Shown here one piece after another: positions 1 through 64,000 of a stretch of 64,000 nucleotides of DNA (its first letter is position 1; each line of letters starts with the position of its first letter). Both the position numbers and the translations under genes were made by a program. This stretch comes from a virus, in the IMG/VR virus record IMGVR_UViG_3300029908_000019, positions 1 to 64,000 of that record, one strand, 5' to 3'. The notes below the pieces were generated by a model, which saw only the letters and a program-made list of their open reading frames with translations, was not told where the DNA came from and did no database searches.

Positions 1-67
1 GGAATCTTTGAATTATTTCTTTCTTAGCACTTGGGCTTATCTATACAATTGGTAGGGGTAAATAATC

Positions 68-280
68 ATGTACATCTACGAAAAGACTGGTGCAGACTAT
101 GCTAATGAGATGGCTCGTACTAATGGAATTGGAGATAGAGCTAAAGAGGTTGCAAAGTATTATACTCTATCTCTTATGGTGCAGCATCTTCATTTAGAGC
201 ATGGAATTAAGGTTAATGAGTTAGTCAAAAGATTTGGAATGAATAGAAATTTAATTATTAAAATACTGGCGGGTGAATAA
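68..280 (+). CDS. small helix-turn-helix-like protein
   Basis: A 70-residue protein starting at ATG 68 behind a weak GGGG-type ribosome-binding site. The C-terminal third (KVNELVKRFGMNRNLIIKIL) reads like the two helices of a helix-turn-helix, so DNA binding is likely. The N-terminal half is helical and charged with no recognised domain. It is followed after two bases by the first gene of the zinc-protein array. It could be a small regulator of the early operon; its family is not recognised. Confidence 0.6.
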   Translation: MYIYEKTGADYANEMARTNGIGDRAKEVAKYYTLSLMVQHLHLEHGIKVNELVKRFGMNRNLIIKILAGE

Positions 281-282
281 CT

Positions 283-444
283 ATGCCTTATATGAATGAC
301 AATCTTTGTATTTGTGGTCATGGTCGCTCAGTACATTATATTGAGAAGGGCATAGCCAAATGGTGTAAACTCAATCAGAAAGAATGTGATTGCTTCTTCT
401 ATGAGCCTAAGAAAGTGGAACGAGAGGACCCCCAATGGATTTAA
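283..444 (+). CDS. CxCGH mini zinc protein without the tag
   Basis: A 53-residue protein with the array's zinc-ligand layout: CICGHGRSVHY, then a Cys (WCKL) and a CDCFF pair. After the last CxC it ends in a charged stretch instead of the NLEYLE tag, making it one of three untagged members here (also 1171-1296 and 44478-44642). Its stop overlaps the next start (ATG 435) by ten bases, suggesting coupled translation. Confidence 0.7.
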   Translation: MPYMNDNLCICGHGRSVHYIEKGIAKWCKLNQKECDCFFYEPKKVEREDPQWI

Positions 445-620
445 TTTGTAAATGTGGTCATTCATTTAACTCACATATGAAAGGTAATTTGGAAGGAAGT
501 ACGAAAAGATATTATTGCATGTTTAGAAAGGAGAGTAGCTTTAATTTTATAGATCTTTGTGAAGAATTTGTACCAGATAATATTAAATATTTGGAGGAGC
601 TTGCAAGTGCTGATGATTAA
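435..620 (+). CDS. NLEYLE-tagged mini zinc protein
   Basis: A 61-residue protein. CKCGHSFNSH near the N-terminus plus later cysteines (YYCMF, DLCEEF) form a probable zinc site. The C-terminus is PDNIKYLEELASADD, the first tag in the window. ATG 435 lies inside the upstream gene and is preceded by GAGAGGA. Function unknown. Confidence 0.75.
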   Translation: MDLICKCGHSFNSHMKGNLEGSTKRYYCMFRKESSFNFIDLCEEFVPDNIKYLEELASADD

Positions 621-621
621 G

Positions 622-735
622 ATGATTCTAATTACAAGCTCTATTATCCTTTGGTCCCTGGGAGTGGGAGAGATTGTAGATCATTATTCTAATTCCAATG
701 TGCAGCAGTATGTTGTGAGTAATAATTTCTATTGA
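622..735 (+). CDS. possible short membrane peptide
   Basis: A 37-residue frame beginning with a hydrophobic stretch (MILITSSIILWSLGVG) and ending in a polar tail. An in-frame ATG at 613 would overlap the upstream stop and add three residues. There is no clear ribosome-binding site; position and one likely membrane segment are the only support. Confidence 0.35.
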   Translation: MILITSSIILWSLGVGEIVDHYSNSNVQQYVVSNNFY

Positions 736-760
736 CAAATAAGATTTTATAATATATACT
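732..760 (+). promoter_or_regulatory. sigma70-type promoter
   Basis: TTGACA (732-737), exactly 17 bases, then TATACT (755-760). It reads into the gene at 776. It is one of eight near-identical 17-spaced promoters in this window, so host sigma70 RNA polymerase is the likely reader. Confidence 0.75.
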
Positions 761-775
761 TGTAATGGAGAAGAA

Positions 776-1081
776 ATGAAACTTTCAGAAGCACTTCGTA
801 AAGGTATTCTAATTAAACCCATCCAAGCCTTTGGTTGCTTTACAACCAATGAGAATGATGCTGATGTTATTTTATCTATTATTAAAGGATGTGAAATTCC
901 TCATAATGAATTAGATCTTGTTAGTGATTTCCCCTCTTTAAATAAGGTAACGGTTTGTCCTGCCACTCCACTTGCTACTATACCAGTTCTTACATTGTAT
1001 ACAGTACTCTTACTTCTAAATGATGATTTTAAATGGTCTAGAGAAAAGATTGCAGATTGGCTTGAGAATATAGGGGAATAA
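776..1081 (+). CDS. hypothetical protein (101 aa)
   Basis: First gene after the promoter at 732-760, with GGAGAAG just before ATG 776. The protein has no zinc ligands and no tag. It contains a hydrophobic stretch (about residues 66-82, PLATIPVLTLYTVLLLL) that could be a buried helix or membrane segment, and a C-terminal amphipathic helix (KIADWLENIGE). No family recognised. Confidence 0.6.
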   Translation: MKLSEALRKGILIKPIQAFGCFTTNENDADVILSIIKGCEIPHNELDLVSDFPSLNKVTVCPATPLATIPVLTLYTVLLLLNDDFKWSREKIADWLENIGE

Positions 1082-1090
1082 GGAGGCGTT

Positions 1091-1174
1091 ATGTATATTG
1101 ATCTAATTGTTAAAATCGTTGTTGTAACAGTATTTCTTGGTGTTTGCCTTCTTACAAAGGCTGACACACTATGA
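1091..1174 (+). CDS. single-span membrane peptide (27 aa)
   Basis: A tiny frame behind a perfect AGGAGG site (1081-1086). The product is almost entirely one hydrophobic helix (LIVKIVVVTVFLGVCLL) ending ADTL. The stop overlaps the next ATG (1171). The strong ribosome-binding site and clean coupling argue that it is real despite its size. Confidence 0.5.
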   Translation: MYIDLIVKIVVVTVFLGVCLLTKADTL

Positions 1175-1296
1175 ATTGGCCAGAGACAAACGAGCCAGGA
1201 TATTGTTGGTGTGGGCATGACAAAGAAGCACACAGTAGTAATTGCATTCTATGTCAATGTGTTTATTACATAGAAGATACCTTGCAAAATAGCTAA
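1171..1296 (+). CDS. CxCGH mini zinc protein without the tag
   Basis: A 41-residue protein: CWCGHDKEAH, then CILCQC, then YYIEDTLQNS. The ligand layout matches the array but the expected tag is replaced by YIEDTLQ. The last codons contain the -35 hexamer of the next promoter, which may explain why the tag was lost or shortened. Confidence 0.6.
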   Translation: MNWPETNEPGYCWCGHDKEAHSSNCILCQCVYYIEDTLQNS

Positions 1297-1310
1297 AAGT
1301 GTGTTATAAT
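1282..1310 (+). promoter_or_regulatory. sigma70-type promoter
   Basis: TTGCAA (1282-1287), 17 bases, TATAAT (1305-1310). The next ATG (1317) starts only 6 bases after the -10 box, about where transcription should begin, so the mRNA may be leaderless. Confidence 0.7.
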
Positions 1311-1316
1311 TAAAAT

Positions 1317-1469
1317 ATGGTATCTAATATGTTTGATAAATTAATGCATCGTTATTTTCATCTGATGTATAATCATTTTTGGGGATTTAGAACTTGCTGC
1401 TTTTGTAGCTATGAGGATTCCAAGGGTAAGTTTGAAAGATTAGGAACAAAGGAGTGGATATTTAAATGA
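1317..1469 (+). CDS. small CxxC protein, probably leaderless
   Basis: A 50-residue basic, aromatic-rich protein with a CCFC cluster (TCCFCSYED). No ribosome-binding site precedes ATG 1317, which sits at the predicted transcription start of the promoter at 1282-1310. Stop overlaps the next start (ATG 1466). Family not recognised. Confidence 0.5.
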   Translation: MVSNMFDKLMHRYFHLMYNHFWGFRTCCFCSYEDSKGKFERLGTKEWIFK

Positions 1470-1645
1470 AAAATAAAATAGAACCAGGTCAATGCTATCA
1501 GTTTGAAGACAATGTTTATATGGTAGTGGATACTTATTATAATCGTAAGAATGAATGGATTATGCAAGATACCATTTCAAAGCTTTCAACCGTTTGGACT
1601 ACAGAGAAAGTGTTATCTTGTTTCAGGCCGCATCAGAACTACTGA
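1466..1645 (+). CDS. hypothetical protein (59 aa)
   Basis: ATG 1466 overlaps the previous stop. The product (N-terminus MKNKIEPGQCYQFEDNVY) alternates hydrophobic and polar residues in the pattern of a small beta-barrel, and 'PGQCYQFEDNVYMVVD' resembles the opening strands of small SH3/KOW-like domains. No motif is decisive. Confidence 0.5.
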   Translation: MKNKIEPGQCYQFEDNVYMVVDTYYNRKNEWIMQDTISKLSTVWTTEKVLSCFRPHQNY

Positions 1646-1658
1646 TAAGAGGAGAGAT

Positions 1659-1793
1659 ATGAATTCTAAATCTATTTATACATGCCAGAACTGTGACCAG
1701 TTATTTTGTGCAGAATGTTCAAATGCTGATGATGAAGATGATTTTTGTTCCTCAAAATGTCAAGTAGAGTATGAAGAAAATAGTGGCTGCTGA
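1659..1793 (+). CDS. zinc-ribbon protein (44 aa)
   Basis: Start set at ATG 1659, seven bases after AGAGGAGA. CQNCDQLFCAECS...FCSSKC gives three Cys pairs, a compact treble-clef or RING-like zinc site, in an acidic protein without the tag. The last 23 bases overlap the next gene. Confidence 0.6.
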   Translation: MNSKSIYTCQNCDQLFCAECSNADDEDDFCSSKCQVEYEENSGC

Positions 1794-1989
1794 TTCAATT
1801 TGCATTTGTAAGCACGAGAAATCTTGGCACACTCCTAAAGCATGGAAATATAGGATGTGGAATCTCTCTGAATATGACAAAGAGGCTTGCTATCATCCAG
1901 ATCTTACAGCAGGTCCATGGGGAGATGATCCTTGCACTTGTAGAAAATTTAAATTGGATAATATTAAATATCTAGAAGGACTGATATGA
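1771..1989 (+). CDS. NLEYLE-tagged mini zinc protein
   Basis: 72 residues. CICKHEKSWH replaces the usual CxCGH (Lys for Gly), followed by CYHPD and CTCRKF, and the tag LDNIKYLEGLI at the very end. Stop overlaps the next ATG. Confidence 0.75.
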   Translation: MKKIVAADSICICKHEKSWHTPKAWKYRMWNLSEYDKEACYHPDLTAGPWGDDPCTCRKFKLDNIKYLEGLI

Positions 1990-2156
1990 AAAAGATTATT
2001 TTAAAGCAATTTCATTACATATTAATTGGATTCCTATCCATCCTGGCATCTGTTATTTTTATTAGTAGTGTATTGTTTTCCCCACTGGCTGGAGCTATTT
2101 TACTTATAATTGGTGTGAGTTATCTTTTAGGCCGATTTGCGTTGAATGAATTATAA
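1986..2156 (+). CDS. small membrane protein, two spans
   Basis: 56 residues with two hydrophobic segments (about residues 10-28 and 33-48, ILIGFLSILASVIFI and LAGAILLIIGVSYLL). Starts at ATG 1986 overlapping the previous stop. Candidates include a holin-like or superinfection-exclusion protein; nothing specific supports either. Confidence 0.55.
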   Translation: MKKIILKQFHYILIGFLSILASVIFISSVLFSPLAGAILLIIGVSYLLGRFALNEL

Positions 2157-2171
2157 GGAGAGTATATTCAA

Positions 2172-2264
2172 ATGTCTGATAAACTTATTCCTTGGGTAAT
2201 AGGTGGTCTTACATTAGTCACTGTCACTGCTGGAATTTTTACTTTATTACTATTTTTAAAATGA
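2172..2264 (+). CDS. single-span membrane peptide (30 aa)
   Basis: AAGGAGAG lies upstream of ATG 2172. The product is one membrane helix (GGLTLVTVTAGIFTLLLFL) after a short polar N-terminus. Stop TGA overlaps the next ATG (2261). Confidence 0.5.
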   Translation: MSDKLIPWVIGGLTLVTVTAGIFTLLLFLK

Positions 2265-2443
2265 CAAATAAATGTTTAATTTGTCAATGTGGCCATTCAC
2301 AGAGATTACATAGGTTGGGATTTGATTATTGTTTGGCTGATATGCCTCACGATAATTCCAAGGGTAGCAATGTAGAGTGGGATGCTTGCTATGCTTTTAA
2401 ATCTGATAACATTAGATATCTAGAGAGTCTAATAGATGAATGA
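2261..2443 (+). CDS. NLEYLE-tagged mini zinc protein
   Basis: 60 residues from ATG 2261. CQCGHSQRLH, then YCLAD and DACYAF, ending SDNIRYLESLIDE. A longer frame upstream is ruled out because it would run through the membrane peptide's coding region. Confidence 0.75.
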   Translation: MTNKCLICQCGHSQRLHRLGFDYCLADMPHDNSKGSNVEWDACYAFKSDNIRYLESLIDE

Positions 2444-2648
2444 AGATTTCCCTTGTTATTGTAGGCATCCATTAAAGAATCATGTAATGGATAGAGGTGG
2501 AATGAATCTCTGTTTAATGTGTGTTCCAAGCATCCTTAAGATTGGGGAGGGGGAATACAAGGTAGAAGAATATTTTGAAAGCACATATTGGTATCATACA
2601 TATAAGCCAGATAATATTAAATATTTAGAAAATGAAAGTGGAAAATAA
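2436..2648 (+). CDS. NLEYLE-tagged mini zinc protein
   Basis: 70 residues starting inside the previous gene's last codons. CYCRHPLKNH, LCLMC, then a longer acidic linker and PDNIKYLENESGK. Last gene before the intergenic region at 2649-2788. Confidence 0.75.
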   Translation: MNEDFPCYCRHPLKNHVMDRGGMNLCLMCVPSILKIGEGEYKVEEYFESTYWYHTYKPDNIKYLENESGK

Positions 2649-2677
2649 TATCCAAAAGTAACCATTACCTGATAATG

Positions 2678-2761
2678 AACTAACCATACACATCTATATT
2701 ATTTCTTATTTATATAAAGGCTAATAAGATATACATATATAACACTTGACAATGGTTAGTT
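2678..2761. repeat. 10-bp inverted repeat flanking a -35 box (candidate operator)
   Basis: AACTAACCAT at 2678-2687 is the exact reverse complement of ATGGTTAGTT at 2752-2761. The second copy begins directly after the -35 hexamer of the 2746-2774 promoter. A dimeric repressor or DNA-looping regulator could use the pair; the regulator is not known. Confidence 0.45.
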
Positions 2762-2774
2762 AATGTGATATACT
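2746..2774 (+). promoter_or_regulatory. sigma70-type promoter
   Basis: TTGACA (2746-2751), 17 bases, TATACT (2769-2774), followed by a ribosome-binding site at 2779-2783 and the GTG start at 2789. Drives the NUMOD3 protein, the DnaC-like gene and the run that follows. Confidence 0.8.
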
Positions 2775-2788
2775 TTATAGGAGTAGTT

Positions 2789-3316
2789 GTGCTTAAAAGA
2801 AAACATTCTAAAGAAACTATTGAAAAAATTCGTACAGCAATGATAGGTAAGAAGAAATCCAAAGAGACAATGATTAAAATATCAGAAACTTTAGCTAAAA
2901 AGCAAAAAAAGAATCAAAGCAGTTATAGATCCTTTGCTGGGCATGTTTCTTCTATCTATCAATCTGTAGAGAAATATGCCCATCATTGGAAGATTCCAAT
3001 TTCAGATATTGGTGAGTTTAGGAATTGGTCTTATCGTGATGTGGCTTATGAAGAACTTTTTAATATTTGGAAAGAGAATGGCTTTAATAAGTTTGATGTT
3101 CCAGTTGTTATGAGGAGTATTAAGAAGTATGGTTTTGTAATTGATAATCTTTCTTGGAAAAGGAAAGGGGAGTATTCCTGGTGGGGAGAGGAGTATGAAG
3201 TCTTAAAAGGTTTACAGGATGATGTTTCTAATAAGCAACCTATTGAAAATGAAGGAACAGAAGGACAGAAAGAGATTGTTAGGAAGTCTATGAAGGGAAG
3301 GAGATTCAAGAAATGA
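2789..3316 (+). CDS. NUMOD3-containing putative DNA-binding or homing-endonuclease-derived protein
   Basis: Start set at GTG 2789, six bases after AGGAG and directly downstream of a promoter. Residues 5-35 (HSKETIEKIRTAMIGKKKS) match the NUMOD3 DNA-binding motif usually appended to GIY-YIG and HNH homing nucleases. The middle (about 45-140) has the layout 'LFxxWxxxGF..VPVVMRSIKKYGFVIDNLSW', which resembles the DRIDxxKGYxxDN segment of HNH enzymes but lacks its catalytic residues. The tail is basic. It may be a nuclease remnant reused as a regulator; it sits just before the DnaC-like gene with a 4-base overlap. Confidence 0.6.
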   Translation: MLKRKHSKETIEKIRTAMIGKKKSKETMIKISETLAKKQKKNQSSYRSFAGHVSSIYQSVEKYAHHWKIPISDIGEFRNWSYRDVAYEELFNIWKENGFNKFDVPVVMRSIKKYGFVIDNLSWKRKGEYSWWGEEYEVLKGLQDDVSNKQPIENEGTEGQKEIVRKSMKGRRFKK

Positions 3317-3972
3317 GACTATGTGAGATAAAGACTCAAGTGCCAGATGAATATAAGAATTTTAATATTGTAGATATGATTGGTGATCCTATTGTTACTG
3401 AACCTATCAAGCAAACAGTGAATGATTATTTAAAAAATTTATTTACTAACGAGAAGAACGGTGCAGGTCTGTTATTCTATGGGATCTCAAATGGGACTGG
3501 TAAGACAGAGATTGCTTACTATGTCTTAGGTAAAGCCCAAGAAGGTAGAGTTAAATGGGATAGGATAGAACAAAGAGAAACAGTTGGCTATACTAAAATT
3601 ACTTCTATTCGTTGCTTTGATTATTTAAAATATTGTGGTAACTTTGCAGAGCATTTTGTGAATATGGTTCAAGAGATAAAGACTTCACCATTTCTTCTAT
3701 TGGATGAGCTTTCACCTGGAGCCTTTAGAAATAATATGGCTGCAGGTCAAGAAGAGATTGCAAGCTTGGTTGACTATCGAGTTAGCTTTAATCTACCTAC
3801 AGTTTATACTTCTAATTGTGAGAATCTAGACGTGCTAAAGAAATTGGTGGGGTCAACTCTGTATTCACGAATAGCTTATAAAGCTACACCAGTTAATTTT
3901 ACTGGTCCTGATGTAAGACCTTTGATTACAGAACAATTGAAAGAGGAGCTTTCTAATAAGGAGAATGAATAA
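3313..3972 (+). CDS. DnaC-like helicase-loader ATPase
   Basis: 219 residues. Walker A is GISNGTGKT (about 57-65), Walker B is FLLLDEL (about 133-139), and a sensor-1-like segment reads TVYTSNCE. This is the architecture of DnaC/DnaI AAA+ helicase loaders, which place the replicative helicase on DNA. The N-terminal about 50 residues would contact the helicase. No replicative helicase is visible in the window. It overlaps the NUMOD3 gene by four bases. A general phage AAA+ ATPase remains possible. Confidence 0.75.
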   Translation: MRLCEIKTQVPDEYKNFNIVDMIGDPIVTEPIKQTVNDYLKNLFTNEKNGAGLLFYGISNGTGKTEIAYYVLGKAQEGRVKWDRIEQRETVGYTKITSIRCFDYLKYCGNFAEHFVNMVQEIKTSPFLLLDELSPGAFRNNMAAGQEEIASLVDYRVSFNLPTVYTSNCENLDVLKKLVGSTLYSRIAYKATPVNFTGPDVRPLITEQLKEELSNKENE

Positions 3973-4085
3973 TGTGTTGGCCTAGGTATTGTTATGACTG
4001 CCACAAATGGATTAAGAATAACTTTTTTGGGTGGTTGCATTATACTTTCTGTAAAACATCCTGTTGTGCAATGAGGGATGAATAA
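3972..4085 (+). CDS. small Cys-rich protein (37 aa)
   Basis: ATG 3972 shares a base with the previous stop. CYDCHKW plus CKTSCC gives two Cys pairs, a probable zinc site, with no tag. Stop overlaps the next start. Confidence 0.5.
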   Translation: MCWPRYCYDCHKWIKNNFFGWLHYTFCKTSCCAMRDE

Positions 4086-4219
4086 TGTTAGCTTGTGTAG
4101 CTTTAGGCATTTTCTTTTTAATGTGTCTTATAGGAGCTATCCTTAAATGCTTTGAGAAACCTAAAGAAAGAATCCCACATGGTGCTATGGAACGTTGGTG
4201 GGAACTGGATATAAAATAA
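4085..4219 (+). CDS. small membrane protein, one span
   Basis: 44 residues. Hydrophobic segment at about residues 2-20 (LACVALGIFFLMCLIGAIL) followed by a basic tail (KCFEKPKERIPHG), predicting an N-out, C-in single-pass protein. Overlaps both neighbours by one base. Confidence 0.5.
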   Translation: MLACVALGIFFLMCLIGAILKCFEKPKERIPHGAMERWWELDIK

Positions 4220-4434
4220 TGAATGATTTAATTATAGTAGTTATATGGCTTTTATTAATAGTATTTTTTATGTATACCTCGTTGAAATTTATCTCAAACA
4301 AATTTAATATTCATCCAATGTGGATTTTGGCTATAGTGCCAGTTAATTTAGTTTGGTTTGCATTTTCTATGCTCCTAGCTGATGGTGTATTTTTTATTGT
4401 AGGTAAGATTGTTGGTCATAACTTTTTTCTATGA
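4219..4434 (+). CDS. small membrane protein, two spans
   Basis: 71 residues from ATG 4219 (TAATG overlap), chosen over an upstream GTG-class start at 4195 because of coupling. Hydrophobic segments at about 3-21 and 34-62. No family recognised. Confidence 0.55.
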   Translation: MNDLIIVVIWLLLIVFFMYTSLKFISNKFNIHPMWILAIVPVNLVWFAFSMLLADGVFFIVGKIVGHNFFL

Positions 4435-4574
4435 ATAAAGATATTGTAAAAGTAATTGAAGATTTATGTGGTAGCAATGAGAAAACACAAGAGTTAACGG
4501 ATTTAATAATGACCGAGGGTTCTGTTCGTTGTGTATTTGTGGCTATAAGTTATAATGGGTATCATAAAAACTAA
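4431..4574 (+). CDS. hypothetical protein (47 aa)
   Basis: Starts at ATG 4431 overlapping the previous stop. N-terminal amphipathic helix (MNKDIVKVIEDLCGSNEKTQ); the end looks like 'GSVRCVFVAISYNGYHKN'. No zinc pattern or tag. Confidence 0.45.
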   Translation: MNKDIVKVIEDLCGSNEKTQELTDLIMTEGSVRCVFVAISYNGYHKN

Positions 4575-4575
4575 A

Positions 4576-4764
4576 ATGAATAAAGAATTCCCTTGTATCT
4601 GTGGTCATTTATCTGAAGATCATGTGTCACGTCCTTACGATGGGAAACTCTATTGTGATGTTAGAGACTCTCGTAAAGGTCGCTTTATAGATGATTGCAT
4701 TGAGTATATCCCATCCAATATTAACTATTTAGAAAGTTTGGTGTGTAAAGGAGAAAGAAAATGA
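4576..4764 (+). CDS. NLEYLE-tagged mini zinc protein
   Basis: Start set at ATG 4576, immediately after the previous stop. CICGHLSEDH, YCDVRD and DDCIEY are the ligands; the tag is PSNINYLESLVCKGERK. The tail codes for AAAGGAGAAAG, the ribosome-binding site of the next gene, so the tag's 3' end doubles as a translation signal. Confidence 0.75.
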   Translation: MNKEFPCICGHLSEDHVSRPYDGKLYCDVRDSRKGRFIDDCIEYIPSNINYLESLVCKGERK

Positions 4765-4904
4765 AAAAGAAATGTAAGCATCCAGATTTTTGGTTTGATC
4801 GAACTATTGCTTATTGTCCTTATTGTAAAGAGGAACATATGGATAGCATTTGTAATGATTGTAATAAATCAGCTTGTGAAATTACACATGGGGGTAGGGT
4901 ATGA
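4761..4904 (+). CDS. double zinc-knuckle protein (47 aa)
   Basis: CKHPDFW, CPYCKEEH, CNDCNKSAC...H: two to three Cys pairs with His residues. No tag. Strong ribosome-binding site within the upstream gene. Confidence 0.55.
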   Translation: MKKKCKHPDFWFDRTIAYCPYCKEEHMDSICNDCNKSACEITHGGRV

Positions 4905-5167
4905 GAAAATTATTTATTATAGCAGCATTGCTATTTACAACTAGTTGCACAGTAAGAAAGTCATCAGAGGATAATGTAAATACAGTTAAACCTCATCTCA
5001 TTGTTTGTTTTTCCAGGGCAAATACAAATAGTTTTCCAAGGATAGAAAATTCTTATGGGGATGTTACCGTTGTGCATGGTAATGATATAGAATATATTGA
5101 ATTTACAGATGAAACTGGTTATGGGTTCCACATTGATTTAGATGAATATGATTGTGTAATTCGCTAA
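4901..5167 (+). CDS. putative secreted protein or lipoprotein
   Basis: 88 residues with a classical signal peptide: MRK, hydrophobic core LFIIAALLF, then TTSC (imperfect lipobox; Leu is missing at -3). The mature part is about 65 residues, beta-rich, ending in DLDEYDCVIR. Likely exported to the periplasm or outer membrane. A lysis spanin (Rz1-like) was considered, but no proline-rich segment or partner gene is present. Confidence 0.55.
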   Translation: MRKLFIIAALLFTTSCTVRKSSEDNVNTVKPHLIVCFSRANTNSFPRIENSYGDVTVVHGNDIEYIEFTDETGYGFHIDLDEYDCVIR

Positions 5168-5182
5168 GGAGAAGTTAACAAT

Positions 5183-5467
5183 ATGGAAATATATGAAAAA
5201 ATAGAGAAAGCTATTGAACTCCATCAACAAGTTAAAATTAGAACTTCTTCAGGTGATATTATAATTGTAACGTTGCCTTATAGTGCAGATCAGACTGTAT
5301 TCGCTGCTATGCGGGAGGTAGTAACAAAAATTTTTCCAATTAACGATTGCATATTGCTCCCAGAAGGATATAGCATCAGACGAGAAAGTGAAGAAGATGG
5401 TACACATGGTGTTTATCTGAATAATATTGAGTTCTTAGAGTATTTAGCCAATAAAAATAAGGCTTGA
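5183..5467 (+). CDS. NLEYLE-tagged protein with a non-zinc N-terminal domain
   Basis: 94 residues. Residues 1-75 are an alpha/beta domain without cysteine pairs (VKIRTSSGDIIIVTLPYSA). The C-terminus is YLNNIEFLEYLANKNKA, a clear tag, showing that it is carried by unrelated folds. Start behind AAGGAGAAG. The last codons contain the -35 box of the next promoter. Confidence 0.7.
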   Translation: MEIYEKIEKAIELHQQVKIRTSSGDIIIVTLPYSADQTVFAAMREVVTKIFPINDCILLPEGYSIRRESEEDGTHGVYLNNIEFLEYLANKNKA

Positions 5468-5492
5468 CAAAATTATAAAAGGATGGTATACT
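5464..5492 (+). promoter_or_regulatory. sigma70-type promoter
   Basis: TTGACA (5464-5469), 17 bases, TATACT (5487-5492). The ATG of the KTSC gene is at 5498, five bases past the -10 box, implying a leaderless transcript. Confidence 0.75.
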
Positions 5493-5497
5493 AATAT

Positions 5498-5743
5498 ATG
5501 GATGAAATTAAGAATGAAGATATTGAGATGACACCTGTTGTATCAAGTAACATTTCAGCTATTGGCTTTAAAGGGGATACTCTTAGAGTAACCTTTACCA
5601 ATGGAGCTACATATGAGACTTCAGGAGCTTCCCAGGCTGATTATGATTCATTCTTAGCGTCTAAGAGTAAGGGAATTCACTTCAATAAAAATCTTAAGAG
5701 AGCTTTTGAATTTAAGAAAATAGAGAAGAAGGGAGATTTATGA
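5498..5743 (+). CDS. KTSC-domain protein
   Basis: 81 residues. The pattern 'SAIGFKGDTLRVTFTNGATY' followed by 'FLASKSKGIHFNKNLKRAF' matches the KTSC domain (Lys-Thr-Ser-Cys), a small fold found alone or fused to other domains in phages and bacteria; its function is not settled. No ribosome-binding site; start coincides with the predicted transcription start. Confidence 0.75.
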   Translation: MDEIKNEDIEMTPVVSSNISAIGFKGDTLRVTFTNGATYETSGASQADYDSFLASKSKGIHFNKNLKRAFEFKKIEKKGDL

Positions 5744-5880
5744 GAAATTTTTTTAGAATTGCAAGCCTATTTGTACTCGGATCAACCCTAGCTTACAGAG
5801 GAATTACTTGGCATCAGCCTTCTTTCTATGTTATTATTGTTGCTGTCATAGTTTATGGTGTGTCCTGGTTTCAAGACTAA
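5740..5880 (+). CDS. small membrane protein (46 aa)
   Basis: AAGGGAG precedes ATG 5740, which overlaps the KTSC stop. Two short hydrophobic stretches (about 7-17 and 29-43). No family recognised. Confidence 0.5.
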   Translation: MRNFFRIASLFVLGSTLAYRGITWHQPSFYVIIVAVIVYGVSWFQD

Positions 5881-5898
5881 ATAAAAAGGAGGTATAAC

Positions 5899-6024
5899 AT
5901 GGAAAATCAAGTGCTGTTGCTGTTAGTGAGTAGTGTGCTGCTGCTTACCGTTGCATTAGTTCAGATTCGTAAGTTGAACCTCGTTGCTCGTGCTCGTCGT
6001 CTGCACACACGACTGCCTAAGTAA
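5899..6024 (+). CDS. single-span membrane protein with basic tail (41 aa)
   Basis: Strong AAGGAGG site. Hydrophobic residues 5-21 (VLLLLVSSVLLLTVALV), then a strongly basic tail (RKLNLVARARRLHTRLPK) with GC-richer codons than its neighbours. Probably membrane-anchored with a cytoplasmic, nucleic-acid-binding tail. Confidence 0.55.
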   Translation: MENQVLLLLVSSVLLLTVALVQIRKLNLVARARRLHTRLPK

Positions 6025-6175
6025 TGGACAGGGATCAATGCAGAGGTTGTGGTCATTACCATTTCTTTTCCAAAGAGAAAACTCTTGCATTGATATAGTT
6101 TGTGGATGTAATAGAAGAACGTTTATTCCGTTAGATAATTTAGAATATTTAGAGTGGTTTGTTAGGAAGGAGTAA
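6024..6175 (+). pseudogene. NLEYLE-tagged mini zinc gene with a frameshift
   Basis: From ATG 6024 the frame encodes MDRDQCRGCGHYHFF and then stops at 6096-6098 (TAG). Reading one base back at the A-run 6078-6081 restores CIDIVCGC...FIPLDNLEYLEWFVRKE and ends at 6175. Both halves match the array's pattern, so a single lost A (or a -1 frameshift) splits it. Decay, sequencing error and programmed frameshifting are all possible. Confidence 0.6.
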
Positions 6176-6178
6176 ATT

Positions 6179-6820
6179 ATGAAGAGAGTTTTGAACAGTG
6201 GTTCCATAAATCTTTTGGGAATTTTAGGCACAGAAGAGAATATTTTTGAGTATATTTCCTCTTCACCTGATCTTAATACTCTTACACAAGATGAGTCTTT
6301 AGACCTAGTTTATTCTAAATACAACGGATATCATTTCTCCCAGATTGTATTTAAGTTCCAAGTGAAAGCCCCTATCTTAATCCTACAATCCCTTCAAAAA
6401 TCTCGTTTAGGCACCTTAGAGTCGTTTCCCATACAGGACACCTCAGAAGTGTATTTACCCCCTAGTTTCTATAGATACGGCTCAACAGAGGGCTTCCTAG
6501 CAGCATCCTCCAAAGAGTGTAATGATCTAAATACAAAGTATAGTAATTTTTACCGAAATGTGCTAAACTTCTATCAGAACCTATTAAAATCTGGAGTGTG
6601 TCAAGAACAAGCTGATTTGGTTCTACCCCTTGGTTTGTTTGTTACATTCAACTGGGTAGTGAATGCCCAGGATGTTATTAAATTTATAGAAAAGAATTAT
6701 AATGAATCACCAGAATTAAGTGGTTATTGTTCAACATTCGTGCTATACTTAGAAGACACAATGCCTATTATTTCTGATTGGTTGAAGAGAACAAAATGGC
6801 AAAATTACAAGCTAATTTAA
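6179..6820 (+). CDS. degenerate ThyX-like protein
   Basis: 213 residues behind GAAGGAG. The centre reads 'VFKFQVKAPILILQSLQKSR', where flavin-dependent thymidylate synthases (ThyX) have 'F.I.APIFVARQWHRHR'. Downstream 'LGTLESFP..DTSEVYLPPSFYRYG' parallels the ThyX 'SxNExSxRY..YxP' segment. The C-terminal 'ADLVLPLGLFVTFNW' matches ThyX 'AR.VLPLxLYTxFxW'. The signature RHR is missing and the catalytic Ser context is altered. The fold looks conserved but activity is doubtful. Confidence 0.6.
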   Translation: MKRVLNSGSINLLGILGTEENIFEYISSSPDLNTLTQDESLDLVYSKYNGYHFSQIVFKFQVKAPILILQSLQKSRLGTLESFPIQDTSEVYLPPSFYRYGSTEGFLAASSKECNDLNTKYSNFYRNVLNFYQNLLKSGVCQEQADLVLPLGLFVTFNWVVNAQDVIKFIEKNYNESPELSGYCSTFVLYLEDTMPIISDWLKRTKWQNYKLI

Positions 6821-6971
6821 TTTGTACGTTGGTCATTTATATAAAGACCACGGTATTTTTAAAGCTGATTCCTATGGAGATTCATTGAAAAAAGCTTGCA
6901 TCTGTAATGAATTCAAATTAGACAACATCAAATATCTAGAAGAGTGTTACGAGGATTCTCAACGTGCTTAG
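6796..6971 (+). pseudogene. NLEYLE-tagged mini zinc gene with a frameshift
   Basis: ATG 6796 opens MAKLQANLICT, and the frame then breaks. One frame over, the sequence continues GHLYKDHGIF...KACICNEFKLDNIKYLEECYEDSQRA to TAG 6969-6971. One base appears missing near 6822-6830, inside what should be the CxCGH codons. This is the second frameshifted member within 800 bases. Confidence 0.55.
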
Positions 6972-7263
6972 ACTTATTGGAATCATTTGTGCAACGATAG
7001 CTATAACCTTTGATTTCCTTAGCTATTATAAACAAATCCATAAAACTCTTAAAGCTAAACACTCTAATCAGGTATCCTCTTCGTCCTATTTATTTAAGAT
7101 AGCGAAGATATTATTTAATTTGATTAACTTAGCAATTTTCAGTAACTTTGTAGGCTGCTTTATGGAAGGAATGGCATTGATTATTTGTATTATTGCTCTT
7201 ATGATCATTTGCCATTTCAAGCCTCGTGGCTGGCACCTAATTGATTTTAAAATGGGAAAATAA
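6964..7263 (+). CDS. PQ-loop/SemiSWEET-like membrane protein
   Basis: 99 residues from GTG 6964 with three hydrophobic segments (about 3-20, 45-65 and 68-85). After the first comes 'YYKQIHKTLKAKHSNQVS', resembling the P-Q-x3-[TS] loop of PQ-loop and SemiSWEET small-molecule transporters, with Lys for the Pro. Length and three-helix layout fit a SemiSWEET. Assignment is tentative. Confidence 0.45.
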   Translation: MLRLIGIICATIAITFDFLSYYKQIHKTLKAKHSNQVSSSSYLFKIAKILFNLINLAIFSNFVGCFMEGMALIICIIALMIICHFKPRGWHLIDFKMGK

Positions 7264-7264
7264 G

Positions 7265-7453
7265 ATGATTTGTAGATGTGGCTATCACTTGCAAGAACAC
7301 TGTGCAGGAACGATAGATCCAAAGATTTATTATAAAGATTTCGACTGGAGTTATGTTTCAGATGGCACACAGTGGGATGAGAATTGCAAGTGTCTTAAGT
7401 TTAGGCCAGACAATATTAGATTTTTAGAGATGAAAGCTAATGAGCTTCAATAA
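7265..7453 (+). CDS. NLEYLE-tagged mini zinc protein
   Basis: 62 residues. CRCGYHLQEHC has Tyr before His, then ENCKCLKF, then PDNIRFLEMKANELQ. ATG 7265 is just after the stop of the membrane protein. Confidence 0.75.
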   Translation: MICRCGYHLQEHCAGTIDPKIYYKDFDWSYVSDGTQWDENCKCLKFRPDNIRFLEMKANELQ

Positions 7454-7676
7454 TATAATTCCATGGGATACTTATAAATCACAAACTCCTTGTAAAGTGT
7501 GTGGGCATAAGTGGTCGCACCATAGAGATGAGGTAGGCTGTTTAGGAGTATTTAAGAAAGAGGAAGATCCAAAATCATTTTGGCTTGGCACCTGCAAAAG
7601 CACTTGTAAGAAGTACTGTGAAACTAATTTAGAATACCTTGAGTATAAATATGAGCAAGAACAGAATAAAAAATAA
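7440..7676 (+). CDS. NLEYLE-tagged mini zinc protein
   Basis: 78 residues. CKVCGHKWSHH, GCLGVF, TCKSTCKKYC: a CxxC variant with extra cysteines. Tag ETNLEYLEYKYEQEQNKK. Confidence 0.75.
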   Translation: MSFNNIIPWDTYKSQTPCKVCGHKWSHHRDEVGCLGVFKKEEDPKSFWLGTCKSTCKKYCETNLEYLEYKYEQEQNKK

Positions 7677-7872
7677 AAGTTTAATTTGTCAATGTGGGCA
7701 TAGTGAAGACAGCCATGCAGATTTAATATCCTATAAGACTGAGTATTGTAGTGAGTGTTGGAACAAGAGATGGTGGAAAAAGTATAAAAATTTAGATTTT
7801 GATGATTTACCTTTTGAATTATGTACTAATTTTAAAGAAGATAGCATTAAGTTTCTTGAGAGTTTAATATAA
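7651..7872 (+). CDS. NLEYLE-tagged mini zinc protein
   Basis: 73 residues; ATG 7651 inside the upstream gene is preferred over TTG 7639. CQCGHSEDSH, YCSECW, LCTNF, then EDSIKFLESLI, with the tag's Asn replaced by Ser. Confidence 0.7.
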   Translation: MSKNRIKNKSLICQCGHSEDSHADLISYKTEYCSECWNKRWWKKYKNLDFDDLPFELCTNFKEDSIKFLESLI

Positions 7873-8288
7873 TGGCTATATCAAAAAATTTTACTTTTAA
7901 CTCTCCCATTGTTGGGATTGACTCGATTACAAAAGGATCATTTATAATCAGGTATGCTTAGAATATTTTCTCTTATAACTATGACGACGAAAAAGAACCT
8001 CAATTAGCCAGAGGAGAATTTGCTATAGAAAGTAAGATTAAGTCTGTAGATAATGCACTCTTTGTTCTTGCAAAAAAAGAACCCCTAAGACTTCAAGGAC
8101 TTATTGGGGCAGTTAATTTTGGTGGGGAGAAGAGATTTATTAAAATAAGATCTATACATAATTATACTATAGATCCAGATTACAGTGAGACTGAGGCAAT
8201 TATACTTTCCGTTACATTTGAGATATTGGATAATATTGAGTATTTAGAGAATCTAATTGATTACCGGGATTGGAATTTACTACAATGA
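7872..8288 (+). pseudogene. tagged gene interrupted by an in-frame amber codon
   Basis: ATG 7872 opens MAISKNFTFNSPIVGIDSIT and reaches TAG at 7959-7961. The same frame then stays open for 108 codons to TGA 8286-8288. It encodes a soluble alpha/beta protein that ends LDNIEYLENLIDYRDW, a good tag. No obvious restart signal follows the amber. TAG is used as a normal stop elsewhere (for example 40061-40063), so a nonsense mutation is the simplest reading. Suppression is an alternative. Confidence 0.6.
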
Positions 8289-8467
8289 AGGATACTTGTA
8301 GAACTTGTCGATGCCACATATCTTGGCATGTGTCTAATGGTAAATGTTGCTATTATAATAATCTACTGTTTAGGGATTCTGTTGTAGATGCAGCCTGGGA
8401 TGGTTGCATGAAATATGCTCCTTCAGATAATTTGGAATACTTGGAGAGTTTAGTTGATGAAAAATAA
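8285..8467 (+). CDS. NLEYLE-tagged mini zinc protein
   Basis: 60 residues. ATG 8285 overlaps the previous stop (ATGA). CRTCRCHISWH, KCCYY, DGCMKY, then SDNLEYLESLVDEK. Confidence 0.75.
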   Translation: MKDTCRTCRCHISWHVSNGKCCYYNNLLFRDSVVDAAWDGCMKYAPSDNLEYLESLVDEK

Positions 8468-8633
8468 TAGACCATGTGAATGTGGATGCAGCTTTGAAGA
8501 GCATAAAGCTATAGTATTGGAATCAGGATTAATTTGTAGTCTTTACTGTATGAATTGTGATAAGCACCAGGAATGGTGCTATAATTATCGTCCTATTAAA
8601 AACATAGAATATTTGGAATGGTTAAGCAAATGA
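8457..8633 (+). CDS. NLEYLE-tagged mini zinc protein
   Basis: 58 residues beginning inside the tag codons of the previous gene. CECGCSFEEH, CSLYCMNC, WCYNY, then IKNIEYLEWLSK. Confidence 0.7.
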   Translation: MKNNRPCECGCSFEEHKAIVLESGLICSLYCMNCDKHQEWCYNYRPIKNIEYLEWLSK

Positions 8634-8749
8634 TTTGTATATTATGTAAGCATGATAAGACAGAACATGAGTCAACAAAAGTTTTTCGTGAAGATTGGGC
8701 AGAGCATATTTTTATGGATAGCCTACAATATTTGGAATCTCTAGTATGA
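8630..8749 (+). CDS. NLEYLE-tagged mini zinc protein, shortest member
   Basis: Only 39 residues: ICILCKHDKTEH, a linker, and MDSLQYLESLV. The second Cys pair is absent, so this may be the minimal unit of one CxxC...H plus tag. Its stop overlaps the deformylase start. Confidence 0.65.
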   Translation: MICILCKHDKTEHESTKVFREDWAEHIFMDSLQYLESLV

Positions 8750-9198
8750 TTCTCCCAGTACGATTATATATTGATCCTATTTTATCTAGACCTACATTGT
8801 CAGTATCAGACTTTACAGGGCTGGATAGTGTTGCAAAGAGTTTCATTGAGACTATGGAGGCCTTTAAAGGTGTAGGTTTAGCCGCCCCACAAGTTGGCCT
8901 AGGTTTAAATATGGCAGCTCTTTCTTTGAATAATAAAACAGATAAAATTGTAGTTGCAAATATTATAAATATATGTTATGATAAAGAGAGGGGAATGCAG
9001 ACAGAACTAGAAGGATGTCTCTCATGCCCAGGCGTTTCAATTAAAATGAAAAGATATTTAGAAGTGGAATTTGATTACCAAACAATTTATGGGGAAAAGA
9101 AACATTTAAAGCTTGAAGGATTTAATGCACGGATTTTTCAGCATGAAGCAGATCATTTGGTTGGAAAAATGATAATTAATAATTTGGGGAAATTTTAA
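8746..9198 (+). CDS. def: peptide deformylase
   Basis: 150 residues carrying all three family motifs in order: GVGLAAPQVG, EGCLSCPG (the metal-binding Cys) and HEADHLVG (two metal His and the catalytic Glu). The enzyme removes the N-formyl group from new proteins. Phage-encoded deformylases are typically compact like this one. ATG 8746 overlaps the previous stop. Confidence 0.93.
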   Translation: MILPVRLYIDPILSRPTLSVSDFTGLDSVAKSFIETMEAFKGVGLAAPQVGLGLNMAALSLNNKTDKIVVANIINICYDKERGMQTELEGCLSCPGVSIKMKRYLEVEFDYQTIYGEKKHLKLEGFNARIFQHEADHLVGKMIINNLGKF

Positions 9199-9199
9199 A

Positions 9200-9670
9200 A
9201 TGAAAGCAGAGTTAGAACAACAATTAAATAAAGATTTTCCCCATGTATTTTATAGAGAGGCTAATGGGCGAGATCCATTTTCCATATTTTATTTTGAAGT
9301 GGGGGATGGCTGGGAGCCATTGATAAGAAAAACAGCAGAGAAACTTGAACCTCTATTTGTTAAACAAATTGCTGAAGACCCTGAAGGTTTTAAATTTGGA
9401 TATTATAGGACAAGTCAGATCAAAGAAAAATATGGAATTTTAAGATGGTATCTTTCTGGCGGTACTGATGAGATGTATGAAATTGTAAGTAAAGCAGAAC
9501 ATGAATCTTCTGAGGTTTGTGAACAGTGTGGTGCTCCTGGCAAATTCAGAGGATTTGGGACAGGTTGGTTTTATACAGCTTGCATAGAGCATTGTAAGGA
9601 AGAAGATAAAGATAATTTAGAATTGCTAGAATTGCTAGAATATCTAGCAGATAAGGAGAAAAGAAAATGA
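9200..9670 (+). CDS. NLEYLE-tagged protein with a larger N-terminal domain
   Basis: 156 residues. The N-terminal about 90 residues form an alpha/beta domain (IKEKYGILRWYLSGGTDEMY). A zinc ribbon CEQCGAPGKFRGF...ACIEHC follows, as in a family of uncharacterised phage proteins. The tail DKDNLELLELLEYLADKEKRK contains an in-register repetition of the tag (NLELLE-LLEYLA). Confidence 0.7.
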   Translation: MKAELEQQLNKDFPHVFYREANGRDPFSIFYFEVGDGWEPLIRKTAEKLEPLFVKQIAEDPEGFKFGYYRTSQIKEKYGILRWYLSGGTDEMYEIVSKAEHESSEVCEQCGAPGKFRGFGTGWFYTACIEHCKEEDKDNLELLELLEYLADKEKRK

Positions 9671-10122
9671 AGAAACTACTTGGAAAGGTATTATGGAGAT
9701 TCAGCAATCTCATTATAAAGATTGGTGATAGTATTAATGGATTGGGTCGTTTAATTCGGGAGTTGGCATTAAGGCTTGAATTTCCTTTAGAGAGTATTGA
9801 TGTAGTTTCAGATACGGATCTATTCCCCCATTCCTTTGCTACATTTAAAGAAGGTATGGAAAGTAGAAACTATTTTACAAGACATGATGCAGCAGCTAAA
9901 CTTGTGGGTTGGTATTTGCATCAAGACGGGCATCCCGTAATAGCTGATATGATTAAAGCAGCAAGAGTATTATTGGAAGATTCAAAAGCTACTGAGGGTG
10001 ATGTATCTTATTTAGTTGGGGCATGGAGGGATCAAGCATCAGCTAAGACACAAGAAGAAAGGGAAGTTGGGGAAGAACGTGAGAATAAGATTTATAATGA
10101 TGTATTTAAATCGGAAGTTTAA
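9667..10122 (+). CDS. hypothetical protein (151 aa)
   Basis: N-terminal about 35 residues are basic and amphipathic (KVLWRFSNLIIKIGDSING). The middle is helical (HDAAAKLVGWYLHQDG) and the C-terminus is highly charged. No zinc site or tag. Overlaps the previous stop by four bases. Confidence 0.55.
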   Translation: MKKLLGKVLWRFSNLIIKIGDSINGLGRLIRELALRLEFPLESIDVVSDTDLFPHSFATFKEGMESRNYFTRHDAAAKLVGWYLHQDGHPVIADMIKAARVLLEDSKATEGDVSYLVGAWRDQASAKTQEEREVGEERENKIYNDVFKSEV

Positions 10123-10143
10123 AATAAACTAAGGAGAAATAAT

Positions 10144-10326
10144 ATGGCAAAAGGACGCAGAACAATTGACCCAGCAGTGAAGGCAGCGGTATTGGCAGCA
10201 GCACAGGTTGAAGGAGCAAAGCTTCCTGAGATCGCACTAGCGAATGGAGTCTCGCTTCCTTCGATCTACAATTGGCTGAAGGCAGCAAAGGTAGTTGAAG
10301 TAGCCCCAGAAATCCCTGCAGCGTGA
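10144..10326 (+). CDS. helix-turn-helix DNA-binding protein (60 aa)
   Basis: AAGGAG precedes ATG 10144. Residues 20-50 (VEGAKLPEIALANGVSLPSI followed by YNWLKAAK) form a homeodomain-like helix-turn-helix of the transposase/HTH_23 type. Codon use is GC-richer than the neighbours, suggesting strong expression. Probably a small transcription factor or nucleoid-type protein. Confidence 0.7.
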   Translation: MAKGRRTIDPAVKAAVLAAAQVEGAKLPEIALANGVSLPSIYNWLKAAKVVEVAPEIPAA

Positions 10327-10370
10327 TCTATAAGAGGTCCTTTGGCTCGTGGTGGCAGAGGGAGGTATAA

Positions 10371-10514
10371 ATGAATTGCCCATGTTGTCAGCATTTCTTG
10401 GTATTTGATGGGTTCTTATGGAAGCATCCTCGTGGTAAGAAGTGTAATTGGTTATATGAAACCCCTATTGGCCTATTAAAGTGCCAATGTGACTATGAAA
10501 ATAAAGGAGAATAA
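10371..10514 (+). CDS. zinc-ribbon protein (47 aa)
   Basis: GGAGG before ATG 10371. CPCCQH near the N-terminus and CQCDYENKGE at the end supply ligands. Lacks the tag; the C-terminal codons contain AAAGGAG for the next gene. Confidence 0.55.
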   Translation: MNCPCCQHFLVFDGFLWKHPRGKKCNWLYETPIGLLKCQCDYENKGE

Positions 10515-10516
10515 AA

Positions 10517-10861
10517 GTGCTAGATAAGACCGTGTATGGACTTGCACAACAATTAAAAGGTGAGATCAATCAGATCGTTCAGTTTATTCAGAATCTGCAG
10601 CAAGCAATTAGATTAGATAGTACTGGCAAAGAGATTCGTCTACTGGGACTTCAGCAACTCCTGATTAAGAAAGGTATTATCACAGAAGCGGAAATGACTG
10701 AGCAGACAGGTGAAGTGATTAAGCAGATGCAGAAAGAAGCAGAAGAGCAAGCAGCTAAAGCAAAGGCACCAGAGATTGTTCCAGCCACACCAGAGCAGAC
10801 AGCACAGGTTGAAGCTACAAAGACAGAAGAAGTAACACCAGTAGTTCCACCACAGGCTTAA
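10517..10861 (+). CDS. coiled-coil protein (114 aa)
   Basis: GTG 10517, nine bases after AAAGGAG. Residues 1-75 are helical with heptad spacing (LKGEINQIVQFIQNLQQAI). The C-terminal 40 residues are Ala/Pro/Glu-rich and probably disordered. A structural or chaperone role is possible; no family recognised. Confidence 0.55.
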   Translation: MLDKTVYGLAQQLKGEINQIVQFIQNLQQAIRLDSTGKEIRLLGLQQLLIKKGIITEAEMTEQTGEVIKQMQKEAEEQAAKAKAPEIVPATPEQTAQVEATKTEEVTPVVPPQA

Positions 10862-10862
10862 T

Positions 10863-10982
10863 ATGAATTGGTTAATGCTTACAGGAATGGTTCTTTTAAC
10901 AATTGGTATTGCAAAGAAATTGGGACTTATTCTTGGTGGAATTGTTTTAATAGCCCTTGCAATTCTTATCGACTTGTGGTAA
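10863..10982 (+). CDS. small membrane protein (39 aa)
   Basis: Two hydrophobic stretches (WLMLTGMVLLTIGIA and GLILGGIVLIALAILI) joined by KKL, a tight helical hairpin. Starts right after the previous stop. Confidence 0.5.
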   Translation: MNWLMLTGMVLLTIGIAKKLGLILGGIVLIALAILIDLW

Positions 10983-11003
10983 ACTGGATATAGGAATAAT
11001 TGA

Positions 11004-11168
11004 ATGCGTATGGATGGTGAAGCAATTTGTATTTGTAGATGTTTAAAAGAAAGACATTCATATCATATAGATTATTGTCATGATTGTACCTGTAGAAAGT
11101 TTAAGTGGGATAATTTGGATTATTTAGAAGCTAAATCTGAACTTGAAGATAATGAAGATAGGACTTAA
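11004..11168 (+). CDS. NLEYLE-tagged mini zinc protein
   Basis: 54 residues. CICRCLKERH, YCHDCTCRKF, then WDNLDYLEAKSELEDNEDRT, a tag with a long acidic extension. GGAATA before ATG 11004. Confidence 0.75.
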   Translation: MRMDGEAICICRCLKERHSYHIDYCHDCTCRKFKWDNLDYLEAKSELEDNEDRT

Positions 11169-11179
11169 AGGAGATAGAT

Positions 11180-11896
11180 ATGGGTGAATATTTGCAGAGA
11201 GATGCAACTGATCCAAACTTTGTACCAAGTGGTGGTGGCATGAATGCTGAACAAGCTAAAGCTTTTGCAGCCCTAGCTGGGGTAACAGCTGCAGCCAAGG
11301 TAGTTGATACTAGAACAGCAATGGCACAGCTTATTGCAGACCAAACAGGCAAGTCAGTAGAGGAAGTATTAGCATTTATGGGACCTGCCGCAAAGTCTGC
11401 TCAAGCAGCTGCGCCTAAGCCAGTTCTTCAACCTCTTCCAGAAGTAAAAGTAGTTCCCCTGCCAGTAGTAGAAGAGGAGTCCGTAGTTACCGACGAAGAA
11501 GCTAAAGCCTTAGCTCCCATTAAACCCGTCAAAGAAGTTCCAGCAGATGGATTCGTTGTAACAGAGATCGTTGACGTAGAAGATGCTTCCCAGGCTGAAC
11601 TTGATCAAGCATTCCCAGAGGAAGATGAGAATGACTGGTCAGGAAAAATTCGTGAGGGGTCTAAGGTAAAAGTTGTATATTGCAATCCCTCGTCTAAGAT
11701 AAAATGGCAGGGAAAGGTAGGAAAAGTGGTTCGTGTAATTGGAAATGAAAAAGCAAAAGTATACGAGGTGGAATTTAAAGGGCAGAAGATTCAGAAAGTA
11801 CGATTGAATAAGAAAACAGGAAAGCTTGAACGTGGATATGAAAATAAAAAATTAGTTACAACATTTGACCAAGAAGATATTGAACTATACAGCTAA
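11180..11896 (+). CDS. protein with C-terminal KOW/SH3-like domain (238 aa)
   Basis: AAGGAG site. Residues 20-80 are Ala-rich and helical, 80-140 are Pro/Val/Glu-rich linker, and 150-238 contain 'REGSKVKVVYCNPSSKIKW' and 'GKVGKVVRVIGNEKAKVYEV', the alternating strands of a KOW or Tudor-like barrel. Similar barrels end or begin several giant proteins downstream. Could be a virion-associated or transcription-linked factor. Confidence 0.55.
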   Translation: MGEYLQRDATDPNFVPSGGGMNAEQAKAFAALAGVTAAAKVVDTRTAMAQLIADQTGKSVEEVLAFMGPAAKSAQAAAPKPVLQPLPEVKVVPLPVVEEESVVTDEEAKALAPIKPVKEVPADGFVVTEIVDVEDASQAELDQAFPEEDENDWSGKIREGSKVKVVYCNPSSKIKWQGKVGKVVRVIGNEKAKVYEVEFKGQKIQKVRLNKKTGKLERGYENKKLVTTFDQEDIELYS

Positions 11897-12084
11897 TGAG
11901 AATGGTTAAAACTAATGGCTGTAGAACTTGTAAGCATAGGCATTATTGGGTATTGAGTTCTTTTGCTATCGCTGATTGTTCTCATCCTGATTGCAAATGT
12001 AAAGCAGCAGATTGGACTTCAGCGGATAATCTAGAGTATTTAGAGTATCTCAGTGACAAGAAAAGGAGTTTAAAGAATGATTGA
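11896..12084 (+). CDS. NLEYLE-tagged mini zinc protein
   Basis: 62 residues. CRTCKHRHYW, DCSHPDCKCKA, then SADNLEYLEYLSDKKRSLKND. One-base overlap with the upstream stop. Confidence 0.75.
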   Translation: MRMVKTNGCRTCKHRHYWVLSSFAIADCSHPDCKCKAADWTSADNLEYLEYLSDKKRSLKND

Positions 12085-12244
12085 AATTTATGAATCCAAA
12101 ATGGAAGAATGGGGAACTTGCTTTCCACCCTCTTTATGTTGGGCTACAGAAATTAAGCCAGATAAAGACGGTAGATATGGTAATTGGGAAGAGGCTCCGT
12201 TTGTCAGGCAACAGATGTATGCTCAATTTTTAGGGTGGGCTTAA
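12077..12244 (+). CDS. hypothetical protein (55 aa)
   Basis: AAAAGGAG lies within the upstream gene's tail. The product contains two isolated cysteines (TCFPPSLCWA) and several tryptophans; no tag. Family unknown. Confidence 0.45.
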   Translation: MIEIYESKMEEWGTCFPPSLCWATEIKPDKDGRYGNWEEAPFVRQQMYAQFLGWA

Positions 12245-12245
12245 T

Positions 12246-12425
12246 ATGAAATATAAAATTAAAGTTTACTTTACTGATGGACGCTTTGAGTTACATGCAG
12301 CAGATAGTTTTATAACAACAAATGGGATTTTGCAATTGTTTACTTTTGATGATATGGGAGTTACTAAGAAAATATTAATTCGTAATTTATCTGAAATTGG
12401 AAAAATTACTTCTGAGGTTCTATAA
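12246..12425 (+). CDS. hypothetical protein (59 aa)
   Basis: MKYKIKVYFTDGRFELHAAD opens what looks like a small mixed beta protein. No ribosome-binding site better than weak purines. Stop overlaps the next start. Confidence 0.45.
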   Translation: MKYKIKVYFTDGRFELHAADSFITTNGILQLFTFDDMGVTKKILIRNLSEIGKITSEVL

Positions 12426-12844
12426 TGAAAAGAATTCATCGTTATAACTTGTTATCACTATTTGGTGACATGAAACCTAAAAATTATTTTATAGCCTTGC
12501 AGCTTGCTACGCTCCACTTTGCTAACCCACTAAATAAATCTTCCATATGGGGAAGTGAAAGGCTACCCAAGAATGCTTACATGAGTACTGTTATTGAAAC
12601 GATGTTGAAACGATTATTGGAAGATGAATTAATTAAGATGGTAGAGACAGAAGCTATTAAACAGTCTAAAACAAAGGATACTTATCTTATCTCTTTACGT
12701 GAGTATGATTTACAATTGACAGAACGTGGCAGAGAATGCCTAGGCATGGAGCAAATCGCTCGTGATGGTGACTACTCTTTCTATAAAAAATATGATGGGT
12801 CATTAGATAGTGCAAAACAGATTAATCCAGGTCTATTCAAATAA
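12425..12844 (+). CDS. winged-helix-like protein (139 aa)
   Basis: Residues 35-115 follow the order helix, helix, helix, wing: 'VIETMLKRLLEDELIKMV' then 'TYLISLREYDLQLTERGREC', a typical winged-helix ending. Probably DNA-binding. Single-base overlaps on both sides. Confidence 0.5.
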   Translation: MKRIHRYNLLSLFGDMKPKNYFIALQLATLHFANPLNKSSIWGSERLPKNAYMSTVIETMLKRLLEDELIKMVETEAIKQSKTKDTYLISLREYDLQLTERGRECLGMEQIARDGDYSFYKKYDGSLDSAKQINPGLFK

Positions 12845-13008
12845 TGTATAGCAAGATACTCTTAGCCGTTGATTCCAAAGTAGTGGTTTGGTGTGCTGGT
12901 TGCACTATACAAGATCATAGTAACTTGTTACATCTCACTGATAGGGCAGTTCATATTCTTAATAATCTAGAATATTTGGAATGGTGCTATGAGAAAAGTA
13001 ATGGATGA
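12844..13008 (+). CDS. NLEYLE-tagged mini zinc protein, degenerate ligands
   Basis: 54 residues. Only CAGCTIQDH remains of the ligand set; no second CxC. Tag LNNLEYLEWCYEKSNG is intact. Conservation of the tag with loss of ligands suggests the tag matters independently. Confidence 0.65.
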   Translation: MYSKILLAVDSKVVVWCAGCTIQDHSNLLHLTDRAVHILNNLEYLEWCYEKSNG

Positions 13009-13201
13009 TCTAGATTGCTGCAGAACTTGTGGCCATTTTTATGGGTATCATTTCAATACGGGAATGACTATTAGAGGGCATGAATTTGCCGATGGTCAAT
13101 GTGATCCTTTTACTGATTGGGGCTGCAACTGTAAAGATTTTATTCCTGAAGATAATCTTTTATATTTGGAATGGGTAAATGAAAAACGATTGGCTTTGTA
13201 A
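12989..13201 (+). CDS. NLEYLE-tagged mini zinc protein
   Basis: 70 residues. CCRTCGHFYGYH, QCDPF, GCNCKDF, then EDNLLYLEWVNEKRLAL. The start is inside the tag codons of its neighbour. Confidence 0.75.
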   Translation: MRKVMDDLDCCRTCGHFYGYHFNTGMTIRGHEFADGQCDPFTDWGCNCKDFIPEDNLLYLEWVNEKRLAL

Positions 13202-13388
13202 GTGTAAACATAGTAAACAGGATCATCTCAATAGAGATTACGAACAGGATGGAATAATATTGTTTCGTAGTTGTGATCATGATAGAGGAGCAATTTTCAA
13301 AGGGATGTGCCATTGTGGATGGTATTGTCCTATGTCTAATCTAGAATATTTGGAGTGGGAAATTAAAGATGAGAAAACTGTATTATAG
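13179..13388 (+). CDS. NLEYLE-tagged mini zinc protein
   Basis: 69 residues. CKCKHSKQDH, SCDHD, CHCGWYC, then MSNLEYLEWEIKDEKTVL. Overlaps both neighbours by about 20 bases. Confidence 0.75.
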   Translation: MKNDWLCKCKHSKQDHLNRDYEQDGIILFRSCDHDRGAIFKGMCHCGWYCPMSNLEYLEWEIKDEKTVL

Positions 13389-13575
13389 TTCTTGCAGGAA
13401 TTGTAGATGTTTACATTATTATGGTGATGAAAATTCAGTTATTCCTGAGCGTTGTTACTGCCCAACATTGTATAGAGATTCTGCTGTGCCATTTCCTAGA
13501 TGCTTTAATTATGAACCGTCTGACAACATAGAATATTTAGAATTTCTAGTTGAAAAGGAGTCTCCATCCAAATGA
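13369..13575 (+). CDS. NLEYLE-tagged mini zinc protein
   Basis: 68 residues. CRNCRCLHYY, RCYCPT, RCFNY, then SDNIEYLEFLVEKESPSK. Its final codons (GAAAAGGAGTC) supply the ribosome-binding site of the secreted protein that follows. Confidence 0.75.
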   Translation: MRKLYYSSCRNCRCLHYYGDENSVIPERCYCPTLYRDSAVPFPRCFNYEPSDNIEYLEFLVEKESPSK

Positions 13576-13859
13576 ATAAAAAACTTTTATTTCTAATCCT
13601 TCTACCCTCCCTAGCTTTTGCCAATCCCAAATCTATCCACTATTCTGCTCTTGGTGATTACCTAGTTAATGAATCTGGAAATAGAACACACATTACAGGT
13701 CATCCTTGGATGGTATGCTACCAAGGTAATTATATCCTTAAAGGATGGTTTGAAGGTGCTAAAGGAGCAACAATCTTTTTGCAAACAGATGGTGGAAACT
13801 CCCATATTATAGATAAACCAGTATGTGATGTATTTGATTCAAAGGAGAAACACAATTGA
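13572..13859 (+). CDS. secreted protein (95 aa)
   Basis: Clear Sec signal peptide: MNKK, core LLFLILLPSL, AFA cleavage site before N18. The mature part of about 77 residues has two cysteines (MVCYQG and PVCDVF) suited to a disulfide. Probably periplasmic; function unknown. Confidence 0.6.
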   Translation: MNKKLLFLILLPSLAFANPKSIHYSALGDYLVNESGNRTHITGHPWMVCYQGNYILKGWFEGAKGATIFLQTDGGNSHIIDKPVCDVFDSKEKHN

Positions 13860-13966
13860 ACTATGATCCGATAGCGAGATGCATGATGTGTAATGGTTCT
13901 ACTATACAGATAGATGAGCACACCTATCAATGCGTGGAATGTAACTACATTAATCATAGAGGTTAA
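13856..13966 (+). CDS. zinc-ribbon protein (36 aa), TTG start
   Basis: AAAGGAG lies 8 bases before TTG 13856, which overlaps the previous stop. CMMCNGS...CVECNY is a standard four-Cys ribbon. No tag. Confidence 0.5.
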   Translation: MNYDPIARCMMCNGSTIQIDEHTYQCVECNYINHRG

Positions 13967-13969
13967 TTT

Positions 13970-14140
13970 TTGAAGAAATACAAGAGCAGATGTAGGCATT
14001 GTAATTGGCCTTGGATTCCTGATAATAGACATGTTAATCAGGATACATTAGCAATTGAAGATTGTTTACCAGACAACAATATAGAATATTTAGAATGGCT
14101 TGTTGAAAAGGAGAATATAAATGAAACCCCAGGACGATGA
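13970..14140 (+). CDS. NLEYLE-tagged mini zinc protein, TTG start
   Basis: TTG 13970 with AGAGG 9 bases upstream. CRHCNWPW, EDCL, then DNNIEYLEWLVEKENINETPGR. The tag codons encode the ribosome-binding site of the ClpP-like gene (AAAAGGAG). Confidence 0.65.
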   Translation: MKKYKSRCRHCNWPWIPDNRHVNQDTLAIEDCLPDNNIEYLEWLVEKENINETPGR

Positions 14141-14750
14141 ACAAGAGCCAACACCACAATTTGATCCATTCGATCAGTTTGCCTTTGAGAGCTATGAAGC
14201 TTTGTTGCAAGAAAGAACTATTTTATTTAATGGGGATGTTAAGTCTAATGCCATTGAGCATATTGTCCTCCCATTGATAACAATGTCACAGAGAAGCAGC
14301 AAACCGATTAAACTCCTGATCCATTCTAGTGGAGGGGATGTAGAAGCGGGGCAAGCGGTTTGTGACGCGATTTTGACAAGTAGAGCACCTGTTATTGCCA
14401 TTGCCCTTGGAAAAGCAATGAGTGCCGCTTTTGATATCTTTCTATCTGCTGATAAGAGAATTGTCTATCCCAATACAGTACTTATGTGCCATTCAGGAAG
14501 CACAGCTTTAGCTCCACAGACGTTGCCACAAGTAAATACAGAAGCTCATCTTCACGAAGTCCTTTTTAAACGTTGGGCTTCCTTCTACGCTTCTCGTACT
14601 AAGGTGAGTGAGAAGGAATGGATGAAGCTTCTTGAAACTGGACTTAATAAATACTATTTACCAGAAGAGAGTGTTGAGCTTGGAATTGCCCATGAAATTA
14701 TAAAGATTCCAAAAAAGAGTTCTAAGTTTTCTTATAAGATTGAATTTTAA
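14121..14750 (+). CDS. ClpP-like serine protease
   Basis: 209 residues with the ClpP/crotonase-like core. Oxyanion segment 'LLIHSSGGDVEAGQAVCDAI', nucleophile Ser101 in GKAMSAAF, and His124 in LMCHSGS, 23 residues later as in ClpP. ClpP forms barrels that degrade proteins fed by Clp ATPases; phage homologues may act alone or modify the host barrel. The N-terminal 25 residues are acidic and Pro/Gln-rich. No Clp ATPase is visible nearby. Confidence 0.8.
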   Translation: MKPQDDEQEPTPQFDPFDQFAFESYEALLQERTILFNGDVKSNAIEHIVLPLITMSQRSSKPIKLLIHSSGGDVEAGQAVCDAILTSRAPVIAIALGKAMSAAFDIFLSADKRIVYPNTVLMCHSGSTALAPQTLPQVNTEAHLHEVLFKRWASFYASRTKVSEKEWMKLLETGLNKYYLPEESVELGIAHEIIKIPKKSSKFSYKIEF

Positions 14751-15034
14751 TGAAAACCTTTGTAGAAGATTTCGCAAATAGACAACCATATGACTATTTT
14801 CCAGATAATTATAACATATGGCATATTGGGTTTGAAAATACAATAGAAAAAGGAATTAAATATCTTTTACAACATCTAGATAAGAAAGGTCATATTATTG
14901 TAGGAGATCCTGAACTTATTTCTCAGGTTTGGTGTACAGATGTTGACAATATTCCAGAAATAGATTACATTATTTTATTTCAATCCCTACCAAAATTAGA
15001 ATATTTAGAATACAAATATCAGGAAGAAAAATGA
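14750..15034 (+). CDS. tag-bearing protein with a non-zinc domain
   Basis: 94 residues. No Cys pairs; the centre (KKGHIIVGDPELISQVWCTD) reads like an alpha/beta domain. Ends LPKLEYLEYKYQEEK, a tag with Lys for Asn. Confidence 0.65.
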   Translation: MKTFVEDFANRQPYDYFPDNYNIWHIGFENTIEKGIKYLLQHLDKKGHIIVGDPELISQVWCTDVDNIPEIDYIILFQSLPKLEYLEYKYQEEK

Positions 15035-15324
15035 TACCATCCATGACAATAGCACCAGATGGCACTCTTGTAGGTCCTTCTCGAAGAGAAGTACTTAGTA
15101 GCAAGGGTATTTGCTACACATGTCAAATGAAGCATTTACCGTATTGTAATGATGAATATGTTGGATGTCGGATTTGCACATGTGGTAAAGAATGGCATCC
15201 GATGGATGGTCCTTGTAGGATAGGTCCAGAAACAGAATTTATAACTATGAATTGTTACTGTAAGGGTTATATACCATTAGATAATATTCAATATCTAGAA
15301 TGGATGGTAGATAAGAATGTCTGA
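15031..15324 (+). CDS. NLEYLE-tagged zinc protein, two zinc modules
   Basis: 97 residues, longer than most. CYTCQMKHLPYC, CRICTCGKEWH, PCRIG, NCYCKGY, then LDNIQYLEWMVDKNV. Looks like two ligand sets in tandem followed by one tag. Confidence 0.75.
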   Translation: MIPSMTIAPDGTLVGPSRREVLSSKGICYTCQMKHLPYCNDEYVGCRICTCGKEWHPMDGPCRIGPETEFITMNCYCKGYIPLDNIQYLEWMVDKNV

Positions 15325-15493
15325 GATTCCTTGCTTTTGTAATCATTTAGACAGAGATCATTATAAAATTGTTGGAGCCCCAAGATGGTGCGAGCAGTGT
15401 TTTTATAGATATGGTCAAAATGCAACATGGCAGCATGAATATAAACAAGATAATTTGAAATGGTTAGAGCAACAGGTAGATAAGAATGTTTAA
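15317..15493 (+). CDS. NLEYLE-tagged mini zinc protein
   Basis: 58 residues. CFCNHLDRDH, WCEQC, then QDNLKWLEQQVDKNV (Trp at the aromatic position). The final residues VDKNV match those of its upstream neighbour, suggesting recent duplication. Confidence 0.75.
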   Translation: MSEIPCFCNHLDRDHYKIVGAPRWCEQCFYRYGQNATWQHEYKQDNLKWLEQQVDKNV

Positions 15494-15671
15494 ATGTTCC
15501 TGTAGTCATAAAATAACAGCGCATGTTCAAAGTGAATGCAAATGTCCAACTTGTGTCAAAGTACGCTTTGACTGTTGGGAGTGTTCTTGTATGCTTTATG
15601 ATGGTCCTTATAATAATATAGAGTATTTAGAACAGCAAGCAGATAAGGTAGATAACAATCCTAGTAGATAA
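15486..15671 (+). CDS. NLEYLE-tagged mini zinc protein ending in the intergenic repeat
   Basis: 61 residues. CSCSHKITAH, CKCPTC, DCWECSCM, then YNNIEYLEQQADKVDNNPSR. The last eight codons lie within the 70-bp dispersed repeat, so the repeat's arrival probably replaced the original terminus. Confidence 0.75.
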   Translation: MFKCSCSHKITAHVQSECKCPTCVKVRFDCWECSCMLYDGPYNNIEYLEQQADKVDNNPSR

Positions 15672-15714
15672 TAAAAGTATAATAAAAAACAATAGTATTA
15701 GGAGTTCTACGTTC
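15647..15714 (+). repeat. dispersed intergenic repeat, copy 1 (candidate phage promoter)
   Basis: Begins GGTAGATAACAAT, then AAAAGTATAATAAAA, then ATAGTATTAGGAGT. Nearly identical over about 60 bases to 37433-37500 and recognisably similar to 53654-53722. A TATAAT box follows GTAGATAACAAT at -35-like spacing, but there is no TTGACA, so it could be read by a modified or phage-directed polymerase. Confidence 0.65.
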
Positions 15715-15729
15715 TAATTATAATTTGAT

Positions 15730-15954
15730 ATGAAAAAGAAAAAGAGTATAGCTGAAAAAATAGGCAGAGAACTTCTGTGTTGGGGTAAAACAGCTTGTAT
15801 CTGTTTTCATTCTGAAGATGCCCATATATGTTCCGGTTGTGATGGATTAGCAGGTCCTAATTTGGATATTGATTGCCAATGTACTGAGTACCATCCCAAA
15901 GATAATTTATTATTTTTGGAGTCTAAATTTACGAGGTCTAGACGTGGACGATAA
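15730..15954 (+). CDS. NLEYLE-tagged mini zinc protein
   Basis: 74 residues. A basic leader (MKKKKSIAEKIGRELLCWG), CICFHSEDAH, CSGC, DCQCTEY, then KDNLLFLESKFTRSRRGR. First gene after repeat copy 1; no strong ribosome-binding site. Confidence 0.7.
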   Translation: MKKKKSIAEKIGRELLCWGKTACICFHSEDAHICSGCDGLAGPNLDIDCQCTEYHPKDNLLFLESKFTRSRRGR

Positions 15955-16096
15955 AGAAATCAAAATAAGAAAGAAATGGCCCAGTGATATGGACCCAGAT
16001 TCCAAAATTCACAAAGTTAAAACTGATTATTCTCGTAAGGATAATAAGAGAGCTATTCAAGACGCTCTTGAAGAGATGGAAGAAGATTTTGAGTAA
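15944..16096 (+). CDS. small charged protein (50 aa)
   Basis: GTG 15944 (CGAGG upstream) overlaps the previous stop. Very polar, basic then acidic (IKIRKKWPSDMDPDSKIHKV, DALEEMEEDFE). No fold recognised. Confidence 0.45.
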   Translation: MDDKEIKIRKKWPSDMDPDSKIHKVKTDYSRKDNKRAIQDALEEMEEDFE

Positions 16097-16130
16097 CAAA
16101 TTTAATTAAGATACCCCAAGGAGATACACT

Positions 16131-18590
16131 ATGAGTTTTTTAGATGACATGCTAAACCCCAAGATTAAAAAAGAAGCTATGGATTCAGTTGGGAAAGATG
16201 CTAAAGAAACATTTGAACGCAAAGTGATTGCTCATGATTGGATCAAAAGCATTTCCGAATTAGACCCGGTTGCGATTGAAACTGAGTATCAGGAAAAGCT
16301 TGCTGCAGAAGCAAAGCTGCTTGGTAAAGAAGCTGTTCTTCTTCCCTACGATGAATTTGCAGCCATATTGCTTCACGATTATAAAATCAATCCCGCTGAT
16401 GTGGGTATAGATAGTCCAGCTGATATGCCTTTGGATGAAACTCCTATGGAATTAGTAGATCGTCTAGCTGAGAAGTATGGGCTGGATAAGATTGCTAAGA
16501 AAGCTGCCTATGAGGAACATGAAACTCCCAAAGAAACAGTTAAGAAAGATTGGGAGAGGGATGTTAAAATCCTCTCAGACTTTGCTCTCGCTGAAATGCT
16601 TGCAGAAGCACGAGGCCATAAGGCTCAGAATACAAGTGAAATGTTTTATGAATTGAAAGAGAAGGCAAAAGCAGAAGTTGCTTCTTCACGAGAGAAGGCA
16701 GAGAAAGCTTTGCTAGACACTATCCCTGAGAATACTCAATTAGATTGGAAGAAAGCATTTGAACGTTTCTCCAAAGAAGCCACTCCAGAGCAACCTAAAG
16801 AGAAAGATCTATATCAACCAATAGTTCCAGAGAAAGAAGTTAAATTTGATGCTCCTTCTGAAAGTAAGATTAAGATGCCTACTAAAGAAGAAATGATTCC
16901 AGCAGGTAATGGCCGTGAAGAGGATGAACGTAAGGAAGTAACGAAAGAGGTTGTTCCAGCTATTAAAGAAGCTTCCCAGAAAGTAGCAGACAAAGTAACA
17001 GATTCCCCTGCAGATGATAAAGGAAATCTCGCTATGCCAGAAGGTAAGAAATCCGCTGGTGATAAGCCAGTTGAATCAGTTGAAGAGTCTACTCTTCTTT
17101 CATCTCCTAAAGAAATTGGGGATAAAGATGATCAAGCTATGGAAGGTAATTCTCCAGAGAAAGGGGATAAGGCTAAAGATATTGAATCAGTTAATAAAGA
17201 AGCTGCTGTAACTCCATCAGGACTTAAGGATAAATTAGTGGAGATGGGTTATTCAGAAGATTCAGCTAATGCAATTGCAAGCCAATGGCAATCAGGTAAT
17301 AGAATTGGTACTGAGCCAAAGACAAAGCAAGATGTCGAGAAAGCTCTTGCAGAACTATCTAAGACAGCAGAAGCATATCGGCCTAAAACTGGTGAGCCTT
17401 GTTCTTGTAAGCCAGGTATGGCACGTGATAATTGTCCTGCATGTGAAGGTACTGGGCAGAAGGTAGACTTTAAAAAAATTCGTGAAATGCCTCTTGAGGA
17501 AAAGAAAGCTGATGGTCCTAGTGCTACTGATAATTGCCCAGTTTGTGGATCTGAGGGTCAAGATCTATTCAATGGAGAAAAAGATCATCTAGCATGTCAA
17601 GCTTGTGGAATTACTTATGGAGAAGCAGAACCACAGATTAAAGCACAAGCATCTAAAGCAGATGTCCTAAAGATTATGAAGAAAGCAGAAGTAGAATCCC
17701 CTTGGAAAGTTATTAAAGATGAAGCGGGAAATGAAGTAATTGCACGAGTTGGTATTGCAGATAAAAATATTAAAGAGAGCGAAGAAGAGAATAAAGATTT
17801 AGTTAAGTCTGCTTCTCTTAAAACAGTCGCTGATCATACTCATGCACCTGCACCTAAAGATGAAAAGCTTCCTGTCGAAAAAGAGATTGAGGATGAAGAA
17901 AAACCTGAAGAAAAGCCAGAAGCTAAACCCGCAGCAGCTGCTCCTGCTCCTGCTTTAGCTCCTGTTGCTCCCGTTACTCCCGCTGTTGCCGTTCCAGCTG
18001 CCCCTTCAGCATCTGCTTCAACTGGTGGAGATACAACCTCTCCTACGAGAACTAATACAGAAACTGGTGGATCAAGTCCAGGTGGAGCTTCAACTGGTGG
18101 CGTTGGTAGTGGAATTGGTGGAGCTGGTACTGGTGGTGCTGCAACTGGTGGGGCATCAACTGGTGGTGCAGGTACAGTAACAGTTAACGTTTCTGGTGGT
18201 AGTGGAACTAATGAAGATGGTGGCAAATCTGCCCCAGTCACTATTAATATAAGTAACGTTGGTGGAAATACAGACGCAGGTAATGTTGCTAGTGGTGATG
18301 GACCCGGTAGTTCTGGCACAGGTGGTACAGGGGATGGATCTGGTGGCGGTGGCGGTGGTGCAGCTCCTGATGAACCAAGAAATTTTAGTACCTCTAGTAA
18401 AGATGAGAAGAAAGATGAATCCGATCCCTCTATGTTTTCAAAGGATATTTCTGAAGCAGGGGATACAGATTCTGCTGTAAAACCAGAAGAAAAACCAGAA
18501 GAAAAACCAGAAGAAAAACCAGAAGAAAAAGAATCTATTCTAAAACCACTTAATTCTGCAGCTGCTTGGATAAGAGATTTACTACAGTAA
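16131..18590 (+). CDS. large multidomain structural-type protein (819 aa)
   Basis: AAGGAG site. Order: helical N-terminus (1-200); a long charged, Lys-Lys-Ala-punctuated linker; a UBA-like segment 'LKDKLVEMGYSEDSANAIAS' (about 365-395); DnaJ-type zinc knuckles CSCKPGMARDNCPACEGTG and CPVCGSEGQ...CQACG (about 425-495); a Pro/Ala stretch; a Gly/Ser/Thr-rich region of about 120 residues; and four KPEE repeats near the end. It looks like a virion or internal-head protein with disordered spacers rather than an enzyme. First of the giant genes. Confidence 0.6.
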   Translation: MSFLDDMLNPKIKKEAMDSVGKDAKETFERKVIAHDWIKSISELDPVAIETEYQEKLAAEAKLLGKEAVLLPYDEFAAILLHDYKINPADVGIDSPADMPLDETPMELVDRLAEKYGLDKIAKKAAYEEHETPKETVKKDWERDVKILSDFALAEMLAEARGHKAQNTSEMFYELKEKAKAEVASSREKAEKALLDTIPENTQLDWKKAFERFSKEATPEQPKEKDLYQPIVPEKEVKFDAPSESKIKMPTKEEMIPAGNGREEDERKEVTKEVVPAIKEASQKVADKVTDSPADDKGNLAMPEGKKSAGDKPVESVEESTLLSSPKEIGDKDDQAMEGNSPEKGDKAKDIESVNKEAAVTPSGLKDKLVEMGYSEDSANAIASQWQSGNRIGTEPKTKQDVEKALAELSKTAEAYRPKTGEPCSCKPGMARDNCPACEGTGQKVDFKKIREMPLEEKKADGPSATDNCPVCGSEGQDLFNGEKDHLACQACGITYGEAEPQIKAQASKADVLKIMKKAEVESPWKVIKDEAGNEVIARVGIADKNIKESEEENKDLVKSASLKTVADHTHAPAPKDEKLPVEKEIEDEEKPEEKPEAKPAAAAPAPALAPVAPVTPAVAVPAAPSASASTGGDTTSPTRTNTETGGSSPGGASTGGVGSGIGGAGTGGAATGGASTGGAGTVTVNVSGGSGTNEDGGKSAPVTINISNVGGNTDAGNVASGDGPGSSGTGGTGDGSGGGGGGAAPDEPRNFSTSSKDEKKDESDPSMFSKDISEAGDTDSAVKPEEKPEEKPEEKPEEKESILKPLNSAAAWIRDLLQ
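18480..18527 (+). repeat. 12-bp tandem repeat encoding KPEE x4
   Basis: Four identical copies of AAACCAGAAGAA inside the 819-residue protein. Such perfect codon-level identity suggests recent slippage expansion of a spacer. Confidence 0.8.
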
Positions 18591-18637
18591 TCGATAAGAC
18601 TGTTGTTAGGAAGAGCATCCCCATGGAGGTTCCTGCA

Positions 18638-18817
18638 ATGGCTTTTAAAGATAAAAATAAAGTTTTAGTTACACCAGGTGATATTGTAAAAAAAGGTACT
18701 TCTAAGTATGAAGTAAAGTTTATTGAGTCTTACCCCACTGCTACAGTGGTTATTGCTGAGAATATAAAAACACATAAAGTTGAAACCTTTCTCTTAAAAG
18801 ACGTGGAGAAGATATAA
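18638..18817 (+). CDS. small KOW/SH3-like protein (59 aa)
   Basis: ATG 18638, with GGAGG 9 bases upstream, is preferred over the in-frame TTG at 18566 that overlaps the giant gene. 'VTPGDIVKKGTSKYEVKFIE' and 'ATVVIAENIKTHKVETFLLK' give the strand pattern of a single KOW/Tudor-like barrel. Confidence 0.55.
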   Translation: MAFKDKNKVLVTPGDIVKKGTSKYEVKFIESYPTATVVIAENIKTHKVETFLLKDVEKI

Positions 18818-18819
18818 AT

Positions 18820-19014
18820 ATGCAAGACCGTACTGGATATAAACTCAATATCGGAACGATTGTCAGGGTATTCAATGAACCGAGTATCCCTGATTCCGAT
18901 ACTTGGGTTTTTCACGATTTTATAGAGATGGGTGTACATACATATTATTTCTTCAGAAACTGTTTTACTAATGAAATTCGAATTTTTGACCCAAAGAATA
19001 TAGAAAGAATTTAA
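18820..19014 (+). CDS. small beta-barrel protein (64 aa)
   Basis: 'GYKLNIGTIVRVFNEPSIP' and 'YYFFRNCFTNEIRIFDPKNI' parallel the preceding gene, with both ending near 'D.EKI/NIERI'. The two are probably a duplicated barrel. No enzyme motif. Confidence 0.55.
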   Translation: MQDRTGYKLNIGTIVRVFNEPSIPDSDTWVFHDFIEMGVHTYYFFRNCFTNEIRIFDPKNIERI

Positions 19015-19026
19015 AAGGATAATAAC

Positions 19027-20859
19027 ATGCTAGAACGATTTGCAGGGCTTCGCTCACAAATAACTCTTCTAAAAGAGAAGCTAAAGAAGCATAATCCTAC
19101 TAAGAATCCAAAGGTCTATAAAGAGATCTTGGATGCTTTGGAAGCTGCTGAGAAACGTTATAGTGCTGAAAAAGCAAAGCGTTTAGAGAAGCAGAAGGCC
19201 AAGGAAGAAGTAGCAAAAGAAGCTGCTCCTAAAGTGGAAGATGGTACTGTCTCCATGCCTAAGAAAGAATTTGTGGATGAACATGAGAAGCTTGTGAAAG
19301 AGCTTGAGCCCATGGTGGAAGAGCACAAAGAACAAGGTGCTGAGCTTAAAGAAGTTAAAGAATCTGCTGCTCATACTTGTCATTGGTGTGGGGGAGTAGA
19401 ATTCCCTACCCAGCAAGCCTATCAAAACCATGTTAAAGAAATGCACCCAGGTAAACAACCAATTCTTCCCCCAGAGAAACCTCCTGTTAATGAATATAAA
19501 CCAATGGACTATCAGCACAAGAAAGATATTGTTAAAGATGTAGAACATAAACTTGGCCCAGCTATTATTAGTGAGAAAGAAGATAGTGCCGAATTGCATA
19601 AAACGGGTCTGCATATTGATGACATAGTAGAACCAGTACGTGGGACAAAAGGTTCAGTAGGTATTGTATTGCGTGAACCCAATGTTAATGGAGATCCCCT
19701 TGTCTATATTAAATGGATTGAGGGACCAAAATTACAGGATGAAATAGGGGGCTACTATCCTTCTGATGTCCGTAGAATTGAAGCACCAGTTGAGGAGAAA
19801 GTAGCAGAAGGAAATCCTCCACCTCCAGATACAAGTGTTATTCCTGAAACAGATCATTGTGCAAAATGTGCAGATCATCAATCTAAAGAAGCGGATTTGA
19901 AATCTAATTATGATGCATTGCTTAAAGATTTGAAAGATGAGCGAGAAGCACATTACAACCAGGGGAATCATCCATGGGTAGCAAGGCTTGACCAGAAGAT
20001 TAAAGAACTTGAAGAAAAGATTCAAGAGAAATTTGGTAATGAGAAAACCTCTTCTGCAGCATGTGATATGTGCAAAGGTCCAGTTTGTGAACGATGCAAA
20101 CAATGCCATAAGTGTGTTCAGATAAATGGATCAATGAAGAAAGAGTGTGGGGCTCAGAATGCAGAACAGCTCACAATTTTAGATCATTTGCCTCCCAGAG
20201 CGAATAAGACTATGGATGAAGGTGGAAAAGATGGAGTGGATGAATTTCAGGACCTTTGGGCAGGACCAGCTGGGACAGAGAAGGAATCATCTCTAAAAAT
20301 TAATGTTTTCAACAAACAATGGTCTGCAACTCCTGTATCTAAAGAGGGAAAGCTAGGCTATGATATTAGTGATGAGAGTGGTAAGAAAGTGCTTCATTTA
20401 TCACCTCTTAATGGTAAAGAGATGAATGCAGAACATCTCAAATGGGCAGCAGAACGAGAAATCACAAAGGGCTACAAGAAAGCCACTCTAACTGAGGATG
20501 TCGCTTTCATGAAGAAAGGCTCCAAGGTATGGGTTATTTCAAATGATGGCAAGAAGATCAAATTTGCCAATCTAGAGGCTGGTATTAGAGGATATGTAGC
20601 AAGCTCCAAGATTCAATTAGAGGCCCTAGAATCGCAAGCAGTACAGTTTAATGGGCAATCCTGTAAGGTTTTAGGACAAACTGCTACTGAGACTTTAATA
20701 GATAGTCCAACAGAAGGCCCAGTGTGGGTTAGTTCTAGTGAATTGTTATCTACTAATCAACCTGTTTCTACTCCAGAAGCTTATCCCATTGAAGATCAAG
20801 ATATTGAGTCTTCTAAGGTATTTTTACTTTCAAAATCTGCAGGAGAGATTGTAAAATGA
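19027..20859 (+). CDS. large structural-type protein with C2H2 finger (610 aa)
   Basis: Coiled coil at residues 5-70. A C2H2-like finger follows at about 118-142 (CHWCGGVEF...NHVKEMH). A KOW-like barrel (about 195-255, 'IDDIVEPVRGTKGSVGIVL') is followed by a coiled coil with CAKC and a Cys cluster CDMCKGPVCERCKQCHKC (about 345-365), then two more beta-rich domains (about 410-480 and 495-570). It shares linker residues and finger type with the 750-residue protein at 21735. Probably virion-associated. Confidence 0.6.
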   Translation: MLERFAGLRSQITLLKEKLKKHNPTKNPKVYKEILDALEAAEKRYSAEKAKRLEKQKAKEEVAKEAAPKVEDGTVSMPKKEFVDEHEKLVKELEPMVEEHKEQGAELKEVKESAAHTCHWCGGVEFPTQQAYQNHVKEMHPGKQPILPPEKPPVNEYKPMDYQHKKDIVKDVEHKLGPAIISEKEDSAELHKTGLHIDDIVEPVRGTKGSVGIVLREPNVNGDPLVYIKWIEGPKLQDEIGGYYPSDVRRIEAPVEEKVAEGNPPPPDTSVIPETDHCAKCADHQSKEADLKSNYDALLKDLKDEREAHYNQGNHPWVARLDQKIKELEEKIQEKFGNEKTSSAACDMCKGPVCERCKQCHKCVQINGSMKKECGAQNAEQLTILDHLPPRANKTMDEGGKDGVDEFQDLWAGPAGTEKESSLKINVFNKQWSATPVSKEGKLGYDISDESGKKVLHLSPLNGKEMNAEHLKWAAEREITKGYKKATLTEDVAFMKKGSKVWVISNDGKKIKFANLEAGIRGYVASSKIQLEALESQAVQFNGQSCKVLGQTATETLIDSPTEGPVWVSSSELLSTNQPVSTPEAYPIEDQDIESSKVFLLSKSAGEIVK

Positions 20860-21725
20860 AAGCAAAAGTAAAAACAGAAGAGATTCTAAATAAAACTTTT
20901 AATTTCTTAAAAGTTACAGAATATGTTGGAAAGGATAAGTCAGGGCATCGTTGTTTTAAATGCCTATGTCTTAATTGTGGATCTTTTACAGAATTTAGAA
21001 TTGATCATTTACTTGATGGTAGAAATAAATCTTGCGGCTGTATAAGAGCAAAAGGTCAATGGCAGAAAGAAAATCATACTACCCATGGATTTCCAACAAA
21101 TCCAGATAAGAATAAAAGGCTATTTTATAAGATTTGGCAAGGTATTAAGCAACGTTGCTATAATCCTAAAGCAACAGGATATAAACATTATGGTGGAAAA
21201 AGCATTATAATGGCTCAAAGATGGTTGGAATCTTTTGAGAATTTTAGAGATGACTTATTTGAATCTTATTTGAAGCATGTCGAAGAGTTTGGTAGGGATA
21301 ACACATCTTTGGATCGTATTAGTAATGACGGGAACTATGAACCTGGAAATGTTAGATGGGCTACTGAGTTAGAACAGAAAAGAAATACAAGCATGTACCC
21401 AATATCTATTGATATCAATCAGCATAATCTTTGGAGAGATAAACTGCATCTAAGATTAAATACAGGAATAAAATATAATAGGAATACAATTTTATTTTAT
21501 GAGTCATTTGGTCTTCCTGTCTCCGAATTAAAAAATTATATTCAATCTTTATGGACTGAAGGCATGTCTTGGGATAACTATGGAAATGGTCTAGGCAAAT
21601 GGAATTTTGATTGTAAGAAGTCTTGCCATACATTCGATTTATCAAAAGAAGCTGATAGAAAAGCTTGTTTTTACTATACAAATCTACAACCCCTATGGGT
21701 TTACGATAATAGCAGAAAGCACTGA
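20856..21725 (+). CDS. HNH homing endonuclease with zinc-ribbon N-terminus
   Basis: 289 residues. N-terminal treble clef (CLCLNCGSF...SCGC). The central block 'IWQGIKQRCYNPKATGYKHY' followed by GGKSI, then SLDRISNDGNYEPGNVRWAT, is the phage HNH/AP2-type nuclease signature. The C-terminus ends 'CFYYTNLQPLW', another motif of these enzymes. It overlaps the upstream giant gene by four bases and has no role in assembly; it is a free-standing mobile nuclease. Paralogous to 39002-40063. Confidence 0.8.
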   Translation: MKAKVKTEEILNKTFNFLKVTEYVGKDKSGHRCFKCLCLNCGSFTEFRIDHLLDGRNKSCGCIRAKGQWQKENHTTHGFPTNPDKNKRLFYKIWQGIKQRCYNPKATGYKHYGGKSIIMAQRWLESFENFRDDLFESYLKHVEEFGRDNTSLDRISNDGNYEPGNVRWATELEQKRNTSMYPISIDINQHNLWRDKLHLRLNTGIKYNRNTILFYESFGLPVSELKNYIQSLWTEGMSWDNYGNGLGKWNFDCKKSCHTFDLSKEADRKACFYYTNLQPLWVYDNSRKH

Positions 21726-21734
21726 GGTTATTTT

Positions 21735-23987
21735 ATGAATTTAAAAATTGGTAGTAGAATTTATGATGAACAAACCAAATCTTTTGGAAAGGTTTCTTCT
21801 ATTAATAAAGATTCTTTTATTGTAGAATGGGCTGACTGTAAGACAAAGCATCCTGTTACTACTATTTTAAAAGAGGCATCTAAAGATTGCCCAGATTGCC
21901 CTGGAACCTTTGTAGGTAAAGAGAATGAGACTTGTCCTACATGTGGTAGATTTAGTGTTAAAGAAGCTCTTAAGACAGCTCTCCCTTCAACAATTCCCAA
22001 TCAACGAGGATACTTAGATAATCCACAGCCTGTTAAAGCTTCCTCTGATAGAACAGTTTATTGTGATGTTTGCGGAGAACCTTTGACAGATAACCCAGAA
22101 GATCATAAGCATTTAGATGTTTATGCTAAGACCAATAAGGATGCTGCTAAACATTGCGCTATTTGCGGTACAGAATATAATACTTTTCAAGAGTATCAGC
22201 AACATCAAAAAGAAAAACATGCACACCCTAAACCTGCAGTTTGCCCAGAATGTGGAAAGCATTGTGAAACAGTATCTGAAGTGGGAAGACATAGAGAGAT
22301 AGAACATAAGGTAACAGCCTCTGTTGAAAAGAAAGCCGAGGTAATTGATGCTGAGGAATTAGATTTATATGCTAATAATACTAGTGAATTATATGGAGAT
22401 AAACTGGAAATTATAGATACAATAAAGAAGATGCTTAAAAACAATACCTATGATAGACGTACAATGCTTTCTATGTGGGAAGATTGGTTTGGCAAAGCTG
22501 CTCAAAGATATGCAAAAGAATTTTCGGGAAGTAATATTTCTCCAGAAGCCATCATGCAAGCTGCCAGAGAGATTGAACCGTATGAATTAGAACGAGTAAA
22601 GAGTGGGGAGTATGCTTCAGAAGTGGAACAAGATATTTCAAAACTTCCTGTAATGGATGTTGAACAGGCTAAAGATGACTTATTAAATCAATTAGCTAAA
22701 GAGACTGATCCAGAAAGGAAGAAATCTTTGGAGCAGAAATATAAACGATTGTCAATGGCTAGTTTGAATGTTACAGCACATATTCGACATGAAGATGGGA
22801 AATGGGTAATTTATTCTCATGATTATAAGAAGAAGCTTGGAACATATGATACGAAAGAATCAGCCACGAAAAGACTTCGTGAAATTGAGTATTTTAAATC
22901 TCATAAAGGTTCAGTAAGACCTTTCAGTAAAAAGACTGCAGCTGAAGTAATGGTTGACCCGTATGCTAGTTTGACAAATCATATAACTGAAATGAGACAG
23001 AGAATGTCTGATGTACAAACTCGATTAGAAACTACACCACTCCCTAAGCAAGCAGGAGTAGATGAAGAAGATTCTTCAGAATTAAGTACTGAGGAAGTTT
23101 TTTCTGATATCGCTATGGGATTAGATCTCCTCGAAGTAAAACTTAAAGATGAACCAGAATCAGAAGAGCTTCACAATAGCTTAGAGGAACTTGAGAATTT
23201 GTTATGGGAAACTGAGCAAAAGGCTGGTATTACTCCTAAACTTTCTGAAGAGGAACGTGAAGAGCCAGAGCATAAAGATATTGTAGAAGAAGTAGAAAAA
23301 GAATCCTCTGAGAAAGGTGGGAAACCTTCCAGTTTAGTTCATAAAGAAAATAAGGATGAACTTACTAGGGAAGAATTAGAAGATGAATCAGTAGAAAAAG
23401 AAGCTTCTAGTACATTATGTAAAAATTGTAAGCATACTAAAACTTCTCATTGGGATGATAAAATCTGTTCTGCAAATAGGTGTACTTGCAAAAAATATGA
23501 AAAAGAAGTAGAAAAAGAAGTAGAAAAAGAAGCAGCATTACCTACAGCAATTACTCCAACATTAAGCTCTCCAGCACCTGCAGCTAATGCAACTCCTGCA
23601 GTTACACCAGATGATAAGAAGACCTCTTGCGCTCTTTGTGGTGGTATGACCTTTAATAGTTTTGATGAATATCAGCAACATATGGAATATACTCATGCTG
23701 GTGATACAATGCCAACTACTCCTTCACAGAAGAAACTTCCCACTACTGCAGCACAACAAGTAACAGATGAAACAATTGAAGAAGGAACGGGTACACCTCC
23801 AGCAGCTCCTGTTGCCACACCTGCACCAGCTATTAAGAATGTTCAACCAACAGATGACGACAATTTGGAAGACCCAACAGTTAAACCTTCCAGTCCTCCT
23901 GCCCCAGGACAAATTTGGCAATGGGATGCTGCGAATAAAAAATATGTCTCGATGCCCGACCCAGCTAATCCAGGGCACACCATCTAA
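21735..23987 (+). CDS. large structural-type protein with several zinc fingers (750 aa)
   Basis: N-terminal barrel (LKIGSRIYDEQTKSFGKVS), ribbon CPDCPGTF...CPTCG, CDVCGEP, tandem C2H2 fingers (about 135-190: CAICGTEYNTFQEYQQHQ, CPECGKHC...HREIEH), a helical middle, the segment 'KWVIYSHDYKKKLGTYDTKE' common in internal phage proteins (about 355-390), a CKNCKHTKTSHW motif echoing the mini zinc proteins (about 560), VEKE repeats, and another C2H2 finger CALCGGMTF...HMEYTH (about 635). Probably an internal or injected virion protein. Confidence 0.6.
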   Translation: MNLKIGSRIYDEQTKSFGKVSSINKDSFIVEWADCKTKHPVTTILKEASKDCPDCPGTFVGKENETCPTCGRFSVKEALKTALPSTIPNQRGYLDNPQPVKASSDRTVYCDVCGEPLTDNPEDHKHLDVYAKTNKDAAKHCAICGTEYNTFQEYQQHQKEKHAHPKPAVCPECGKHCETVSEVGRHREIEHKVTASVEKKAEVIDAEELDLYANNTSELYGDKLEIIDTIKKMLKNNTYDRRTMLSMWEDWFGKAAQRYAKEFSGSNISPEAIMQAAREIEPYELERVKSGEYASEVEQDISKLPVMDVEQAKDDLLNQLAKETDPERKKSLEQKYKRLSMASLNVTAHIRHEDGKWVIYSHDYKKKLGTYDTKESATKRLREIEYFKSHKGSVRPFSKKTAAEVMVDPYASLTNHITEMRQRMSDVQTRLETTPLPKQAGVDEEDSSELSTEEVFSDIAMGLDLLEVKLKDEPESEELHNSLEELENLLWETEQKAGITPKLSEEEREEPEHKDIVEEVEKESSEKGGKPSSLVHKENKDELTREELEDESVEKEASSTLCKNCKHTKTSHWDDKICSANRCTCKKYEKEVEKEVEKEAALPTAITPTLSSPAPAANATPAVTPDDKKTSCALCGGMTFNSFDEYQQHMEYTHAGDTMPTTPSQKKLPTTAAQQVTDETIEEGTGTPPAAPVATPAPAIKNVQPTDDDNLEDPTVKPSSPPAPGQIWQWDAANKKYVSMPDPANPGHTI

Positions 23988-24145
23988 TGCTATTCCTCTT
24001 AATTAATCTCATAGGCACCCAACCATATTGCACGATTGATTTGCAAACTAAACAGATTGAATGCAATTATGAAAGCTTAGATGTCTGTGAGGGATATAGA
24101 GCTTCAAATGAACGATGTATAGAAAATCCAAATTTTAAAAGGTAA
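23987..24145 (+). CDS. small Cys-rich protein with hydrophobic N-terminus (52 aa)
   Basis: ATG 23987 overlaps the previous stop. LFLLINLIGTQPYC could be a short signal sequence, followed by CTID, ECNY, VCEG and RCIE: five cysteines, suggesting disulfides in the periplasm. Confidence 0.45.
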   Translation: MLFLLINLIGTQPYCTIDLQTKQIECNYESLDVCEGYRASNERCIENPNFKR

Positions 24146-24149
24146 TATA

Positions 24150-27100
24150 ATGAAATTTTCTAAGAAAGAAATTAAAGCTGCTGACTGGGATAGTGCAATT
24201 TGCCCTACTTGTGGTGAGCGTGGTACTACCAATCTTTCTCCTGAAGAACAGAAAGCAAAGGGATGGGAATGTGCTGACTGTGCAAATAAAAGATTTAATG
24301 AATTAGAAAATACAGAAGAAATTGAAGAAGTTCCTCCCGTCCGAAATCCCCCCGTTCAAAATCCCTTTGTACAAAATTCTCTTCCAGAAGATCCTGGATC
24401 AAAAGAAATATCTAAATATGATAATGAATATATCTTTTTGGTTCGCCTAGTAAAACTTCTTGGTAAAGAAGCCCCTGAAGCTCTTCCTGAGATTAAGAAA
24501 CTTTCCCTTGAACATCCTTTCAAAACTATTACAGATATTGAGTATCTTACTACTCAGATATGGAATCTTGCTGTCACCAAGTATCAGATTCCACGAGAAT
24601 GGCTTATTAAGAGTTTACCTGAGAAGAAAGGTAGTTTGAATAAGAAAGCTAATTCTGATAATTGTTCTGTGTGTGGTTTAGTAATGTCACAGCGAGATGT
24701 GGATAATGGGGAAGATACTTGTGAAGATTGTTTAAAGAACCATAAAAAAGCAGATCTATGGCCAGCTCAAGAGGAAGCATCTGAGGGAACTTGCACACAG
24801 GCTCCTGGACAGATAGCCTACAATCCTGATCAAGAGAAAGATACCTCAGTAAGTGGCCCTAATCCTCAAGATGTAGCGAATGAAGATGCTTTATGGGATA
24901 CAGTAGTCAAGGAATTCTTTACAGCTCACAAGAGATGGTCTGAAGTGGTTAAAACTATTCAACAAGCACATCCTGAAGTTACCAATTCAGTAATTTTGTC
25001 ACTTAAAGATCGAGTGAGAAAATCTCTTGACAATCAGATGGGGATAACTTCTTCTAGAAATAATGGTCACGGTCAAGTTCCCAGGAGTGAGGCTAAATTT
25101 AGAGTGAAACTCTTTGATGGAAGAGGCGTTCAATATTTTCCTAATGAAGAATTAGCCAATAAATATTATGAAATAGCATTAGAAGAAGATAAAGATCCCT
25201 CTAAACCAGAACCATTTACATATAAGAAACAAGCAAAACATCATCTCAATATGGATCAAGTAATTAAGATATTGGATTCTAAAGAAAATAAAATAGATCA
25301 TGTAGATTTTACTGATAATACCTTAGAACTATTAGATCACACTATTCTTACCTTTGATGAGGCCACAACGAAGGCTATGGAAATCGACAAAGAAAGTGTA
25401 TTCTCAGGGGCAGAGTTCAGTACAGATGATGTTGGAGTTAATCCATCAATGGATGGTGGTCCATTTTCGAGTCCAGCCGACAGCGGGGCTACAGACCAAG
25501 TGCAGCCCTTTCCAAACACTAATTGGGTCCCCGCTGATGATGAGAATAAAGATGAACAGCCTTATTCAAATATAGCCTCTAATTTAAATAGACCATTTAG
25601 TAAGAAAGCCTATCACACTAATATTCTCTCTTGGGCTATGCATGATCCTCAAATTATTCAACATTTTAAAGATAGAGATTTAGATATCAAAGATATTAAG
25701 AAGTATCTCCCGTATTTGAATATTAAATATTGGGATAAATCTTCCCCAGTTCCTACTAAAACAGGTGAAACTACTGTGGGACAACTTGAATCAGAGAATC
25801 CTAGTTACAAGCTTGGCCAATCCATAAGAGCTTATTTTTATCCTCCAACAGGAGAAATTTTTATAAATCCTGCTCTTTCCTTAGAAGAGGTTCGTGGTAC
25901 TTTAACGCATGAAATTGAACATGCTCTTCAGGATTCTGAGGGGATTCTTCCACATCATAATGAGTGGGAAAGTACTCCCTATGATATCCGAACACATGAA
26001 TGGGGTGCAGAACTCCCCGTTATTAGAAATTTAAAGAATAAAGGTTATTCTCTTGAGCAAGTTTATCAATATGAGGTTGACAAAACCAATCAAGATCATA
26101 AAGATTTGGTTCCAATGACAATTGAGGATATGTCAGAAGGATCAAAAAATAAGTATGAACAGCTTTACGAGTTGGCTGATGAAGTAGAGCCAGCTTCTGT
26201 TGTTAGTAATTTGAATAAGAAAGCTAATCCTTCTACTCGTTATTGGATAGCTCCAGATGGAAAAGAATTTCCTGTTTCTGGTATTCATCCTGTTTGGATT
26301 TCAGATAATGCAGCTATTCTTAAGAAGTATGGTATCGAGGTAAAGGGTAAAGCAACCTATGAGATCCATAAAGAAATGCTTGATACAGGTTGGTCACGAA
26401 TTTCTAATGAGCGACGAAAGGATAGCAATGCATTTCAGATTGAGGTAGGTAATTTAGGAGCTATCCCCCCTTATGTAGATGATTTTATTGCCAAAAATTA
26501 TACTCAGGGAGAAACTGTTTTGATTGGAGATGGAGTAAATAAAGGAGTTTTTGTTCAAGATCCATTCCCCTCAATTCAAAAAGCGGTTAATAAAGCTTTA
26601 AGGAATCCAGTTAATGCTTCTAAAAAGCAAGCTGCCATTAGTGGTCAGATTGTTAGAGATATCTTGGAAGTGATTGAATCTTCAGGAGGAATTACCTATA
26701 ATATGCAGCAAGGTAATTTAGCTGGAACTCCAAATTATTCCGTTTCCGTGTATCCAGAAAGAGAAAAAATCGTTGATGGTGTTGCTGATTTTGATGATAT
26801 TGAGAACTATATTGAGGCAAATGAAGATTTGTTAAGCCAATCAAGTAATTCCTTTGGCGTATGGAGCAATAATGGTCAGGTGTATTATGATGTTGTAGTG
26901 ACAATTCCTGACAGGGAAGAGGCACTTAAATTAGCACGAGATAACAATCAGTTAGCTATATGGGACTTAAAGAATTCTCAAGAGATTCCTACTGGGGTGG
27001 TAAGAGCTTTTAGTAAGAATGATATTGTCAAGAAAGCTGAAATCCTAGAAATTAGTCTTCCTTATGTTGAGGGTCGTTCCCTTCCTGTTATTGTGAATCC

Positions 27101-27539
27101 TACTTATGGTGAAGCAATGGGGGCATTAAAGAGAACTGAGCATGGGCTTCGATATTTAGTAGATGATGACGATAATACATTTGTTTGGCCTTCTTGGAAT
27201 GCTACACACGATGAAGTAGCTGAAAAATTGCGTGAGGATGGGTACAGGATATCTAATACGGATTCTGCTGGTATGCTAGATTCCGAAGTAGCTATTCAAT
27301 ATGTTATTGGTTCTTTAAACAAAAAAGCTAAGGAATCATTGCTTCCACAAGCACAGATGGATGAAATCGCTGCTAAATATAGCCCCATAATGAATATTGC
27401 ATTAGCAGATTATGCAGATGCTGTCCGTAGAGGCCATGCAAAAGATAGAGCACTTTCCTATGCGGTGCAACAAGTATCCAACCTGGGTAAAGTTTCTGAA
27501 AAAGATCTTATCGAATGTGCCAATACTTATTTGGTTTGA
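24150..27539 (+). CDS. polyvalent-type multidomain protein with zincin metallopeptidase (1129 aa)
   Basis: Order: zinc ribbon (CPTCGERG...CADC); helical domain; linker GSLNKKA; second ribbon CSVCGLVM; helical 'WDTVVKEFFTAHKRWSEVVK' domain; a metallopeptidase (about 490-690) with HEIEH at 587-591 in TLTHEIEHALQD; linker SNLNKKA; repeat module A (about 695-820, RYWIAPDGKEF to PFPSIQKAVNKAL); an alpha/beta domain; repeat module B (about 967-1045, EGRSLPVIVNPTYGEA); linker GSLNKKA; C-terminal helical domain. Multi-enzyme proteins of this design are known as polyvalent proteins, thought to be delivered with phage DNA. Own role unproven. Confidence 0.65.
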   Translation: MKFSKKEIKAADWDSAICPTCGERGTTNLSPEEQKAKGWECADCANKRFNELENTEEIEEVPPVRNPPVQNPFVQNSLPEDPGSKEISKYDNEYIFLVRLVKLLGKEAPEALPEIKKLSLEHPFKTITDIEYLTTQIWNLAVTKYQIPREWLIKSLPEKKGSLNKKANSDNCSVCGLVMSQRDVDNGEDTCEDCLKNHKKADLWPAQEEASEGTCTQAPGQIAYNPDQEKDTSVSGPNPQDVANEDALWDTVVKEFFTAHKRWSEVVKTIQQAHPEVTNSVILSLKDRVRKSLDNQMGITSSRNNGHGQVPRSEAKFRVKLFDGRGVQYFPNEELANKYYEIALEEDKDPSKPEPFTYKKQAKHHLNMDQVIKILDSKENKIDHVDFTDNTLELLDHTILTFDEATTKAMEIDKESVFSGAEFSTDDVGVNPSMDGGPFSSPADSGATDQVQPFPNTNWVPADDENKDEQPYSNIASNLNRPFSKKAYHTNILSWAMHDPQIIQHFKDRDLDIKDIKKYLPYLNIKYWDKSSPVPTKTGETTVGQLESENPSYKLGQSIRAYFYPPTGEIFINPALSLEEVRGTLTHEIEHALQDSEGILPHHNEWESTPYDIRTHEWGAELPVIRNLKNKGYSLEQVYQYEVDKTNQDHKDLVPMTIEDMSEGSKNKYEQLYELADEVEPASVVSNLNKKANPSTRYWIAPDGKEFPVSGIHPVWISDNAAILKKYGIEVKGKATYEIHKEMLDTGWSRISNERRKDSNAFQIEVGNLGAIPPYVDDFIAKNYTQGETVLIGDGVNKGVFVQDPFPSIQKAVNKALRNPVNASKKQAAISGQIVRDILEVIESSGGITYNMQQGNLAGTPNYSVSVYPEREKIVDGVADFDDIENYIEANEDLLSQSSNSFGVWSNNGQVYYDVVVTIPDREEALKLARDNNQLAIWDLKNSQEIPTGVVRAFSKNDIVKKAEILEISLPYVEGRSLPVIVNPTYGEAMGALKRTEHGLRYLVDDDDNTFVWPSWNATHDEVAEKLREDGYRISNTDSAGMLDSEVAIQYVIGSLNKKAKESLLPQAQMDEIAAKYSPIMNIALADYADAVRRGHAKDRALSYAVQQVSNLGKVSEKDLIECANTYLV

Positions 27540-27551
27540 TTTATTTACTAG

Positions 27552-27580
27552 TTGACAAGAACAGATAAATGTGTTATACT
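27552..27580 (+). promoter_or_regulatory. sigma70-type promoter
   Basis: TTGACA (27552-27557), 17 bases, TATACT (27575-27580), then AAAAGGAG and ATG 27603. Gives the protease-aldolase unit its own transcription start inside the structural region. Confidence 0.8.
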
Positions 27581-27602
27581 GTAAGAGAAGAAAAGGAGTG
27601 AC

Positions 27603-28346
27603 ATGCTAAATATTTTAATAGCAATTCTAGCTCTTGGTGTATTGATTGGTATTCATGAATTGTCGCATATGTTCACTGCCAAAGCTTTTGGTGTTAAGGT
27701 TTTAAAGTTTTCCTTTGGCTTTGGTACACGACTTCTTCATAGACAGATTGGTGAAACCTCTTATGAATTAAGACTTCTCCCATTAGGGGGATATGTACAA
27801 TTCAAAGGAGAGAACCCAGAGATTAAAGAAGATGGTGGTTTCTTTTCTTTGGTATGGTATAAGCGAGTTCTCGTTGCATTGGCAGGTCCAACAGCCAATC
27901 TCATTTTAGGATTTTTGATTATCTGGGTTCTCTTTCTTCTGAAAGATTATCCAATCATAGAAGCCATTAGGCGAACATTTTCCATCTCATCTATGGTAGT
28001 CGTTGGGACTATTAAATACATGGGTGGATTTTTTGTTGCCAAGTCCCATGTCTCTGATATGTCTGGTCCTATTGCTATTACGAGAGTGATGGCATCGTCG
28101 TTAAAAGAAAATTTATTTCAGTTCTTTTTTATTCTGTCAGTTATTTCTTTAAGTTTAGGATTATTTAATTTTATTCCACTCCCGGCTCTCGACGGTGGCC
28201 ATGCACTTTTGTACACCATAGAAGGATTACGAAAGAAACCATTTACAACCAGGGTCTATGAAATTTGGGGCTACATTGGATTCTTCCTTTTAGCAATGTT
28301 AATGGTTCTCGTAGTGTATTTGGATATTTCTAAGTTGCTTCATTAA
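27603..28346 (+). CDS. site-2-type membrane metalloprotease (M50)
   Basis: 247 residues with four or five membrane segments. HELSH at 18-22 (zinc ligands and catalytic Glu) and the second metal motif NFIPLPALDGGH with Asp197 are both intact. 'GFGTRLLHRQIGETSYELRL' and 'LPLGGYVQF' match the RseP/RasP subgroup. The PDZ domain between the catalytic halves is missing, leaving a minimal core. Host RseP cleaves anti-sigma factors and signal peptides in the membrane; the phage target is unknown. Confidence 0.88.
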   Translation: MLNILIAILALGVLIGIHELSHMFTAKAFGVKVLKFSFGFGTRLLHRQIGETSYELRLLPLGGYVQFKGENPEIKEDGGFFSLVWYKRVLVALAGPTANLILGFLIIWVLFLLKDYPIIEAIRRTFSISSMVVVGTIKYMGGFFVAKSHVSDMSGPIAITRVMASSLKENLFQFFFILSVISLSLGLFNFIPLPALDGGHALLYTIEGLRKKPFTTRVYEIWGYIGFFLLAMLMVLVVYLDISKLLH

Positions 28347-28364
28347 GAAAAGAAAGGAGTTCTA

Positions 28365-29054
28365 ATGGGAAATCCAGCTGAAAAGATTGATCAGACCCTT
28401 CTTCGTCCCGATTCAATTTTTGGAGATTACACAGTGGCGGTGAGAAGTTGCGTTCAAAAATCGTTCAAAACCATTTGCATTAATCCTTTTTTTGTTCCAT
28501 TGGTAAGTAATCTTTTAAAGAATCATCCAACATGCCCAACGGTCATCACTTCCGTTGTAAGTTTCCCATTCGGTTTGGATGAGATCGAATCTAAGTGTGA
28601 TGAAGCGAGGCATGTATTAGAACATGGGGCAAAAGAAATTGATCTCGTCGCTAATTTGTCTGCAATCAAGTCACATGATTTTAAACGATTCCAGGACGAG
28701 ATACATGCAGTACGAGAAGAAACACAATCTTATATTTTAAAAGTCATACTTGAGGTTGGAGTTCTCCAAGACGATGAAATTAAATGGGCCACAGATTGCT
28801 TGGTAAGAGAAAATGTAGATTTTGCAAAAACGAGTACGGGCATCAATTGCAAATTGGAACCAGCTAAAACTGCCTATTATGTTAAACTTCTTAAGGATCA
28901 TTTGGTAGGATCTGGTGTACTTGTAAAAGCAAGTGGAGGAATAAAAACTTTAAAAGATTTCGATCTAATGATTAGCGCAGGTGCTGATAGAATAGGAACG
29001 TCAAGCGGTGTAGAGATTGTTAATGAATATTATGAAAGAGGAGATAAGGTATGA
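28365..29054 (+). CDS. deoC: deoxyribose-phosphate aldolase
   Basis: 229 residues with the DeoC barrel motifs. IDQTLLRPD is at the N-terminus, VSFPFG at the substrate loop and KEIDLVANL carries the catalytic Asp. The Schiff-base Lys155 is in DFAKTSTG and the second active-site Lys188 in VKASGGI. It splits 2-deoxyribose-5-phosphate to glyceraldehyde-3-phosphate and acetaldehyde, feeding salvaged deoxyribose into central metabolism during infection. Co-transcribed with the M50 protease. Confidence 0.9.
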   Translation: MGNPAEKIDQTLLRPDSIFGDYTVAVRSCVQKSFKTICINPFFVPLVSNLLKNHPTCPTVITSVVSFPFGLDEIESKCDEARHVLEHGAKEIDLVANLSAIKSHDFKRFQDEIHAVREETQSYILKVILEVGVLQDDEIKWATDCLVRENVDFAKTSTGINCKLEPAKTAYYVKLLKDHLVGSGVLVKASGGIKTLKDFDLMISAGADRIGTSSGVEIVNEYYERGDKV

Positions 29055-29428
29055 ATAATCTTGAAAATGCTGAATTTGGTATCGTGAATAATGGTGATCA
29101 GGCTGAATTAGTCCCTGTTATATTAAAGGATCATAGTAAAGATCCAGTAATTGTACCTGAAGTTAAGGTAGAGGCTCCAGTTATTGAGAAGAAAAAGCGT
29201 GGAAGACCTAAGAAAGTTGTTACAGAAGAAGTAAAACCTCTCAAAGAGTGGTATTGCTCTACGTGCCGCGAAAATATCTCTGATAAAAATGTTATGCGTA
29301 TTGGGGCTGGGGACAATGGCCGTTGCGCGGTCTTCTGTCCTCAGTGTACACGCTCGTTTGGTTTTGAAGATCAGGAATTACATGATCGAGTTGCTAAGTT
29401 AGTACGGGATAATCCCACTGGTAAATAA
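29051..29428 (+). CDS. AT-hook and zinc-ribbon protein (125 aa)
   Basis: Residues 45-56 contain KKKRGRPKK, an AT-hook that binds the minor groove of AT-rich DNA. Residues 70-105 form a ribbon (CSTCRENIS...CPQCTRSF). Together these suggest a small nucleoid or transcription factor. Overlaps deoC by four bases. Confidence 0.65.
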   Translation: MNNLENAEFGIVNNGDQAELVPVILKDHSKDPVIVPEVKVEAPVIEKKKRGRPKKVVTEEVKPLKEWYCSTCRENISDKNVMRIGAGDNGRCAVFCPQCTRSFGFEDQELHDRVAKLVRDNPTGK

Positions 29429-29616
29429 TGAAACAGATTTGTAAGCATTGCCATGAGGTTTTAAGAGGCCAAAAAGGACCTATGTGGAAGTCTACCAGGA
29501 TGAGTCGTGAAGGCTACTTTTATGTTTGTCCCGATATTCCAGATGGTGATCATGCCCCAATGTCCAATCTAGAGTATTTAGAATATAAATATGAAGAAGA
29601 AAAACAAAGTATCTAA
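29428..29616 (+). CDS. NLEYLE-tagged mini zinc protein
   Basis: 62 residues, far from the main array. CKHCHEVL, a single later Cys (VCPD) and MSNLEYLEYKYEEEKQSI. Shares a base with the previous stop. Confidence 0.75.
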   Translation: MKQICKHCHEVLRGQKGPMWKSTRMSREGYFYVCPDIPDGDHAPMSNLEYLEYKYEEEKQSI

Positions 29617-29827
29617 TTTCCCATGTGTTTGTGGTCATGGTAGAAGACTACATAGTTCAGCCCCCCTTTATATTGATGGGGAATGGTGCGATGGAAGGAA
29701 TAAAAAAGTTAGATCTGATTTAACAAAGGCAACATATTTTAAATATGGCTTATGTGATTGCGAGAATTATAGACCAGATAATATTAAGTTTTTAGAGCAA
29801 AGGGCCAGAAAAGAGGATAAAAAATGA
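29591..29827 (+). CDS. NLEYLE-tagged mini zinc protein
   Basis: 78 residues beginning within the previous tag. CVCGHGRRLH, WCDGR, LCDCENY, then PDNIKFLEQRARKEDKK. Confidence 0.75.
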   Translation: MKKKNKVSNFPCVCGHGRRLHSSAPLYIDGEWCDGRNKKVRSDLTKATYFKYGLCDCENYRPDNIKFLEQRARKEDKK

Positions 29828-30048
29828 CAACTATTTCTGAGGGTAAAAAAGTGCTAAAACTTACAGAAAAAAGATACCTCTGCCCCATTTGTAATCGTAA
29901 TAGCGAATTTGAGATTGTTGCTGTGCATGAAGGTTCTCAATACTATCTTTTTGAACGTTGCCCGAAGTGCAAGAAGCACGTTGAGGACATTCGTCCTTGT
30001 CCTTATAGATTGGCCGCTGAACATCTGCCAGCCAAAGAAACAAACTAA
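29824..30048 (+). CDS. zinc-ribbon protein (74 aa)
   Basis: CPICNRNSEF...CPKCKKHVEDIRPC, a rubredoxin-like ribbon with a fifth Cys. Strand pattern 'EFEIVAVHEGSQYYLFERCP' between the knuckles. No tag. Confidence 0.6.
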   Translation: MTTISEGKKVLKLTEKRYLCPICNRNSEFEIVAVHEGSQYYLFERCPKCKKHVEDIRPCPYRLAAEHLPAKETN

Positions 30049-30067
30049 TTAGTAGTTCTATAAATCT

Positions 30068-33000
30068 ATGAAAAAAATTTCCTCATTATTGGATTATAGC
30101 TTTCCCGGTTTGCCAGTTGATATGTGGCAAGCTGATGGTATTCTATTCCCCTATTTAAAAGATTTTATTTTAAGACTCTTAAACAGTTGTTATGAAAATT
30201 ATCAGTTAAAGAATCCAGAATTATGGGTTAAAGATGTCACAATTATTGGGTCAACTACAACGACTAAATATATAAAAACCTCAGATGTGGATGTGCACGT
30301 CATAGTTGATTTAGATCAATTTATTAATACAAATATGCCCAATGCCTCTAAAGAAGAAGCCTTAGAGAAACTTGATCAAACTCGTAAGGAATTTGATAGG
30401 GCTAAGATAATTCTTCCCCTAACTGAAAGACCCGCAGAGTTTTTCTTTGAATCAGATTTAAATCCATCAAATACCGAGTTGGTTGGTAGGTATTCCCTTC
30501 TTCAAGATAAATGGGTAAAAGCTCCAATCTATTTTGCCCAAGATGATGATTTTGAGGAATCTCGCAAAAATGCTGTAGAAGGGGCTAAAGAACTTGCCAA
30601 TGAGTTAGATGCTTCCTTTGGGGAGATAGGCCGTCAGATTCAAAGGATTGACGAGTTAAAAGAGGTTCTACAGGCTTGGCCAGAAGAAAAAAGGCAACTT
30701 TACTATGATAAAATAGAGAAAAAACTAGATATTATTGAAGAAGAGATTGAAAAATCAGTACAAATTAAGCAGGATCTTGTTGATGAAAGGCATGAAAAAC
30801 AGGATGCCCTATCAGATAATGAAATAAAATTTAAATTTTTGTCTAGGTTCCATTATTTTGCTACCCTACAGTATCTTAAATCTGTATTAGAACAAACTGG
30901 AGGAGAAGTGTCGACAACTGAACTTCCTTTGATTGAGAAGATTATTAGTGAGGGGGCATTGCAATCTGACTTTGATTCTTGGTTTGCTGGATCTAAAGTA
31001 GTAGATAGCAATGGTAAACCCCTCCTCTGTCACCATGAAACTAATGTGAATTTTAAGAAAGTAAATCCTAAGAAAACAACTATGGGAATTTTCTGGTTCA
31101 CCACAGATAGAGGTTCTATTGATCGTGGTGAGACAGGTGCTGCAGGTCATGGGATGGTCAAAGATTTCTATGTCTCTATGAAGAATCCTGCTGGTTGGGA
31201 AGAGTATGAGAAGCTTCTACTTGTGCAGCTTAAATCACAAGGATATGATGGGGCACTCCTTCCAAAGGGTGATGGAACCTATGATGGATTTGTGTTTGAT
31301 AATAGTCAGATTTGGTGGGTTACTCCAAAGAAAACTTCCTCATTAAATAAGCAAGCAGATGTTGTAGAAATTTCTACAACATATAGCCGTGGAGAATTTC
31401 CAGTTTTAATTGATCCAACAGAAGATGAAGAATTAGAACTGATTAAAAAATCTGAATATGACGAATTACGCTATTTAGAGGGGGCCAACGGTAATAGGTA
31501 TGTTTGGGATGCCTATCGTAGCACTCATGCTGAAGTTGCAAGGGAGTTACATTATCGCGGATTTGATGTTGATGAAAATTCCGTTAGGGGCACCCTTTCT
31601 GAAGATAGGGGATTGACATGGCCAGAAGAAGAAGAAGTAGAAGCAGTCTCTTCGTTAAAACAAGCTTTCCTAAAAGAAGCCTTTGAAGAGCCTAAAGAAG
31701 CTGAAACTGATATCTGTATCGATCTGGACAAAACAATCGCACAGGATGCCACTTTCCCTGCCATTGGTGAGCCTATAGAAGGAGCTAAGGAATCATTAGC
31801 TAAATTGCAGGAGATGGGTTATAACATTGTCATATACTCCTGTAGAGCAGACTCAGAAGACGGACTTGAGTTTGTTCGTGAGTGGCTTGATAAGCATGAA
31901 ATTCCTTATGATTCTATTTTTGAAGGGGAAAAGCCCTTCTCTAAATATTTTATTGATGACAAGGCTATTCACTTTGATTCTTGGAAAAATGTATTAAAGC
32001 AGGTTGAGAAATCTGATAAGACAGCTTCTTTGCATATTGTAGCTATGGATGCTTATTATCATGGTGGATCAGGTGCTTCTGTTAGACAGATGGCTAAAGA
32101 TGGCTATGTAATGGCTCCTTTGGAAACAGGTAAAGCCCATCAATCCCCATTAGCTGGGCGAGCCTATCTTACTAAAGATTTAGGCTATGCCCTTATTTAT
32201 GCTCTTGGTGCAGATATGGTAGGATATCAGGGAGCAGATGCAAATTATGGTTCTGGTGATGCAGAAGGTGGAATTGTTCTTGTTGCCCCTAATGAAGATG
32301 CTCTAATTCCTGATGAAGATTGGTTGGGGGAACAGCTTACTTCAGGTTATATGGGAGATTCAAATCCTACTTATGAGAAATTGCAACATCAGCAAGCATT
32401 AGCTCCAGTGTTTAATAATCTTAAGAAGCATAATCCAAGAGATTCAAGGCTTTATGAAATGGCTTATCAATCTATGCTAGGTAAGATGGCCATTAGAATT
32501 TTAATGAAATATGATCCCACTTATCTTAAAGAGTTAGCTAAAGAATCTCATAGCATGTCACATGAAGGTAATTTGAAAGTGCTACAAGCTTGGGTATTTG
32601 ATAAAGTAAGAGACAATCCTAAATTGAAAAAGGATGGATCTAACTTCTTTCAGATAGCTCAAGAGATACCTGTTACTAAAACTGCTTCATTAAAACAGGC
32701 AGCATTAGCTACAAAATATTGGCTTGATCCCCAAGGTAGAGCATTTGTATTAGATCGTAAGGAATCTCATCCCTCTTGGATAATGGAGAATTTGGCTGAA
32801 CTTTCTAGAAATTATGGTATTGATGTATCATCTAAGTATACACAAAAAATAGCTAATGAAATGTTTCAGCAAGGATGGGTAAGAGTAACATCTGGACAGG
32901 AAACTTCTGACAGTTCAGATTTTGCCATTGAGGTAGCTGATATTACAAATATACCTCCTTATATTGATAATTTTATAGCTCAGAAATATTCTGGTAGTAA

Positions 33001-34996
33001 TGGAATTGAGGTATCTGATTTAAAGAATGATTATGTCAAGGTGGATGACCCATTTCCATACATTCAGGATCAAGTTAACAAATCTTTAAGACAACCTATG
33101 CAAGCTTCTAGATCCTTTTCAAAGAAAGAAATTGAATCAGCTTATAATCCCTATAGTGATCCTAAGCTTAAAGAGGGTCCTGCTTATGCTGTTTATATTG
33201 GGGCACAAGAAGTTCCTGGAAGGGAACCCGTTAAACTTTATAATATTTTTGGGGAATCTCCAAGGTTTGGATCTACTGTGTCTGAACAAACTTTAAAAGA
33301 ATTAAATATTCCAATAAAACAGGAGAAACAAGCTTCAGTTGTAGAGGCTTACCTACTTGGCCCTAATGGGGAAATTATTCCTGTAGAAGATTACATGGAT
33401 CACACAGATGCTGCTTTTAAGAAATTGGGTAAATCCCTGGAAGATCTTTTGAAAGAAGGTTGGGCAACACTTCGAGCCATGGGTAGCAACTTGGCTTTCT
33501 TTAAAGTAGAATCATTACAGAATGTTCCTCCAGCAATTGATAATTATTTAGCAAGTCATAAATTTAATAAAATTGAAGTTGGTTCGTATTATGGAGCCTT
33601 ACTATCTAAACCCCCAGAAGTTAGCTATGAGGATGCTATTGAACAAGGTATTCAGAAGGCTATAAATAAAAAAATGGTTGAAATGCAAATGAGTAACATG
33701 CCTAAGACAGCTGAACAAAAATCAGATAATATTGAATATGCTTGTGTCATGGCTGATATTCCTAAAGAGATTTCTCAAGAGATAGTGGAATGGGGAGTAA
33801 GACAGATAAATGACTCCGATCTATATACTGAAAATAATCTGGGCAGGGAATTGGACAGCCATATAACTATTAAGTATGGAATCATTTCAGATGATGTAAA
33901 ACAAGTAGAGAAACTATTTAAAGGTATAAAACAATTTAAAGCAACTCTGGGAGACGTAAAGCACTTTTCTCCAGAGGGGCGAGAGTTTGACGTTCTGACT
34001 GTTTCAGTAGAGAGCAAAGATTTATCTGATATGAACGGGAAGATTACTAAAGAGCTTAAGTGTGCTACGGGGCTCCCCTCTGATGAATATCATCCTCATA
34101 TCACGATTGCTTATATTAAGAAGGGAAAATGTAAGGATCTCTATGGGAATAAAGAGTTTGTAGGTAAAGAGATTACAATTGATAGTGTAGAGTTCTCTCC
34201 CGTAGAAGGGGATAAAACTACAATTGAATTAGGTAATAAGAAAGAAGCAGCCTATCGTGGTAATATGGATTGTTGGCTTGCTCCTGATGGAAAAGAATAT
34301 AGTGTCACAAGATCTCATACAGCATGGGTAGTAGATGAAGCCAACCTACTCAAACAACAATATGGTCTTATATTACCCGCTGAAGGATCTCCTGAAGATG
34401 ATAATTTGATTGCTTGGTTGTTGTCTAAAGGATGGGTAAGAGTATCAGGTGTATTACCTACAGAATTAGATTTGTTGATTCAGGATATTAATAATATTCC
34501 ACAAGTAGCAGAACAATTTGTTTGGAAATATAAACCTGAAATGGTTATTGTAGAAGATTTACAAGGTAATGATACTTCATTTGATAGGGAAGAATATTCT
34601 AAGGGGATGATGAAGAAAGCTTCTGGTAATAACTTCTTACCCAGTTTAGTACAGGCACCAAATAATGAATGGCAGTTCCAGCATGGTGGAGATGATCAGG
34701 AAATTCCAGTAGACCCTGATAGTCAATCTGATCAAGAAACACTTTATGAGCCATGTACTACTGGGAAACCCCGTTCAGCTGACTGTTGGAGGCAATTTCT
34801 GAGCATCTTTAAACAGCCTTTGAGTAAAAAAGAGAATATGACCATAGAGGCTGGTGAAGCTGAAGAATGGGATAGTCATTACGGAGATATCTGGCATGTG
34901 GGGGATAAGGTTAAGGATAAGATAACAGGCAAGATTGGTATAATTAAGTCTATAAATGGTACTGAAGTAGAATTAGAGGAAGTTGGTCATGACTAA
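30068..34996 (+). CDS. giant polyvalent protein: NTase, two ART-like, HAD, 2H phosphoesterase (1642 aa)
   Basis: In order: nucleotidyltransferase core (G61-S62...D73-V-D75); coiled coil (about 170-250); ADP-ribosyltransferase-like domain (about 300-425, WFAGSKVVDSNGKPLLCHHE and GYDGALLPKGDGTYDGFVF); linker SSLNKQA; module B (about 434-510); HAD phosphatase (D552-L-D554, IYSCR, YFIDDKAIHF); second ART-like domain (Y664-H665-G, AGRAYLTKDLGYALIYALG); linkers TASLKQA; module A copies at about 882-1010, 1090-1215 and 1400-1520; 2H phosphoesterase with H1265-x-T and H1344-x-T; C-terminal KOW barrel. No ribosome-binding site is visible. Domain families are those of polyvalent proteins delivered into the host; targets unknown. 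Confidence 0.75.
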   Translation: MKKISSLLDYSFPGLPVDMWQADGILFPYLKDFILRLLNSCYENYQLKNPELWVKDVTIIGSTTTTKYIKTSDVDVHVIVDLDQFINTNMPNASKEEALEKLDQTRKEFDRAKIILPLTERPAEFFFESDLNPSNTELVGRYSLLQDKWVKAPIYFAQDDDFEESRKNAVEGAKELANELDASFGEIGRQIQRIDELKEVLQAWPEEKRQLYYDKIEKKLDIIEEEIEKSVQIKQDLVDERHEKQDALSDNEIKFKFLSRFHYFATLQYLKSVLEQTGGEVSTTELPLIEKIISEGALQSDFDSWFAGSKVVDSNGKPLLCHHETNVNFKKVNPKKTTMGIFWFTTDRGSIDRGETGAAGHGMVKDFYVSMKNPAGWEEYEKLLLVQLKSQGYDGALLPKGDGTYDGFVFDNSQIWWVTPKKTSSLNKQADVVEISTTYSRGEFPVLIDPTEDEELELIKKSEYDELRYLEGANGNRYVWDAYRSTHAEVARELHYRGFDVDENSVRGTLSEDRGLTWPEEEEVEAVSSLKQAFLKEAFEEPKEAETDICIDLDKTIAQDATFPAIGEPIEGAKESLAKLQEMGYNIVIYSCRADSEDGLEFVREWLDKHEIPYDSIFEGEKPFSKYFIDDKAIHFDSWKNVLKQVEKSDKTASLHIVAMDAYYHGGSGASVRQMAKDGYVMAPLETGKAHQSPLAGRAYLTKDLGYALIYALGADMVGYQGADANYGSGDAEGGIVLVAPNEDALIPDEDWLGEQLTSGYMGDSNPTYEKLQHQQALAPVFNNLKKHNPRDSRLYEMAYQSMLGKMAIRILMKYDPTYLKELAKESHSMSHEGNLKVLQAWVFDKVRDNPKLKKDGSNFFQIAQEIPVTKTASLKQAALATKYWLDPQGRAFVLDRKESHPSWIMENLAELSRNYGIDVSSKYTQKIANEMFQQGWVRVTSGQETSDSSDFAIEVADITNIPPYIDNFIAQKYSGSNGIEVSDLKNDYVKVDDPFPYIQDQVNKSLRQPMQASRSFSKKEIESAYNPYSDPKLKEGPAYAVYIGAQEVPGREPVKLYNIFGESPRFGSTVSEQTLKELNIPIKQEKQASVVEAYLLGPNGEIIPVEDYMDHTDAAFKKLGKSLEDLLKEGWATLRAMGSNLAFFKVESLQNVPPAIDNYLASHKFNKIEVGSYYGALLSKPPEVSYEDAIEQGIQKAINKKMVEMQMSNMPKTAEQKSDNIEYACVMADIPKEISQEIVEWGVRQINDSDLYTENNLGRELDSHITIKYGIISDDVKQVEKLFKGIKQFKATLGDVKHFSPEGREFDVLTVSVESKDLSDMNGKITKELKCATGLPSDEYHPHITIAYIKKGKCKDLYGNKEFVGKEITIDSVEFSPVEGDKTTIELGNKKEAAYRGNMDCWLAPDGKEYSVTRSHTAWVVDEANLLKQQYGLILPAEGSPEDDNLIAWLLSKGWVRVSGVLPTELDLLIQDINNIPQVAEQFVWKYKPEMVIVEDLQGNDTSFDREEYSKGMMKKASGNNFLPSLVQAPNNEWQFQHGGDDQEIPVDPDSQSDQETLYEPCTTGKPRSADCWRQFLSIFKQPLSKKENMTIEAGEAEEWDSHYGDIWHVGDKVKDKITGKIGIIKSINGTEVELEEVGHD

Positions 34997-35750
34997 GATA
35001 GGTATTTATCGTATTCTTTGTTTAGTTAATGACAAAGGATATATTGGGCAATCAACTCATTTAAGAAAGAGAAAAGGAGCCCATTTTTTAGCCTTAAAGA
35101 AGAATATTCATATTAATGGGCATCTTCAAAGAGCTTTTAATAAATATGGTAAAAATAATTTTAAATTTGAAATTTTAGAGGAATGCTCTATTGAAAAATT
35201 GGACGAAAGAGAGAAGTATTATATTTCTCTGTATGATACTATCAATGAAGATAAAGGTTATAATATTCGTCCTGAAACAACTACAAATTTAGGTTTTCAT
35301 CATTCTGAAGAAACAAAACAAAAAATGAGAGAGCTTTTAACTGGTAGAATAGTTCCTGAAGAAGAAAAGAAAGCTATGAGTGAGGGTAGAAAGAAATTGT
35401 TTGCTAGTGGGTATAAGCCCCCCTATAAACCAATGGGTCCTATTGTTAAAGCAAAATTTGATGCTTTTAGAGAAGCAAGAAAGAAACCATTAATTGAGAA
35501 AATTTGTACTTGCGGATGTGGTGGAACCTTTTTTGTTAAAGTATATAATTCTCAAAGACAATATGTTAATAAAGAGCATTGGCTTAGAGTATCTGGTGTA
35601 GCAAAAGAAGAACGAATATGCTTATGCGGTTGTGGAATAACTTTTATGGCTAGAATAACTTCTAAGAAAAGATTTTTAAATAAGGAACATGGGTATAAAA
35701 GCACTAAGCATAAAAATAATAATGGGAATATAAGGCATTTAAATGTCTAA
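34989..35750 (+). CDS. GIY-YIG homing endonuclease
   Basis: ATG 34989 (overlapping the giant gene by eight bases) is preferred over TTG 34983. GIY...GYIGQS with the Arg at RKRKGAH forms the GIY-YIG catalytic domain (1-90). NUMOD3 follows (HHSEETKQKMRELLTGR), then a Lys-rich linker and two short zinc knuckles (CTCGCGGTF, CLCGCGITF). Free-standing mobile nuclease. Confidence 0.85.
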   Translation: MTKIGIYRILCLVNDKGYIGQSTHLRKRKGAHFLALKKNIHINGHLQRAFNKYGKNNFKFEILEECSIEKLDEREKYYISLYDTINEDKGYNIRPETTTNLGFHHSEETKQKMRELLTGRIVPEEEKKAMSEGRKKLFASGYKPPYKPMGPIVKAKFDAFREARKKPLIEKICTCGCGGTFFVKVYNSQRQYVNKEHWLRVSGVAKEERICLCGCGITFMARITSKKRFLNKEHGYKSTKHKNNNGNIRHLNV

Positions 35751-37428
35751 TACATGGAAGACAACAGTTAATGATATTGTGCAGGTAGATCAATCCACTT
35801 TTGATTTTCCAAGAAATACAACATGGCTAAACACAACTTACCAGGACCAGGAGCCGAGTAAGCCCCTTCCTGTAACGTATTCCCCAGAATCTAATGAAGA
35901 TAATTTAGATCAAAATTCTCCAGGTGGTTATCCCCGTAGATTTATGGGTAAGCCTAAAGGTGAATGGAGTAGTACAGATGGTGAGATTATTCCAGCACTT
36001 GAGAATATGCTTAAGAATAAAAAGGCTTCTTTAGAATTTCCTTTAGCAGGTAGTGTTGTAGATGGTAGAACTGTTGGACAAGGAGTTCCAAATCAATCTT
36101 CAATTGGAGCTAGTTTGGATGATTACACTATTCTAAAAGGAATTAGAGAAGTTCCTTTTTCAGCATTCACACAGATGCCAGCACTATCTTATTATTCTAC
36201 TGATGAAGAAAAAAGGACAAAAGAACTTGCAGAGCAGATTAAACAGACTGGAGAAATAACACCATTAATTATTGCTGTTGACAATCAAGGCCCATATATT
36301 TTAGAAGGTGGTCATAGATTTGATGCTCTTAGAGAACTTGGAGCTAATTCATTTCCCGCTATGGTAGTATTGGATAATGAATCTTTGAATAGAGAAGCAG
36401 CTATTAATAGTTTAACAAGGGAGATAACGGCATCAAATCAGGATGGTGGTTGGATAAATCCTAGTGGCAAATATGTTGAAACAAAGGATCATTTTGGCTA
36501 TGTATCGGCTCATCCAGAAGTCTTTGGACTTCCGGGAATAGCTGAGATAACAACTAAGTTCGAAAGAGATTCAGCTGCAGTAAGAGCCTTTGGTCTTATA
36601 TTAGACAAAGGCTGGATTAGAGTCCGAGTATGGGGTGATGCAATAATGGTTCAGTCAAACACTCTTTCAAATGCTAAAGCTCACGCTGAAGAGTTTATTT
36701 ATAATAATTTGAATGCTACTAAGAGGATTAGAATTGAAACAGATAATGAGCAAGCATATACTTGTACTACAGATGAGTTTAAACAAGATGGATGGAATGC
36801 ATTCTTAAAACAACCAGTAATGGCTAAGCAAGCAGCAACTCTTCCTCCTCAACAATATATTCCAGAGAATCTAAATGCTCAAACAGCTATTATGACGGAT
36901 GATGGGTCTATTTATTGGAGTGATGAGCCTCGCATGATTCATGTTCAATTTATTAGGCAATTAGGTATTCCTGTGGAACGTATTGTTAGTGGAGGCAGGA
37001 TTGTAGATGGAGATTATCATGATTTAGGTCCTCGCTCTGATACTATGCGATATGTAGAACAGATGCTTGCTAAGAAGAGAGTTGAAGAAAGGTATAATTT
37101 AAAGAGGCAAGCAGGTTCTCAAAGTGCCTCAGTTCCAGACTATTTATGTGATGAATGGAAGACAGAACAGATTAATAATGACACAGATGAAGAGCCTTAT
37201 GTAAACCATGATCAAAGGGATTATCCATACGGAATGCACGATTCACCCGAAAATACAGATTCGGGCATAGGTTGGAATAAAGATGAGACCCGTTCCGTTT
37301 GCCTGTTGGATCAGCTTCAAAATCCCTCGGAGAGAAATTTTCCTCCAGGTATGATGGATTACGAAGTTATTAATTATTATAATTCAGCACCGATGTCTGA
37401 TGCTTTAGAAGCTACAAACCCAGATTAG
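35743..37428 (+). CDS. polyvalent-type protein with ParB/sulfiredoxin-like domain (561 aa)
   Basis: A disordered N-terminus rich in Pro/Asn/Asp is followed by linker KKA. A ParB/Srx-like domain lies at about 125-215 (LAEQIKQTGEITPLIIAVDN, then YILEGGHRFDALRELG). One copy of module A follows (about 235-350, WINPSGKYVET...KGWIRVRV), then linkers AKQAATL and KRQAGSQ and a charged tail. ParB/Srx folds bind nucleotides and some cut DNA; GGHR is the expected phosphate-binding segment. Four-base-type overlap with the GIY-YIG gene; ends with TAG. Confidence 0.65.
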   Translation: MSNTWKTTVNDIVQVDQSTFDFPRNTTWLNTTYQDQEPSKPLPVTYSPESNEDNLDQNSPGGYPRRFMGKPKGEWSSTDGEIIPALENMLKNKKASLEFPLAGSVVDGRTVGQGVPNQSSIGASLDDYTILKGIREVPFSAFTQMPALSYYSTDEEKRTKELAEQIKQTGEITPLIIAVDNQGPYILEGGHRFDALRELGANSFPAMVVLDNESLNREAAINSLTREITASNQDGGWINPSGKYVETKDHFGYVSAHPEVFGLPGIAEITTKFERDSAAVRAFGLILDKGWIRVRVWGDAIMVQSNTLSNAKAHAEEFIYNNLNATKRIRIETDNEQAYTCTTDEFKQDGWNAFLKQPVMAKQAATLPPQQYIPENLNAQTAIMTDDGSIYWSDEPRMIHVQFIRQLGIPVERIVSGGRIVDGDYHDLGPRSDTMRYVEQMLAKKRVEERYNLKRQAGSQSASVPDYLCDEWKTEQINNDTDEEPYVNHDQRDYPYGMHDSPENTDSGIGWNKDETRSVCLLDQLQNPSERNFPPGMMDYEVINYYNSAPMSDALEATNPD

Positions 37429-37432
37429 CATA

Positions 37433-37500
37433 GGTAGATAACAATCCTAGTAGATAATAAAAGTATAATAAAAAACAATAGTATTAGGAGTCCTACGCTC
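37433..37500 (+). repeat. dispersed intergenic repeat, copy 2
   Basis: Matches copy 1 (15647) base for base over about 58 positions starting GGTAGATAACAATCCTAG, then diverges after AGGAGTCCTACG. Lies between the ParB-like gene and the 477-residue protein. Confidence 0.7.
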
Positions 37501-37545
37501 CCACTAAAATTTTGCCCAAAAATGCCCTTTAAAAGGAATACTCCC

Positions 37546-38979
37546 ATGACAAATAACAATTTTAATGCTTATATAAATGATCTGATTAAAACCGCAGATC
37601 TATTAAAAGAGGTGGCACCTAATATGACCCTTAATACTAAGAATGTTAATGTTGATCCAGAAAAAGAAATTGAGTCTAAAATTGTTGAGGCACTAAATGC
37701 AGAATCAGAACATTCTGATACTGTAGTAGCCTCTTTGGATTCTTTTAAACTTACTGATAATGGGAATGATTATCTAGTTTCCCATCCAGCATTTCAAGAT
37801 GCTATTATGGGTAAAGTAGCTAAGCTAGAGTATAGCAAATCTCCAAATAAAGCAGAACTTCTTAAAACAGTTCTATCAGATAGTATTGCTCGTACAGCAT
37901 CATTTAATACCACACTCTCTTTCACTGGTGAATTTAAGGAACCAGTAGTTGAGAAACAAGCAGCTGTTCATGAGCACCAATATCAAAAAGGTAAATCAGG
38001 TTCAGTTGAAGTGTGTCCTTGTGGAAAGTTTAAATTTACTGAAGAGCATCTTGAAAAAAATCCACCAATTACTGAAATAAAAGCTGAAGAATCTTGGCTT
38101 GGTGATTTAGATGAAACTGAAATAGAGATTCCTGCAGATTATCCAGTGCAACCTTTGGATGAAGATCAAGAAGCAGGGGATAGAGCTACATGTGGAACTT
38201 GTGGTCTTAGTTGGGATGATGCAGTGATTACTGGCATGACTCCTGCACCTTCTGCTCGTTGCCCATTTGAGGCATTTCATAATAGTGATTCTCAACATAT
38301 TGCAATAAAAGAAAATATGCCACGAGCTTCTATGACAGATCATTTGGCTCAATCTATTCAGGCTGAAGAGCAGGTCATCACTGCAGCTAATGATAAAGTA
38401 AAAGATATGGCAGTGAATGCTTTAGTGAGTATGCTTAAGGCCCAAGGATATGGAACGGCTAAGATTGCTGAAGTATCAATGAGTGGCAATAAAGTTGACA
38501 CCATGATTACTCTCGACGATGCAGGAACTATTAAGGCAGTTAGTATTCCAGTTGAGATTAAAGCCAATCAAGTAGTACTACCCAAGAAGGCATTGGTCGC
38601 TGAGCTTATTTCTAAAGGTTTGGATCTGAATGCAAAACTTTCTGAAGAATTTGGTAAGCAAGTTCTTGAACGAATTGCTGCAGCAGATGAGAAGGCTGAA
38701 TTTGAAAAGGCTGAAGCAGAATCTATTATAAATGAGAAAGTTGCAAGTTTAGAAAAAGTTGCTGGAGACGAACCGAAGACCCAGTTCGAGGGAACTAATG
38801 AAACCGTTTTTATGAACAAGCACCTCATTCCAAATGGATTAGATCTAGAGACTGGAGACGTTGTACACGTAGATGGAGTTTCATACAAACTAGTTTCTAA
38901 GTCTAAAGACCAACTATCTAAGGGCGAAGGGGATGCTTCGACTTGGATCTTTGAAAAAGTTACTCCTGTTGTAAAGTAA
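37546..38979 (+). CDS. structural-type protein with zinc ribbons (477 aa)
   Basis: ATG 37546, with AAAAGGA about 10 bases upstream, is preferred over ATG 37522. Helical N-terminus; linker VEKQA; HEHQYQKG...CPCGKF (about 140-165); CGTCGLSWDD...CPFEAFH (about 215-245); a beta domain 'MSGNKVDTMITLDDAGTI'; helices; C-terminal small barrel ('ETGDVVHVDGVSYKLVSK'). No catalytic motif. Confidence 0.55.
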   Translation: MTNNNFNAYINDLIKTADLLKEVAPNMTLNTKNVNVDPEKEIESKIVEALNAESEHSDTVVASLDSFKLTDNGNDYLVSHPAFQDAIMGKVAKLEYSKSPNKAELLKTVLSDSIARTASFNTTLSFTGEFKEPVVEKQAAVHEHQYQKGKSGSVEVCPCGKFKFTEEHLEKNPPITEIKAEESWLGDLDETEIEIPADYPVQPLDEDQEAGDRATCGTCGLSWDDAVITGMTPAPSARCPFEAFHNSDSQHIAIKENMPRASMTDHLAQSIQAEEQVITAANDKVKDMAVNALVSMLKAQGYGTAKIAEVSMSGNKVDTMITLDDAGTIKAVSIPVEIKANQVVLPKKALVAELISKGLDLNAKLSEEFGKQVLERIAAADEKAEFEKAEAESIINEKVASLEKVAGDEPKTQFEGTNETVFMNKHLIPNGLDLETGDVVHVDGVSYKLVSKSKDQLSKGEGDASTWIFEKVTPVVK

Positions 38980-39001
38980 ATAATAAAAGAAAAGGACAGG
39001 T

Positions 39002-40063
39002 ATGAGTAAAGTATTTTGGAATTCTAAAGATTTGGTTGGAGAAGAATTTAATAGATTATTAATTATAAAATTTTTATATATTAAAAAGAGTAAAAGATAT
39101 TGGCTTTGTGAATGCTCTTGTGGTAGTGGCAAAAGAGTTAAAGCTGATACATATACTTTAGTATTAGGAAATATTGCATCGTGTGGTAAATGCCCTGATA
39201 GAAAAGCACATAATTTTGTTGATCTGACTGGAAAAAGTTTTAATAGACTAATTGTGACTAAGTATCTTAAAAGAAATGAATTTGGTCAATCCTTATGGGA
39301 ATGCTTGTGTAGTTGTGGAAATAAGAATCCAGTAATTGCTTGTACTCAGTATCTTGTTAGTGGTCATACTAAATCTTGTGGTTGTTATAAAATTGAAAAA
39401 TTTATAGATAGATCAACTACCCACGGTCTTTCAAAAATAGATGATTATCATCTTTGGTCTACAATGATACAACGTTGTACTAATCCTAATTGTACTGAAT
39501 ATTTTAGATATGGTGGACGAGGTATTACTGTTTGTGAACGTTGGCAGGGAGAAGATGGCTTTATTCATTTCTTTGAGGATATGGGTCCTAGACCAAGTAG
39601 AAAATATTCTATAAATCGTATTGATAATGATTTACTAGTTGATAGTTATTCCAAAGCTAACTGTGAATGGGTAACAAAATCAACTCAAACCAGAAATACT
39701 AGGGTTTCAGCCAAAACAGAAAATTATGATGAGCATTTAAAATGGAAAGGGTATTATACACAAACTCTTTCTCATTTTTTAGCAAGTGAAAAAGATAGTC
39801 CATTATTTAAAAGATTATTCGGTATTACACTTCCTGAATTTAAAGCATATATTGAATCTTTGTGGCTACCAGATATGACTTGGGAAAATAGAGGTATAAA
39901 TAAAAAAGGTGTAAAGGTTTGGCAGCTTGATCATATAGTTGGTTGTAATAATTTTGATTTATCTAAAGAAGAAGATAGAAAGAAATGTAATTATTATACA
40001 AATTTTCAACCCAAATGGTGGGAAGATCACGCAAAGAAAAGTAAATTTTTAGTTAATGCCTAG
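39002..40063 (+). CDS. HNH-type homing endonuclease with two zinc ribbons
   Basis: 353 residues. Two N-terminal treble clefs (CECSCGSGK...CGKC and CLCSCGNK...SCGCY). Nuclease core 'LWSTMIQRCTNPNCTEYFRY' followed by GGRGI, then 'YSINRIDNDLLVDSYSKANC' and EWVT. C-terminal 'CNYYTNFQPKWW' as in the paralogue at 20856. The WQLDHIVG His/Asp near residue 310 may complete the active site. Ends with TAG. Confidence 0.8.
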   Translation: MSKVFWNSKDLVGEEFNRLLIIKFLYIKKSKRYWLCECSCGSGKRVKADTYTLVLGNIASCGKCPDRKAHNFVDLTGKSFNRLIVTKYLKRNEFGQSLWECLCSCGNKNPVIACTQYLVSGHTKSCGCYKIEKFIDRSTTHGLSKIDDYHLWSTMIQRCTNPNCTEYFRYGGRGITVCERWQGEDGFIHFFEDMGPRPSRKYSINRIDNDLLVDSYSKANCEWVTKSTQTRNTRVSAKTENYDEHLKWKGYYTQTLSHFLASEKDSPLFKRLFGITLPEFKAYIESLWLPDMTWENRGINKKGVKVWQLDHIVGCNNFDLSKEEDRKKCNYYTNFQPKWWEDHAKKSKFLVNA

Positions 40064-40072
40064 GAGATATAC

Positions 40073-43000
40073 ATGAATTTCTTTAAAGAAGTAATTGCAT
40101 CTTTATTAAAACAATCAGATGATGGATCTACCCATTCTTCTTTTAAGGTTTGTGATCCAACTGCCGTAGGTTCTTCTCCTGTTAGGGAATTAGTGTTAGA
40201 TGTTGTTTCTCTTGGTGATGAATCAAGAAATTCAATTGTTACTCTGGCATGGAAAGATTCTGCCGAAAAGATTTTAGAAAAAACAACTTCTTCTGAAGAA
40301 GCCAGCCACGAAGCACAACTTTTAGCCACTGACTTAGCACAGCTTGTTAAACTCACCGATGAAAATAAATATGACGAAGCTAAAGAAGTAATGAAAAATA
40401 TGCTTAAGACATATAACCAGGATTCTAGTACTCCCGTTGCCACAAATATGCCTGTGCTTAATAACACACAAGCTGAATTAGATATTGATGCAAACCTGTG
40501 GAAGCAAGCTGCTCAAGTAAAAGTGCAGAATGTTTTCCCAAGTGGAACTATTCAGAATTTAACTTTTGAAAACCAAGAAGACCTTAATGCATACATGGGA
40601 AAACAGAATAAAGCAGAAGGCAATGTTCCACTATGGGAACAAGAGGGTAAGGGAAAGTCACCTGAGTCTAAGGATACCCTCGTTCCAAGTTCACTTTCCT
40701 ACGAAGATGTGGAGAAACAGAAAGAGGAAGAACACGAAAGTTTAAAGGATCATATGGATGAGACAATTAAGAAAGAGCTTGAATCGGCACTCCAGGAAAA
40801 AGCTGCCTCTGTATTTGGTCCAGAGCAAGTTGAACTAGTTAAAGTGCTTAGAAAGAATGGGCGCAATTGGGACGAGATCACCAAAATGCTAACGAAAGAT
40901 TTTCATTATGATAAAGACGCTACCACTATATTTGTAGATCAACAGAGACAGGCAGCAGGTGATGAAGGAATAGAGATTAAGAAAGAAGAGATTGATCCTC
41001 TTCGCCCCCCAAAGGACCTTGTGACCGATGAGACTCATGATAAATTACTCGAAGATCTTAAGAAATCCAAAGAGCCAGTAGAAGAAACTAAAGAAATTGA
41101 AAAAGTTGATGAAACCCCTATTGTAGAGGAATCAGCTCTGGATGAGAAATGCCCTTCTTGTGGACATACAAAGCCTGTTAAAGGTGAATGTCCATCTTGT
41201 AAGAGATGCGATTGTGAGCAGGGTCATGTAGAATCATCTAAGAAATCTATTTGCCCTGAATGCGATGGGGAAGGGGATGTCCCAGCAGTTCGTGGAGGTC
41301 GTGTAACAGTTATACCATGCCCTTCTTGTAGTGGAGATAAACATATTGAACATGTTCCTAAAGAGCTAGAATCAGCTATTGAAGAAATTAGTAGGGCTGA
41401 TAATTCAGATATTAGAAAGGTTGCTACAGTTATTCCTGCTCCTGTTGCTAAAGAGATCAAGGAAGAAATTGTAAATAGCATGTATCGTATGAATGCTCCA
41501 GGAGCTAAGTTTTATCGATTTAGTTTAGATGGGGATAAGATTCATCGTGGTGAATTTAATAGTGATGAAGAGTTTGGTCCTTATCAGTTTATCTATGATA
41601 TGGAACAGGGAATTTTTACAGAAAATCCTAATTATAAACCTACTGCCTATGCTTCCTTAAAACGAGCAGCTTCTTACATGAATATCTCTGAAACAGATTC
41701 TATTGAGAAGACAGCTGCAGATGATCTCAACCCCTTACAAGAGCCAATTCGTGAAGAACCCACTATGGAAACTCCTGAACAGGATAAAGTTCCATTTGGT
41801 AAAGATCCTTCTCATAGATTGCCAAAGCCAGAAAGTTGGGTTATCGTTGGAGCAGATCTTAAAGGTGAAATGCCAGCATTTCGTGGTAAATTTGTCAGTG
41901 AAGAGACAGAGAGTGATGGCACAAAATGGGGTATTGTAGATAAAGATGGAGAACTATTAAAAGTTGAAATGCACCGTATTACCCCAGAAACAGAGGGTGC
42001 CCAAACTGCTGATCCGATAGCCACTCCTGAGATTGAGAAGCCTCAAGAAGCTGAAGTACCTGTTACACCTTCTCTAGATAGTTTGCATAGTGCTAGTAGT
42101 TTGAAAGAAGAAGCAGCTACACATACTAAATGTATAAAATGTGATAAATCTCTTCCAGTATCCGATATGGTTAGTAATGAACATGGTGCTGGTTATTTGT
42201 GCAAAGAACATGCTGCTGAATGGAATAAGGATGCTTCCCTTAAGGAATTAAAGAAGGTTGCTGAAAAATGTGAAGTTTGTAGTCGTCCAATGAACGATAA
42301 AAATCCTGATTCTAAAAAAGGAGTTTGTCAAGACTGCAAGGAAGATAAAGAATCTTCCCAAGATGACTTACTCTCTATTAAAGCTGAAGCAGAACAACTT
42401 TTGAAAGATGTAGAAGGTATGAGTAAAACCTCCTATCTATTTATTAAAAAGGGTCTAGAGAAACATGCTAATGATTCAGCCTTTGAAGGCAATGGATGGT
42501 GTAGAGTATGGGTTCAGGAAGATGAAATTGCAGTAGATCCTAAATATCAAGAAGCTTTAAAATTACCAGATGAAGGTGCTCGTATTGTTGCATTAAAAGA
42601 GATTGCATTAAATTTGGCGCATGAATCACTTAGGCTTGCAGATAGTGCAGGGGCTAAGGTTGGAGTACAATCTTGGTTTGAATCTTTGCAGCCTTCTGAT
42701 CATGATAGGATTGATTGGGTTGCTTTGGCTAGTCCTGTAAATGAAGAGGAAGAGGATGCTAAATTTGAACAAGGCATGGCTGATAAATATGGTCCAGATG
42801 CTGCTATTCCACCACAGGCTAAATCTTCTCTAAAATCCAAGATAGAAAAGAAAGCTGTTAAAGTTGAATTTGTTGAGGAAGAAGGAACACAAGGCTCTTT
42901 AGAGAGTTTAACAAAATTCCTCAACTCTAAGTTTAGAAATCAAGAACAAATGGAGATGCAATTAGAATCCCTAGCTACTGAGTGGGCTATGGCTAATGGT

Positions 43001-43897
43001 TATACTATGAGTTGGGCAGATTCTGAAAGCTCTGATGGTGGAGCACTTCGTTTCACGAAGAATTCTACCCATGTTAGCCCAGATTGGAAACCCAAACAAG
43101 CTTCCTTAAAATTAAAAGCATCTGATTTTGAAAAAGGAATTTCTCAGAATAAGACTTCTTTCCTTTGTGGGCATTGTGGATTGAATAAATCTGAAGATGG
43201 GAAAAAACCTTATCTAAATAAGGATGTCTGTAAGGATTGTGCAGCAAAGATTTGGCACAAGGATGATATGGGTAAACTTCCCGAACCAGAGAATATACAG
43301 AATAAGACAGCAGATGAACCAACAATAGAGCCTAAGACCCAGTTTAAAGATTATAAGATTACACCTAAATATACCCCTAAAGAAGAAGCTCAACCAGTAA
43401 ATTTAGAGCTAGATCAGGTTCTAAGTAAAATGGATGCCTTAGAACAGAATCTAGGGGCCTTGGATGGGGCTAAGAAAGAGATTCAGGCTAAACTCCAGGA
43501 GGAAATGAAGAAGATTGATCAAGCTGGAGAAAGAGTTCAAATGGAAGAGGAACTTCAAGCTTCCATTGAGAAAGCTTCAGTCCTGATCCAAGCAACCTCC
43601 TCAAAGGTAGTTCAATGGAGAGATAAACTTCTGACTGTAAAAAATGAAGAAGTCCAGTATGTTCCCAAGCTTACACAAAAAGAACTTTTGGAAAAAATCT
43701 ATGCCAAGTTTGAAAAGGCAGAGGCTTTCGTTACCTCCGTATTAAATGGCATGTTGAGCCAAGCAAAGACAGTGACGGAGAAGACGCTTATCCGTTGGCC
43801 AAATAAGAAATCCTCTCTTAATAAAGAAGCTTCAGTCATTGATCAATGGAATGATGAACTATTAGCTGCCCTTAAAGAATTATCTAGCCCTTTATAA
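40073..43897 (+). CDS. giant structural-type protein with DnaJ-like zinc knuckles (1274 aa)
   Basis: A helical N-terminus is followed by a helix-turn-helix-like domain (about 245-285, LRKNGRNWDEITKMLTKDF). CPSCGHT...CPSCKRCDC and a DnaJ-type pair CPECDGEGDV...CPCPSCSGD span about 360-425. Next come a beta domain, a KOW-like segment (about 580-640), ribbons CIKCDKSLP and CEVCSRPMN, an alpha-helical domain (about 805-900), CGHCGLNKS, and a long C-terminal coiled coil (about 1110-1190). Linkers (WKQAAQ, KRAASY, LNKEASV) recur. Its position just before the terminase suggests a virion or internal-head protein. Confidence 0.6.
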   Translation: MNFFKEVIASLLKQSDDGSTHSSFKVCDPTAVGSSPVRELVLDVVSLGDESRNSIVTLAWKDSAEKILEKTTSSEEASHEAQLLATDLAQLVKLTDENKYDEAKEVMKNMLKTYNQDSSTPVATNMPVLNNTQAELDIDANLWKQAAQVKVQNVFPSGTIQNLTFENQEDLNAYMGKQNKAEGNVPLWEQEGKGKSPESKDTLVPSSLSYEDVEKQKEEEHESLKDHMDETIKKELESALQEKAASVFGPEQVELVKVLRKNGRNWDEITKMLTKDFHYDKDATTIFVDQQRQAAGDEGIEIKKEEIDPLRPPKDLVTDETHDKLLEDLKKSKEPVEETKEIEKVDETPIVEESALDEKCPSCGHTKPVKGECPSCKRCDCEQGHVESSKKSICPECDGEGDVPAVRGGRVTVIPCPSCSGDKHIEHVPKELESAIEEISRADNSDIRKVATVIPAPVAKEIKEEIVNSMYRMNAPGAKFYRFSLDGDKIHRGEFNSDEEFGPYQFIYDMEQGIFTENPNYKPTAYASLKRAASYMNISETDSIEKTAADDLNPLQEPIREEPTMETPEQDKVPFGKDPSHRLPKPESWVIVGADLKGEMPAFRGKFVSEETESDGTKWGIVDKDGELLKVEMHRITPETEGAQTADPIATPEIEKPQEAEVPVTPSLDSLHSASSLKEEAATHTKCIKCDKSLPVSDMVSNEHGAGYLCKEHAAEWNKDASLKELKKVAEKCEVCSRPMNDKNPDSKKGVCQDCKEDKESSQDDLLSIKAEAEQLLKDVEGMSKTSYLFIKKGLEKHANDSAFEGNGWCRVWVQEDEIAVDPKYQEALKLPDEGARIVALKEIALNLAHESLRLADSAGAKVGVQSWFESLQPSDHDRIDWVALASPVNEEEEDAKFEQGMADKYGPDAAIPPQAKSSLKSKIEKKAVKVEFVEEEGTQGSLESLTKFLNSKFRNQEQMEMQLESLATEWAMANGYTMSWADSESSDGGALRFTKNSTHVSPDWKPKQASLKLKASDFEKGISQNKTSFLCGHCGLNKSEDGKKPYLNKDVCKDCAAKIWHKDDMGKLPEPENIQNKTADEPTIEPKTQFKDYKITPKYTPKEEAQPVNLELDQVLSKMDALEQNLGALDGAKKEIQAKLQEEMKKIDQAGERVQMEEELQASIEKASVLIQATSSKVVQWRDKLLTVKNEEVQYVPKLTQKELLEKIYAKFEKAEAFVTSVLNGMLSQAKTVTEKTLIRWPNKKSSLNKEASVIDQWNDELLAALKELSSPL

Positions 43898-43906
43898 GGA
43901 ATTAAT

Positions 43907-44158
43907 ATGGAATTACTAGCAGATCTAATTACGAATCCGCGCCTGTGGTCCATAATTACCCCCGCAGGATTAGTTACAGCTATCTTGGGATATGCTCTTT
44001 ATAAAATGTTTGTTAAGTATGATAGACTCCAGAATCTTCGCATTGAAGACATTAAGAAATTTAATGATGAATACCAAACCTTGACAAAAGATGTTAATCA
44101 GACTTTAGATACACTTTTGAAAGTTATTGGTAATAGAAATGGGAATGGTGGAAAATAA
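43907..44158 (+). CDS. membrane protein with C-terminal coiled coil (83 aa)
   Basis: Residues 18-36 form a membrane helix (PAGLVTAILGYALYKMFV) followed by a heptad-patterned tail. This resembles a class-III-like holin or a membrane-tethered assembly factor; no lysin is adjacent, so holin is only a possibility. Confidence 0.5.
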   Translation: MELLADLITNPRLWSIITPAGLVTAILGYALYKMFVKYDRLQNLRIEDIKKFNDEYQTLTKDVNQTLDTLLKVIGNRNGNGGK

Positions 44159-44159
44159 C

Positions 44160-44330
44160 ATGAGTATTAATAAACAACAAAAGATTGATTTTGAGATTAA
44201 AAAAATACATACAGAAGTGAAAAGAGCTAGTCATATCCTTAGAAAAAGAATTCAGGATATTCAGACGGAGCTTTCCGAATGGGACAATGTGGGTGGCTAC
44301 GATGAGGACGGAAACAACCTTTTGCAATAA
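44160..44330 (+). CDS. small coiled-coil protein (56 aa)
   Basis: ATG 44160, just past the previous stop. Almost entirely one charged helix (KIHTEVKRASHILRKRIQDI). Could be a terminase small-subunit-like or regulatory peptide, but it is very short. Confidence 0.45.
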   Translation: MSINKQQKIDFEIKKIHTEVKRASHILRKRIQDIQTELSEWDNVGGYDEDGNNLLQ

Positions 44331-44460
44331 TGATAAAGAGCATGAATTTGCTGAAATTTATAGTCTTCTTGTTGGCTCCACTTCTGAAATTGGGGCTTAC
44401 TGGAAGATATTTAAATGCTCTTCCTGTGGGGATTTAAGACTGTTAACCAATAAAAAATAA
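44302..44460 (+). CDS. small zinc protein (52 aa)
   Basis: ATG 44302, inside the previous gene. C8...H14 and CSSCGDL (about 39-45) are candidate ligands; the segment 'YSLLVGSTSEIGAYWKIFKC' looks like a strand pair. No tag. Confidence 0.45.
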   Translation: MRTETTFCNNDKEHEFAEIYSLLVGSTSEIGAYWKIFKCSSCGDLRLLTNKK

Positions 44461-44477
44461 AGACTAAAAAGGATACC

Positions 44478-44642
44478 ATGTTAGAAATTAAATGTTCTAC
44501 GTGTGGTCATTTGAAAGTTTTTCATCATAAAGCTAATTCAGAATGTTCCAAAGAAGAGAAGTATGGGTGTCATTTTACAATAAAGACAGACAAAAAAGAA
44601 TATATTGAATGTGAGTGCAGGGAATCATACTCAAAAGATTAG
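44478..44642 (+). CDS. CxxCGH mini zinc protein without the tag
   Basis: 54 residues. CSTCGHLKVFHH, ECSKE, GCHF, ECECRES. It keeps the array's ligand order but ends ESYSKD. AAAGGAT upstream. Ends with TAG. Confidence 0.6.
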   Translation: MLEIKCSTCGHLKVFHHKANSECSKEEKYGCHFTIKTDKKEYIECECRESYSKD

Positions 44643-44660
44643 TAAAGAGGTAAGAAGAAT

Positions 44661-46775
44661 ATGTCTCGATTTACTGACGCTATCCGTAATGAAATAGGTC
44701 CTAATGTAGCATCGTTATCCAAAGCAGCCACTGACCCTTCTTACTGGTCATTGTCTAATTTGGATATTGATTTATATGACAACCAAGTTGCCATGATTGA
44801 TGCTGTCTGTGACTTGAATAAACCTTATATTGGGATACTTGCTTCTCGTGGATCTGGAAAAACTTTTTGTGCTGCTATTGGGTTAGTTAAACTTTGTCTG
44901 GATAATCCTGGTTTTCGTATTGGCATATTTGGTCCAAAGATGGAGACAGCTAAACGATTAGTTAAAGAAGACATTATCGGTCGTATTCTTACTCCCTCCT
45001 CCAAAGTGTATACCCAGATTGACTGGGAACATTCCTCCAACTCATTTATCCATTTTAAAAATGGTTCCACTATAAAAGCATTGTCAGCCTCTCCTACTGC
45101 AACACAAGAATCGGAGCACTTTCATTGTGTTTTGGGTTCTACTGAAGTAAAAACTCGATTGCAAAATAAGCAAATATGCGATATCCTTATAGGTGAGGAA
45201 GTATTATCTTTTAATTTAGATTCAAATCAGGAAGAATTTAAACCAGTAGTAGCTATTTCTAAAAAGCCTACTATTAAAAAGATATATAGAATTAGAACTG
45301 AAAATGGTAAAGAATTGACTTGCACAGAAGATCATAGAATTTATACGAAAAATAGAGGCTATATAGAAGCAAAAGATTTGACTCTAGAAGATACGGTGAT
45401 TACTATTGGGGCATTAACAAATATAAAATCCATAGAGATTGTTGATGAGAAAGTTGACTATGTTTATGATATTCAAGTAGAGAGCAACAATAACTTTTTT
45501 GCCAACGATATTTTGATTCATAATTGTGTTGTTCTTGATGAGTGTTTAACTGAAGAGTCTATAATTACTCTTGCAGATGGAACTAAAAAGACTATTGGAG
45601 AAATTGTTAAAAGTAAGACACCCGTTAAAGTTCTTTCTTTTGATGAAAAACAGAATAAACTTGTGGAAGCTGATGTTATAGATTTCAAGAAGATCCCACT
45701 AAAAAAGCAATTACTAGAGATCAAATTGGAAGATGGAAAGACTATTAAATGCACAGAAGATCACAAATTCTATACTAGAAATCGCGGATGGGTAGAGGCT
45801 AAGAATTTGACTGAAAAAGATGATTTAATAAATATTAAGATATGTGAAGGTTGTGGTATTACATTTATTCCTTTAAAGAATGCCAGATTCTGCACCAATA
45901 AGTGCTATGTTAAATGGTTTGAGAAGAACAAGAGAAAGGAAGAAAGAATCTGCCAGCAATGCAAAAAACCTTTTCAGGCTGTAACTAGAGCTAATGCTAA
46001 ATTTTGTAGTTATAATTGTGAGAAAACTAGAATTTGCCTGTATTGTCAGAAACCCTATGTTCGTATTGGTCAAGAAAAATATTGTTCTCCAGAATGCAAG
46101 AAAACAGTTAGAGTATCTAGAATTAAACCACGAACTGGGTGTGTAGTTTGTGGGAAACTCTCAAGAGATAGAGATACTACCCATTGCATGAAGCATAATA
46201 ATTGGACTGATACTACAGGTGTTCCTGTTATCACAAAATGTATTATATGTAATAATGAATTTACTATTGTAGAGAACAGGAAATTAACTTGTTCCGATGT
46301 ATGTCTATCTAAATCTCGTAGTGATAGGATGACTCTGAATAATCCTACTAGTAATCCAGAAACTGTAGAAAAGATTAAAGAAAGTCTTAAAATTTTCTTC
46401 GAAGAGCATCCTGATAAATTGTCTGAGCGTTTAAAGAATTTTAAAAATGCTCCTGTATATACCAGGGGCAAAATGACTCGCCCAGAGCAAGCCATTATAG
46501 CTATGAATATTCCTAATCTTAGATATACTGGGGATGGTACTAAATGGATAACTTTCTCCAATAAGAAACATAAGAATCCAGATTTTTGGTTTGATGGAAC
46601 AGCAAAGGTTGTTGAAGTTGGAGATTTCCAATTTTGGCATACAAAAGAAGAAGCTGCTGAAGTAGTTAGACTTTATAAAGAAAAGAATACGGAATGCCTA
46701 TACCTTGACGCAGATAATGTTATGAAGAATCCTATTGAAGCTGAAAAGCAGATAAGGAGTTTTCTATGCATATAA
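44661..46775 (+). CDS. terL: terminase large subunit, N-terminal half, with mini-intein and N-half of a split intein plus nuclease
   Basis: 704 residues. 1-155: terminase ATPase with Walker A SRGSGKT (Lys67). 156-288: complete mini-intein ending IHN. 289-294: the six-residue extein CVVLDE, which is the Walker B motif. 295-about 392: a second intein N-half (CLTEESIITLADGTKKTIGE...CTEDHKFYTRNRGWVEAKN). Then zinc knuckles (CEGCGITF, CQQCKKPF, CLYCQKPY, CVVCGK, CIICNNEF) and an EDxHD/Vsr-like nuclease (NPDFWFDGTAKVVEVGD) before the stop. The C-half of the intein and terminase is the next gene. The motor pumps DNA into proheads. Confidence 0.88.
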   Translation: MSRFTDAIRNEIGPNVASLSKAATDPSYWSLSNLDIDLYDNQVAMIDAVCDLNKPYIGILASRGSGKTFCAAIGLVKLCLDNPGFRIGIFGPKMETAKRLVKEDIIGRILTPSSKVYTQIDWEHSSNSFIHFKNGSTIKALSASPTATQESEHFHCVLGSTEVKTRLQNKQICDILIGEEVLSFNLDSNQEEFKPVVAISKKPTIKKIYRIRTENGKELTCTEDHRIYTKNRGYIEAKDLTLEDTVITIGALTNIKSIEIVDEKVDYVYDIQVESNNNFFANDILIHNCVVLDECLTEESIITLADGTKKTIGEIVKSKTPVKVLSFDEKQNKLVEADVIDFKKIPLKKQLLEIKLEDGKTIKCTEDHKFYTRNRGWVEAKNLTEKDDLINIKICEGCGITFIPLKNARFCTNKCYVKWFEKNKRKEERICQQCKKPFQAVTRANAKFCSYNCEKTRICLYCQKPYVRIGQEKYCSPECKKTVRVSRIKPRTGCVVCGKLSRDRDTTHCMKHNNWTDTTGVPVITKCIICNNEFTIVENRKLTCSDVCLSKSRSDRMTLNNPTSNPETVEKIKESLKIFFEEHPDKLSERLKNFKNAPVYTRGKMTRPEQAIIAMNIPNLRYTGDGTKWITFSNKKHKNPDFWFDGTAKVVEVGDFQFWHTKEEAAEVVRLYKEKNTECLYLDADNVMKNPIEAEKQIRSFLCI
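45126..45524 (+). mobile_element. mini-intein (133 aa) in terminase
   Basis: Starts at Cys156 (CVLGSTEVKTRL), has block B CTEDHRIYTKNRGYIEAKDL and blocks F/G DYVYDIQV...FFANDILIHN, with Cys as the +1 residue. There is no endonuclease domain between blocks B and F. All residues needed for class 1 splicing (Cys1, block B His, terminal His-Asn, Cys+1) are present. Confidence 0.88.
45543..46775 (+). mobile_element. split intein N-half fused to EDxHD homing endonuclease
   Basis: Begins at Cys295 immediately after the Walker B LDE. Block A and B are intact; after about 98 residues the sequence becomes a zinc-knuckle string and a Vsr/EDxHD-type nuclease instead of block F. It terminates at TAA 46773-46775. 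Split inteins interrupted by nucleases of this type have been described in phage-like genes; here the nuclease is in frame with the N-half rather than free-standing. Confidence 0.82.
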
Positions 46776-46870
46776 AATCTATCAAAAAGATTGAGAAGAC
46801 TGATTATGTTTACGATTTAACAGTCAAGGATACCCATTGCTATTTTGCCAATGACATTCTTGTGCATAAT
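46766..46870 (+). mobile_element. split intein C-half (35 aa)
   Basis: 35 codons ending VHN before Cys+1 (46871), the usual size for a C-intein of the DnaE class. Very similar to blocks F/G of the mini-intein just upstream (shared DYVYD and FFANDIL/YFANDIL), so the two inteins are relatives. Confidence 0.85.
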
Positions 46871-48034
46871 TGTCACCGTACTAGTGATTTTGTAATAAAA
46901 GAAAAAATTGTACCCATGCTCGGTAGTTTTTCCATTGCAAAAACTATTAAGATTGGAATTTCTTTGTATAAAAATAATTTTTGGCATAGCTGCAATGATA
47001 ATGGGACTAAATATTATGTTATTCGTAAACCATGGAATGAGTGTGATATTTATTGGCTTCAGGGTTCAATTGAATATGAGGGAAGAAGTTATCCAAAACG
47101 TATTGTCGATCTGATGCCTAAGACGGTCAAAGAAAGACTTTTCCCCCATGATCTTTCTCTTCAGTATGACTCCGTGGAAGGGTATTCTGAAATTGAGTGG
47201 AATACTCAATATGAAATGATCTGGATGGAAGACATCAATTTAGTTCTATCAGGTGAGCAACAGAAGAAACTTGCCTCTGGTCTATTTGATATTCTACCCA
47301 AGGGTCGTCCTGAGATGACAGAAAAGTATTATTTTGGTTTGGATACTGCTTCTGGCACATTGATGCCTGGGCAAAAAGACCTAGACTGGACTGTTTTAAC
47401 AATTCTTAGGAAGAATGGTGATAATACCAAGGATATTGTAGCAAAATACCAATGGCAGGGTGACGTAGTAGAGCAGATGCAGGAGATTAAGGATATTGTT
47501 CATCCTGTAAATGGTATTTTCCAGTGTGTGATGGGTCTAGCTGATTATTCAAATATCGCTATTGGCATTGTTGAAATGTTTAAACGAGAAGGTATTCCAA
47601 TAGCTGGAGTTACTTTTGGAGCTTCAGAGCCTATTACCAAAAAGAATTATAAAAACGCCATGTTTGATCAATTTGTCTTTGAGCTGGATAGTGGAAGAGT
47701 ACAGTACCCTAGTTTAGAGAAAATTAAGAAGAATAAGGCTTTCAAAGATGGGTATGAACAGTGGGGAATGGTAGAAAGACATCGTAAACTCGGTATAAAT
47801 GATAAAATCTTTGTAGATCCGAGTGCAGGACACGACGATCACACTTCCGCAGACGTACTCGCAATCTGGTGTGCAGATCAGGAGAAGTCTTACGCAGGTA
47901 AGGTTGTGCGAACGATGAAGGGCATTCCAGCCCCTATCGCAGGGCCAAGCAACCTCAGCGGCCTAGGTTCTCCGATGCCTGGACAACCGGGAGATCCGAA
48001 CCAGGGACGCTTTCTTAAGGATAGGTTAACATGA
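46766..48034 (+). CDS. terL: split intein C-half plus terminase large subunit, C-terminal half
   Basis: 422 residues from its own ATG 46766 with AGGAG (46755-46759), in a different frame from the N-half and overlapping it by ten bases. Residues 1-35 are the intein C-half (TDYVYDLTV...YFANDILVHN), then Cys36 starts the extein CHRTSDFVI, continuing the DE|CH motif. Residues 190-380 are the RNase-H-like nuclease with acidic residues in GLDTASG, LADYS and HDDHTSAD. Trans-splicing would give a terminase of about 548 residues, a normal size. The C-terminus is Gly/Pro-rich. Confidence 0.88.
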   Translation: MHIKSIKKIEKTDYVYDLTVKDTHCYFANDILVHNCHRTSDFVIKEKIVPMLGSFSIAKTIKIGISLYKNNFWHSCNDNGTKYYVIRKPWNECDIYWLQGSIEYEGRSYPKRIVDLMPKTVKERLFPHDLSLQYDSVEGYSEIEWNTQYEMIWMEDINLVLSGEQQKKLASGLFDILPKGRPEMTEKYYFGLDTASGTLMPGQKDLDWTVLTILRKNGDNTKDIVAKYQWQGDVVEQMQEIKDIVHPVNGIFQCVMGLADYSNIAIGIVEMFKREGIPIAGVTFGASEPITKKNYKNAMFDQFVFELDSGRVQYPSLEKIKKNKAFKDGYEQWGMVERHRKLGINDKIFVDPSAGHDDHTSADVLAIWCADQEKSYAGKVVRTMKGIPAPIAGPSNLSGLGSPMPGQPGDPNQGRFLKDRLT

Positions 48035-48183
48035 TAAGCGAAAAAGAACTTAAAAAAGAGATCAAAGCTACTAGATACTTTATTAAATCCTTGCAAAAAA
48101 CTCATGCAGATAAGGATCTTTTTCCAGAAATATATGGGTATTTAGATGGATTAGTTTATGTCCTCACTGGTAAGTTAAATTAG
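48031..48183 (+). CDS. hypothetical protein (50 aa)
   Basis: ATG 48031 overlaps the terminase stop. Helical, charged (MISEKELKKEIKATRYFIKS). Ends with TAG. No family recognised. Confidence 0.45.
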   Translation: MISEKELKKEIKATRYFIKSLQKTHADKDLFPEIYGYLDGLVYVLTGKLN

Positions 48184-48200
48184 TATAGAATAAAAGGTAG

Positions 48201-48229
48201 TTGCAGATTAAACTGAAATATGGTATAGT
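48201..48229 (+). promoter_or_regulatory. sigma70-type promoter
   Basis: TTGCAG (48201-48206), 17 bases, TATAGT (48224-48229). Weaker than the others. It leaves an untranslated leader of about 50 bases before ATG 48284, and reads into the portal region. Confidence 0.6.
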
Positions 48230-48283
48230 TATATTAGTAGTAGTTCTTCTTCCGCATAAACTAATCACCGGGTAATCATTAAT

Positions 48284-48508
48284 ATGAAAGCCATTAAAAC
48301 ACTTGATGAGGCACATAAATATTTGCTGTATGTAGCAGATGCTCTATATAATGTTGGATCTAGTTTCCACATTGATAAACAAGATAGAGTTATATTGGAA
48401 AAGTGTGCAAATGATTTAGCAGAATATGCAAAGGGAATTGCACAAGTAAAGAATAATATGGTGACGAAAGAAGAGATGAGAAAGAAAGAGATGGAAGAAG
48501 ATAAATGA
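48284..48508 (+). CDS. hypothetical helical protein (74 aa)
   Basis: Two or three amphipathic helices (LDEAHKYLLYVADALYNVG, VILEKCANDLAEYAKGIAQV) and a very charged C-terminus. First gene of the transcript from 48201. Confidence 0.5.
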   Translation: MKAIKTLDEAHKYLLYVADALYNVGSSFHIDKQDRVILEKCANDLAEYAKGIAQVKNNMVTKEEMRKKEMEEDK

Positions 48509-48684
48509 TTTGTAAGTGTGGTCATAGGCAGGAAGATCACGATATAAATAGAAAAACTAAGAATACAACGGGCATGTGCTGTGTTGCTGCTCAACCTCCA
48601 TGTGGAAAATATGCAGACGAGTGCATGAGCTTTATTCCCGATAATTTAAAATTTTTAGAGTTGATGAGTGATAAGAGGAGTTAA
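48505..48684 (+). CDS. NLEYLE-tagged mini zinc protein
   Basis: 59 residues, directly upstream of the portal gene. CKCGHRQEDH, CCVAA, ECMSF, then PDNLKFLELMSDKRS. Overlaps its neighbour by four bases. Confidence 0.75.
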   Translation: MICKCGHRQEDHDINRKTKNTTGMCCVAAQPPCGKYADECMSFIPDNLKFLELMSDKRS

Positions 48685-48686
48685 TT

Positions 48687-48884
48687 ATGAGTAGACCAAA
48701 AGGAAGCAAGAATAAAAGCATAGAAAAGACTGGTAAGATGCTAAAGGATGGAAGTACTCCATTTACACTTGGGACAGAAAAAACTGCCTCACTTGCTAAA
48801 GAAGCTACCGGAGAGTATTCCGTTACACAAACCCAGTCATTTTTCTATTCACCTGAGCTTAACATAATGGGCTCCTTATCCTGA
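48687..48884 (+). CDS. portal protein, exon 1
   Basis: GAGGAG precedes ATG 48687. 65 codons, ending FFYSPELNIMGSLS, then an in-frame TGA formed by the first bases of the group I intron. True exon 1 ends at T48882; splicing to 49122 gives 'GSLSFLPKSRQEILKW', matching the N-terminal region of phage portal proteins. Contains the linker TASLAKEATG also seen in the giant proteins. Confidence 0.82.
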   Translation: MSRPKGSKNKSIEKTGKMLKDGSTPFTLGTEKTASLAKEATGEYSVTQTQSFFYSPELNIMGSLS

Positions 48885-49121
48885 AAGGGATTTGAAATAA
48901 GTTGGCCATATCGGTGAAACTCCTACTCGATAGAGAGGACAATACCGAGGGAAGATTGGAAAGAAGTTTTCCAAAACCCGTAGAGACTAAACGCCAACCT
49001 CCTTGCAAAAGGATGAAGTTATAGTCCAGACTCATTAGAGATAATGAGAGTTGATTAGAAATAATCAGCCGCCTTCGTAAGAAGGTCTTAAAAGTAATAG
49101 ACAGCACTTCGGATAGCTGGG
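48883..49121 (+). mobile_element. group I intron (239 nt, no internal gene)
   Basis: P1: exon ATCCT pairs with GGGAT (48887-48891) with the expected U-G at the splice site. P3: GTTGGC (48901-48906) with GCCAAC (48993-48998). P7: GACTA (48985-48989) with TAGTC (49022-49026). P8, P9 and two further hairpins follow, including CCTTC-GTAA-GAAGG. The last intron base is G49121. Exon 2 TTC can pair with intron GAA for P10. The joined reading frame makes a sensible portal protein. Confidence 0.88.
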
Positions 49122-51874
49122 TTCTCCCAAAGTCACGTCAGGAGATCCTTAAATGGCCATTGTTATCTACTTCAAAAGTATTGACATTCAATGGTTTTAA
49201 ACAGATTTCTGATATTGTTATTGGAGATTTAGTTCTTTCTTCAACTGGAAAATGGCAAAAAGTTTTAGATACTCAGCGAAAGAAAGCTGATGCTGAAGCT
49301 GTTAAACTTACTATTAAATACTGCCCTCCTGTGGAGATGGCAGCGTATCACCCTGTATTGGGTATTCAATCTAAAGGTCAACATAGAACTCTACGTGATG
49401 CTATTAGATTTGGTTTTGTTAACCCCAAAGAAAAATTGACTTGGATTGACGCAAATCTTCTGCAAGAAGGGGATCTTGTTGCTTGTCCTAAAGTTAAAGT
49501 ATCTTCAACAGGTATTGTTGACTTTTATATTCCTGAACCTTTTAAAAATAGATTATGTAATAAATCAGGCGGCCAAGTTCCAGTAGCTGAAAGAAATTCT
49601 CAAACTATTACAGTTTCTAATAGAGATGTAGTATATGATATGCCAGCATTTTTACCTATGACTAACTCTATGTTTGAATTTATGGGGTGGTATGCTGCTG
49701 AAGGTCATACCAATAGTGATAATGCAACTAATCATCATATGAGTGTTGTTTTGACTCTTTCCAATGATGAGTTGGAAGTTGCAAAAAAATTAAAAAACTT
49801 CTTAGTGTCAGAACTTAATATTCCAGAGCATAAGATTTCTATACAACCACATAATGGTAGTCTACGATTGGTTATTAATAACACTGTTCTTGCAGAATTT
49901 TTAGCTAAGTATTTTAAATCCGGTGCTGAAAATAAAGATATTCCAAATTGGTTATTGGGTGCAGAGGATTCACTTGTCCTATCTTTTCTGCGTGGTTGGG
50001 TAAAGGGAGATGGAACAATTCAAAAGGTAACAAGTACAAGAACAGCTTTTTCAGCTTCTACAGTTTCACAAGACTTAGCCTATAAGGGCCATTTACTTTT
50101 TAATAAAGTTGGAATTCCTGTATGGTTTAGAGAAAAGGTTCAAGATTTAGATTATATTAATAAGCATTCAAAAATACAAATGAAGTCAGTTGCTCCAGTT
50201 TGTTATAGTTTGGGAGTATCTGGTTCTAGTATTAATAAGTTGTTTCCAGGATTATATAATCATGCAAAATCTGAGACAATGTATTTTGAAGATGACCAGT
50301 ATTTCTATTTTCCAGTAACTGATGTAGAGGTCTTTAATACAAGTAAAGATTTCTGTTGTGTAACCACGGAAGACCATACAATCAATGTCCCATTTACCAC
50401 TCACAACTGCCGAATTTTCTTTAATCTGGAGCCTTACATCCAACAGATTACGGTGATGCATTCTCTTTACCCATTTTCCAAATTTGATATGGTCGTAGCC
50501 GATCCCTCCATTAAAAAGTTCTACGAAGAAATGTCCTCTAATGGGAATTTTAACCTTTTTGAATTTATTCTTCAAGCTTCTCTTTCACGAGAGAAATTTG
50601 GGGAAGCTATTTGTTTTGGTAACTTGACTCAAGATGAAACAGCAAATAAATCAGGTAAGAAGCTTTGGAGATGGTCTAATTTTATTTTGTTAGAGCCTGA
50701 ACTTGTAGAGATTAAGACAGACATGCTATCAGGTAAGAAAACTTTTGAAATGGTTCCCACTGAGGAAATTAAAGCCCTTGTTTCCTCTACTCGTCCAGAA
50801 GATCAAGAACGTGTAGAAGAGCTTAAGGAATCTTCCCCCGAACTAGTTAATGCAGTATTGGAGCATAGAAATATTAAACTCGATGAAGAATGTGTATCAC
50901 AAATTGCTCGTATTACCGATCCCTCTGCTACACGAGGAACATCGAGAATTCAATCATGTTTTAAAGCATTAATTTTACAAGACTGGATTCGCCTTGCACA
51001 ATCTGCTTATGCAAAAAATTATGTATTTCCAAAAGAACTTTGGACCATTGGTGATTTAGCAAGTAACACAATGCCTTCACAAACTGATCTAGATAATTGG
51101 AAACAATTAATTAATAGTTCAATTCAGAGTCCTCCTTTCACAATTATTGCTCCTCCCATTGTTCACTATGAACCTTTGTCAGTTATGGGTAAGCAGTTTC
51201 CTCTCAATGCTGAATATGATTATATTCAAGACCAGCTATTGGTTGGTTTAGGTGTAAATAAAAATATTATTTTAGGGGAAGGCCCAAACTTTGGCAATAG
51301 CAAAACAATGGCCCTTCAAGCCTTGGTTATGCAATATAAAGCTGTGCGTGATAAGTTTGAGGATTGGATGATTAATAAATTCTTCAGACCTATTGCTGAG
51401 AAAAATGAATTCTATACAGTTGATCCTGATACGGGTGAGAAGCAGCTTATTTTGCCCCAAATTTCTTGGTATAAATCTTTGGATATTGATGCTCAAGAAA
51501 GAGAGCAAGAACAGTTTGCTGAATTTCATAAAGAGGGCCTTATTTCAACTAAGACCTTATTTAGCAAGTATCCTAACTTGGATTATGAAACTGAACGTAA
51601 ACAATTGGAAGAAGAACGCGGTACAATATTTGATAAGGGTTCCAAAGACAATCGCCTACCTGCTAAGATATCTAGACCCAGTGGTGAGGGAATGGGTGGT
51701 GGGGGTGGAGGAGATATGGGTGGGGGTATTGGTGAGCCACAGGAACCTGTAGAACCAGGAGAACCTTCAGAAGAGGGTGCTGAGGGTCTTCCTGAAGCAG
51801 CTACAGAAGGCACCACAGAGGTTGGAGAAACTAATGTTGGTGGTACTAGTGATCTTGGAGCCCCAGAAGTATGA
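49122..51874 (+). CDS. portal protein, exon 2, containing an intein
   Basis: After the intron the frame reads FLPKSRQEILKW, then a 417-residue intein (49157-50407), then CRIFFNLEPYIQQITVM and the remaining about 480 residues of a portal. The portal is the 12-fold ring at one head vertex through which DNA enters. 'WIRLAQSAYAKNYVFPKELW' and the C-terminal Gly/Glu/Pro tail are typical. Taken alone, the frame opens at TTG 49160, which is inside the intein and is not a real start. Followed by an HNH gene overlapping by four bases. Confidence 0.85.
49157..50407 (+). mobile_element. portal intein with LAGLIDADG nuclease and proline at position 1
   Basis: Begins PLLSTSKVLTFNGFKQISDI directly after extein Trp and ends FTTHN before Cys+1. 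Position 1 is Pro, not Cys or Ser; block F reads DFCCVTTED with Cys at position F:4, and block G has Thr before His-Asn. These are features of class 3 inteins. However, the block B Trp of the WCT triplet is not at its expected place (AAYHPVLG). The central LAGLIDADG nuclease has motifs FMGWYAAEG and FLRGWVKGDG. Confidence 0.82.
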
Positions 51875-52347
51875 GGCAGATTCTCTTAACACAAGGTAAA
51901 TTTACTATTGTAGACGATGACGTTTATGAATGGGCTAAAGATTATAAATGGCAAACTAAGAAAGATGGTTCCACCTTCTATGCTGTCCGTCATTTTTATA
52001 AAGAAGATGGTACAAGAAGTTTAATGTATTTGCATCAAGCAATTATAGGATATAATTTAGATAAACTTATAGTTGATCATCGAGATGGTAATGGATTAAA
52101 TAATCAAAGATTTAATTTAAGATTTGCCACTCGAAGAAAGAATGCCTCTAATCATTATTTGAAAAGATTAGGTTTATCATCTTCTAAATATACTGGAGTT
52201 AGTTGGAGTAAAAAGCATTCTAAATGGGAAGCCCATATTAAAATTAATGGGAAGAAGAAATTTTTAGGTTTATTTATAGATGAAGATCAAGCACATTTAG
52301 CTTATGAGACTGTTAAGAATAAATTGGATACCTTGGTTTATATTTAG
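51871..52347 (+). CDS. HNH endonuclease with AP2 domain
   Basis: 158 residues. HNH_3 core (LHQAIIGYNL, VDHRDGNGLNNQRFNLR, then ATRRKNASN) and a C-terminal AP2-like DNA-binding domain (YTGVSWSKKHSKWEAHIKIN, LGLFIDEDQAHLAYE). Typical free-standing phage homing nuclease; four-base overlap with the portal stop. It may spread the portal intron or intein, but nothing in the sequence proves its target. Ends with TAG. Confidence 0.85.
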   Translation: MRQILLTQGKFTIVDDDVYEWAKDYKWQTKKDGSTFYAVRHFYKEDGTRSLMYLHQAIIGYNLDKLIVDHRDGNGLNNQRFNLRFATRRKNASNHYLKRLGLSSSKYTGVSWSKKHSKWEAHIKINGKKKFLGLFIDEDQAHLAYETVKNKLDTLVYI

Positions 52348-52369
52348 AAAAGAAAAGCGAGGTTAAGAG

Positions 52370-52726
52370 ATGAGTTTTATGGATCAAGTCTTTGGGTATA
52401 ATAGTAGCATAACAAGTTCTAATTCAACTAGTACAAGTACTGTTTGGACTAGTTATCCAAATAATACTACTCATACTGGTATTGTATCTCCTGGGATATA
52501 TACAGCTGGTACTGGTGGCTTAGGCAATAATATTACATATAATCCCGTAATTGATATTAAACGATGCAGGACTTGTAATCATGCTCATCTAGAGGAACAA
52601 ACAGGTTGTATTGATCAATACGGTTGGAATACAGTATTTGTAGATCATTGCCCTTGTAAAGAATATCTGCCGAAAGACAATTTAGAATATTTAGAATACC
52701 TTGCCAAGAAAGAAGAAACACATTAA
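52370..52726 (+). CDS. NLEYLE-tagged zinc protein with a Ser/Thr/Gly-rich N-terminus
   Basis: 118 residues. The first 60 are low-complexity (Ser/Thr/Asn then Gly), unlike any other member. Then CRTCNHAHLEE, GCIDQ, HCPCKEY and KDNLEYLEYLAKKEETH. GAGG upstream. This may be a fusion of a virion-type segment to a mini zinc protein. Confidence 0.7.
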   Translation: MSFMDQVFGYNSSITSSNSTSTSTVWTSYPNNTTHTGIVSPGIYTAGTGGLGNNITYNPVIDIKRCRTCNHAHLEEQTGCIDQYGWNTVFVDHCPCKEYLPKDNLEYLEYLAKKEETH

Positions 52727-52749
52727 GTCATTCTTAAAAGGATCTCCAT

Positions 52750-53400
52750 ATGAAAAAAACTCTTATTACCCTCTTAGCTTTGTTTATTGTGTTACCTGCC
52801 TGTGCAACGGATATTTCAAAAAAGATGGAAGACAGCACCGTTTTACTTCATATGAAAATTCATAGCACAGCAAAGGATAAGACAGGGTGGGGATCGTGTA
52901 GTGGAGTTTATATTAAAGATAATATTATCCTATCTGCAGCGCATTGTGTGTCATTTCCACCAGATGAGGGAATTACTTTAAAAGAAATTTGGGTGAAAAA
53001 GGGAGATGTATCAGAAAATGCAGTTATTGTTCGTGTTGATCCAGCTGCTGACTTGCTACTTCTTTATACACCACTAAAAGGCACACCAGTTAAATTGGCA
53101 AAAAGAGTAGTACGTGGAGAGGATTGTTGGGTTATTGGAAATCCCTTGGGGCTTGTTGATATTTTGACAAAAGGTATTGTAAGTAAACTTAATTTAAAAC
53201 CAAAAGGTGAGAAAGCTACTTTTATCGTAGTAGACGCAACAGCACTTCCCGGCAACTCAGGAGGGGCGATTGTAGATCGTAAGGGCCACCTTATTGGAAT
53301 TCTTACCAGAAGTACTTCTTTCTTTGGTGTTTTTGGGGCTTCTGGATTGGGAATTGGAGTTGACTTACATACAATTAGAGAGTTTTTAAAAGGTATTTAA
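52750..53400 (+). CDS. secreted trypsin-like serine protease
   Basis: 216 residues. Signal sequence KKTLITLLALFIVLPAC (possible lipobox LPAC) then a chymotrypsin-fold protease: His in LSAAHC, Asp in DPAADLLLL, Ser in PGNSGGAI. Close in size to DegP-type catalytic domains but without PDZ. Likely acts in the periplasm on host or phage envelope proteins. Confidence 0.85.
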   Translation: MKKTLITLLALFIVLPACATDISKKMEDSTVLLHMKIHSTAKDKTGWGSCSGVYIKDNIILSAAHCVSFPPDEGITLKEIWVKKGDVSENAVIVRVDPAADLLLLYTPLKGTPVKLAKRVVRGEDCWVIGNPLGLVDILTKGIVSKLNLKPKGEKATFIVVDATALPGNSGGAIVDRKGHLIGILTRSTSFFGVFGASGLGIGVDLHTIREFLKGI

Positions 53401-53413
53401 AAGGAATTATAAT

Positions 53414-53650
53414 ATGCCATTACACAAAAAAGGTTCACCTTCAAAAATTTCTATTATTAAGAATGCAGGTTTCTCCATGAGCGTTGATGCTTTGGCTCAA
53501 AGTTTTCTAAAAGATTGGCCTAGTAAAAAGCTTTCTATAGATCAGATCCATGCCAGCTTAAAGAGTATTGGAATTATAAACTACTCCTCAGAAGACTTAT
53601 CCACTTTGATTAGTAGACTTGAGTCCATTGGGTTTTCCGTTACTTATTAA
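53414..53650 (+). CDS. hypothetical protein (78 aa)
   Basis: AAAAGGA site. Residues 25-75 are helical with a winged-helix-like spacing (SIDQIHASLKSIGIINYSSE, LSTLISRLESIGFSV), suggesting DNA or protein binding. Last gene before repeat copy 3. Confidence 0.5.
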   Translation: MPLHKKGSPSKISIIKNAGFSMSVDALAQSFLKDWPSKKLSIDQIHASLKSIGIINYSSEDLSTLISRLESIGFSVTY

Positions 53651-53653
53651 GTT

Positions 53654-53722
53654 AAGTAGATAACAATACTTACCTACAACAAAAGTATAATAAAATCTAA
53701 TAGTATTAGGAGTACTGCGCTA
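53654..53722 (+). repeat. dispersed intergenic repeat, copy 3
   Basis: More diverged copy: AAGTAGATAACAATACTTAC, then AAAAGTATAATAAAAT, then AATAGTATTAGGAGT. Three blocks (GTAGATAACAAT, AAAAGTATAATAAAA, ATAGTATTAGGAGT) are kept across all copies while the spacers vary, as expected of a functional site. Confidence 0.65.
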
Positions 53723-53777
53723 TATTGATTTCTAGATATAAATTTTGATAATTAAATAAGAAGAGAGAGGACTTATT

Positions 53778-54020
53778 ATGCAAGACAATAATGAAAAGAG
53801 AAGCAAAGAAATTGTGTTTGAAACTGAAGAGGGTCTTAATGTACCTGTTATGTTTGAAGCACTATTTGTTAAGTATATGGGCCGTGTCCTAGATTTGATT
53901 CGCATTAGCGATATCTCTGACCGCAATTTAACACAGCTTTCTCGTACTATTAAAGATGATTGTTATCATCAAATTGATTTGGCAAAAGCCATTTTAAAGA
54001 AACACGATATCACAGAATAA
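53778..54020 (+). CDS. hypothetical helical protein (80 aa)
   Basis: GAGAGAGGA upstream. Mostly helical (VMFEALFVKYMGRVLDLIRI, LTQLSRTIKDDCYHQIDLAK). Stop overlaps the next start by one base. No family recognised. Confidence 0.5.
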   Translation: MQDNNEKRSKEIVFETEEGLNVPVMFEALFVKYMGRVLDLIRISDISDRNLTQLSRTIKDDCYHQIDLAKAILKKHDITE

Positions 54021-54220
54021 TGGCAGAATATAATACACTTTGTCTTCGCTGTTCTCATTACGATCATTTCCAAAAATTATCTTCAAGCCTCCATCTTTTC
54101 GACAAAATGTGCTGGACCGGAAAGGCGTGGGATACTAATTGTAAGTGCCCAAAACATATTGAAAAAAATTTGGAATACTTGGAATACTTATATGAGCAGG
54201 AAACAAGGAAGAATTTTTAA
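54020..54220 (+). CDS. NLEYLE-tagged mini zinc protein
   Basis: 66 residues. CLRCSHYDHF, MCWTG, NCKCPKH, then EKNLEYLEYLYEQETRKNF. Confidence 0.75.
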   Translation: MAEYNTLCLRCSHYDHFQKLSSSLHLFDKMCWTGKAWDTNCKCPKHIEKNLEYLEYLYEQETRKNF

Positions 54221-54395
54221 TTTTGAACGATGCAGAACTTGCAATCACTATTTCATAAGTCATACAAGTAAATGTGTTTATTGTTTTGATAATGCAGAAT
54301 TAAAACTTTGTGGATGTGAAGAATTTTCTCCGTCGGATAATATAGATTTTTTGGAATATGAATATGGAAAATTGGATAAAAAATTTAGCGATTAA
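54192..54395 (+). CDS. NLEYLE-tagged mini zinc protein
   Basis: 67 residues from ATG 54192, within the previous tag; an upstream in-frame ATG at 54159 would overlap more deeply. CRTCNHYFISH, CVYC, LCGCEEF, then SDNIDFLEYEYGKLDKKFSD. Confidence 0.7.
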   Translation: MSRKQGRIFNFERCRTCNHYFISHTSKCVYCFDNAELKLCGCEEFSPSDNIDFLEYEYGKLDKKFSD

Positions 54396-55032
54396 GGCCA
54401 TTCATATTTGCCGCTTGAATAAAGAGGCTGCAAGAGAAGATTTATCTTTGCCAGTCTTAGATGGTTTACTTAGAGACGGATATACTAATGTCATCTGGAA
54501 AGCAGATCGGGCAGAGTGTTTTCGTTGTAGGGATTTAAATAGACAGCAATGGACGTTACAAGATTTTTTGAATTCAACTACTCACTCAGCACCTATAGCG
54601 TCCCATGGGCATCCAAATGATCTTTGTACAGTTGTTGTATCAGGAGATGGTTTACCAGATATAGAGGTTGATTATAATGGGCATACTGATGAAAGCATTG
54701 CTCCTGTAGTTAGGACTCCTAGAGTAGTAAAACCAAAGGTAAAGACATTAGCTCCTGGGCCCCAACCCAAAGTAGTAGAAAAACCAGTGGTCCCAGAAAC
54801 TAAGGTAAAATATATTCCTAAAGATGTGCATAAACAGATGAAAGACCCCTTTGAAAAACAGAAGTTAAGCCCACAGGAGTATGAGGATTGGTTAGCGGAT
54901 TTAGAAAAAGAACAAGTTGAAGAATCTATACCAGTTCAACCAACAGATGAGGAAAAAGAAGATTGGTTAAAAGATCTCGAAAGAGAAACAAGTCTTAGAA
55001 TTCCTCAGTGGATAAGAGGCGTTATAAAATAA
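54358..55032 (+). CDS. minor head protein with SPP1 gp7-like motif (224 aa)
   Basis: Residues 44-100 contain CFRCRDLNRQQWTLQDFL, then SAPIASHGHPNDLCTVVV, close to the conserved C-terminal 'CRDLxGQxW...P..HPxCRC' motif of SPP1 gp7/Mu gpF-type head morphogenesis proteins. The C-terminal half is Pro/Lys/Glu-rich with two repeats of EDWLxDLE. Position between portal and prohead protease fits a minor capsid role. Confidence 0.6.
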   Translation: MNMENWIKNLAIKAIHICRLNKEAAREDLSLPVLDGLLRDGYTNVIWKADRAECFRCRDLNRQQWTLQDFLNSTTHSAPIASHGHPNDLCTVVVSGDGLPDIEVDYNGHTDESIAPVVRTPRVVKPKVKTLAPGPQPKVVEKPVVPETKVKYIPKDVHKQMKDPFEKQKLSPQEYEDWLADLEKEQVEESIPVQPTDEEKEDWLKDLERETSLRIPQWIRGVIK

Positions 55033-55033
55033 A

Positions 55034-56200
55034 ATGAAGTGGCAAAAGAAATATGAACTTTATATACAGTTTATTAAACCAGAGTATTTAGCAGGTTTAA
55101 GTGTTTCTGATTGCCTAGAAAAATTTGATATTTCATATCCTACGTTGCTCCAATATTTGAAAGAAGATGGTCTTACTAGAGATGCTTTTGAAACTTTATG
55201 TGTAAAATATAAGACTACATCTCAAGAAGTTATTAGTTATTATTTAGCAGGAAATTCTTTAAAAGATTGCGCTAAAAAATTTGGAATACATGAAGTTACC
55301 CTATCCTTAAATTTTAAAAAGAAGGGTATTCCTGTAAGAACTTTAGCTGAAGCTAATAAGTTAAGCGGTAAAGATCGTAAAGGTCAACCAGCTTGGAATA
55401 AGGGTTCTTGGAAAGATAAAGTATCAGAAGATGAACTAGTTTCTTATTACCAAGAAGGGCATACGCTTAAAGAATGTCGTGAGAAATTTAAAATTGACAC
55501 AATAAGTATACGGGATGCTATGGAACAACATGGTATTCTTAGAACTAAAAGTACTGCTAGATTGCTTAGTTTAAAAGAACATCCAGAATACCAAGAGAAA
55601 CTAGTTGAAAGTTTAAAGAAAAGTGCTCGTTCAGGACCCGATAATCACTTCTTTGGCAAACCTGGATATTGGGCTGGGAAGCATATTCCAAAAGAAGTTT
55701 CTGATAAAGGTAAACAAACTAGGTTAGAGAGATTTGGGGCTTACTTTTCAGATGAATCTATTGAATCAATTAGGAAAAATTTAATTGGTGTAAGTGCAGG
55801 AGAAAAGAATTGGAACTTTGGTAAATCTCCTGTGTCTAGTTTTAAGAGATTTATTTATAAAGATATAAAATTAGATAGTAGTTACGAATATGAATTTGTT
55901 AAGTATCTAGATAGCAAGAATATACCTTGGACTAGAAATTATAAAAGAATTAATTTAGAAGACGAACAAGGTAAATTTACTTATGTACCTGATTTTATTG
56001 TGAATGGTGAAATTGTTGAGACTAAAGGATGGTTTTCACCACGAGCAGTTAGAGTAATGAAAGCTCTTTTGAAAGCAGAAATTAAGGTTAAATATTTTGA
56101 TGTAGTAGAGCTTAAGAAGCTTGGGCTTCCCATAGCTGGTAGTAATGGCAAAAGTTTTGGCATTAGAGATTGGTATCCATACTTTGGGTTTAATTGTTAG
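55034..56200 (+). CDS. homing endonuclease with HTH repeats and TnsA-like PD-(D/E)xK nuclease (388 aa)
   Basis: Three helix-turn-helix repeats at the N-terminus share the pattern 'Y.L.G.S.K.C..KF.I....' (YYLAGNSLKDCAKKFGIHE and YYQEGHTLKECREKFKID). A Lys-rich linker follows. The C-terminal catalytic core (about 280-370) is 'YEYEFVKYLDSKNIPWTRNY' and YVPDFIVNGEIVETKG, the E...D...ExK arrangement of TnsA/PD-(D/E)xK enzymes. Free-standing nuclease between head genes. Confidence 0.72.
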   Translation: MKWQKKYELYIQFIKPEYLAGLSVSDCLEKFDISYPTLLQYLKEDGLTRDAFETLCVKYKTTSQEVISYYLAGNSLKDCAKKFGIHEVTLSLNFKKKGIPVRTLAEANKLSGKDRKGQPAWNKGSWKDKVSEDELVSYYQEGHTLKECREKFKIDTISIRDAMEQHGILRTKSTARLLSLKEHPEYQEKLVESLKKSARSGPDNHFFGKPGYWAGKHIPKEVSDKGKQTRLERFGAYFSDESIESIRKNLIGVSAGEKNWNFGKSPVSSFKRFIYKDIKLDSSYEYEFVKYLDSKNIPWTRNYKRINLEDEQGKFTYVPDFIVNGEIVETKGWFSPRAVRVMKALLKAEIKVKYFDVVELKKLGLPIAGSNGKSFGIRDWYPYFGFNC

Positions 56201-56212
56201 GAGAATTTGTCT

Positions 56213-59200
56213 ATGAGTCTTTATAAAATTGGTTCTATTGTTAATATTACTAAGAGAGCCTATGTAGCTACTGAGGCTTTGTCTGATCAGAAAGTGGATT
56301 TTAAAGTTACGGATATTATTGAACAAAAAAATCCAGAGTTTTTGTATTACACAGCAAAAGCCATTAGCAGTCTTGAGCCTAATTTTAATCTAAATGGAAA
56401 TTTCGACGGATTCCCCAAATCTGAACTTAAGAAAGCTTATAAGACTTTCGAAGGTAGGGGCATCTTTTTAAATCATGATAGTGACTCTCCAATTAAATCT
56501 GTGGGAAGAATTTTATCTGCCGAATATATGGAAGATGAAAAAACAGGTGCTGCATGGATAGAAATTTTAGGACGCATTGACCGCGTTTTACATCCCGAAA
56601 TTGCAAGAAAAATCGAGGTTGGGGATTACACTGACACTTCGATGGGTTGCTCAGTAGATGAGTCGGTTTGCTCTGTGTGTGCAAAAATTTTGCACTCAGA
56701 TGCTGATGAACGTTGTCAGCACCTTGGGGTTTCATTGGGAAAACGATTTGCAGCAGAAGTTGATATGCCTGAATATGGAATTGTTAAAGGTCAAGAGATT
56801 GTTGCAGGAAGCATAAATCGTGGAATTGTCTTTAATGAGGACAGTTTAGTTAATGTGCCAGCTGATGCTACTGCAAAAATTCGTACAATTTTGAATAACA
56901 TGAAACATCGTTTTACTAAAACTGCAAGTCTTACTTCTGATGAGAAATTAGATTTTGTCAAACAATTCGAAAATTTATTATCTAAAGTAGATTCAGATAT
57001 GGCCATAAAATTAAAAGCAGAGTTCTGTGGCATTTGTCCACCAGCACCTATTAAGGAGTCCTCTATGTCCGAAACGAATTTGCCTAATGAAGAAACAAAG
57101 AAGATTCTAAATAAAATTTCAGCTTACGAAATGGGGTTACTTGAATCCTATGTCGCTCATAAGACCAAGAAAGCTAATGAGATTGTTAATAAAGAAGTGG
57201 TTGCAGATGCCACTAAGAAAGAAGAAACATTCCTTTCTAAAATTGTTGCTAAAGTGAAAGATAGTTTTGCTGCTCAGCTATTGGAGAAGAAAATTGAAAC
57301 AGTAGCTAAAGAAGAAATTGAGAAGGAAGCTATGAAATGCCCTAAATGCAAACGTCCTATCAAAGAGAATACTGATGGTGATGAGAAGTATTGTCAGGGG
57401 CATTCTGATTCACGTTTTGCTTCTCTTTCAGCCAAATTCAATGAAGATAAAAATAATGTATTAGCCTCCACATGGGAAGTGTATGAAGGTAATAAGCTTG
57501 TTCTAGATGCTTCTCTTAAAGATATTTGGGATAAAAAATTTGAAACACTATCCTTTGCTGATCAGAAATGGGCAACCAGCGAAGCATATGGCTTAGAAGC
57601 TATTGCTCGCTATCAGAAAGAAGGGCTTGAAAAATTAGCTGAAGATTGGGATGTAAGCCATAAATTAAGCAAGACAGCTAAAGGTCCAGAACTAGGTCCT
57701 GATGGCTCCTATGCAAAACCTTCTACTGGTACAGATAATAAGAAACACAATTATCCTACGACACCTAAATTCACAGATTCTAAACCAGGAGCAAATTCAA
57801 AAGGTCCAGCAGCCCCTAAGCCAGCAGCAGTTAAGACTGAGACAAAACTTGATATGCCTGGTCAGGAGAAGGGTCAGACAGGCCCAGCAGCTCCTAAAGC
57901 CAAAGAAGTAAAAACAGATTATGCGGAACCAAAGGCAGAAGCAGAAGGTAAGGAAGTTAAAACCACTCCTAAGAATCCAGAAGAGAAAAAAATGGGGAAA
58001 TCAGAGAAAGAAGTAAAAACAGATTATAAAACTGTTGGCGAAGAGGCTAAAAAAGCAGAGGAAGAGGGTAAAGAGAAGAAAGAAGATAAAAAGGCTTCTC
58101 TTATTAGTTGGGCTTCCCTTACACCTAAAGCACAAAATTTTATTAAAACAGCAGCAAAGAGTTATATTGCCAGTGGAATGAAAAATGCTGAAGCCGTGGC
58201 GAAAGCTCACGGTGAATTTGCAGCCCAGGAGAAAGATATGAAAAAGCAAGCAGCTGATAAGCCCGTAGAGAGTGTTGAAGGATCTACTCTTCCAGAAGGT
58301 ACAAAAGAGATGGGAGATAAACCTGAAGAAGCCGTAAAAGGCACAACTCTTCCAGGCGGTGCAGCTCCAGCTTCTGCTCCTGAGATAAGTGCTCAAGGTG
58401 ACACGGAACATAAAACGACAGATTTAACTAAGAAACCCGAAGAAGCTGTAAAGGGTACAACCACTCCAGCAGATCATATTTCTAATACTGAGAAGAGCGA
58501 AGAATCAGTAGATGGAACTACTTTCCCAGCAGATAAAAAAGAAGTTGGCGATAAAGCCGACTCCGCGGTAAAACAAGCTGCTAAATCTGAAAACTCTGCT
58601 CCAATTGAAGCAGTTCAAGATAAACCAGCACTTTCTAACAAAACCGTAGGTGATAAAGCAGCGCAATCTTCCCAAGGTGATACAGAGCCAAAGGGATCTG
58701 CTCCTGAGAATTCTAGTAATGAGTCTGTAAAGAAATCTGCTGCAACTGAGATGCCTATGCCAGAAGATAAACCAGCTATTGAAGAAGATGTTAAGGTTGA
58801 TGAAAAACCAGCACTTCTCCCAGAGGCCCCAAAGCCAGAAGCAGCACCAGCAGCTGAAGTTTCAGCATTTGATAAAACAGAGAAACTAGATATTGGCACC
58901 GGATATTCCGCTCATAAGGATCATGAATCCAAGGAAATTATCATTGAGAAAGATGGCAAGGAAGTTAAACGTCTTCCAGATGGATTTGGTGCAGAAGTAG
59001 CCGTTGTTCTTCCTCTATTGAAAGCCGTTCTTGGTCTTCCCGCAGAAGAGGCAAAACCAGAAGTTCCTGGAATGGCTGCTCCAATGGAAGAGAAGAAAGA
59101 GGAAGTTCCAGCAGTTGAGGAACATCCAGCACTTCAAGAAGCACATGAAGATGAACTAGGAATTAAAGAGTCAGCTCTAAAAGTCAGAGAAACTGCACTT

Positions 59201-59632
59201 CTAGCTAAAGAAGCAACCCTTAAGGCTAAAGAAGAAACTTTAAAGAAAGAAGCTGCAGCAAAGAAATTTGCAGAAGTGTTGAAAGCTCGTTCTGAACGCT
59301 GCCATAAAATCGTAGCTGCCATGGTTGAAAAAAATACGCTTGAAATGGACAAAGAAGTTTATGCTTCTGAACTTCAGCAAGGCACTTATCTTCTAGATGC
59401 ACAGAAGAAAGCTTTTGAACATGCCATTACAGCAAAGCATAAAGAATTCTTAGCAATGACGGATGAGGCATTACTCGCTGCAGAAAAAGTTATTGCTGAT
59501 CTCAAACCATCTGTTACAAAGAAAGCCAGTAATATTTTCGTTTCTCCTTCATATGGAGAGCAGATGTCCGAAGATGAAGAGATTGCAAAGATTTTCCGAA
59601 CAATGGGAAATTCTAAACAGCATCCTCAATAA
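56213..59632 (+). CDS. prohead protease fused to scaffold (1139 aa)
   Basis: ATG 56213, with AGGAG 9 bases upstream, is chosen over TTG 56207. Residues 1-230 are a herpesvirus-like head protease with His88 (FLNHDSDSPIKSVGRI) and Ser143 (DTSMGCSV). A cysteine-rich insert follows the Ser (CSVCAK...CQHLG). Residues 240-1139 are a Lys/Glu/Ala-rich scaffold with CPKCKRP, repeated 'KPEEAVKGTT' units and a C-terminal coiled coil ending in TKKASNIFVSPSYG. The scaffold shapes the prohead and the protease then digests it. 'K.A' motifs inside it are possible self-cleavage sites. Confidence 0.82.
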   Translation: MSLYKIGSIVNITKRAYVATEALSDQKVDFKVTDIIEQKNPEFLYYTAKAISSLEPNFNLNGNFDGFPKSELKKAYKTFEGRGIFLNHDSDSPIKSVGRILSAEYMEDEKTGAAWIEILGRIDRVLHPEIARKIEVGDYTDTSMGCSVDESVCSVCAKILHSDADERCQHLGVSLGKRFAAEVDMPEYGIVKGQEIVAGSINRGIVFNEDSLVNVPADATAKIRTILNNMKHRFTKTASLTSDEKLDFVKQFENLLSKVDSDMAIKLKAEFCGICPPAPIKESSMSETNLPNEETKKILNKISAYEMGLLESYVAHKTKKANEIVNKEVVADATKKEETFLSKIVAKVKDSFAAQLLEKKIETVAKEEIEKEAMKCPKCKRPIKENTDGDEKYCQGHSDSRFASLSAKFNEDKNNVLASTWEVYEGNKLVLDASLKDIWDKKFETLSFADQKWATSEAYGLEAIARYQKEGLEKLAEDWDVSHKLSKTAKGPELGPDGSYAKPSTGTDNKKHNYPTTPKFTDSKPGANSKGPAAPKPAAVKTETKLDMPGQEKGQTGPAAPKAKEVKTDYAEPKAEAEGKEVKTTPKNPEEKKMGKSEKEVKTDYKTVGEEAKKAEEEGKEKKEDKKASLISWASLTPKAQNFIKTAAKSYIASGMKNAEAVAKAHGEFAAQEKDMKKQAADKPVESVEGSTLPEGTKEMGDKPEEAVKGTTLPGGAAPASAPEISAQGDTEHKTTDLTKKPEEAVKGTTTPADHISNTEKSEESVDGTTFPADKKEVGDKADSAVKQAAKSENSAPIEAVQDKPALSNKTVGDKAAQSSQGDTEPKGSAPENSSNESVKKSAATEMPMPEDKPAIEEDVKVDEKPALLPEAPKPEAAPAAEVSAFDKTEKLDIGTGYSAHKDHESKEIIIEKDGKEVKRLPDGFGAEVAVVLPLLKAVLGLPAEEAKPEVPGMAAPMEEKKEEVPAVEEHPALQEAHEDELGIKESALKVRETALLAKEATLKAKEETLKKEAAAKKFAEVLKARSERCHKIVAAMVEKNTLEMDKEVYASELQQGTYLLDAQKKAFEHAITAKHKEFLAMTDEALLAAEKVIADLKPSVTKKASNIFVSPSYGEQMSEDEEIAKIFRTMGNSKQHPQ

Positions 59633-59834
59633 AATTTGTTATAAGACATGCGCGTGTAACAAATTATTCTATATCGTGGGAACGTTAGAATAATCAAGTT
59701 TAAGTTATAAAGATTCGTTAAAAAGATAAAAATAAAAGATTTCCCATAACTAAGTGGGCCTTTAAATAAGCAACCTACCGAGATAAGAGTAGATCAGATT
59801 GCCAGGATGAAAATAAAATAATAAGGAGTCTCAA
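59633..59834 (+). promoter_or_regulatory. structured noncoding leader upstream of the head-shell genes
   Basis: 202 bases without a gene. AATTTGTTA/TAACAAATT (about 59635-59668) forms a stem around a GC-rich loop. Overlapping it, ATTATTCTA/TTAGAATAAT forms a second stem. No run of T follows, so a terminator is unlikely. Purine-rich sequence follows, then AAGGAG before ATG 59835. Confidence 0.4.
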
Positions 59835-60308
59835 ATGGCTATTCGACAAATTAAAGAAGTTAACCGATCTATCGGTTATCCAGTAGCATCTGGGAATATT
59901 GTAGGTGGAAACCTACTTGAGATCAATGCATCGGCTCAGGTTCTTCCATGGCTTCATACACGAACCGCAGGGCAACCTCTAGGTCTCGCAATTGAATCCA
60001 ACGTATTTTTCCCACTTCAGCCAGCAAATGGTGAAGTAGCAGGGCAGGGTTTCGACTATACCAACTTCAATCGTGGCGGTCTCGAATCCGTGTATCTAGA
60101 CGGTGGAGATTTCGTCCTTTATAATGATGGTCGTGGTTATCCCTATGATGCAACCGCAACGTATGCAGTCAACATGCCAGTTTATGCCTCTGCTGCAACC
60201 GATGGTCTTATCACATCTGATGCAACAAGCACAGTTATTGTTGGTTATGTTGTTGGCTTCGATGTTGCCGTAGCACCAACCCAGCTCGAAATCAAATCAA
60301 TTATCTAA
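59835..60308 (+). CDS. probable head decoration/stabilisation protein (157 aa)
   Basis: A beta-rich protein without charged clusters (YPVASGNIVGGNLLEINASA, TDGLITSDATSTVIVGYVVG). Located between protease/scaffold and major capsid, the standard place of a decoration protein. Codons shift to GC-ending forms, as in the capsid gene, implying high expression. Confidence 0.65.
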   Translation: MAIRQIKEVNRSIGYPVASGNIVGGNLLEINASAQVLPWLHTRTAGQPLGLAIESNVFFPLQPANGEVAGQGFDYTNFNRGGLESVYLDGGDFVLYNDGRGYPYDATATYAVNMPVYASAATDGLITSDATSTVIVGYVVGFDVAVAPTQLEIKSII

Positions 60309-60334
60309 TTAATTAGGTATAGATCTAGTTGTAA

Positions 60335-60361
60335 ACAAGATTGGCCGCAAGGTTGACTTGT
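60335..60361 (+). promoter_or_regulatory. GCAA-tetraloop hairpin before the capsid gene
   Basis: ACAAG (60335-60339) and TTGGCC pair with GGTTGA and CTTGT (to 60361) around a GCAA loop, 11 pairs with one bulged A. It ends seven bases before the ribosome-binding site of the capsid gene. Could stabilise the mRNA or tune translation. Confidence 0.45.
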
Positions 60362-60378
60362 ATTTAAAGGAGAACAAT

Positions 60379-61332
60379 ATGAACGAAATTAACAAAGAAG
60401 CCTCCTTGGAAGTACTCTCAAGCCAAGAAGTTGAAGCAAAGCTTTCTCGCTTGATGCAGTCTCCCGGTGGGCTACAGAAAATTGCACAACAGATGCTCTC
60501 GCCCCTAAAGCGCGAACTTCTATACGAGGGTCGTATTCGTCAGCTATTCCAGACATACAAACTAGCACTCGGTGAGGAAGCAGTATTCGATGCAGATGTT
60601 GATGTCCCAGCAGCAAGCATCTCAGTCGAAGGTCTTCCCGCACAGCTTGAAGTTCTAGCAGATCGTATTCGCGTTGAAACGTCCCCTATTTCAACTCGTC
60701 CAATGATCCGTTGGAATGAATCCAACTTCCGCAAGTACGATGTTCTTAATCGTACCCAGGAACGTGCAAAAGCTTCAATCATGCTACAGGAAGATACTCG
60801 TGGATATAATCTGATCAATTTCGCCTCTGGCTTAACGAATCAGACACCCGCAGCATCTCTTGCTGGTACGACTGCTGCAACAAACAACCCCTCAGTAATC
60901 CCCAACGGCGCAGCTGGACTCTCAATGTATACTTTGGCCACAGCCATTGTAACTCTAAGCTCTAAGCTTCTAGTTGCAAGCAAACTATACATTAACCCAC
61001 TTACCCGTCGTGATCTATTGCTCTTCAATAATGCTTCTAGTGGTAATGGTGGCCTTGGTATTTTCGCCCCCAACTTCCAGGACACAGCATTGAAAGCTGG
61101 TCGCGTAGGTGGAATCATGGGTGTTGATGTTCTAGAATCAGTCGTTGTTCCAACCACAGCCTGTTTCGTTCTAGCTCCCGCTGATTATCTTGGCGTTCTA
61201 GCTATTCGTACAGACCTCTCAGTTGAAACTATGAAAGATGTAAATAAGATGGCCGATGTTTTCGCTATATGGGAAGATGTTGGATTTTTGTGTCGCTATG
61301 CAAAGGGCATCGTGAAGGTAACACTTCCATAA
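60379..61332 (+). CDS. major capsid protein (317 aa)
   Basis: ATG 60379 follows AAAGGAG; an upstream TTG (60358) lies in the hairpin. HK97-type layout: N-terminal helices, E-loop region 'DVDVPAASISVEGLPAQLEV', spine helix and a C-terminal P-domain ('TFVLAPADYLG'-like segment CFVLAPADYLGVLAIRT). The N-terminus MNEINKEA|SLEV carries the N-K-E-A sequence proposed here as a head-protease site. Codons are markedly GC-richer than in the surrounding genes. Confidence 0.82.
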   Translation: MNEINKEASLEVLSSQEVEAKLSRLMQSPGGLQKIAQQMLSPLKRELLYEGRIRQLFQTYKLALGEEAVFDADVDVPAASISVEGLPAQLEVLADRIRVETSPISTRPMIRWNESNFRKYDVLNRTQERAKASIMLQEDTRGYNLINFASGLTNQTPAASLAGTTAATNNPSVIPNGAAGLSMYTLATAIVTLSSKLLVASKLYINPLTRRDLLLFNNASSGNGGLGIFAPNFQDTALKAGRVGGIMGVDVLESVVVPTTACFVLAPADYLGVLAIRTDLSVETMKDVNKMADVFAIWEDVGFLCRYAKGIVKVTLP

Positions 61333-61388
61333 TGTATTGATTTTTAGATACATTTTTGCCTACATCTTAAAAAGATGTTGATATATAG

Positions 61389-61412
61389 GAGGGGTTAGAA
61401 ATAACCCCTCTT
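61389..61412 (+). terminator. stem-loop terminator after the capsid gene
   Basis: GAGGGGTTA-GAAA-TAACCCCTC, a perfect 9-bp stem with a GAAA loop, followed by TTAGTATATT. The T-run is short. A second small hairpin (ACATCTT/AAGATGT, 61362-61378) precedes it. Confidence 0.6.
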
Positions 61413-61430
61413 AGTATATTAATAAAAGAC

Positions 61431-61459
61431 TTGCAAAATAGATAAAGATATGATATACT
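61431..61459 (+). promoter_or_regulatory. sigma70-type promoter
   Basis: TTGCAA (61431-61436), 17 bases, TATACT (61454-61459). ATG 61466 is six bases past the -10 box, implying a leaderless message for the homing nuclease. Confidence 0.75.
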
Positions 61460-61465
61460 TAATAT

Positions 61466-62896
61466 ATGAAAAGTAAAGTATCAGTTTCACGAGAAGAACT
61501 TTTAACTAAATCTTTTGGTAACTTGAATGTTGTAGATCAGGATTTACCAGATTTTGTTTCTCCCCATACAGTTAGACAGAAATTATTGGTTAAATGTACT
61601 TGTGGGGGAACTTCATATATTAGTCCATCAGATTTGTTTTATGGTAAACGCTCCTCTTGTGGACATTGCAACGATAAACCTAGGGATTGGTGGCTTGCTC
61701 AGAAGTTTGGAGAACTTACTATTATAGATAAGAATCTTCCTGAATTTTTAGCTACTAAGTCTCAAAAGGCAGTTTTAACAGAATGCTCTTGTGGACAAAC
61801 CAAATTAATTAGAGTTCAATCTTTAACTTTAGGTAAATCAAAATCTTGTAGACGCTGCAATGCTCAACCGAAAGAATATTTTATTAATCAGACTTTTGGA
61901 AAGTTAACAATTATAGATCAAAATTTGCCTGAGATGGTAACTCCTAGTCAGCATTTGAAAGTTCTAACACGTTGTTCTTGCAAAGATGCTACTGAGAAAT
62001 ATATTCAATTGAGCGATATTACATTAGGTAAGGCTACTTCTTGCGGGTGTTCTCAGCTTTTTCCAGGGTCAGTTTCTGAAGCATCAAGACAAGTTTATAC
62101 TGAACTTTTAACATTTTTTCCTGATGCTCAATTTAGTGTAAGAACATTACTTTCTGGGAAAGAAATTGATATCTATATTCCAAGTAAAAAATTAGCTTTT
62201 GAGTATAGTGGTCTTATTTGGCATTCATCTAAATTTTTGACAGAAAATCGTGATTTTGAGAAATATAAACAGCTTAAAGAATTAGGAATTCGATATTTGA
62301 ATGTTTATTCAGATGAATGGCAAAAACATAAAGATATTTTTTTAAATTTACTTGTGGGTGTTACCACAGATGAGGCTGTTAAGCGTATTTATAATTTTGA
62401 TATTATAGAAGTGGATCAAAAAGAGTTTCAAGTTCACCATAATAAGTTTCATTATTTATCGGGAAGGGAAGTAAATGCTTCTCTCTATCTATTAGCTAAA
62501 TATGAAGACCAAATAATTGGTGGTTGGTCTTTTAAGAAATCAGATGAAACTATTGTAGATTGGACCAGGGCATTCTGGGATCATAATTTTAAGGCATGGA
62601 ATCCTCATGAGAAAGCTTTAAAATATGCGATATATAAACTTAATTGTGAAACTGTAATTACTTTCTCTGATAATCGTTTATTTGATGGAAGTATGTATGA
62701 GAAACTTGGTTTTAAAAAAGTAACTGAACTAAGACCTGATTATGAGTATACTAATGGTTTTATTCGCAAACACAAATTTAATTTTAGGGTCAAAGCAGGA
62801 ATAGATGAGAAGTTAGAAGCTGCTAAAAAGGGATTTTTTAGAATCTACGATTGTGGTAAAGTTAAATGGGAGTTTAAGAAAGTCCTTGACAAGTAG
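61466..62896 (+). CDS. EDxHD-type homing endonuclease with three zinc ribbons (476 aa)
   Basis: Three N-terminal repeats of about 60 residues each (LTKSFGNLNVVDQDLPDF, LAQKFGELTIIDKNLPEF, INQTFGKLTIIDQNLPEM), each with CxCxx...SCGxC-type ligands. The catalytic domain (about 200-300) has 'KEIDIYIPSKKLAFEYSGLI' and WHS, then LKELGIRYLNVYSDEW, the E-D-x-H-D/Vsr-like nuclease pattern also seen in the terminase intein. C-terminal DNA-recognition region. No ribosome-binding site; starts at the predicted transcription start. Confidence 0.75.
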   Translation: MKSKVSVSREELLTKSFGNLNVVDQDLPDFVSPHTVRQKLLVKCTCGGTSYISPSDLFYGKRSSCGHCNDKPRDWWLAQKFGELTIIDKNLPEFLATKSQKAVLTECSCGQTKLIRVQSLTLGKSKSCRRCNAQPKEYFINQTFGKLTIIDQNLPEMVTPSQHLKVLTRCSCKDATEKYIQLSDITLGKATSCGCSQLFPGSVSEASRQVYTELLTFFPDAQFSVRTLLSGKEIDIYIPSKKLAFEYSGLIWHSSKFLTENRDFEKYKQLKELGIRYLNVYSDEWQKHKDIFLNLLVGVTTDEAVKRIYNFDIIEVDQKEFQVHHNKFHYLSGREVNASLYLLAKYEDQIIGGWSFKKSDETIVDWTRAFWDHNFKAWNPHEKALKYAIYKLNCETVITFSDNRLFDGSMYEKLGFKKVTELRPDYEYTNGFIRKHKFNFRVKAGIDEKLEAAKKGFFRIYDCGKVKWEFKKVLDK

Positions 62897-62914
62897 ATAA
62901 AAATCTTATATACT
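62886..62914 (+). promoter_or_regulatory. sigma70-type promoter
   Basis: TTGACA (62886-62891, within the last codons of the nuclease), 17 bases, TATACT (62909-62914). ATG 62921 is six bases downstream. Probably also transcribes the tRNAs and the structured RNA. Confidence 0.78.
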
Positions 62915-62920
62915 TATTAT

Positions 62921-63079
62921 ATGGATAATATACTTTCAAAACAGATGGAAGATAGAGATAACCATATTCAATGTATTGAATGTGGTTGGGGTTTTACAAA
63001 GACTGAGATAGCTGTTATTGGTGAAGATAGAGCAATGCAACTCGTTATTGCTCATGTTAAAGAATTACAACACGGATGA
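62921..63079 (+). CDS. small CxxC protein, probably leaderless (52 aa)
   Basis: No ribosome-binding site. H15 and CIECGW (about 18-23) are the only possible ligands; a helical C-terminal half (EDRAMQLVIAHVKELQHG). Immediately upstream of the tRNA pair. Confidence 0.5.
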   Translation: MDNILSKQMEDRDNHIQCIECGWGFTKTEIAVIGEDRAMQLVIAHVKELQHG

Positions 63080-63094
63080 TAAAGTTTGTTTAGT

Positions 63095-63168
63095 GGGCTT
63101 GTAGCTCAATTTGGGGGAGCAGGTCCTTTGCAAGGACAAGGTTGCAGGTTCAATTCCTGTCGAGTCCA
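63095..63168 (+). tRNA. tRNA-Ala (anticodon TGC)
   Basis: Acceptor GGGCTTG/CGAGTCC with the G3-U70 pair that identifies alanine tRNAs. D stem GCTC/GAGC, anticodon loop TTTGCAA, T arm GCAGG-TTCAATT-CCTGT. One G-A mismatch closes the anticodon stem (27-43). No CCA is encoded (CTA follows the discriminator A). Confidence 0.9.
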
Positions 63169-63184
63169 CTAAGCAAATTAAAGA

Positions 63185-63259
63185 TTTGAGGTAGCTCAAT
63201 GGTGGAGCAGGAAACTGTTAACTCTCAGGTTGCAAGTTCGAGTCTTGCCCTCAAAGCCA
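63185..63259 (+). tRNA. tRNA-Asn (anticodon GTT)
   Basis: Acceptor TTTGAGG/CCTCAAA, discriminator G, encoded CCA (63257-63259). D stem GCTC/GAGC and T arm GCAAG-TTCGAGT-CTTGC are perfect. The anticodon loop is CTGTTAA, but its stem (GGAAA/CTCTC) has two A-C mismatches, which is unusual and may affect function. Confidence 0.8.
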
Positions 63260-63275
63260 ATTTATAATTTATTCC

Positions 63276-63590
63276 CCCTATTATTCGTAATAGGGCTCAG
63301 GGCTGCAAAGCTCTTGCATAAGCCCTCTAGCTGATCACTAGAGGCACAATTTGGGTGAACCACTAAGATAGGTATAGGTGACGTGGATGGTCCTAATCAG
63401 ACCGTAATGATATTGTCAGGGTGATACCTGCATATGCCTACCAATCCCAATTAATTTGTAGTATGGCAGTTGAAGTCCTGTAAGGCTACAAAGATGGAAA
63501 TAGGAAGTGTGCAATAAAGTCCTTATAGGACCTCTGCACGAATTTCGTATTCGCACCTAAACGCCTCGAATTGAAGTACTAACCGAGTTA
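63276..63590 (+). ncRNA. unidentified structured RNA beside the tRNAs
   Basis: About 310 bases with no gene but many helices. They are CCCTATTA-TTCG-TAATAGGG (63276-63295); AGGGCT...AGCCCT with inner GCAA/TTGC (63299-63326); TCTAG/CTAGA (63326-63342); a long domain closed by TTGGG/CCCAA (63351-63450) containing TAGGTATA/TATGCCTA and GGTC/GACC; TTTGTAG/CTACAAA (63455-63492); GTGCA...TGCAC with inner GTCC/GGAC (63509-63539); and CGAAT/ATTCG (63539-63553). Large ornate RNAs near phage tRNAs (GOLLD, ROOL) are known, but I cannot match it to either. Confidence 0.65.
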
Positions 63591-63634
63591 TTAGATAAGA
63601 ATATGTAAAAATATGACGAAATAAGGAGAAACAT

Positions 63635-64000
63635 ATGGTAGACAATATTTATATTACAAAAGGTAATATCACAGAATCAGTTGTTCCTGATTATAAAGCC
63701 CCAAAAATTACTAGCGTTCATGAAGTTCTTGTTAAGCTTGGTAATGCACATCTCCTATCAGCTTCCACTTATGCTGTTCTAGGTGATACAGCTGTAACAA
63801 ATACAGGTAGTACTGTACTTAATGGAGATTTAGGTATTGCCCCAGGTAGCACAATTACTGGTTTTCCTCCAGGAACTTACACTGGTGTTCTTCATCAGGG
63901 TGATGCAGCTGCATTGCAAGCTCATGCTGATGCAACAGCAGCCGCAATAGCCTTGAAAGCACTTACTCCTACTACAGATATCTCTTTAACAGATCTAGGT
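63635..64000 (+). CDS. protein with DUF3494 ice-binding-like domain (partial, 3' end outside window)
   Basis: AAGGAG then ATG 63635; 122 codons to the window edge, still open. From about residue 34: 'LGNAHLLSASTYAVLGDTAV', TNTGSTVLNGDLGIAPGS, ITGFPPGTYTGVLHQGD, AALQAHADATAAA. This is the opening of the DUF3494 beta-solenoid (ice-binding protein type 1 fold). In bacteria these bind ice or act as adhesins. In a phage it may be a surface or receptor-binding appendage. Confidence 0.75.
   Translation, partial: MVDNIYITKGNITESVVPDYKAPKITSVHEVLVKLGNAHLLSASTYAVLGDTAVTNTGSTVLNGDLGIAPGSTITGFPPGTYTGVLHQGDAAALQAHADATAAAIALKALTPTTDISLTDLG

What the first reader, a model, noticed from the sequence alone, without database searches (positions are those of the whole stretch)
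44661..48034. Terminase split into two genes by a split intein carrying an in-frame EDxHD nuclease
The terminase large subunit is encoded by two overlapping genes in different frames. The first ends with an intein N-half, zinc knuckles and a Vsr/EDxHD-like nuclease. The second starts at its own ATG and ribosome-binding site with a 35-residue intein C-half, then Cys and the rest of the terminase. DNA packaging would then depend on protein trans-splicing. Split inteins with nucleases between the halves are known as fractured genes, but fusion of the nuclease to the N-half is less usual.
Basis: partly seen in the sequence, partly recalled or inferred. Interest (0 to 1): 0.85.

Follow-up and report, generated by a model that had tools for sequence, protein, structure and literature searches.

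The report
Phage packaging motor split by intein
A phage's DNA-packaging enzyme is interrupted by two self-removing protein segments only six residues apart, and the second is itself split between two genes with a homing-type DNA-cutting enzyme fused to its first half, so the enzyme should become complete only after its two pieces are joined as protein.

Summary
ORF1 (44661-46775) and ORF2 (46766-48034) overlap by 10 nt in different frames and together encode a T4-type terminase large subunit (TerL). Removing the inteins gives 548 residues that align end to end with intact TerLs of about 20 metagenomic phages, whose empty sites (HFH[V/C].VLDE[A/C]HR) fix both insertion points. There are two inteins, six residues (CVVLDE, Walker B) apart: a complete 133-aa mini-intein, not mentioned in the finding's text, and the split one (IntN 98 aa, IntC 35 aa). 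IntN continues in frame into five zinc knuckles and a Vsr-like domain whose nearest solved structure is I-Bth0305I, the EDxHD prototype. IntC has its own Shine-Dalgarno and ATG.

Split inteins with nucleases between the halves, and split TerL inteins, are already known. In-frame fusion of the nuclease to IntN is uncommon: 23 of 24 IMG/VR loci with this IntN motif have a stop 12-27 codons after it. It is not unique: the same layout is in the TerL of Streptococcus phage vB_SagM-GXN1 (unannotated) and in a 4.3-kb IMG/VR contig, which argues against a sequencing error. Verdict: real, a new variant of a known kind. Trans-splicing and homing are inferred, not shown.

The parts
44661..46775 (+). ORF1, 704 aa: TerL N-part, mini-intein 1, Walker B hexapeptide, N-half of intein 2, zinc knuckles, Vsr/EDxHD-like nuclease
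44661..45125 (+). TerL N-extein, 155 aa, with Walker A ASRGSGKT
   Evidence: alignment with intein-free relatives L003-L024; Terminase_6N
45126..45524 (+). Intein 1: complete 133-aa mini-intein (Cys1, CTEDH, YVYD, DILIHN, Cys+1); inserted just before the Walker B strand
   Evidence: PF14890, TIGR01445/01443; empty site in relatives
45525..45542 (+). CVVLDE, six-residue middle extein, Walker B with the acidic DE
45543..45836 (+). N-half of split intein 2 (98 aa; Cys1, CTEDHKFYTRNRGW)
   Evidence: PF14890 and TIGR01445; closest found relative is the split RNA-ligase-like intein of L027
45837..46370 (+). Linker with five Cys-Cys knuckles (CxxC...CxxxC, the fourth CxxC...CxxH), probable DNA-binding arm
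   Evidence: sequence; phrog_1271 and phrog_15471, HNH endonucleases
46431..46772 (+). Vsr-like EDxHD-family nuclease domain (core match 46446-46685)
   Evidence: HMM of 36 IMG/VR nucleases E 5e-10; PDB profile hits 1cw0, 1vsr, 1odg, 3r3p; model pLDDT 89.5, top fold 3r3p
46754..46759 (+). Shine-Dalgarno AAGGAG of ORF2, inside the end of ORF1
46766..48034 (+). ORF2, 422 aa: C-half of intein 2 plus TerL C-part
46766..46870 (+). C-half of split intein 2 (35 aa, ends ILVHN, followed by Cys+1)
   Evidence: PF14890, TIGR01443
46871..48031 (+). TerL C-extein, 387 aa, starts CHRTS

Best explanation
The TerL gene carries two mobile inteins, probably of independent origin, around its Walker B motif. Intein 1 is a mini-intein that should splice in cis within the ORF1 product. 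Intein 2 is a natural split intein: its N-half stays covalently attached to a zinc-knuckle and Vsr/EDxHD-type nuclease, and its C-half is made from the second gene by re-initiation at an overlapping Shine-Dalgarno and ATG. The halves associate and splice in trans (Cys1/Cys+1 chemistry), joining HFH-CVVLDE-CHRTS into a 548-aa packaging motor and releasing an IntN-nuclease by-product. The nuclease probably is, or recently was, the homing endonuclease that spreads the element into intein-free terL genes. Shown by sequence: the gene anatomy, both insertion points, the splicing motifs, the nuclease family and the start site. Inferred: splicing in cis and in trans, re-initiation, homing.
For: All class 1 splicing residues are present in both inteins. 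Exact empty sites in about 20 relatives. IntC starts at its own ATG with a strong SD. A 312-codon open nuclease frame. Vsr/I-Bth0305I family membership by profile and fold. Two separate TerL loci have the same layout: GXN1 (ORF 2253-4859 of L122 overlapping the IntC ORF 4840-5214 by 20 nt, SD AGGAGG) and L030 (32-nt overlap). L027 has the close form with a separate nuclease ORF that overlaps the IntC ATG by 4 nt. Inteins 1 and 2 are not sisters in the tree, though support is weak. Inteins have lower GC (29-31%) than the exteins (39-40%).
Against: No expression or splicing data. Only one genome carries this exact element; no relative of the nuclease region was found in the IMG/VR scan. The nuclease has a one-residue insertion in the GD.WH loop (GDFQFWH for FGDYWH) and lacks the near-invariant WE, so activity is uncertain. 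In L030 the nuclease is of another type and the SD is weak.
Confidence: 0.85

Rival explanations
1. The frame break is a sequencing or assembly error, and the real gene holds one continuous 445-residue intein with an internal nuclease, spliced in cis.
For: The open overlap zone is only about 34 nt and holds AAAA and TTTT runs; the nuclease sits at the usual endonuclease position of inteins.
Against: A strong SD with correct spacing and an ATG stand exactly at the start of IntC. Overlapping starts occur in two other TerL loci, one in the genome of an isolated phage, and in L027. Intein 2 clusters, with moderate support, with inteins that are split.
Confidence: 0.07
2. The frames are genuine, but a programmed -1 frameshift also makes a full-length cis-splicing precursor.
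For: ORF2 lies in the -1 frame, and an SD-like AAGGAG lies in the overlap.
Against: No X_XXY_YYZ slippery heptamer in the overlap; the SD-to-ATG spacing is that of an ordinary start.
Confidence: 0.05
3. Splicing occurs as described, but the nuclease is degenerate and serves no homing; it is only a relic on the N-half.
For: Loss of the near-invariant WE and an altered GD.WH loop; a patch in the nuclease (46560-46600) resembles an unrelated small ORF at 4764-4804 (88% over 41 bp).
Against: The long frame is intact, the E, D and H positions are kept, the fold is predicted with high confidence, and the GXN1 nuclease also lacks WE.
Confidence: 0.3
4. The two TerL pieces work as two separate chains without splicing.
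For: Genes split by homing endonucleases that work in pieces are known (phage ribonucleotide reductase, cited in PMC10448857).
Against: All splicing residues including Cys+1 are kept. The split and intein 1 lie on either side of Walker B, which must stay continuous with the rest of the ATPase; halves interrupted there are unlikely to work.
Confidence: 0.03

Closest known systems
Fractured genes: natural split inteins with Vsr-like/EDxHD homing endonuclease genes between the halves (Dassa et al. 2009, cited in PMC10448857 and PMC6892783; the paper itself is not held)
   Same: Conserved phage gene broken at a conserved site, IntN and IntC in separate genes, nuclease between them, usual split position
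   Different: There the nuclease is a gene of its own (my knowledge; and so in L027, L033, L060 and most of the 24 surveyed loci). Here it is fused in frame to IntN and overlaps IntC
AceL-TerL and GOS-TerL split inteins (PMC11766414)
   Same: Natural split inteins in TerL, trans-splicing shown experimentally
   Different: Atypical split with short IntN (25 and 37 aa); here 98 + 35, with a nuclease on IntN and a second intein. Relative insertion sites not known to me
Streptococcus phage vB_SagM-GXN1 terL (PQ819873; L122, L130, L140)
   Same: IntN fused in frame to a Vsr-like nuclease, IntC ORF overlapping its end with a strong SD
   Different: At another TerL site (HPPNS|SKDISD in the nuclease domain). 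Its TerL is in three genes, the N piece 60 kb away; its other split site is the pre-Walker-B site used here by intein 1
Bacillus phage SP-15 and Listeria phage LIS04 terL
   Same: Split intein in TerL at the pre-Walker-B site, which is the site of intein 1 here
   Different: IntN ends at a stop; no nuclease is fused to it
I-Bth0305I (PDB 3r3p) and Vsr (1cw0)
   Same: Fold and E, D, H positions of the nuclease domain
   Different: I-Bth0305I is encoded by a group I intron and Vsr is a repair enzyme (my knowledge); the window's domain lacks WE and has a one-residue loop insertion
Pseudomonas phage MIJ3 PolB (PMC6892783)
   Same: Split intein with an endonuclease between the two parts of an essential gene
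   Different: DNA polymerase B, HNH nuclease in its own ORF

Membership tests
Natural class 1 split intein | N-half with Cys/Ser1 and block B TxxH; C-half with block F Asp, HN and Cys/Ser/Thr+1, on separate ORFs | tested here: met
Natural class 1 split intein | Exact insertion in a conserved host protein shown by empty alleles | tested here: met
   about 20 intein-free relatives
Natural class 1 split intein | Trans-splicing activity | not testable with these tools
   needs co-expression or proteomics
Fractured gene (split intein plus homing endonuclease) | Nuclease coded between the two intein halves | tested here: met
Fractured gene (split intein plus homing endonuclease) | Nuclease as a gene of its own, IntN closed by a stop soon after block N4 | tested here: not met
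   IntN runs on for 312 codons; 23 of 24 survey loci close within 12-27 codons of the motif. Filed as a variant for this reason
EDxHD (Vsr-like) homing endonuclease | Vsr-like fold and profile similarity to I-Bth0305I | tested here: met
EDxHD (Vsr-like) homing endonuclease | Catalytic E, D, H, D | tested here: inconclusive
   E (RPEQ), D (NPDF) and H (FWH) present; the last D aligns with E, as in some relatives (L040, L064); GDFQFWH insertion, WE lost
EDxHD (Vsr-like) homing endonuclease | Cleaves the intein-free allele and homes | not testable with these tools
   needs DNA cleavage or co-infection assay
AceL-TerL / GOS-TerL type split intein | Short IntN of 25-37 aa with long IntC | tested here: not met
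   IntN 98 aa, IntC 35 aa
T4-type terminase large subunit | One continuous ATPase-plus-nuclease chain after removal of the inteins | tested here: met
   full-length relatives; distant match to Bacillus phage G gp1

The most novel reading that the evidence does not exclude
IntN-nuclease fusions with an overlapping, re-initiated IntC are a distinct recurrent form of intein element (here, GXN1 and L030, all in TerL), in which the selfish nuclease is made in a fixed ratio to the N-half and translation of the C-half is coupled to it. In this phage the six-residue Walker B segment is placed only by two splicing events, so the packaging ATPase is doubly gated by splicing.
Probability: 0.35. Interest if true: 0.65.

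Novelty: new variant of a known kind. Interest (0 to 1): 0.52.

Why it matters
It shows a form between the bifunctional intein (nuclease inside one chain) and the fractured gene (three separate genes), and suggests how one may turn into the other. It gives a natural two-intein system, one cis and one trans, with a six-residue middle extein that holds the Walker B acids, which is a demanding test of intein compatibility and of possible cross-talk between homologous halves. It makes phage DNA packaging depend on protein splicing and can be tested directly in E. coli. It also shows that split TerLs lie unannotated in isolated phages such as GXN1.

Tried and rejected
Group I intron joining at the RNA level: Rfam finds only one intron in the window, in the portal gene and not in terL. 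Tandem duplication of one intein: intein 1 and intein 2 are 46% identical over 109 aa, but intein 2 is closer to the split RNA-ligase-like intein of L027, and the tree, with weak support, does not make them sisters. Canonical -1 frameshift: no slippery site. Direct search for relatives of the zinc-knuckle and nuclease region in IMG/VR: none; in deposited phages only a weak match to a Gordonia HNH-annotated protein. TerL relatives in bacterial genomes (genome contigs): none, so no host was inferred. Relatives of the L030 fusion: none beyond itself with the fused layout. Pfam alone does not recognise the nuclease domain; it took a family profile built from IMG/VR sequences. One search was in the wrong frame. 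Dassa et al. 2009 is not held, so statements about it rest on citing papers and on my own knowledge.

Full report
What is there. ORF1 (44661-46775, 704 aa) and ORF2 (46766-48034, 422 aa) overlap by 10 nt in different frames. Parsing gives: TerL 1-155; intein 1, 133 aa; CVVLDE; the N-half of intein 2, 98 aa; 312 aa of zinc knuckles and nuclease; then in ORF2 a 35-aa IntC and 387 aa of TerL. Pfam, NCBIfam and PHROGs recognise the terminase and both inteins.

The splice points are not guesses. A 548-aa protein made by joining HFH, CVVLDE and CHRTS aligns without break to about 20 intein-free TerLs from IMG/VR, most at 67-82% identity. Their sequences read HFHVLVLDEAHRTS, HFHCVVLDEAHR or HFHVLVLDECHR at the two sites. 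Both +1 Cys residues occur separately in intein-free relatives, so neither needs a special origin.

Two inteins. Both have class 1 residues (Cys1, CTEDH, YD, HN, Cys+1). Intein 1 sits before the Walker B strand, a site also used in SP-15, LIS04, GXN1, Gordonia phage Clown, Escherichia phage BUCT618 and L030. Intein 2 sits just after the DE pair, the same relative place as in a DnaX-like protein (L123, LFDE|CHRLS) and a helicase-like protein (L125, IIDE|C). Here both Walker B sites are filled at once, leaving a six-residue middle extein. The two inteins are homologous (46% over 109 aa) but not nearest kin: intein 2 groups with the split inteins of L027/L084 (85/77 support), intein 1 does not; most of the tree is unresolved.

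The nuclease. The C-terminal domain has no Pfam hit. A DNA motif scan for VIE.FGD.WH gave 49 IMG/VR stretches. A profile of 36 of these matches ORF1 596-675 at E 5e-10. With the window included, the profile finds Vsr (1cw0 E 1.9e-7; 1vsr; 1odg) and the I-Bth0305I catalytic domain (3r3p E 1.5e-5) in the PDB. The AlphaFold2 model has mean pLDDT 89.5, and its best PDB match is 3r3p (Foldseek probability 1.00, E 6.5e-3). E, D and H of the EDxHD signature are kept and the last D is E, as in some relatives. The GD.WH loop has one extra residue, and the near-invariant WE is LD. GXN1's nuclease also lacks WE, so this alone does not prove decay.

How ORF2 is made. AAGGAG at 46754-46759 lies 6 nt before the ATG, as at other genes of this phage. 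The in-frame stop upstream of that ATG is only 24 nt away, so the ATG at 46766 is the natural start. There is no classical slippery site. Termination-reinitiation is the simplest reading (inferred).

How unusual the fusion is. In 24 IMG/VR loci with the CT.DH..[FY]T.N.GW IntN motif, 23 IntNs end at a stop 12-27 codons after the motif, usually with an IntC about 0.8-1.0 kb downstream; one (L093) is a continuous mini-intein. None carries a fused nuclease. Several loci are near-identical copies, so independent cases are fewer. L027 (RNA-ligase-like gene), L033 and L060 show separate Vsr-like nuclease genes next to IntC. Two loci share the fused layout: L030, a TerL whose IntN is fused to knuckles and an endonuclease I-like nuclease with IntC overlapping by 32 nt; and Streptococcus phage vB_SagM-GXN1, whose 868-aa ORF runs IntC(a)-TerL-IntN(b)-nuclease and overlaps the IntC(b)-TerL ORF by 20 nt with an AGGAGG signal. 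GXN1's TerL N piece, annotated as terminase, lies 60 kb away with its own IntN. The GXN1 nuclease profile score is weak (9.8 bits for the domain), so its EDxHD assignment rests mainly on the motif IIEIDGVRWH.

What was known. EDxHD is one of six homing endonuclease families, with I-Bth0305I the prototype (PMC3943268). Natural split TerL inteins AceL-TerL and GOS-TerL splice in trans (PMC11766414). A split PolB intein with an HNH gene between the parts is reported in phage MIJ3 (PMC6892783). Terminases are called a common intein target (PMC8228797). I found no report of an IntN-nuclease fusion with an overlapping IntC, but the founding paper on fractured genes is not held, so that absence is weak evidence.

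Judgement. The structure is a new variant of a known kind rather than a new kind of system. Protein splicing is very likely (0.85), homing activity moderately likely, and all functional steps are inferred from sequence.

Noticed in passing
48687-51874: The portal gene is broken by a group I intron (Rfam RF00028, 48850-49048, E 6e-13) after ...SFFYSPEL, and about 17 codons into the next exon by an intein with a LAGLIDADG domain (about 49157-50407). The intein starts with Pro (ILKW|PLLSTSKV...THN|CRIFF), as does its relative in L019, suggesting a class 3-type intein. L011 appears to carry the same intron.
   Followed up: partly
46560-46600 and 4764-4804: 41 bp, 88% identical, shared by the catalytic NPDFWFD codons of the nuclease and a small ORF encoding KKKCKHPDFWFDRTIAYCPYC; looks like a short recombination patch or a coincidence of sequence.
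   Followed up: partly
283-8749: Many tiny ORFs with a CxCGHxxxxH start and a DNIKYLE-like end, apparently a diverged family of small zinc-binding proteins repeated through this region; another at 48505-48684.
   Followed up: no
L122, L130, L140 (PQ819873): Streptococcus phage vB_SagM-GXN1 TerL appears to be coded in three genes joined by two split inteins, with the N piece 60 kb from the others; only the N piece is annotated as terminase.
   Followed up: partly
L127: In Bacillus phage SP-15 the TerL N-part carries a continuous intein (SP15_022), then breaks off and resumes at SP15_024 with a resolvase-like gene between (possible intron), then a split intein; the terminase is in several pieces.
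   Followed up: partly
L028: A metagenomic TerL split near Walker A by a split intein with a separate HNH-type gene between the halves.
   Followed up: no
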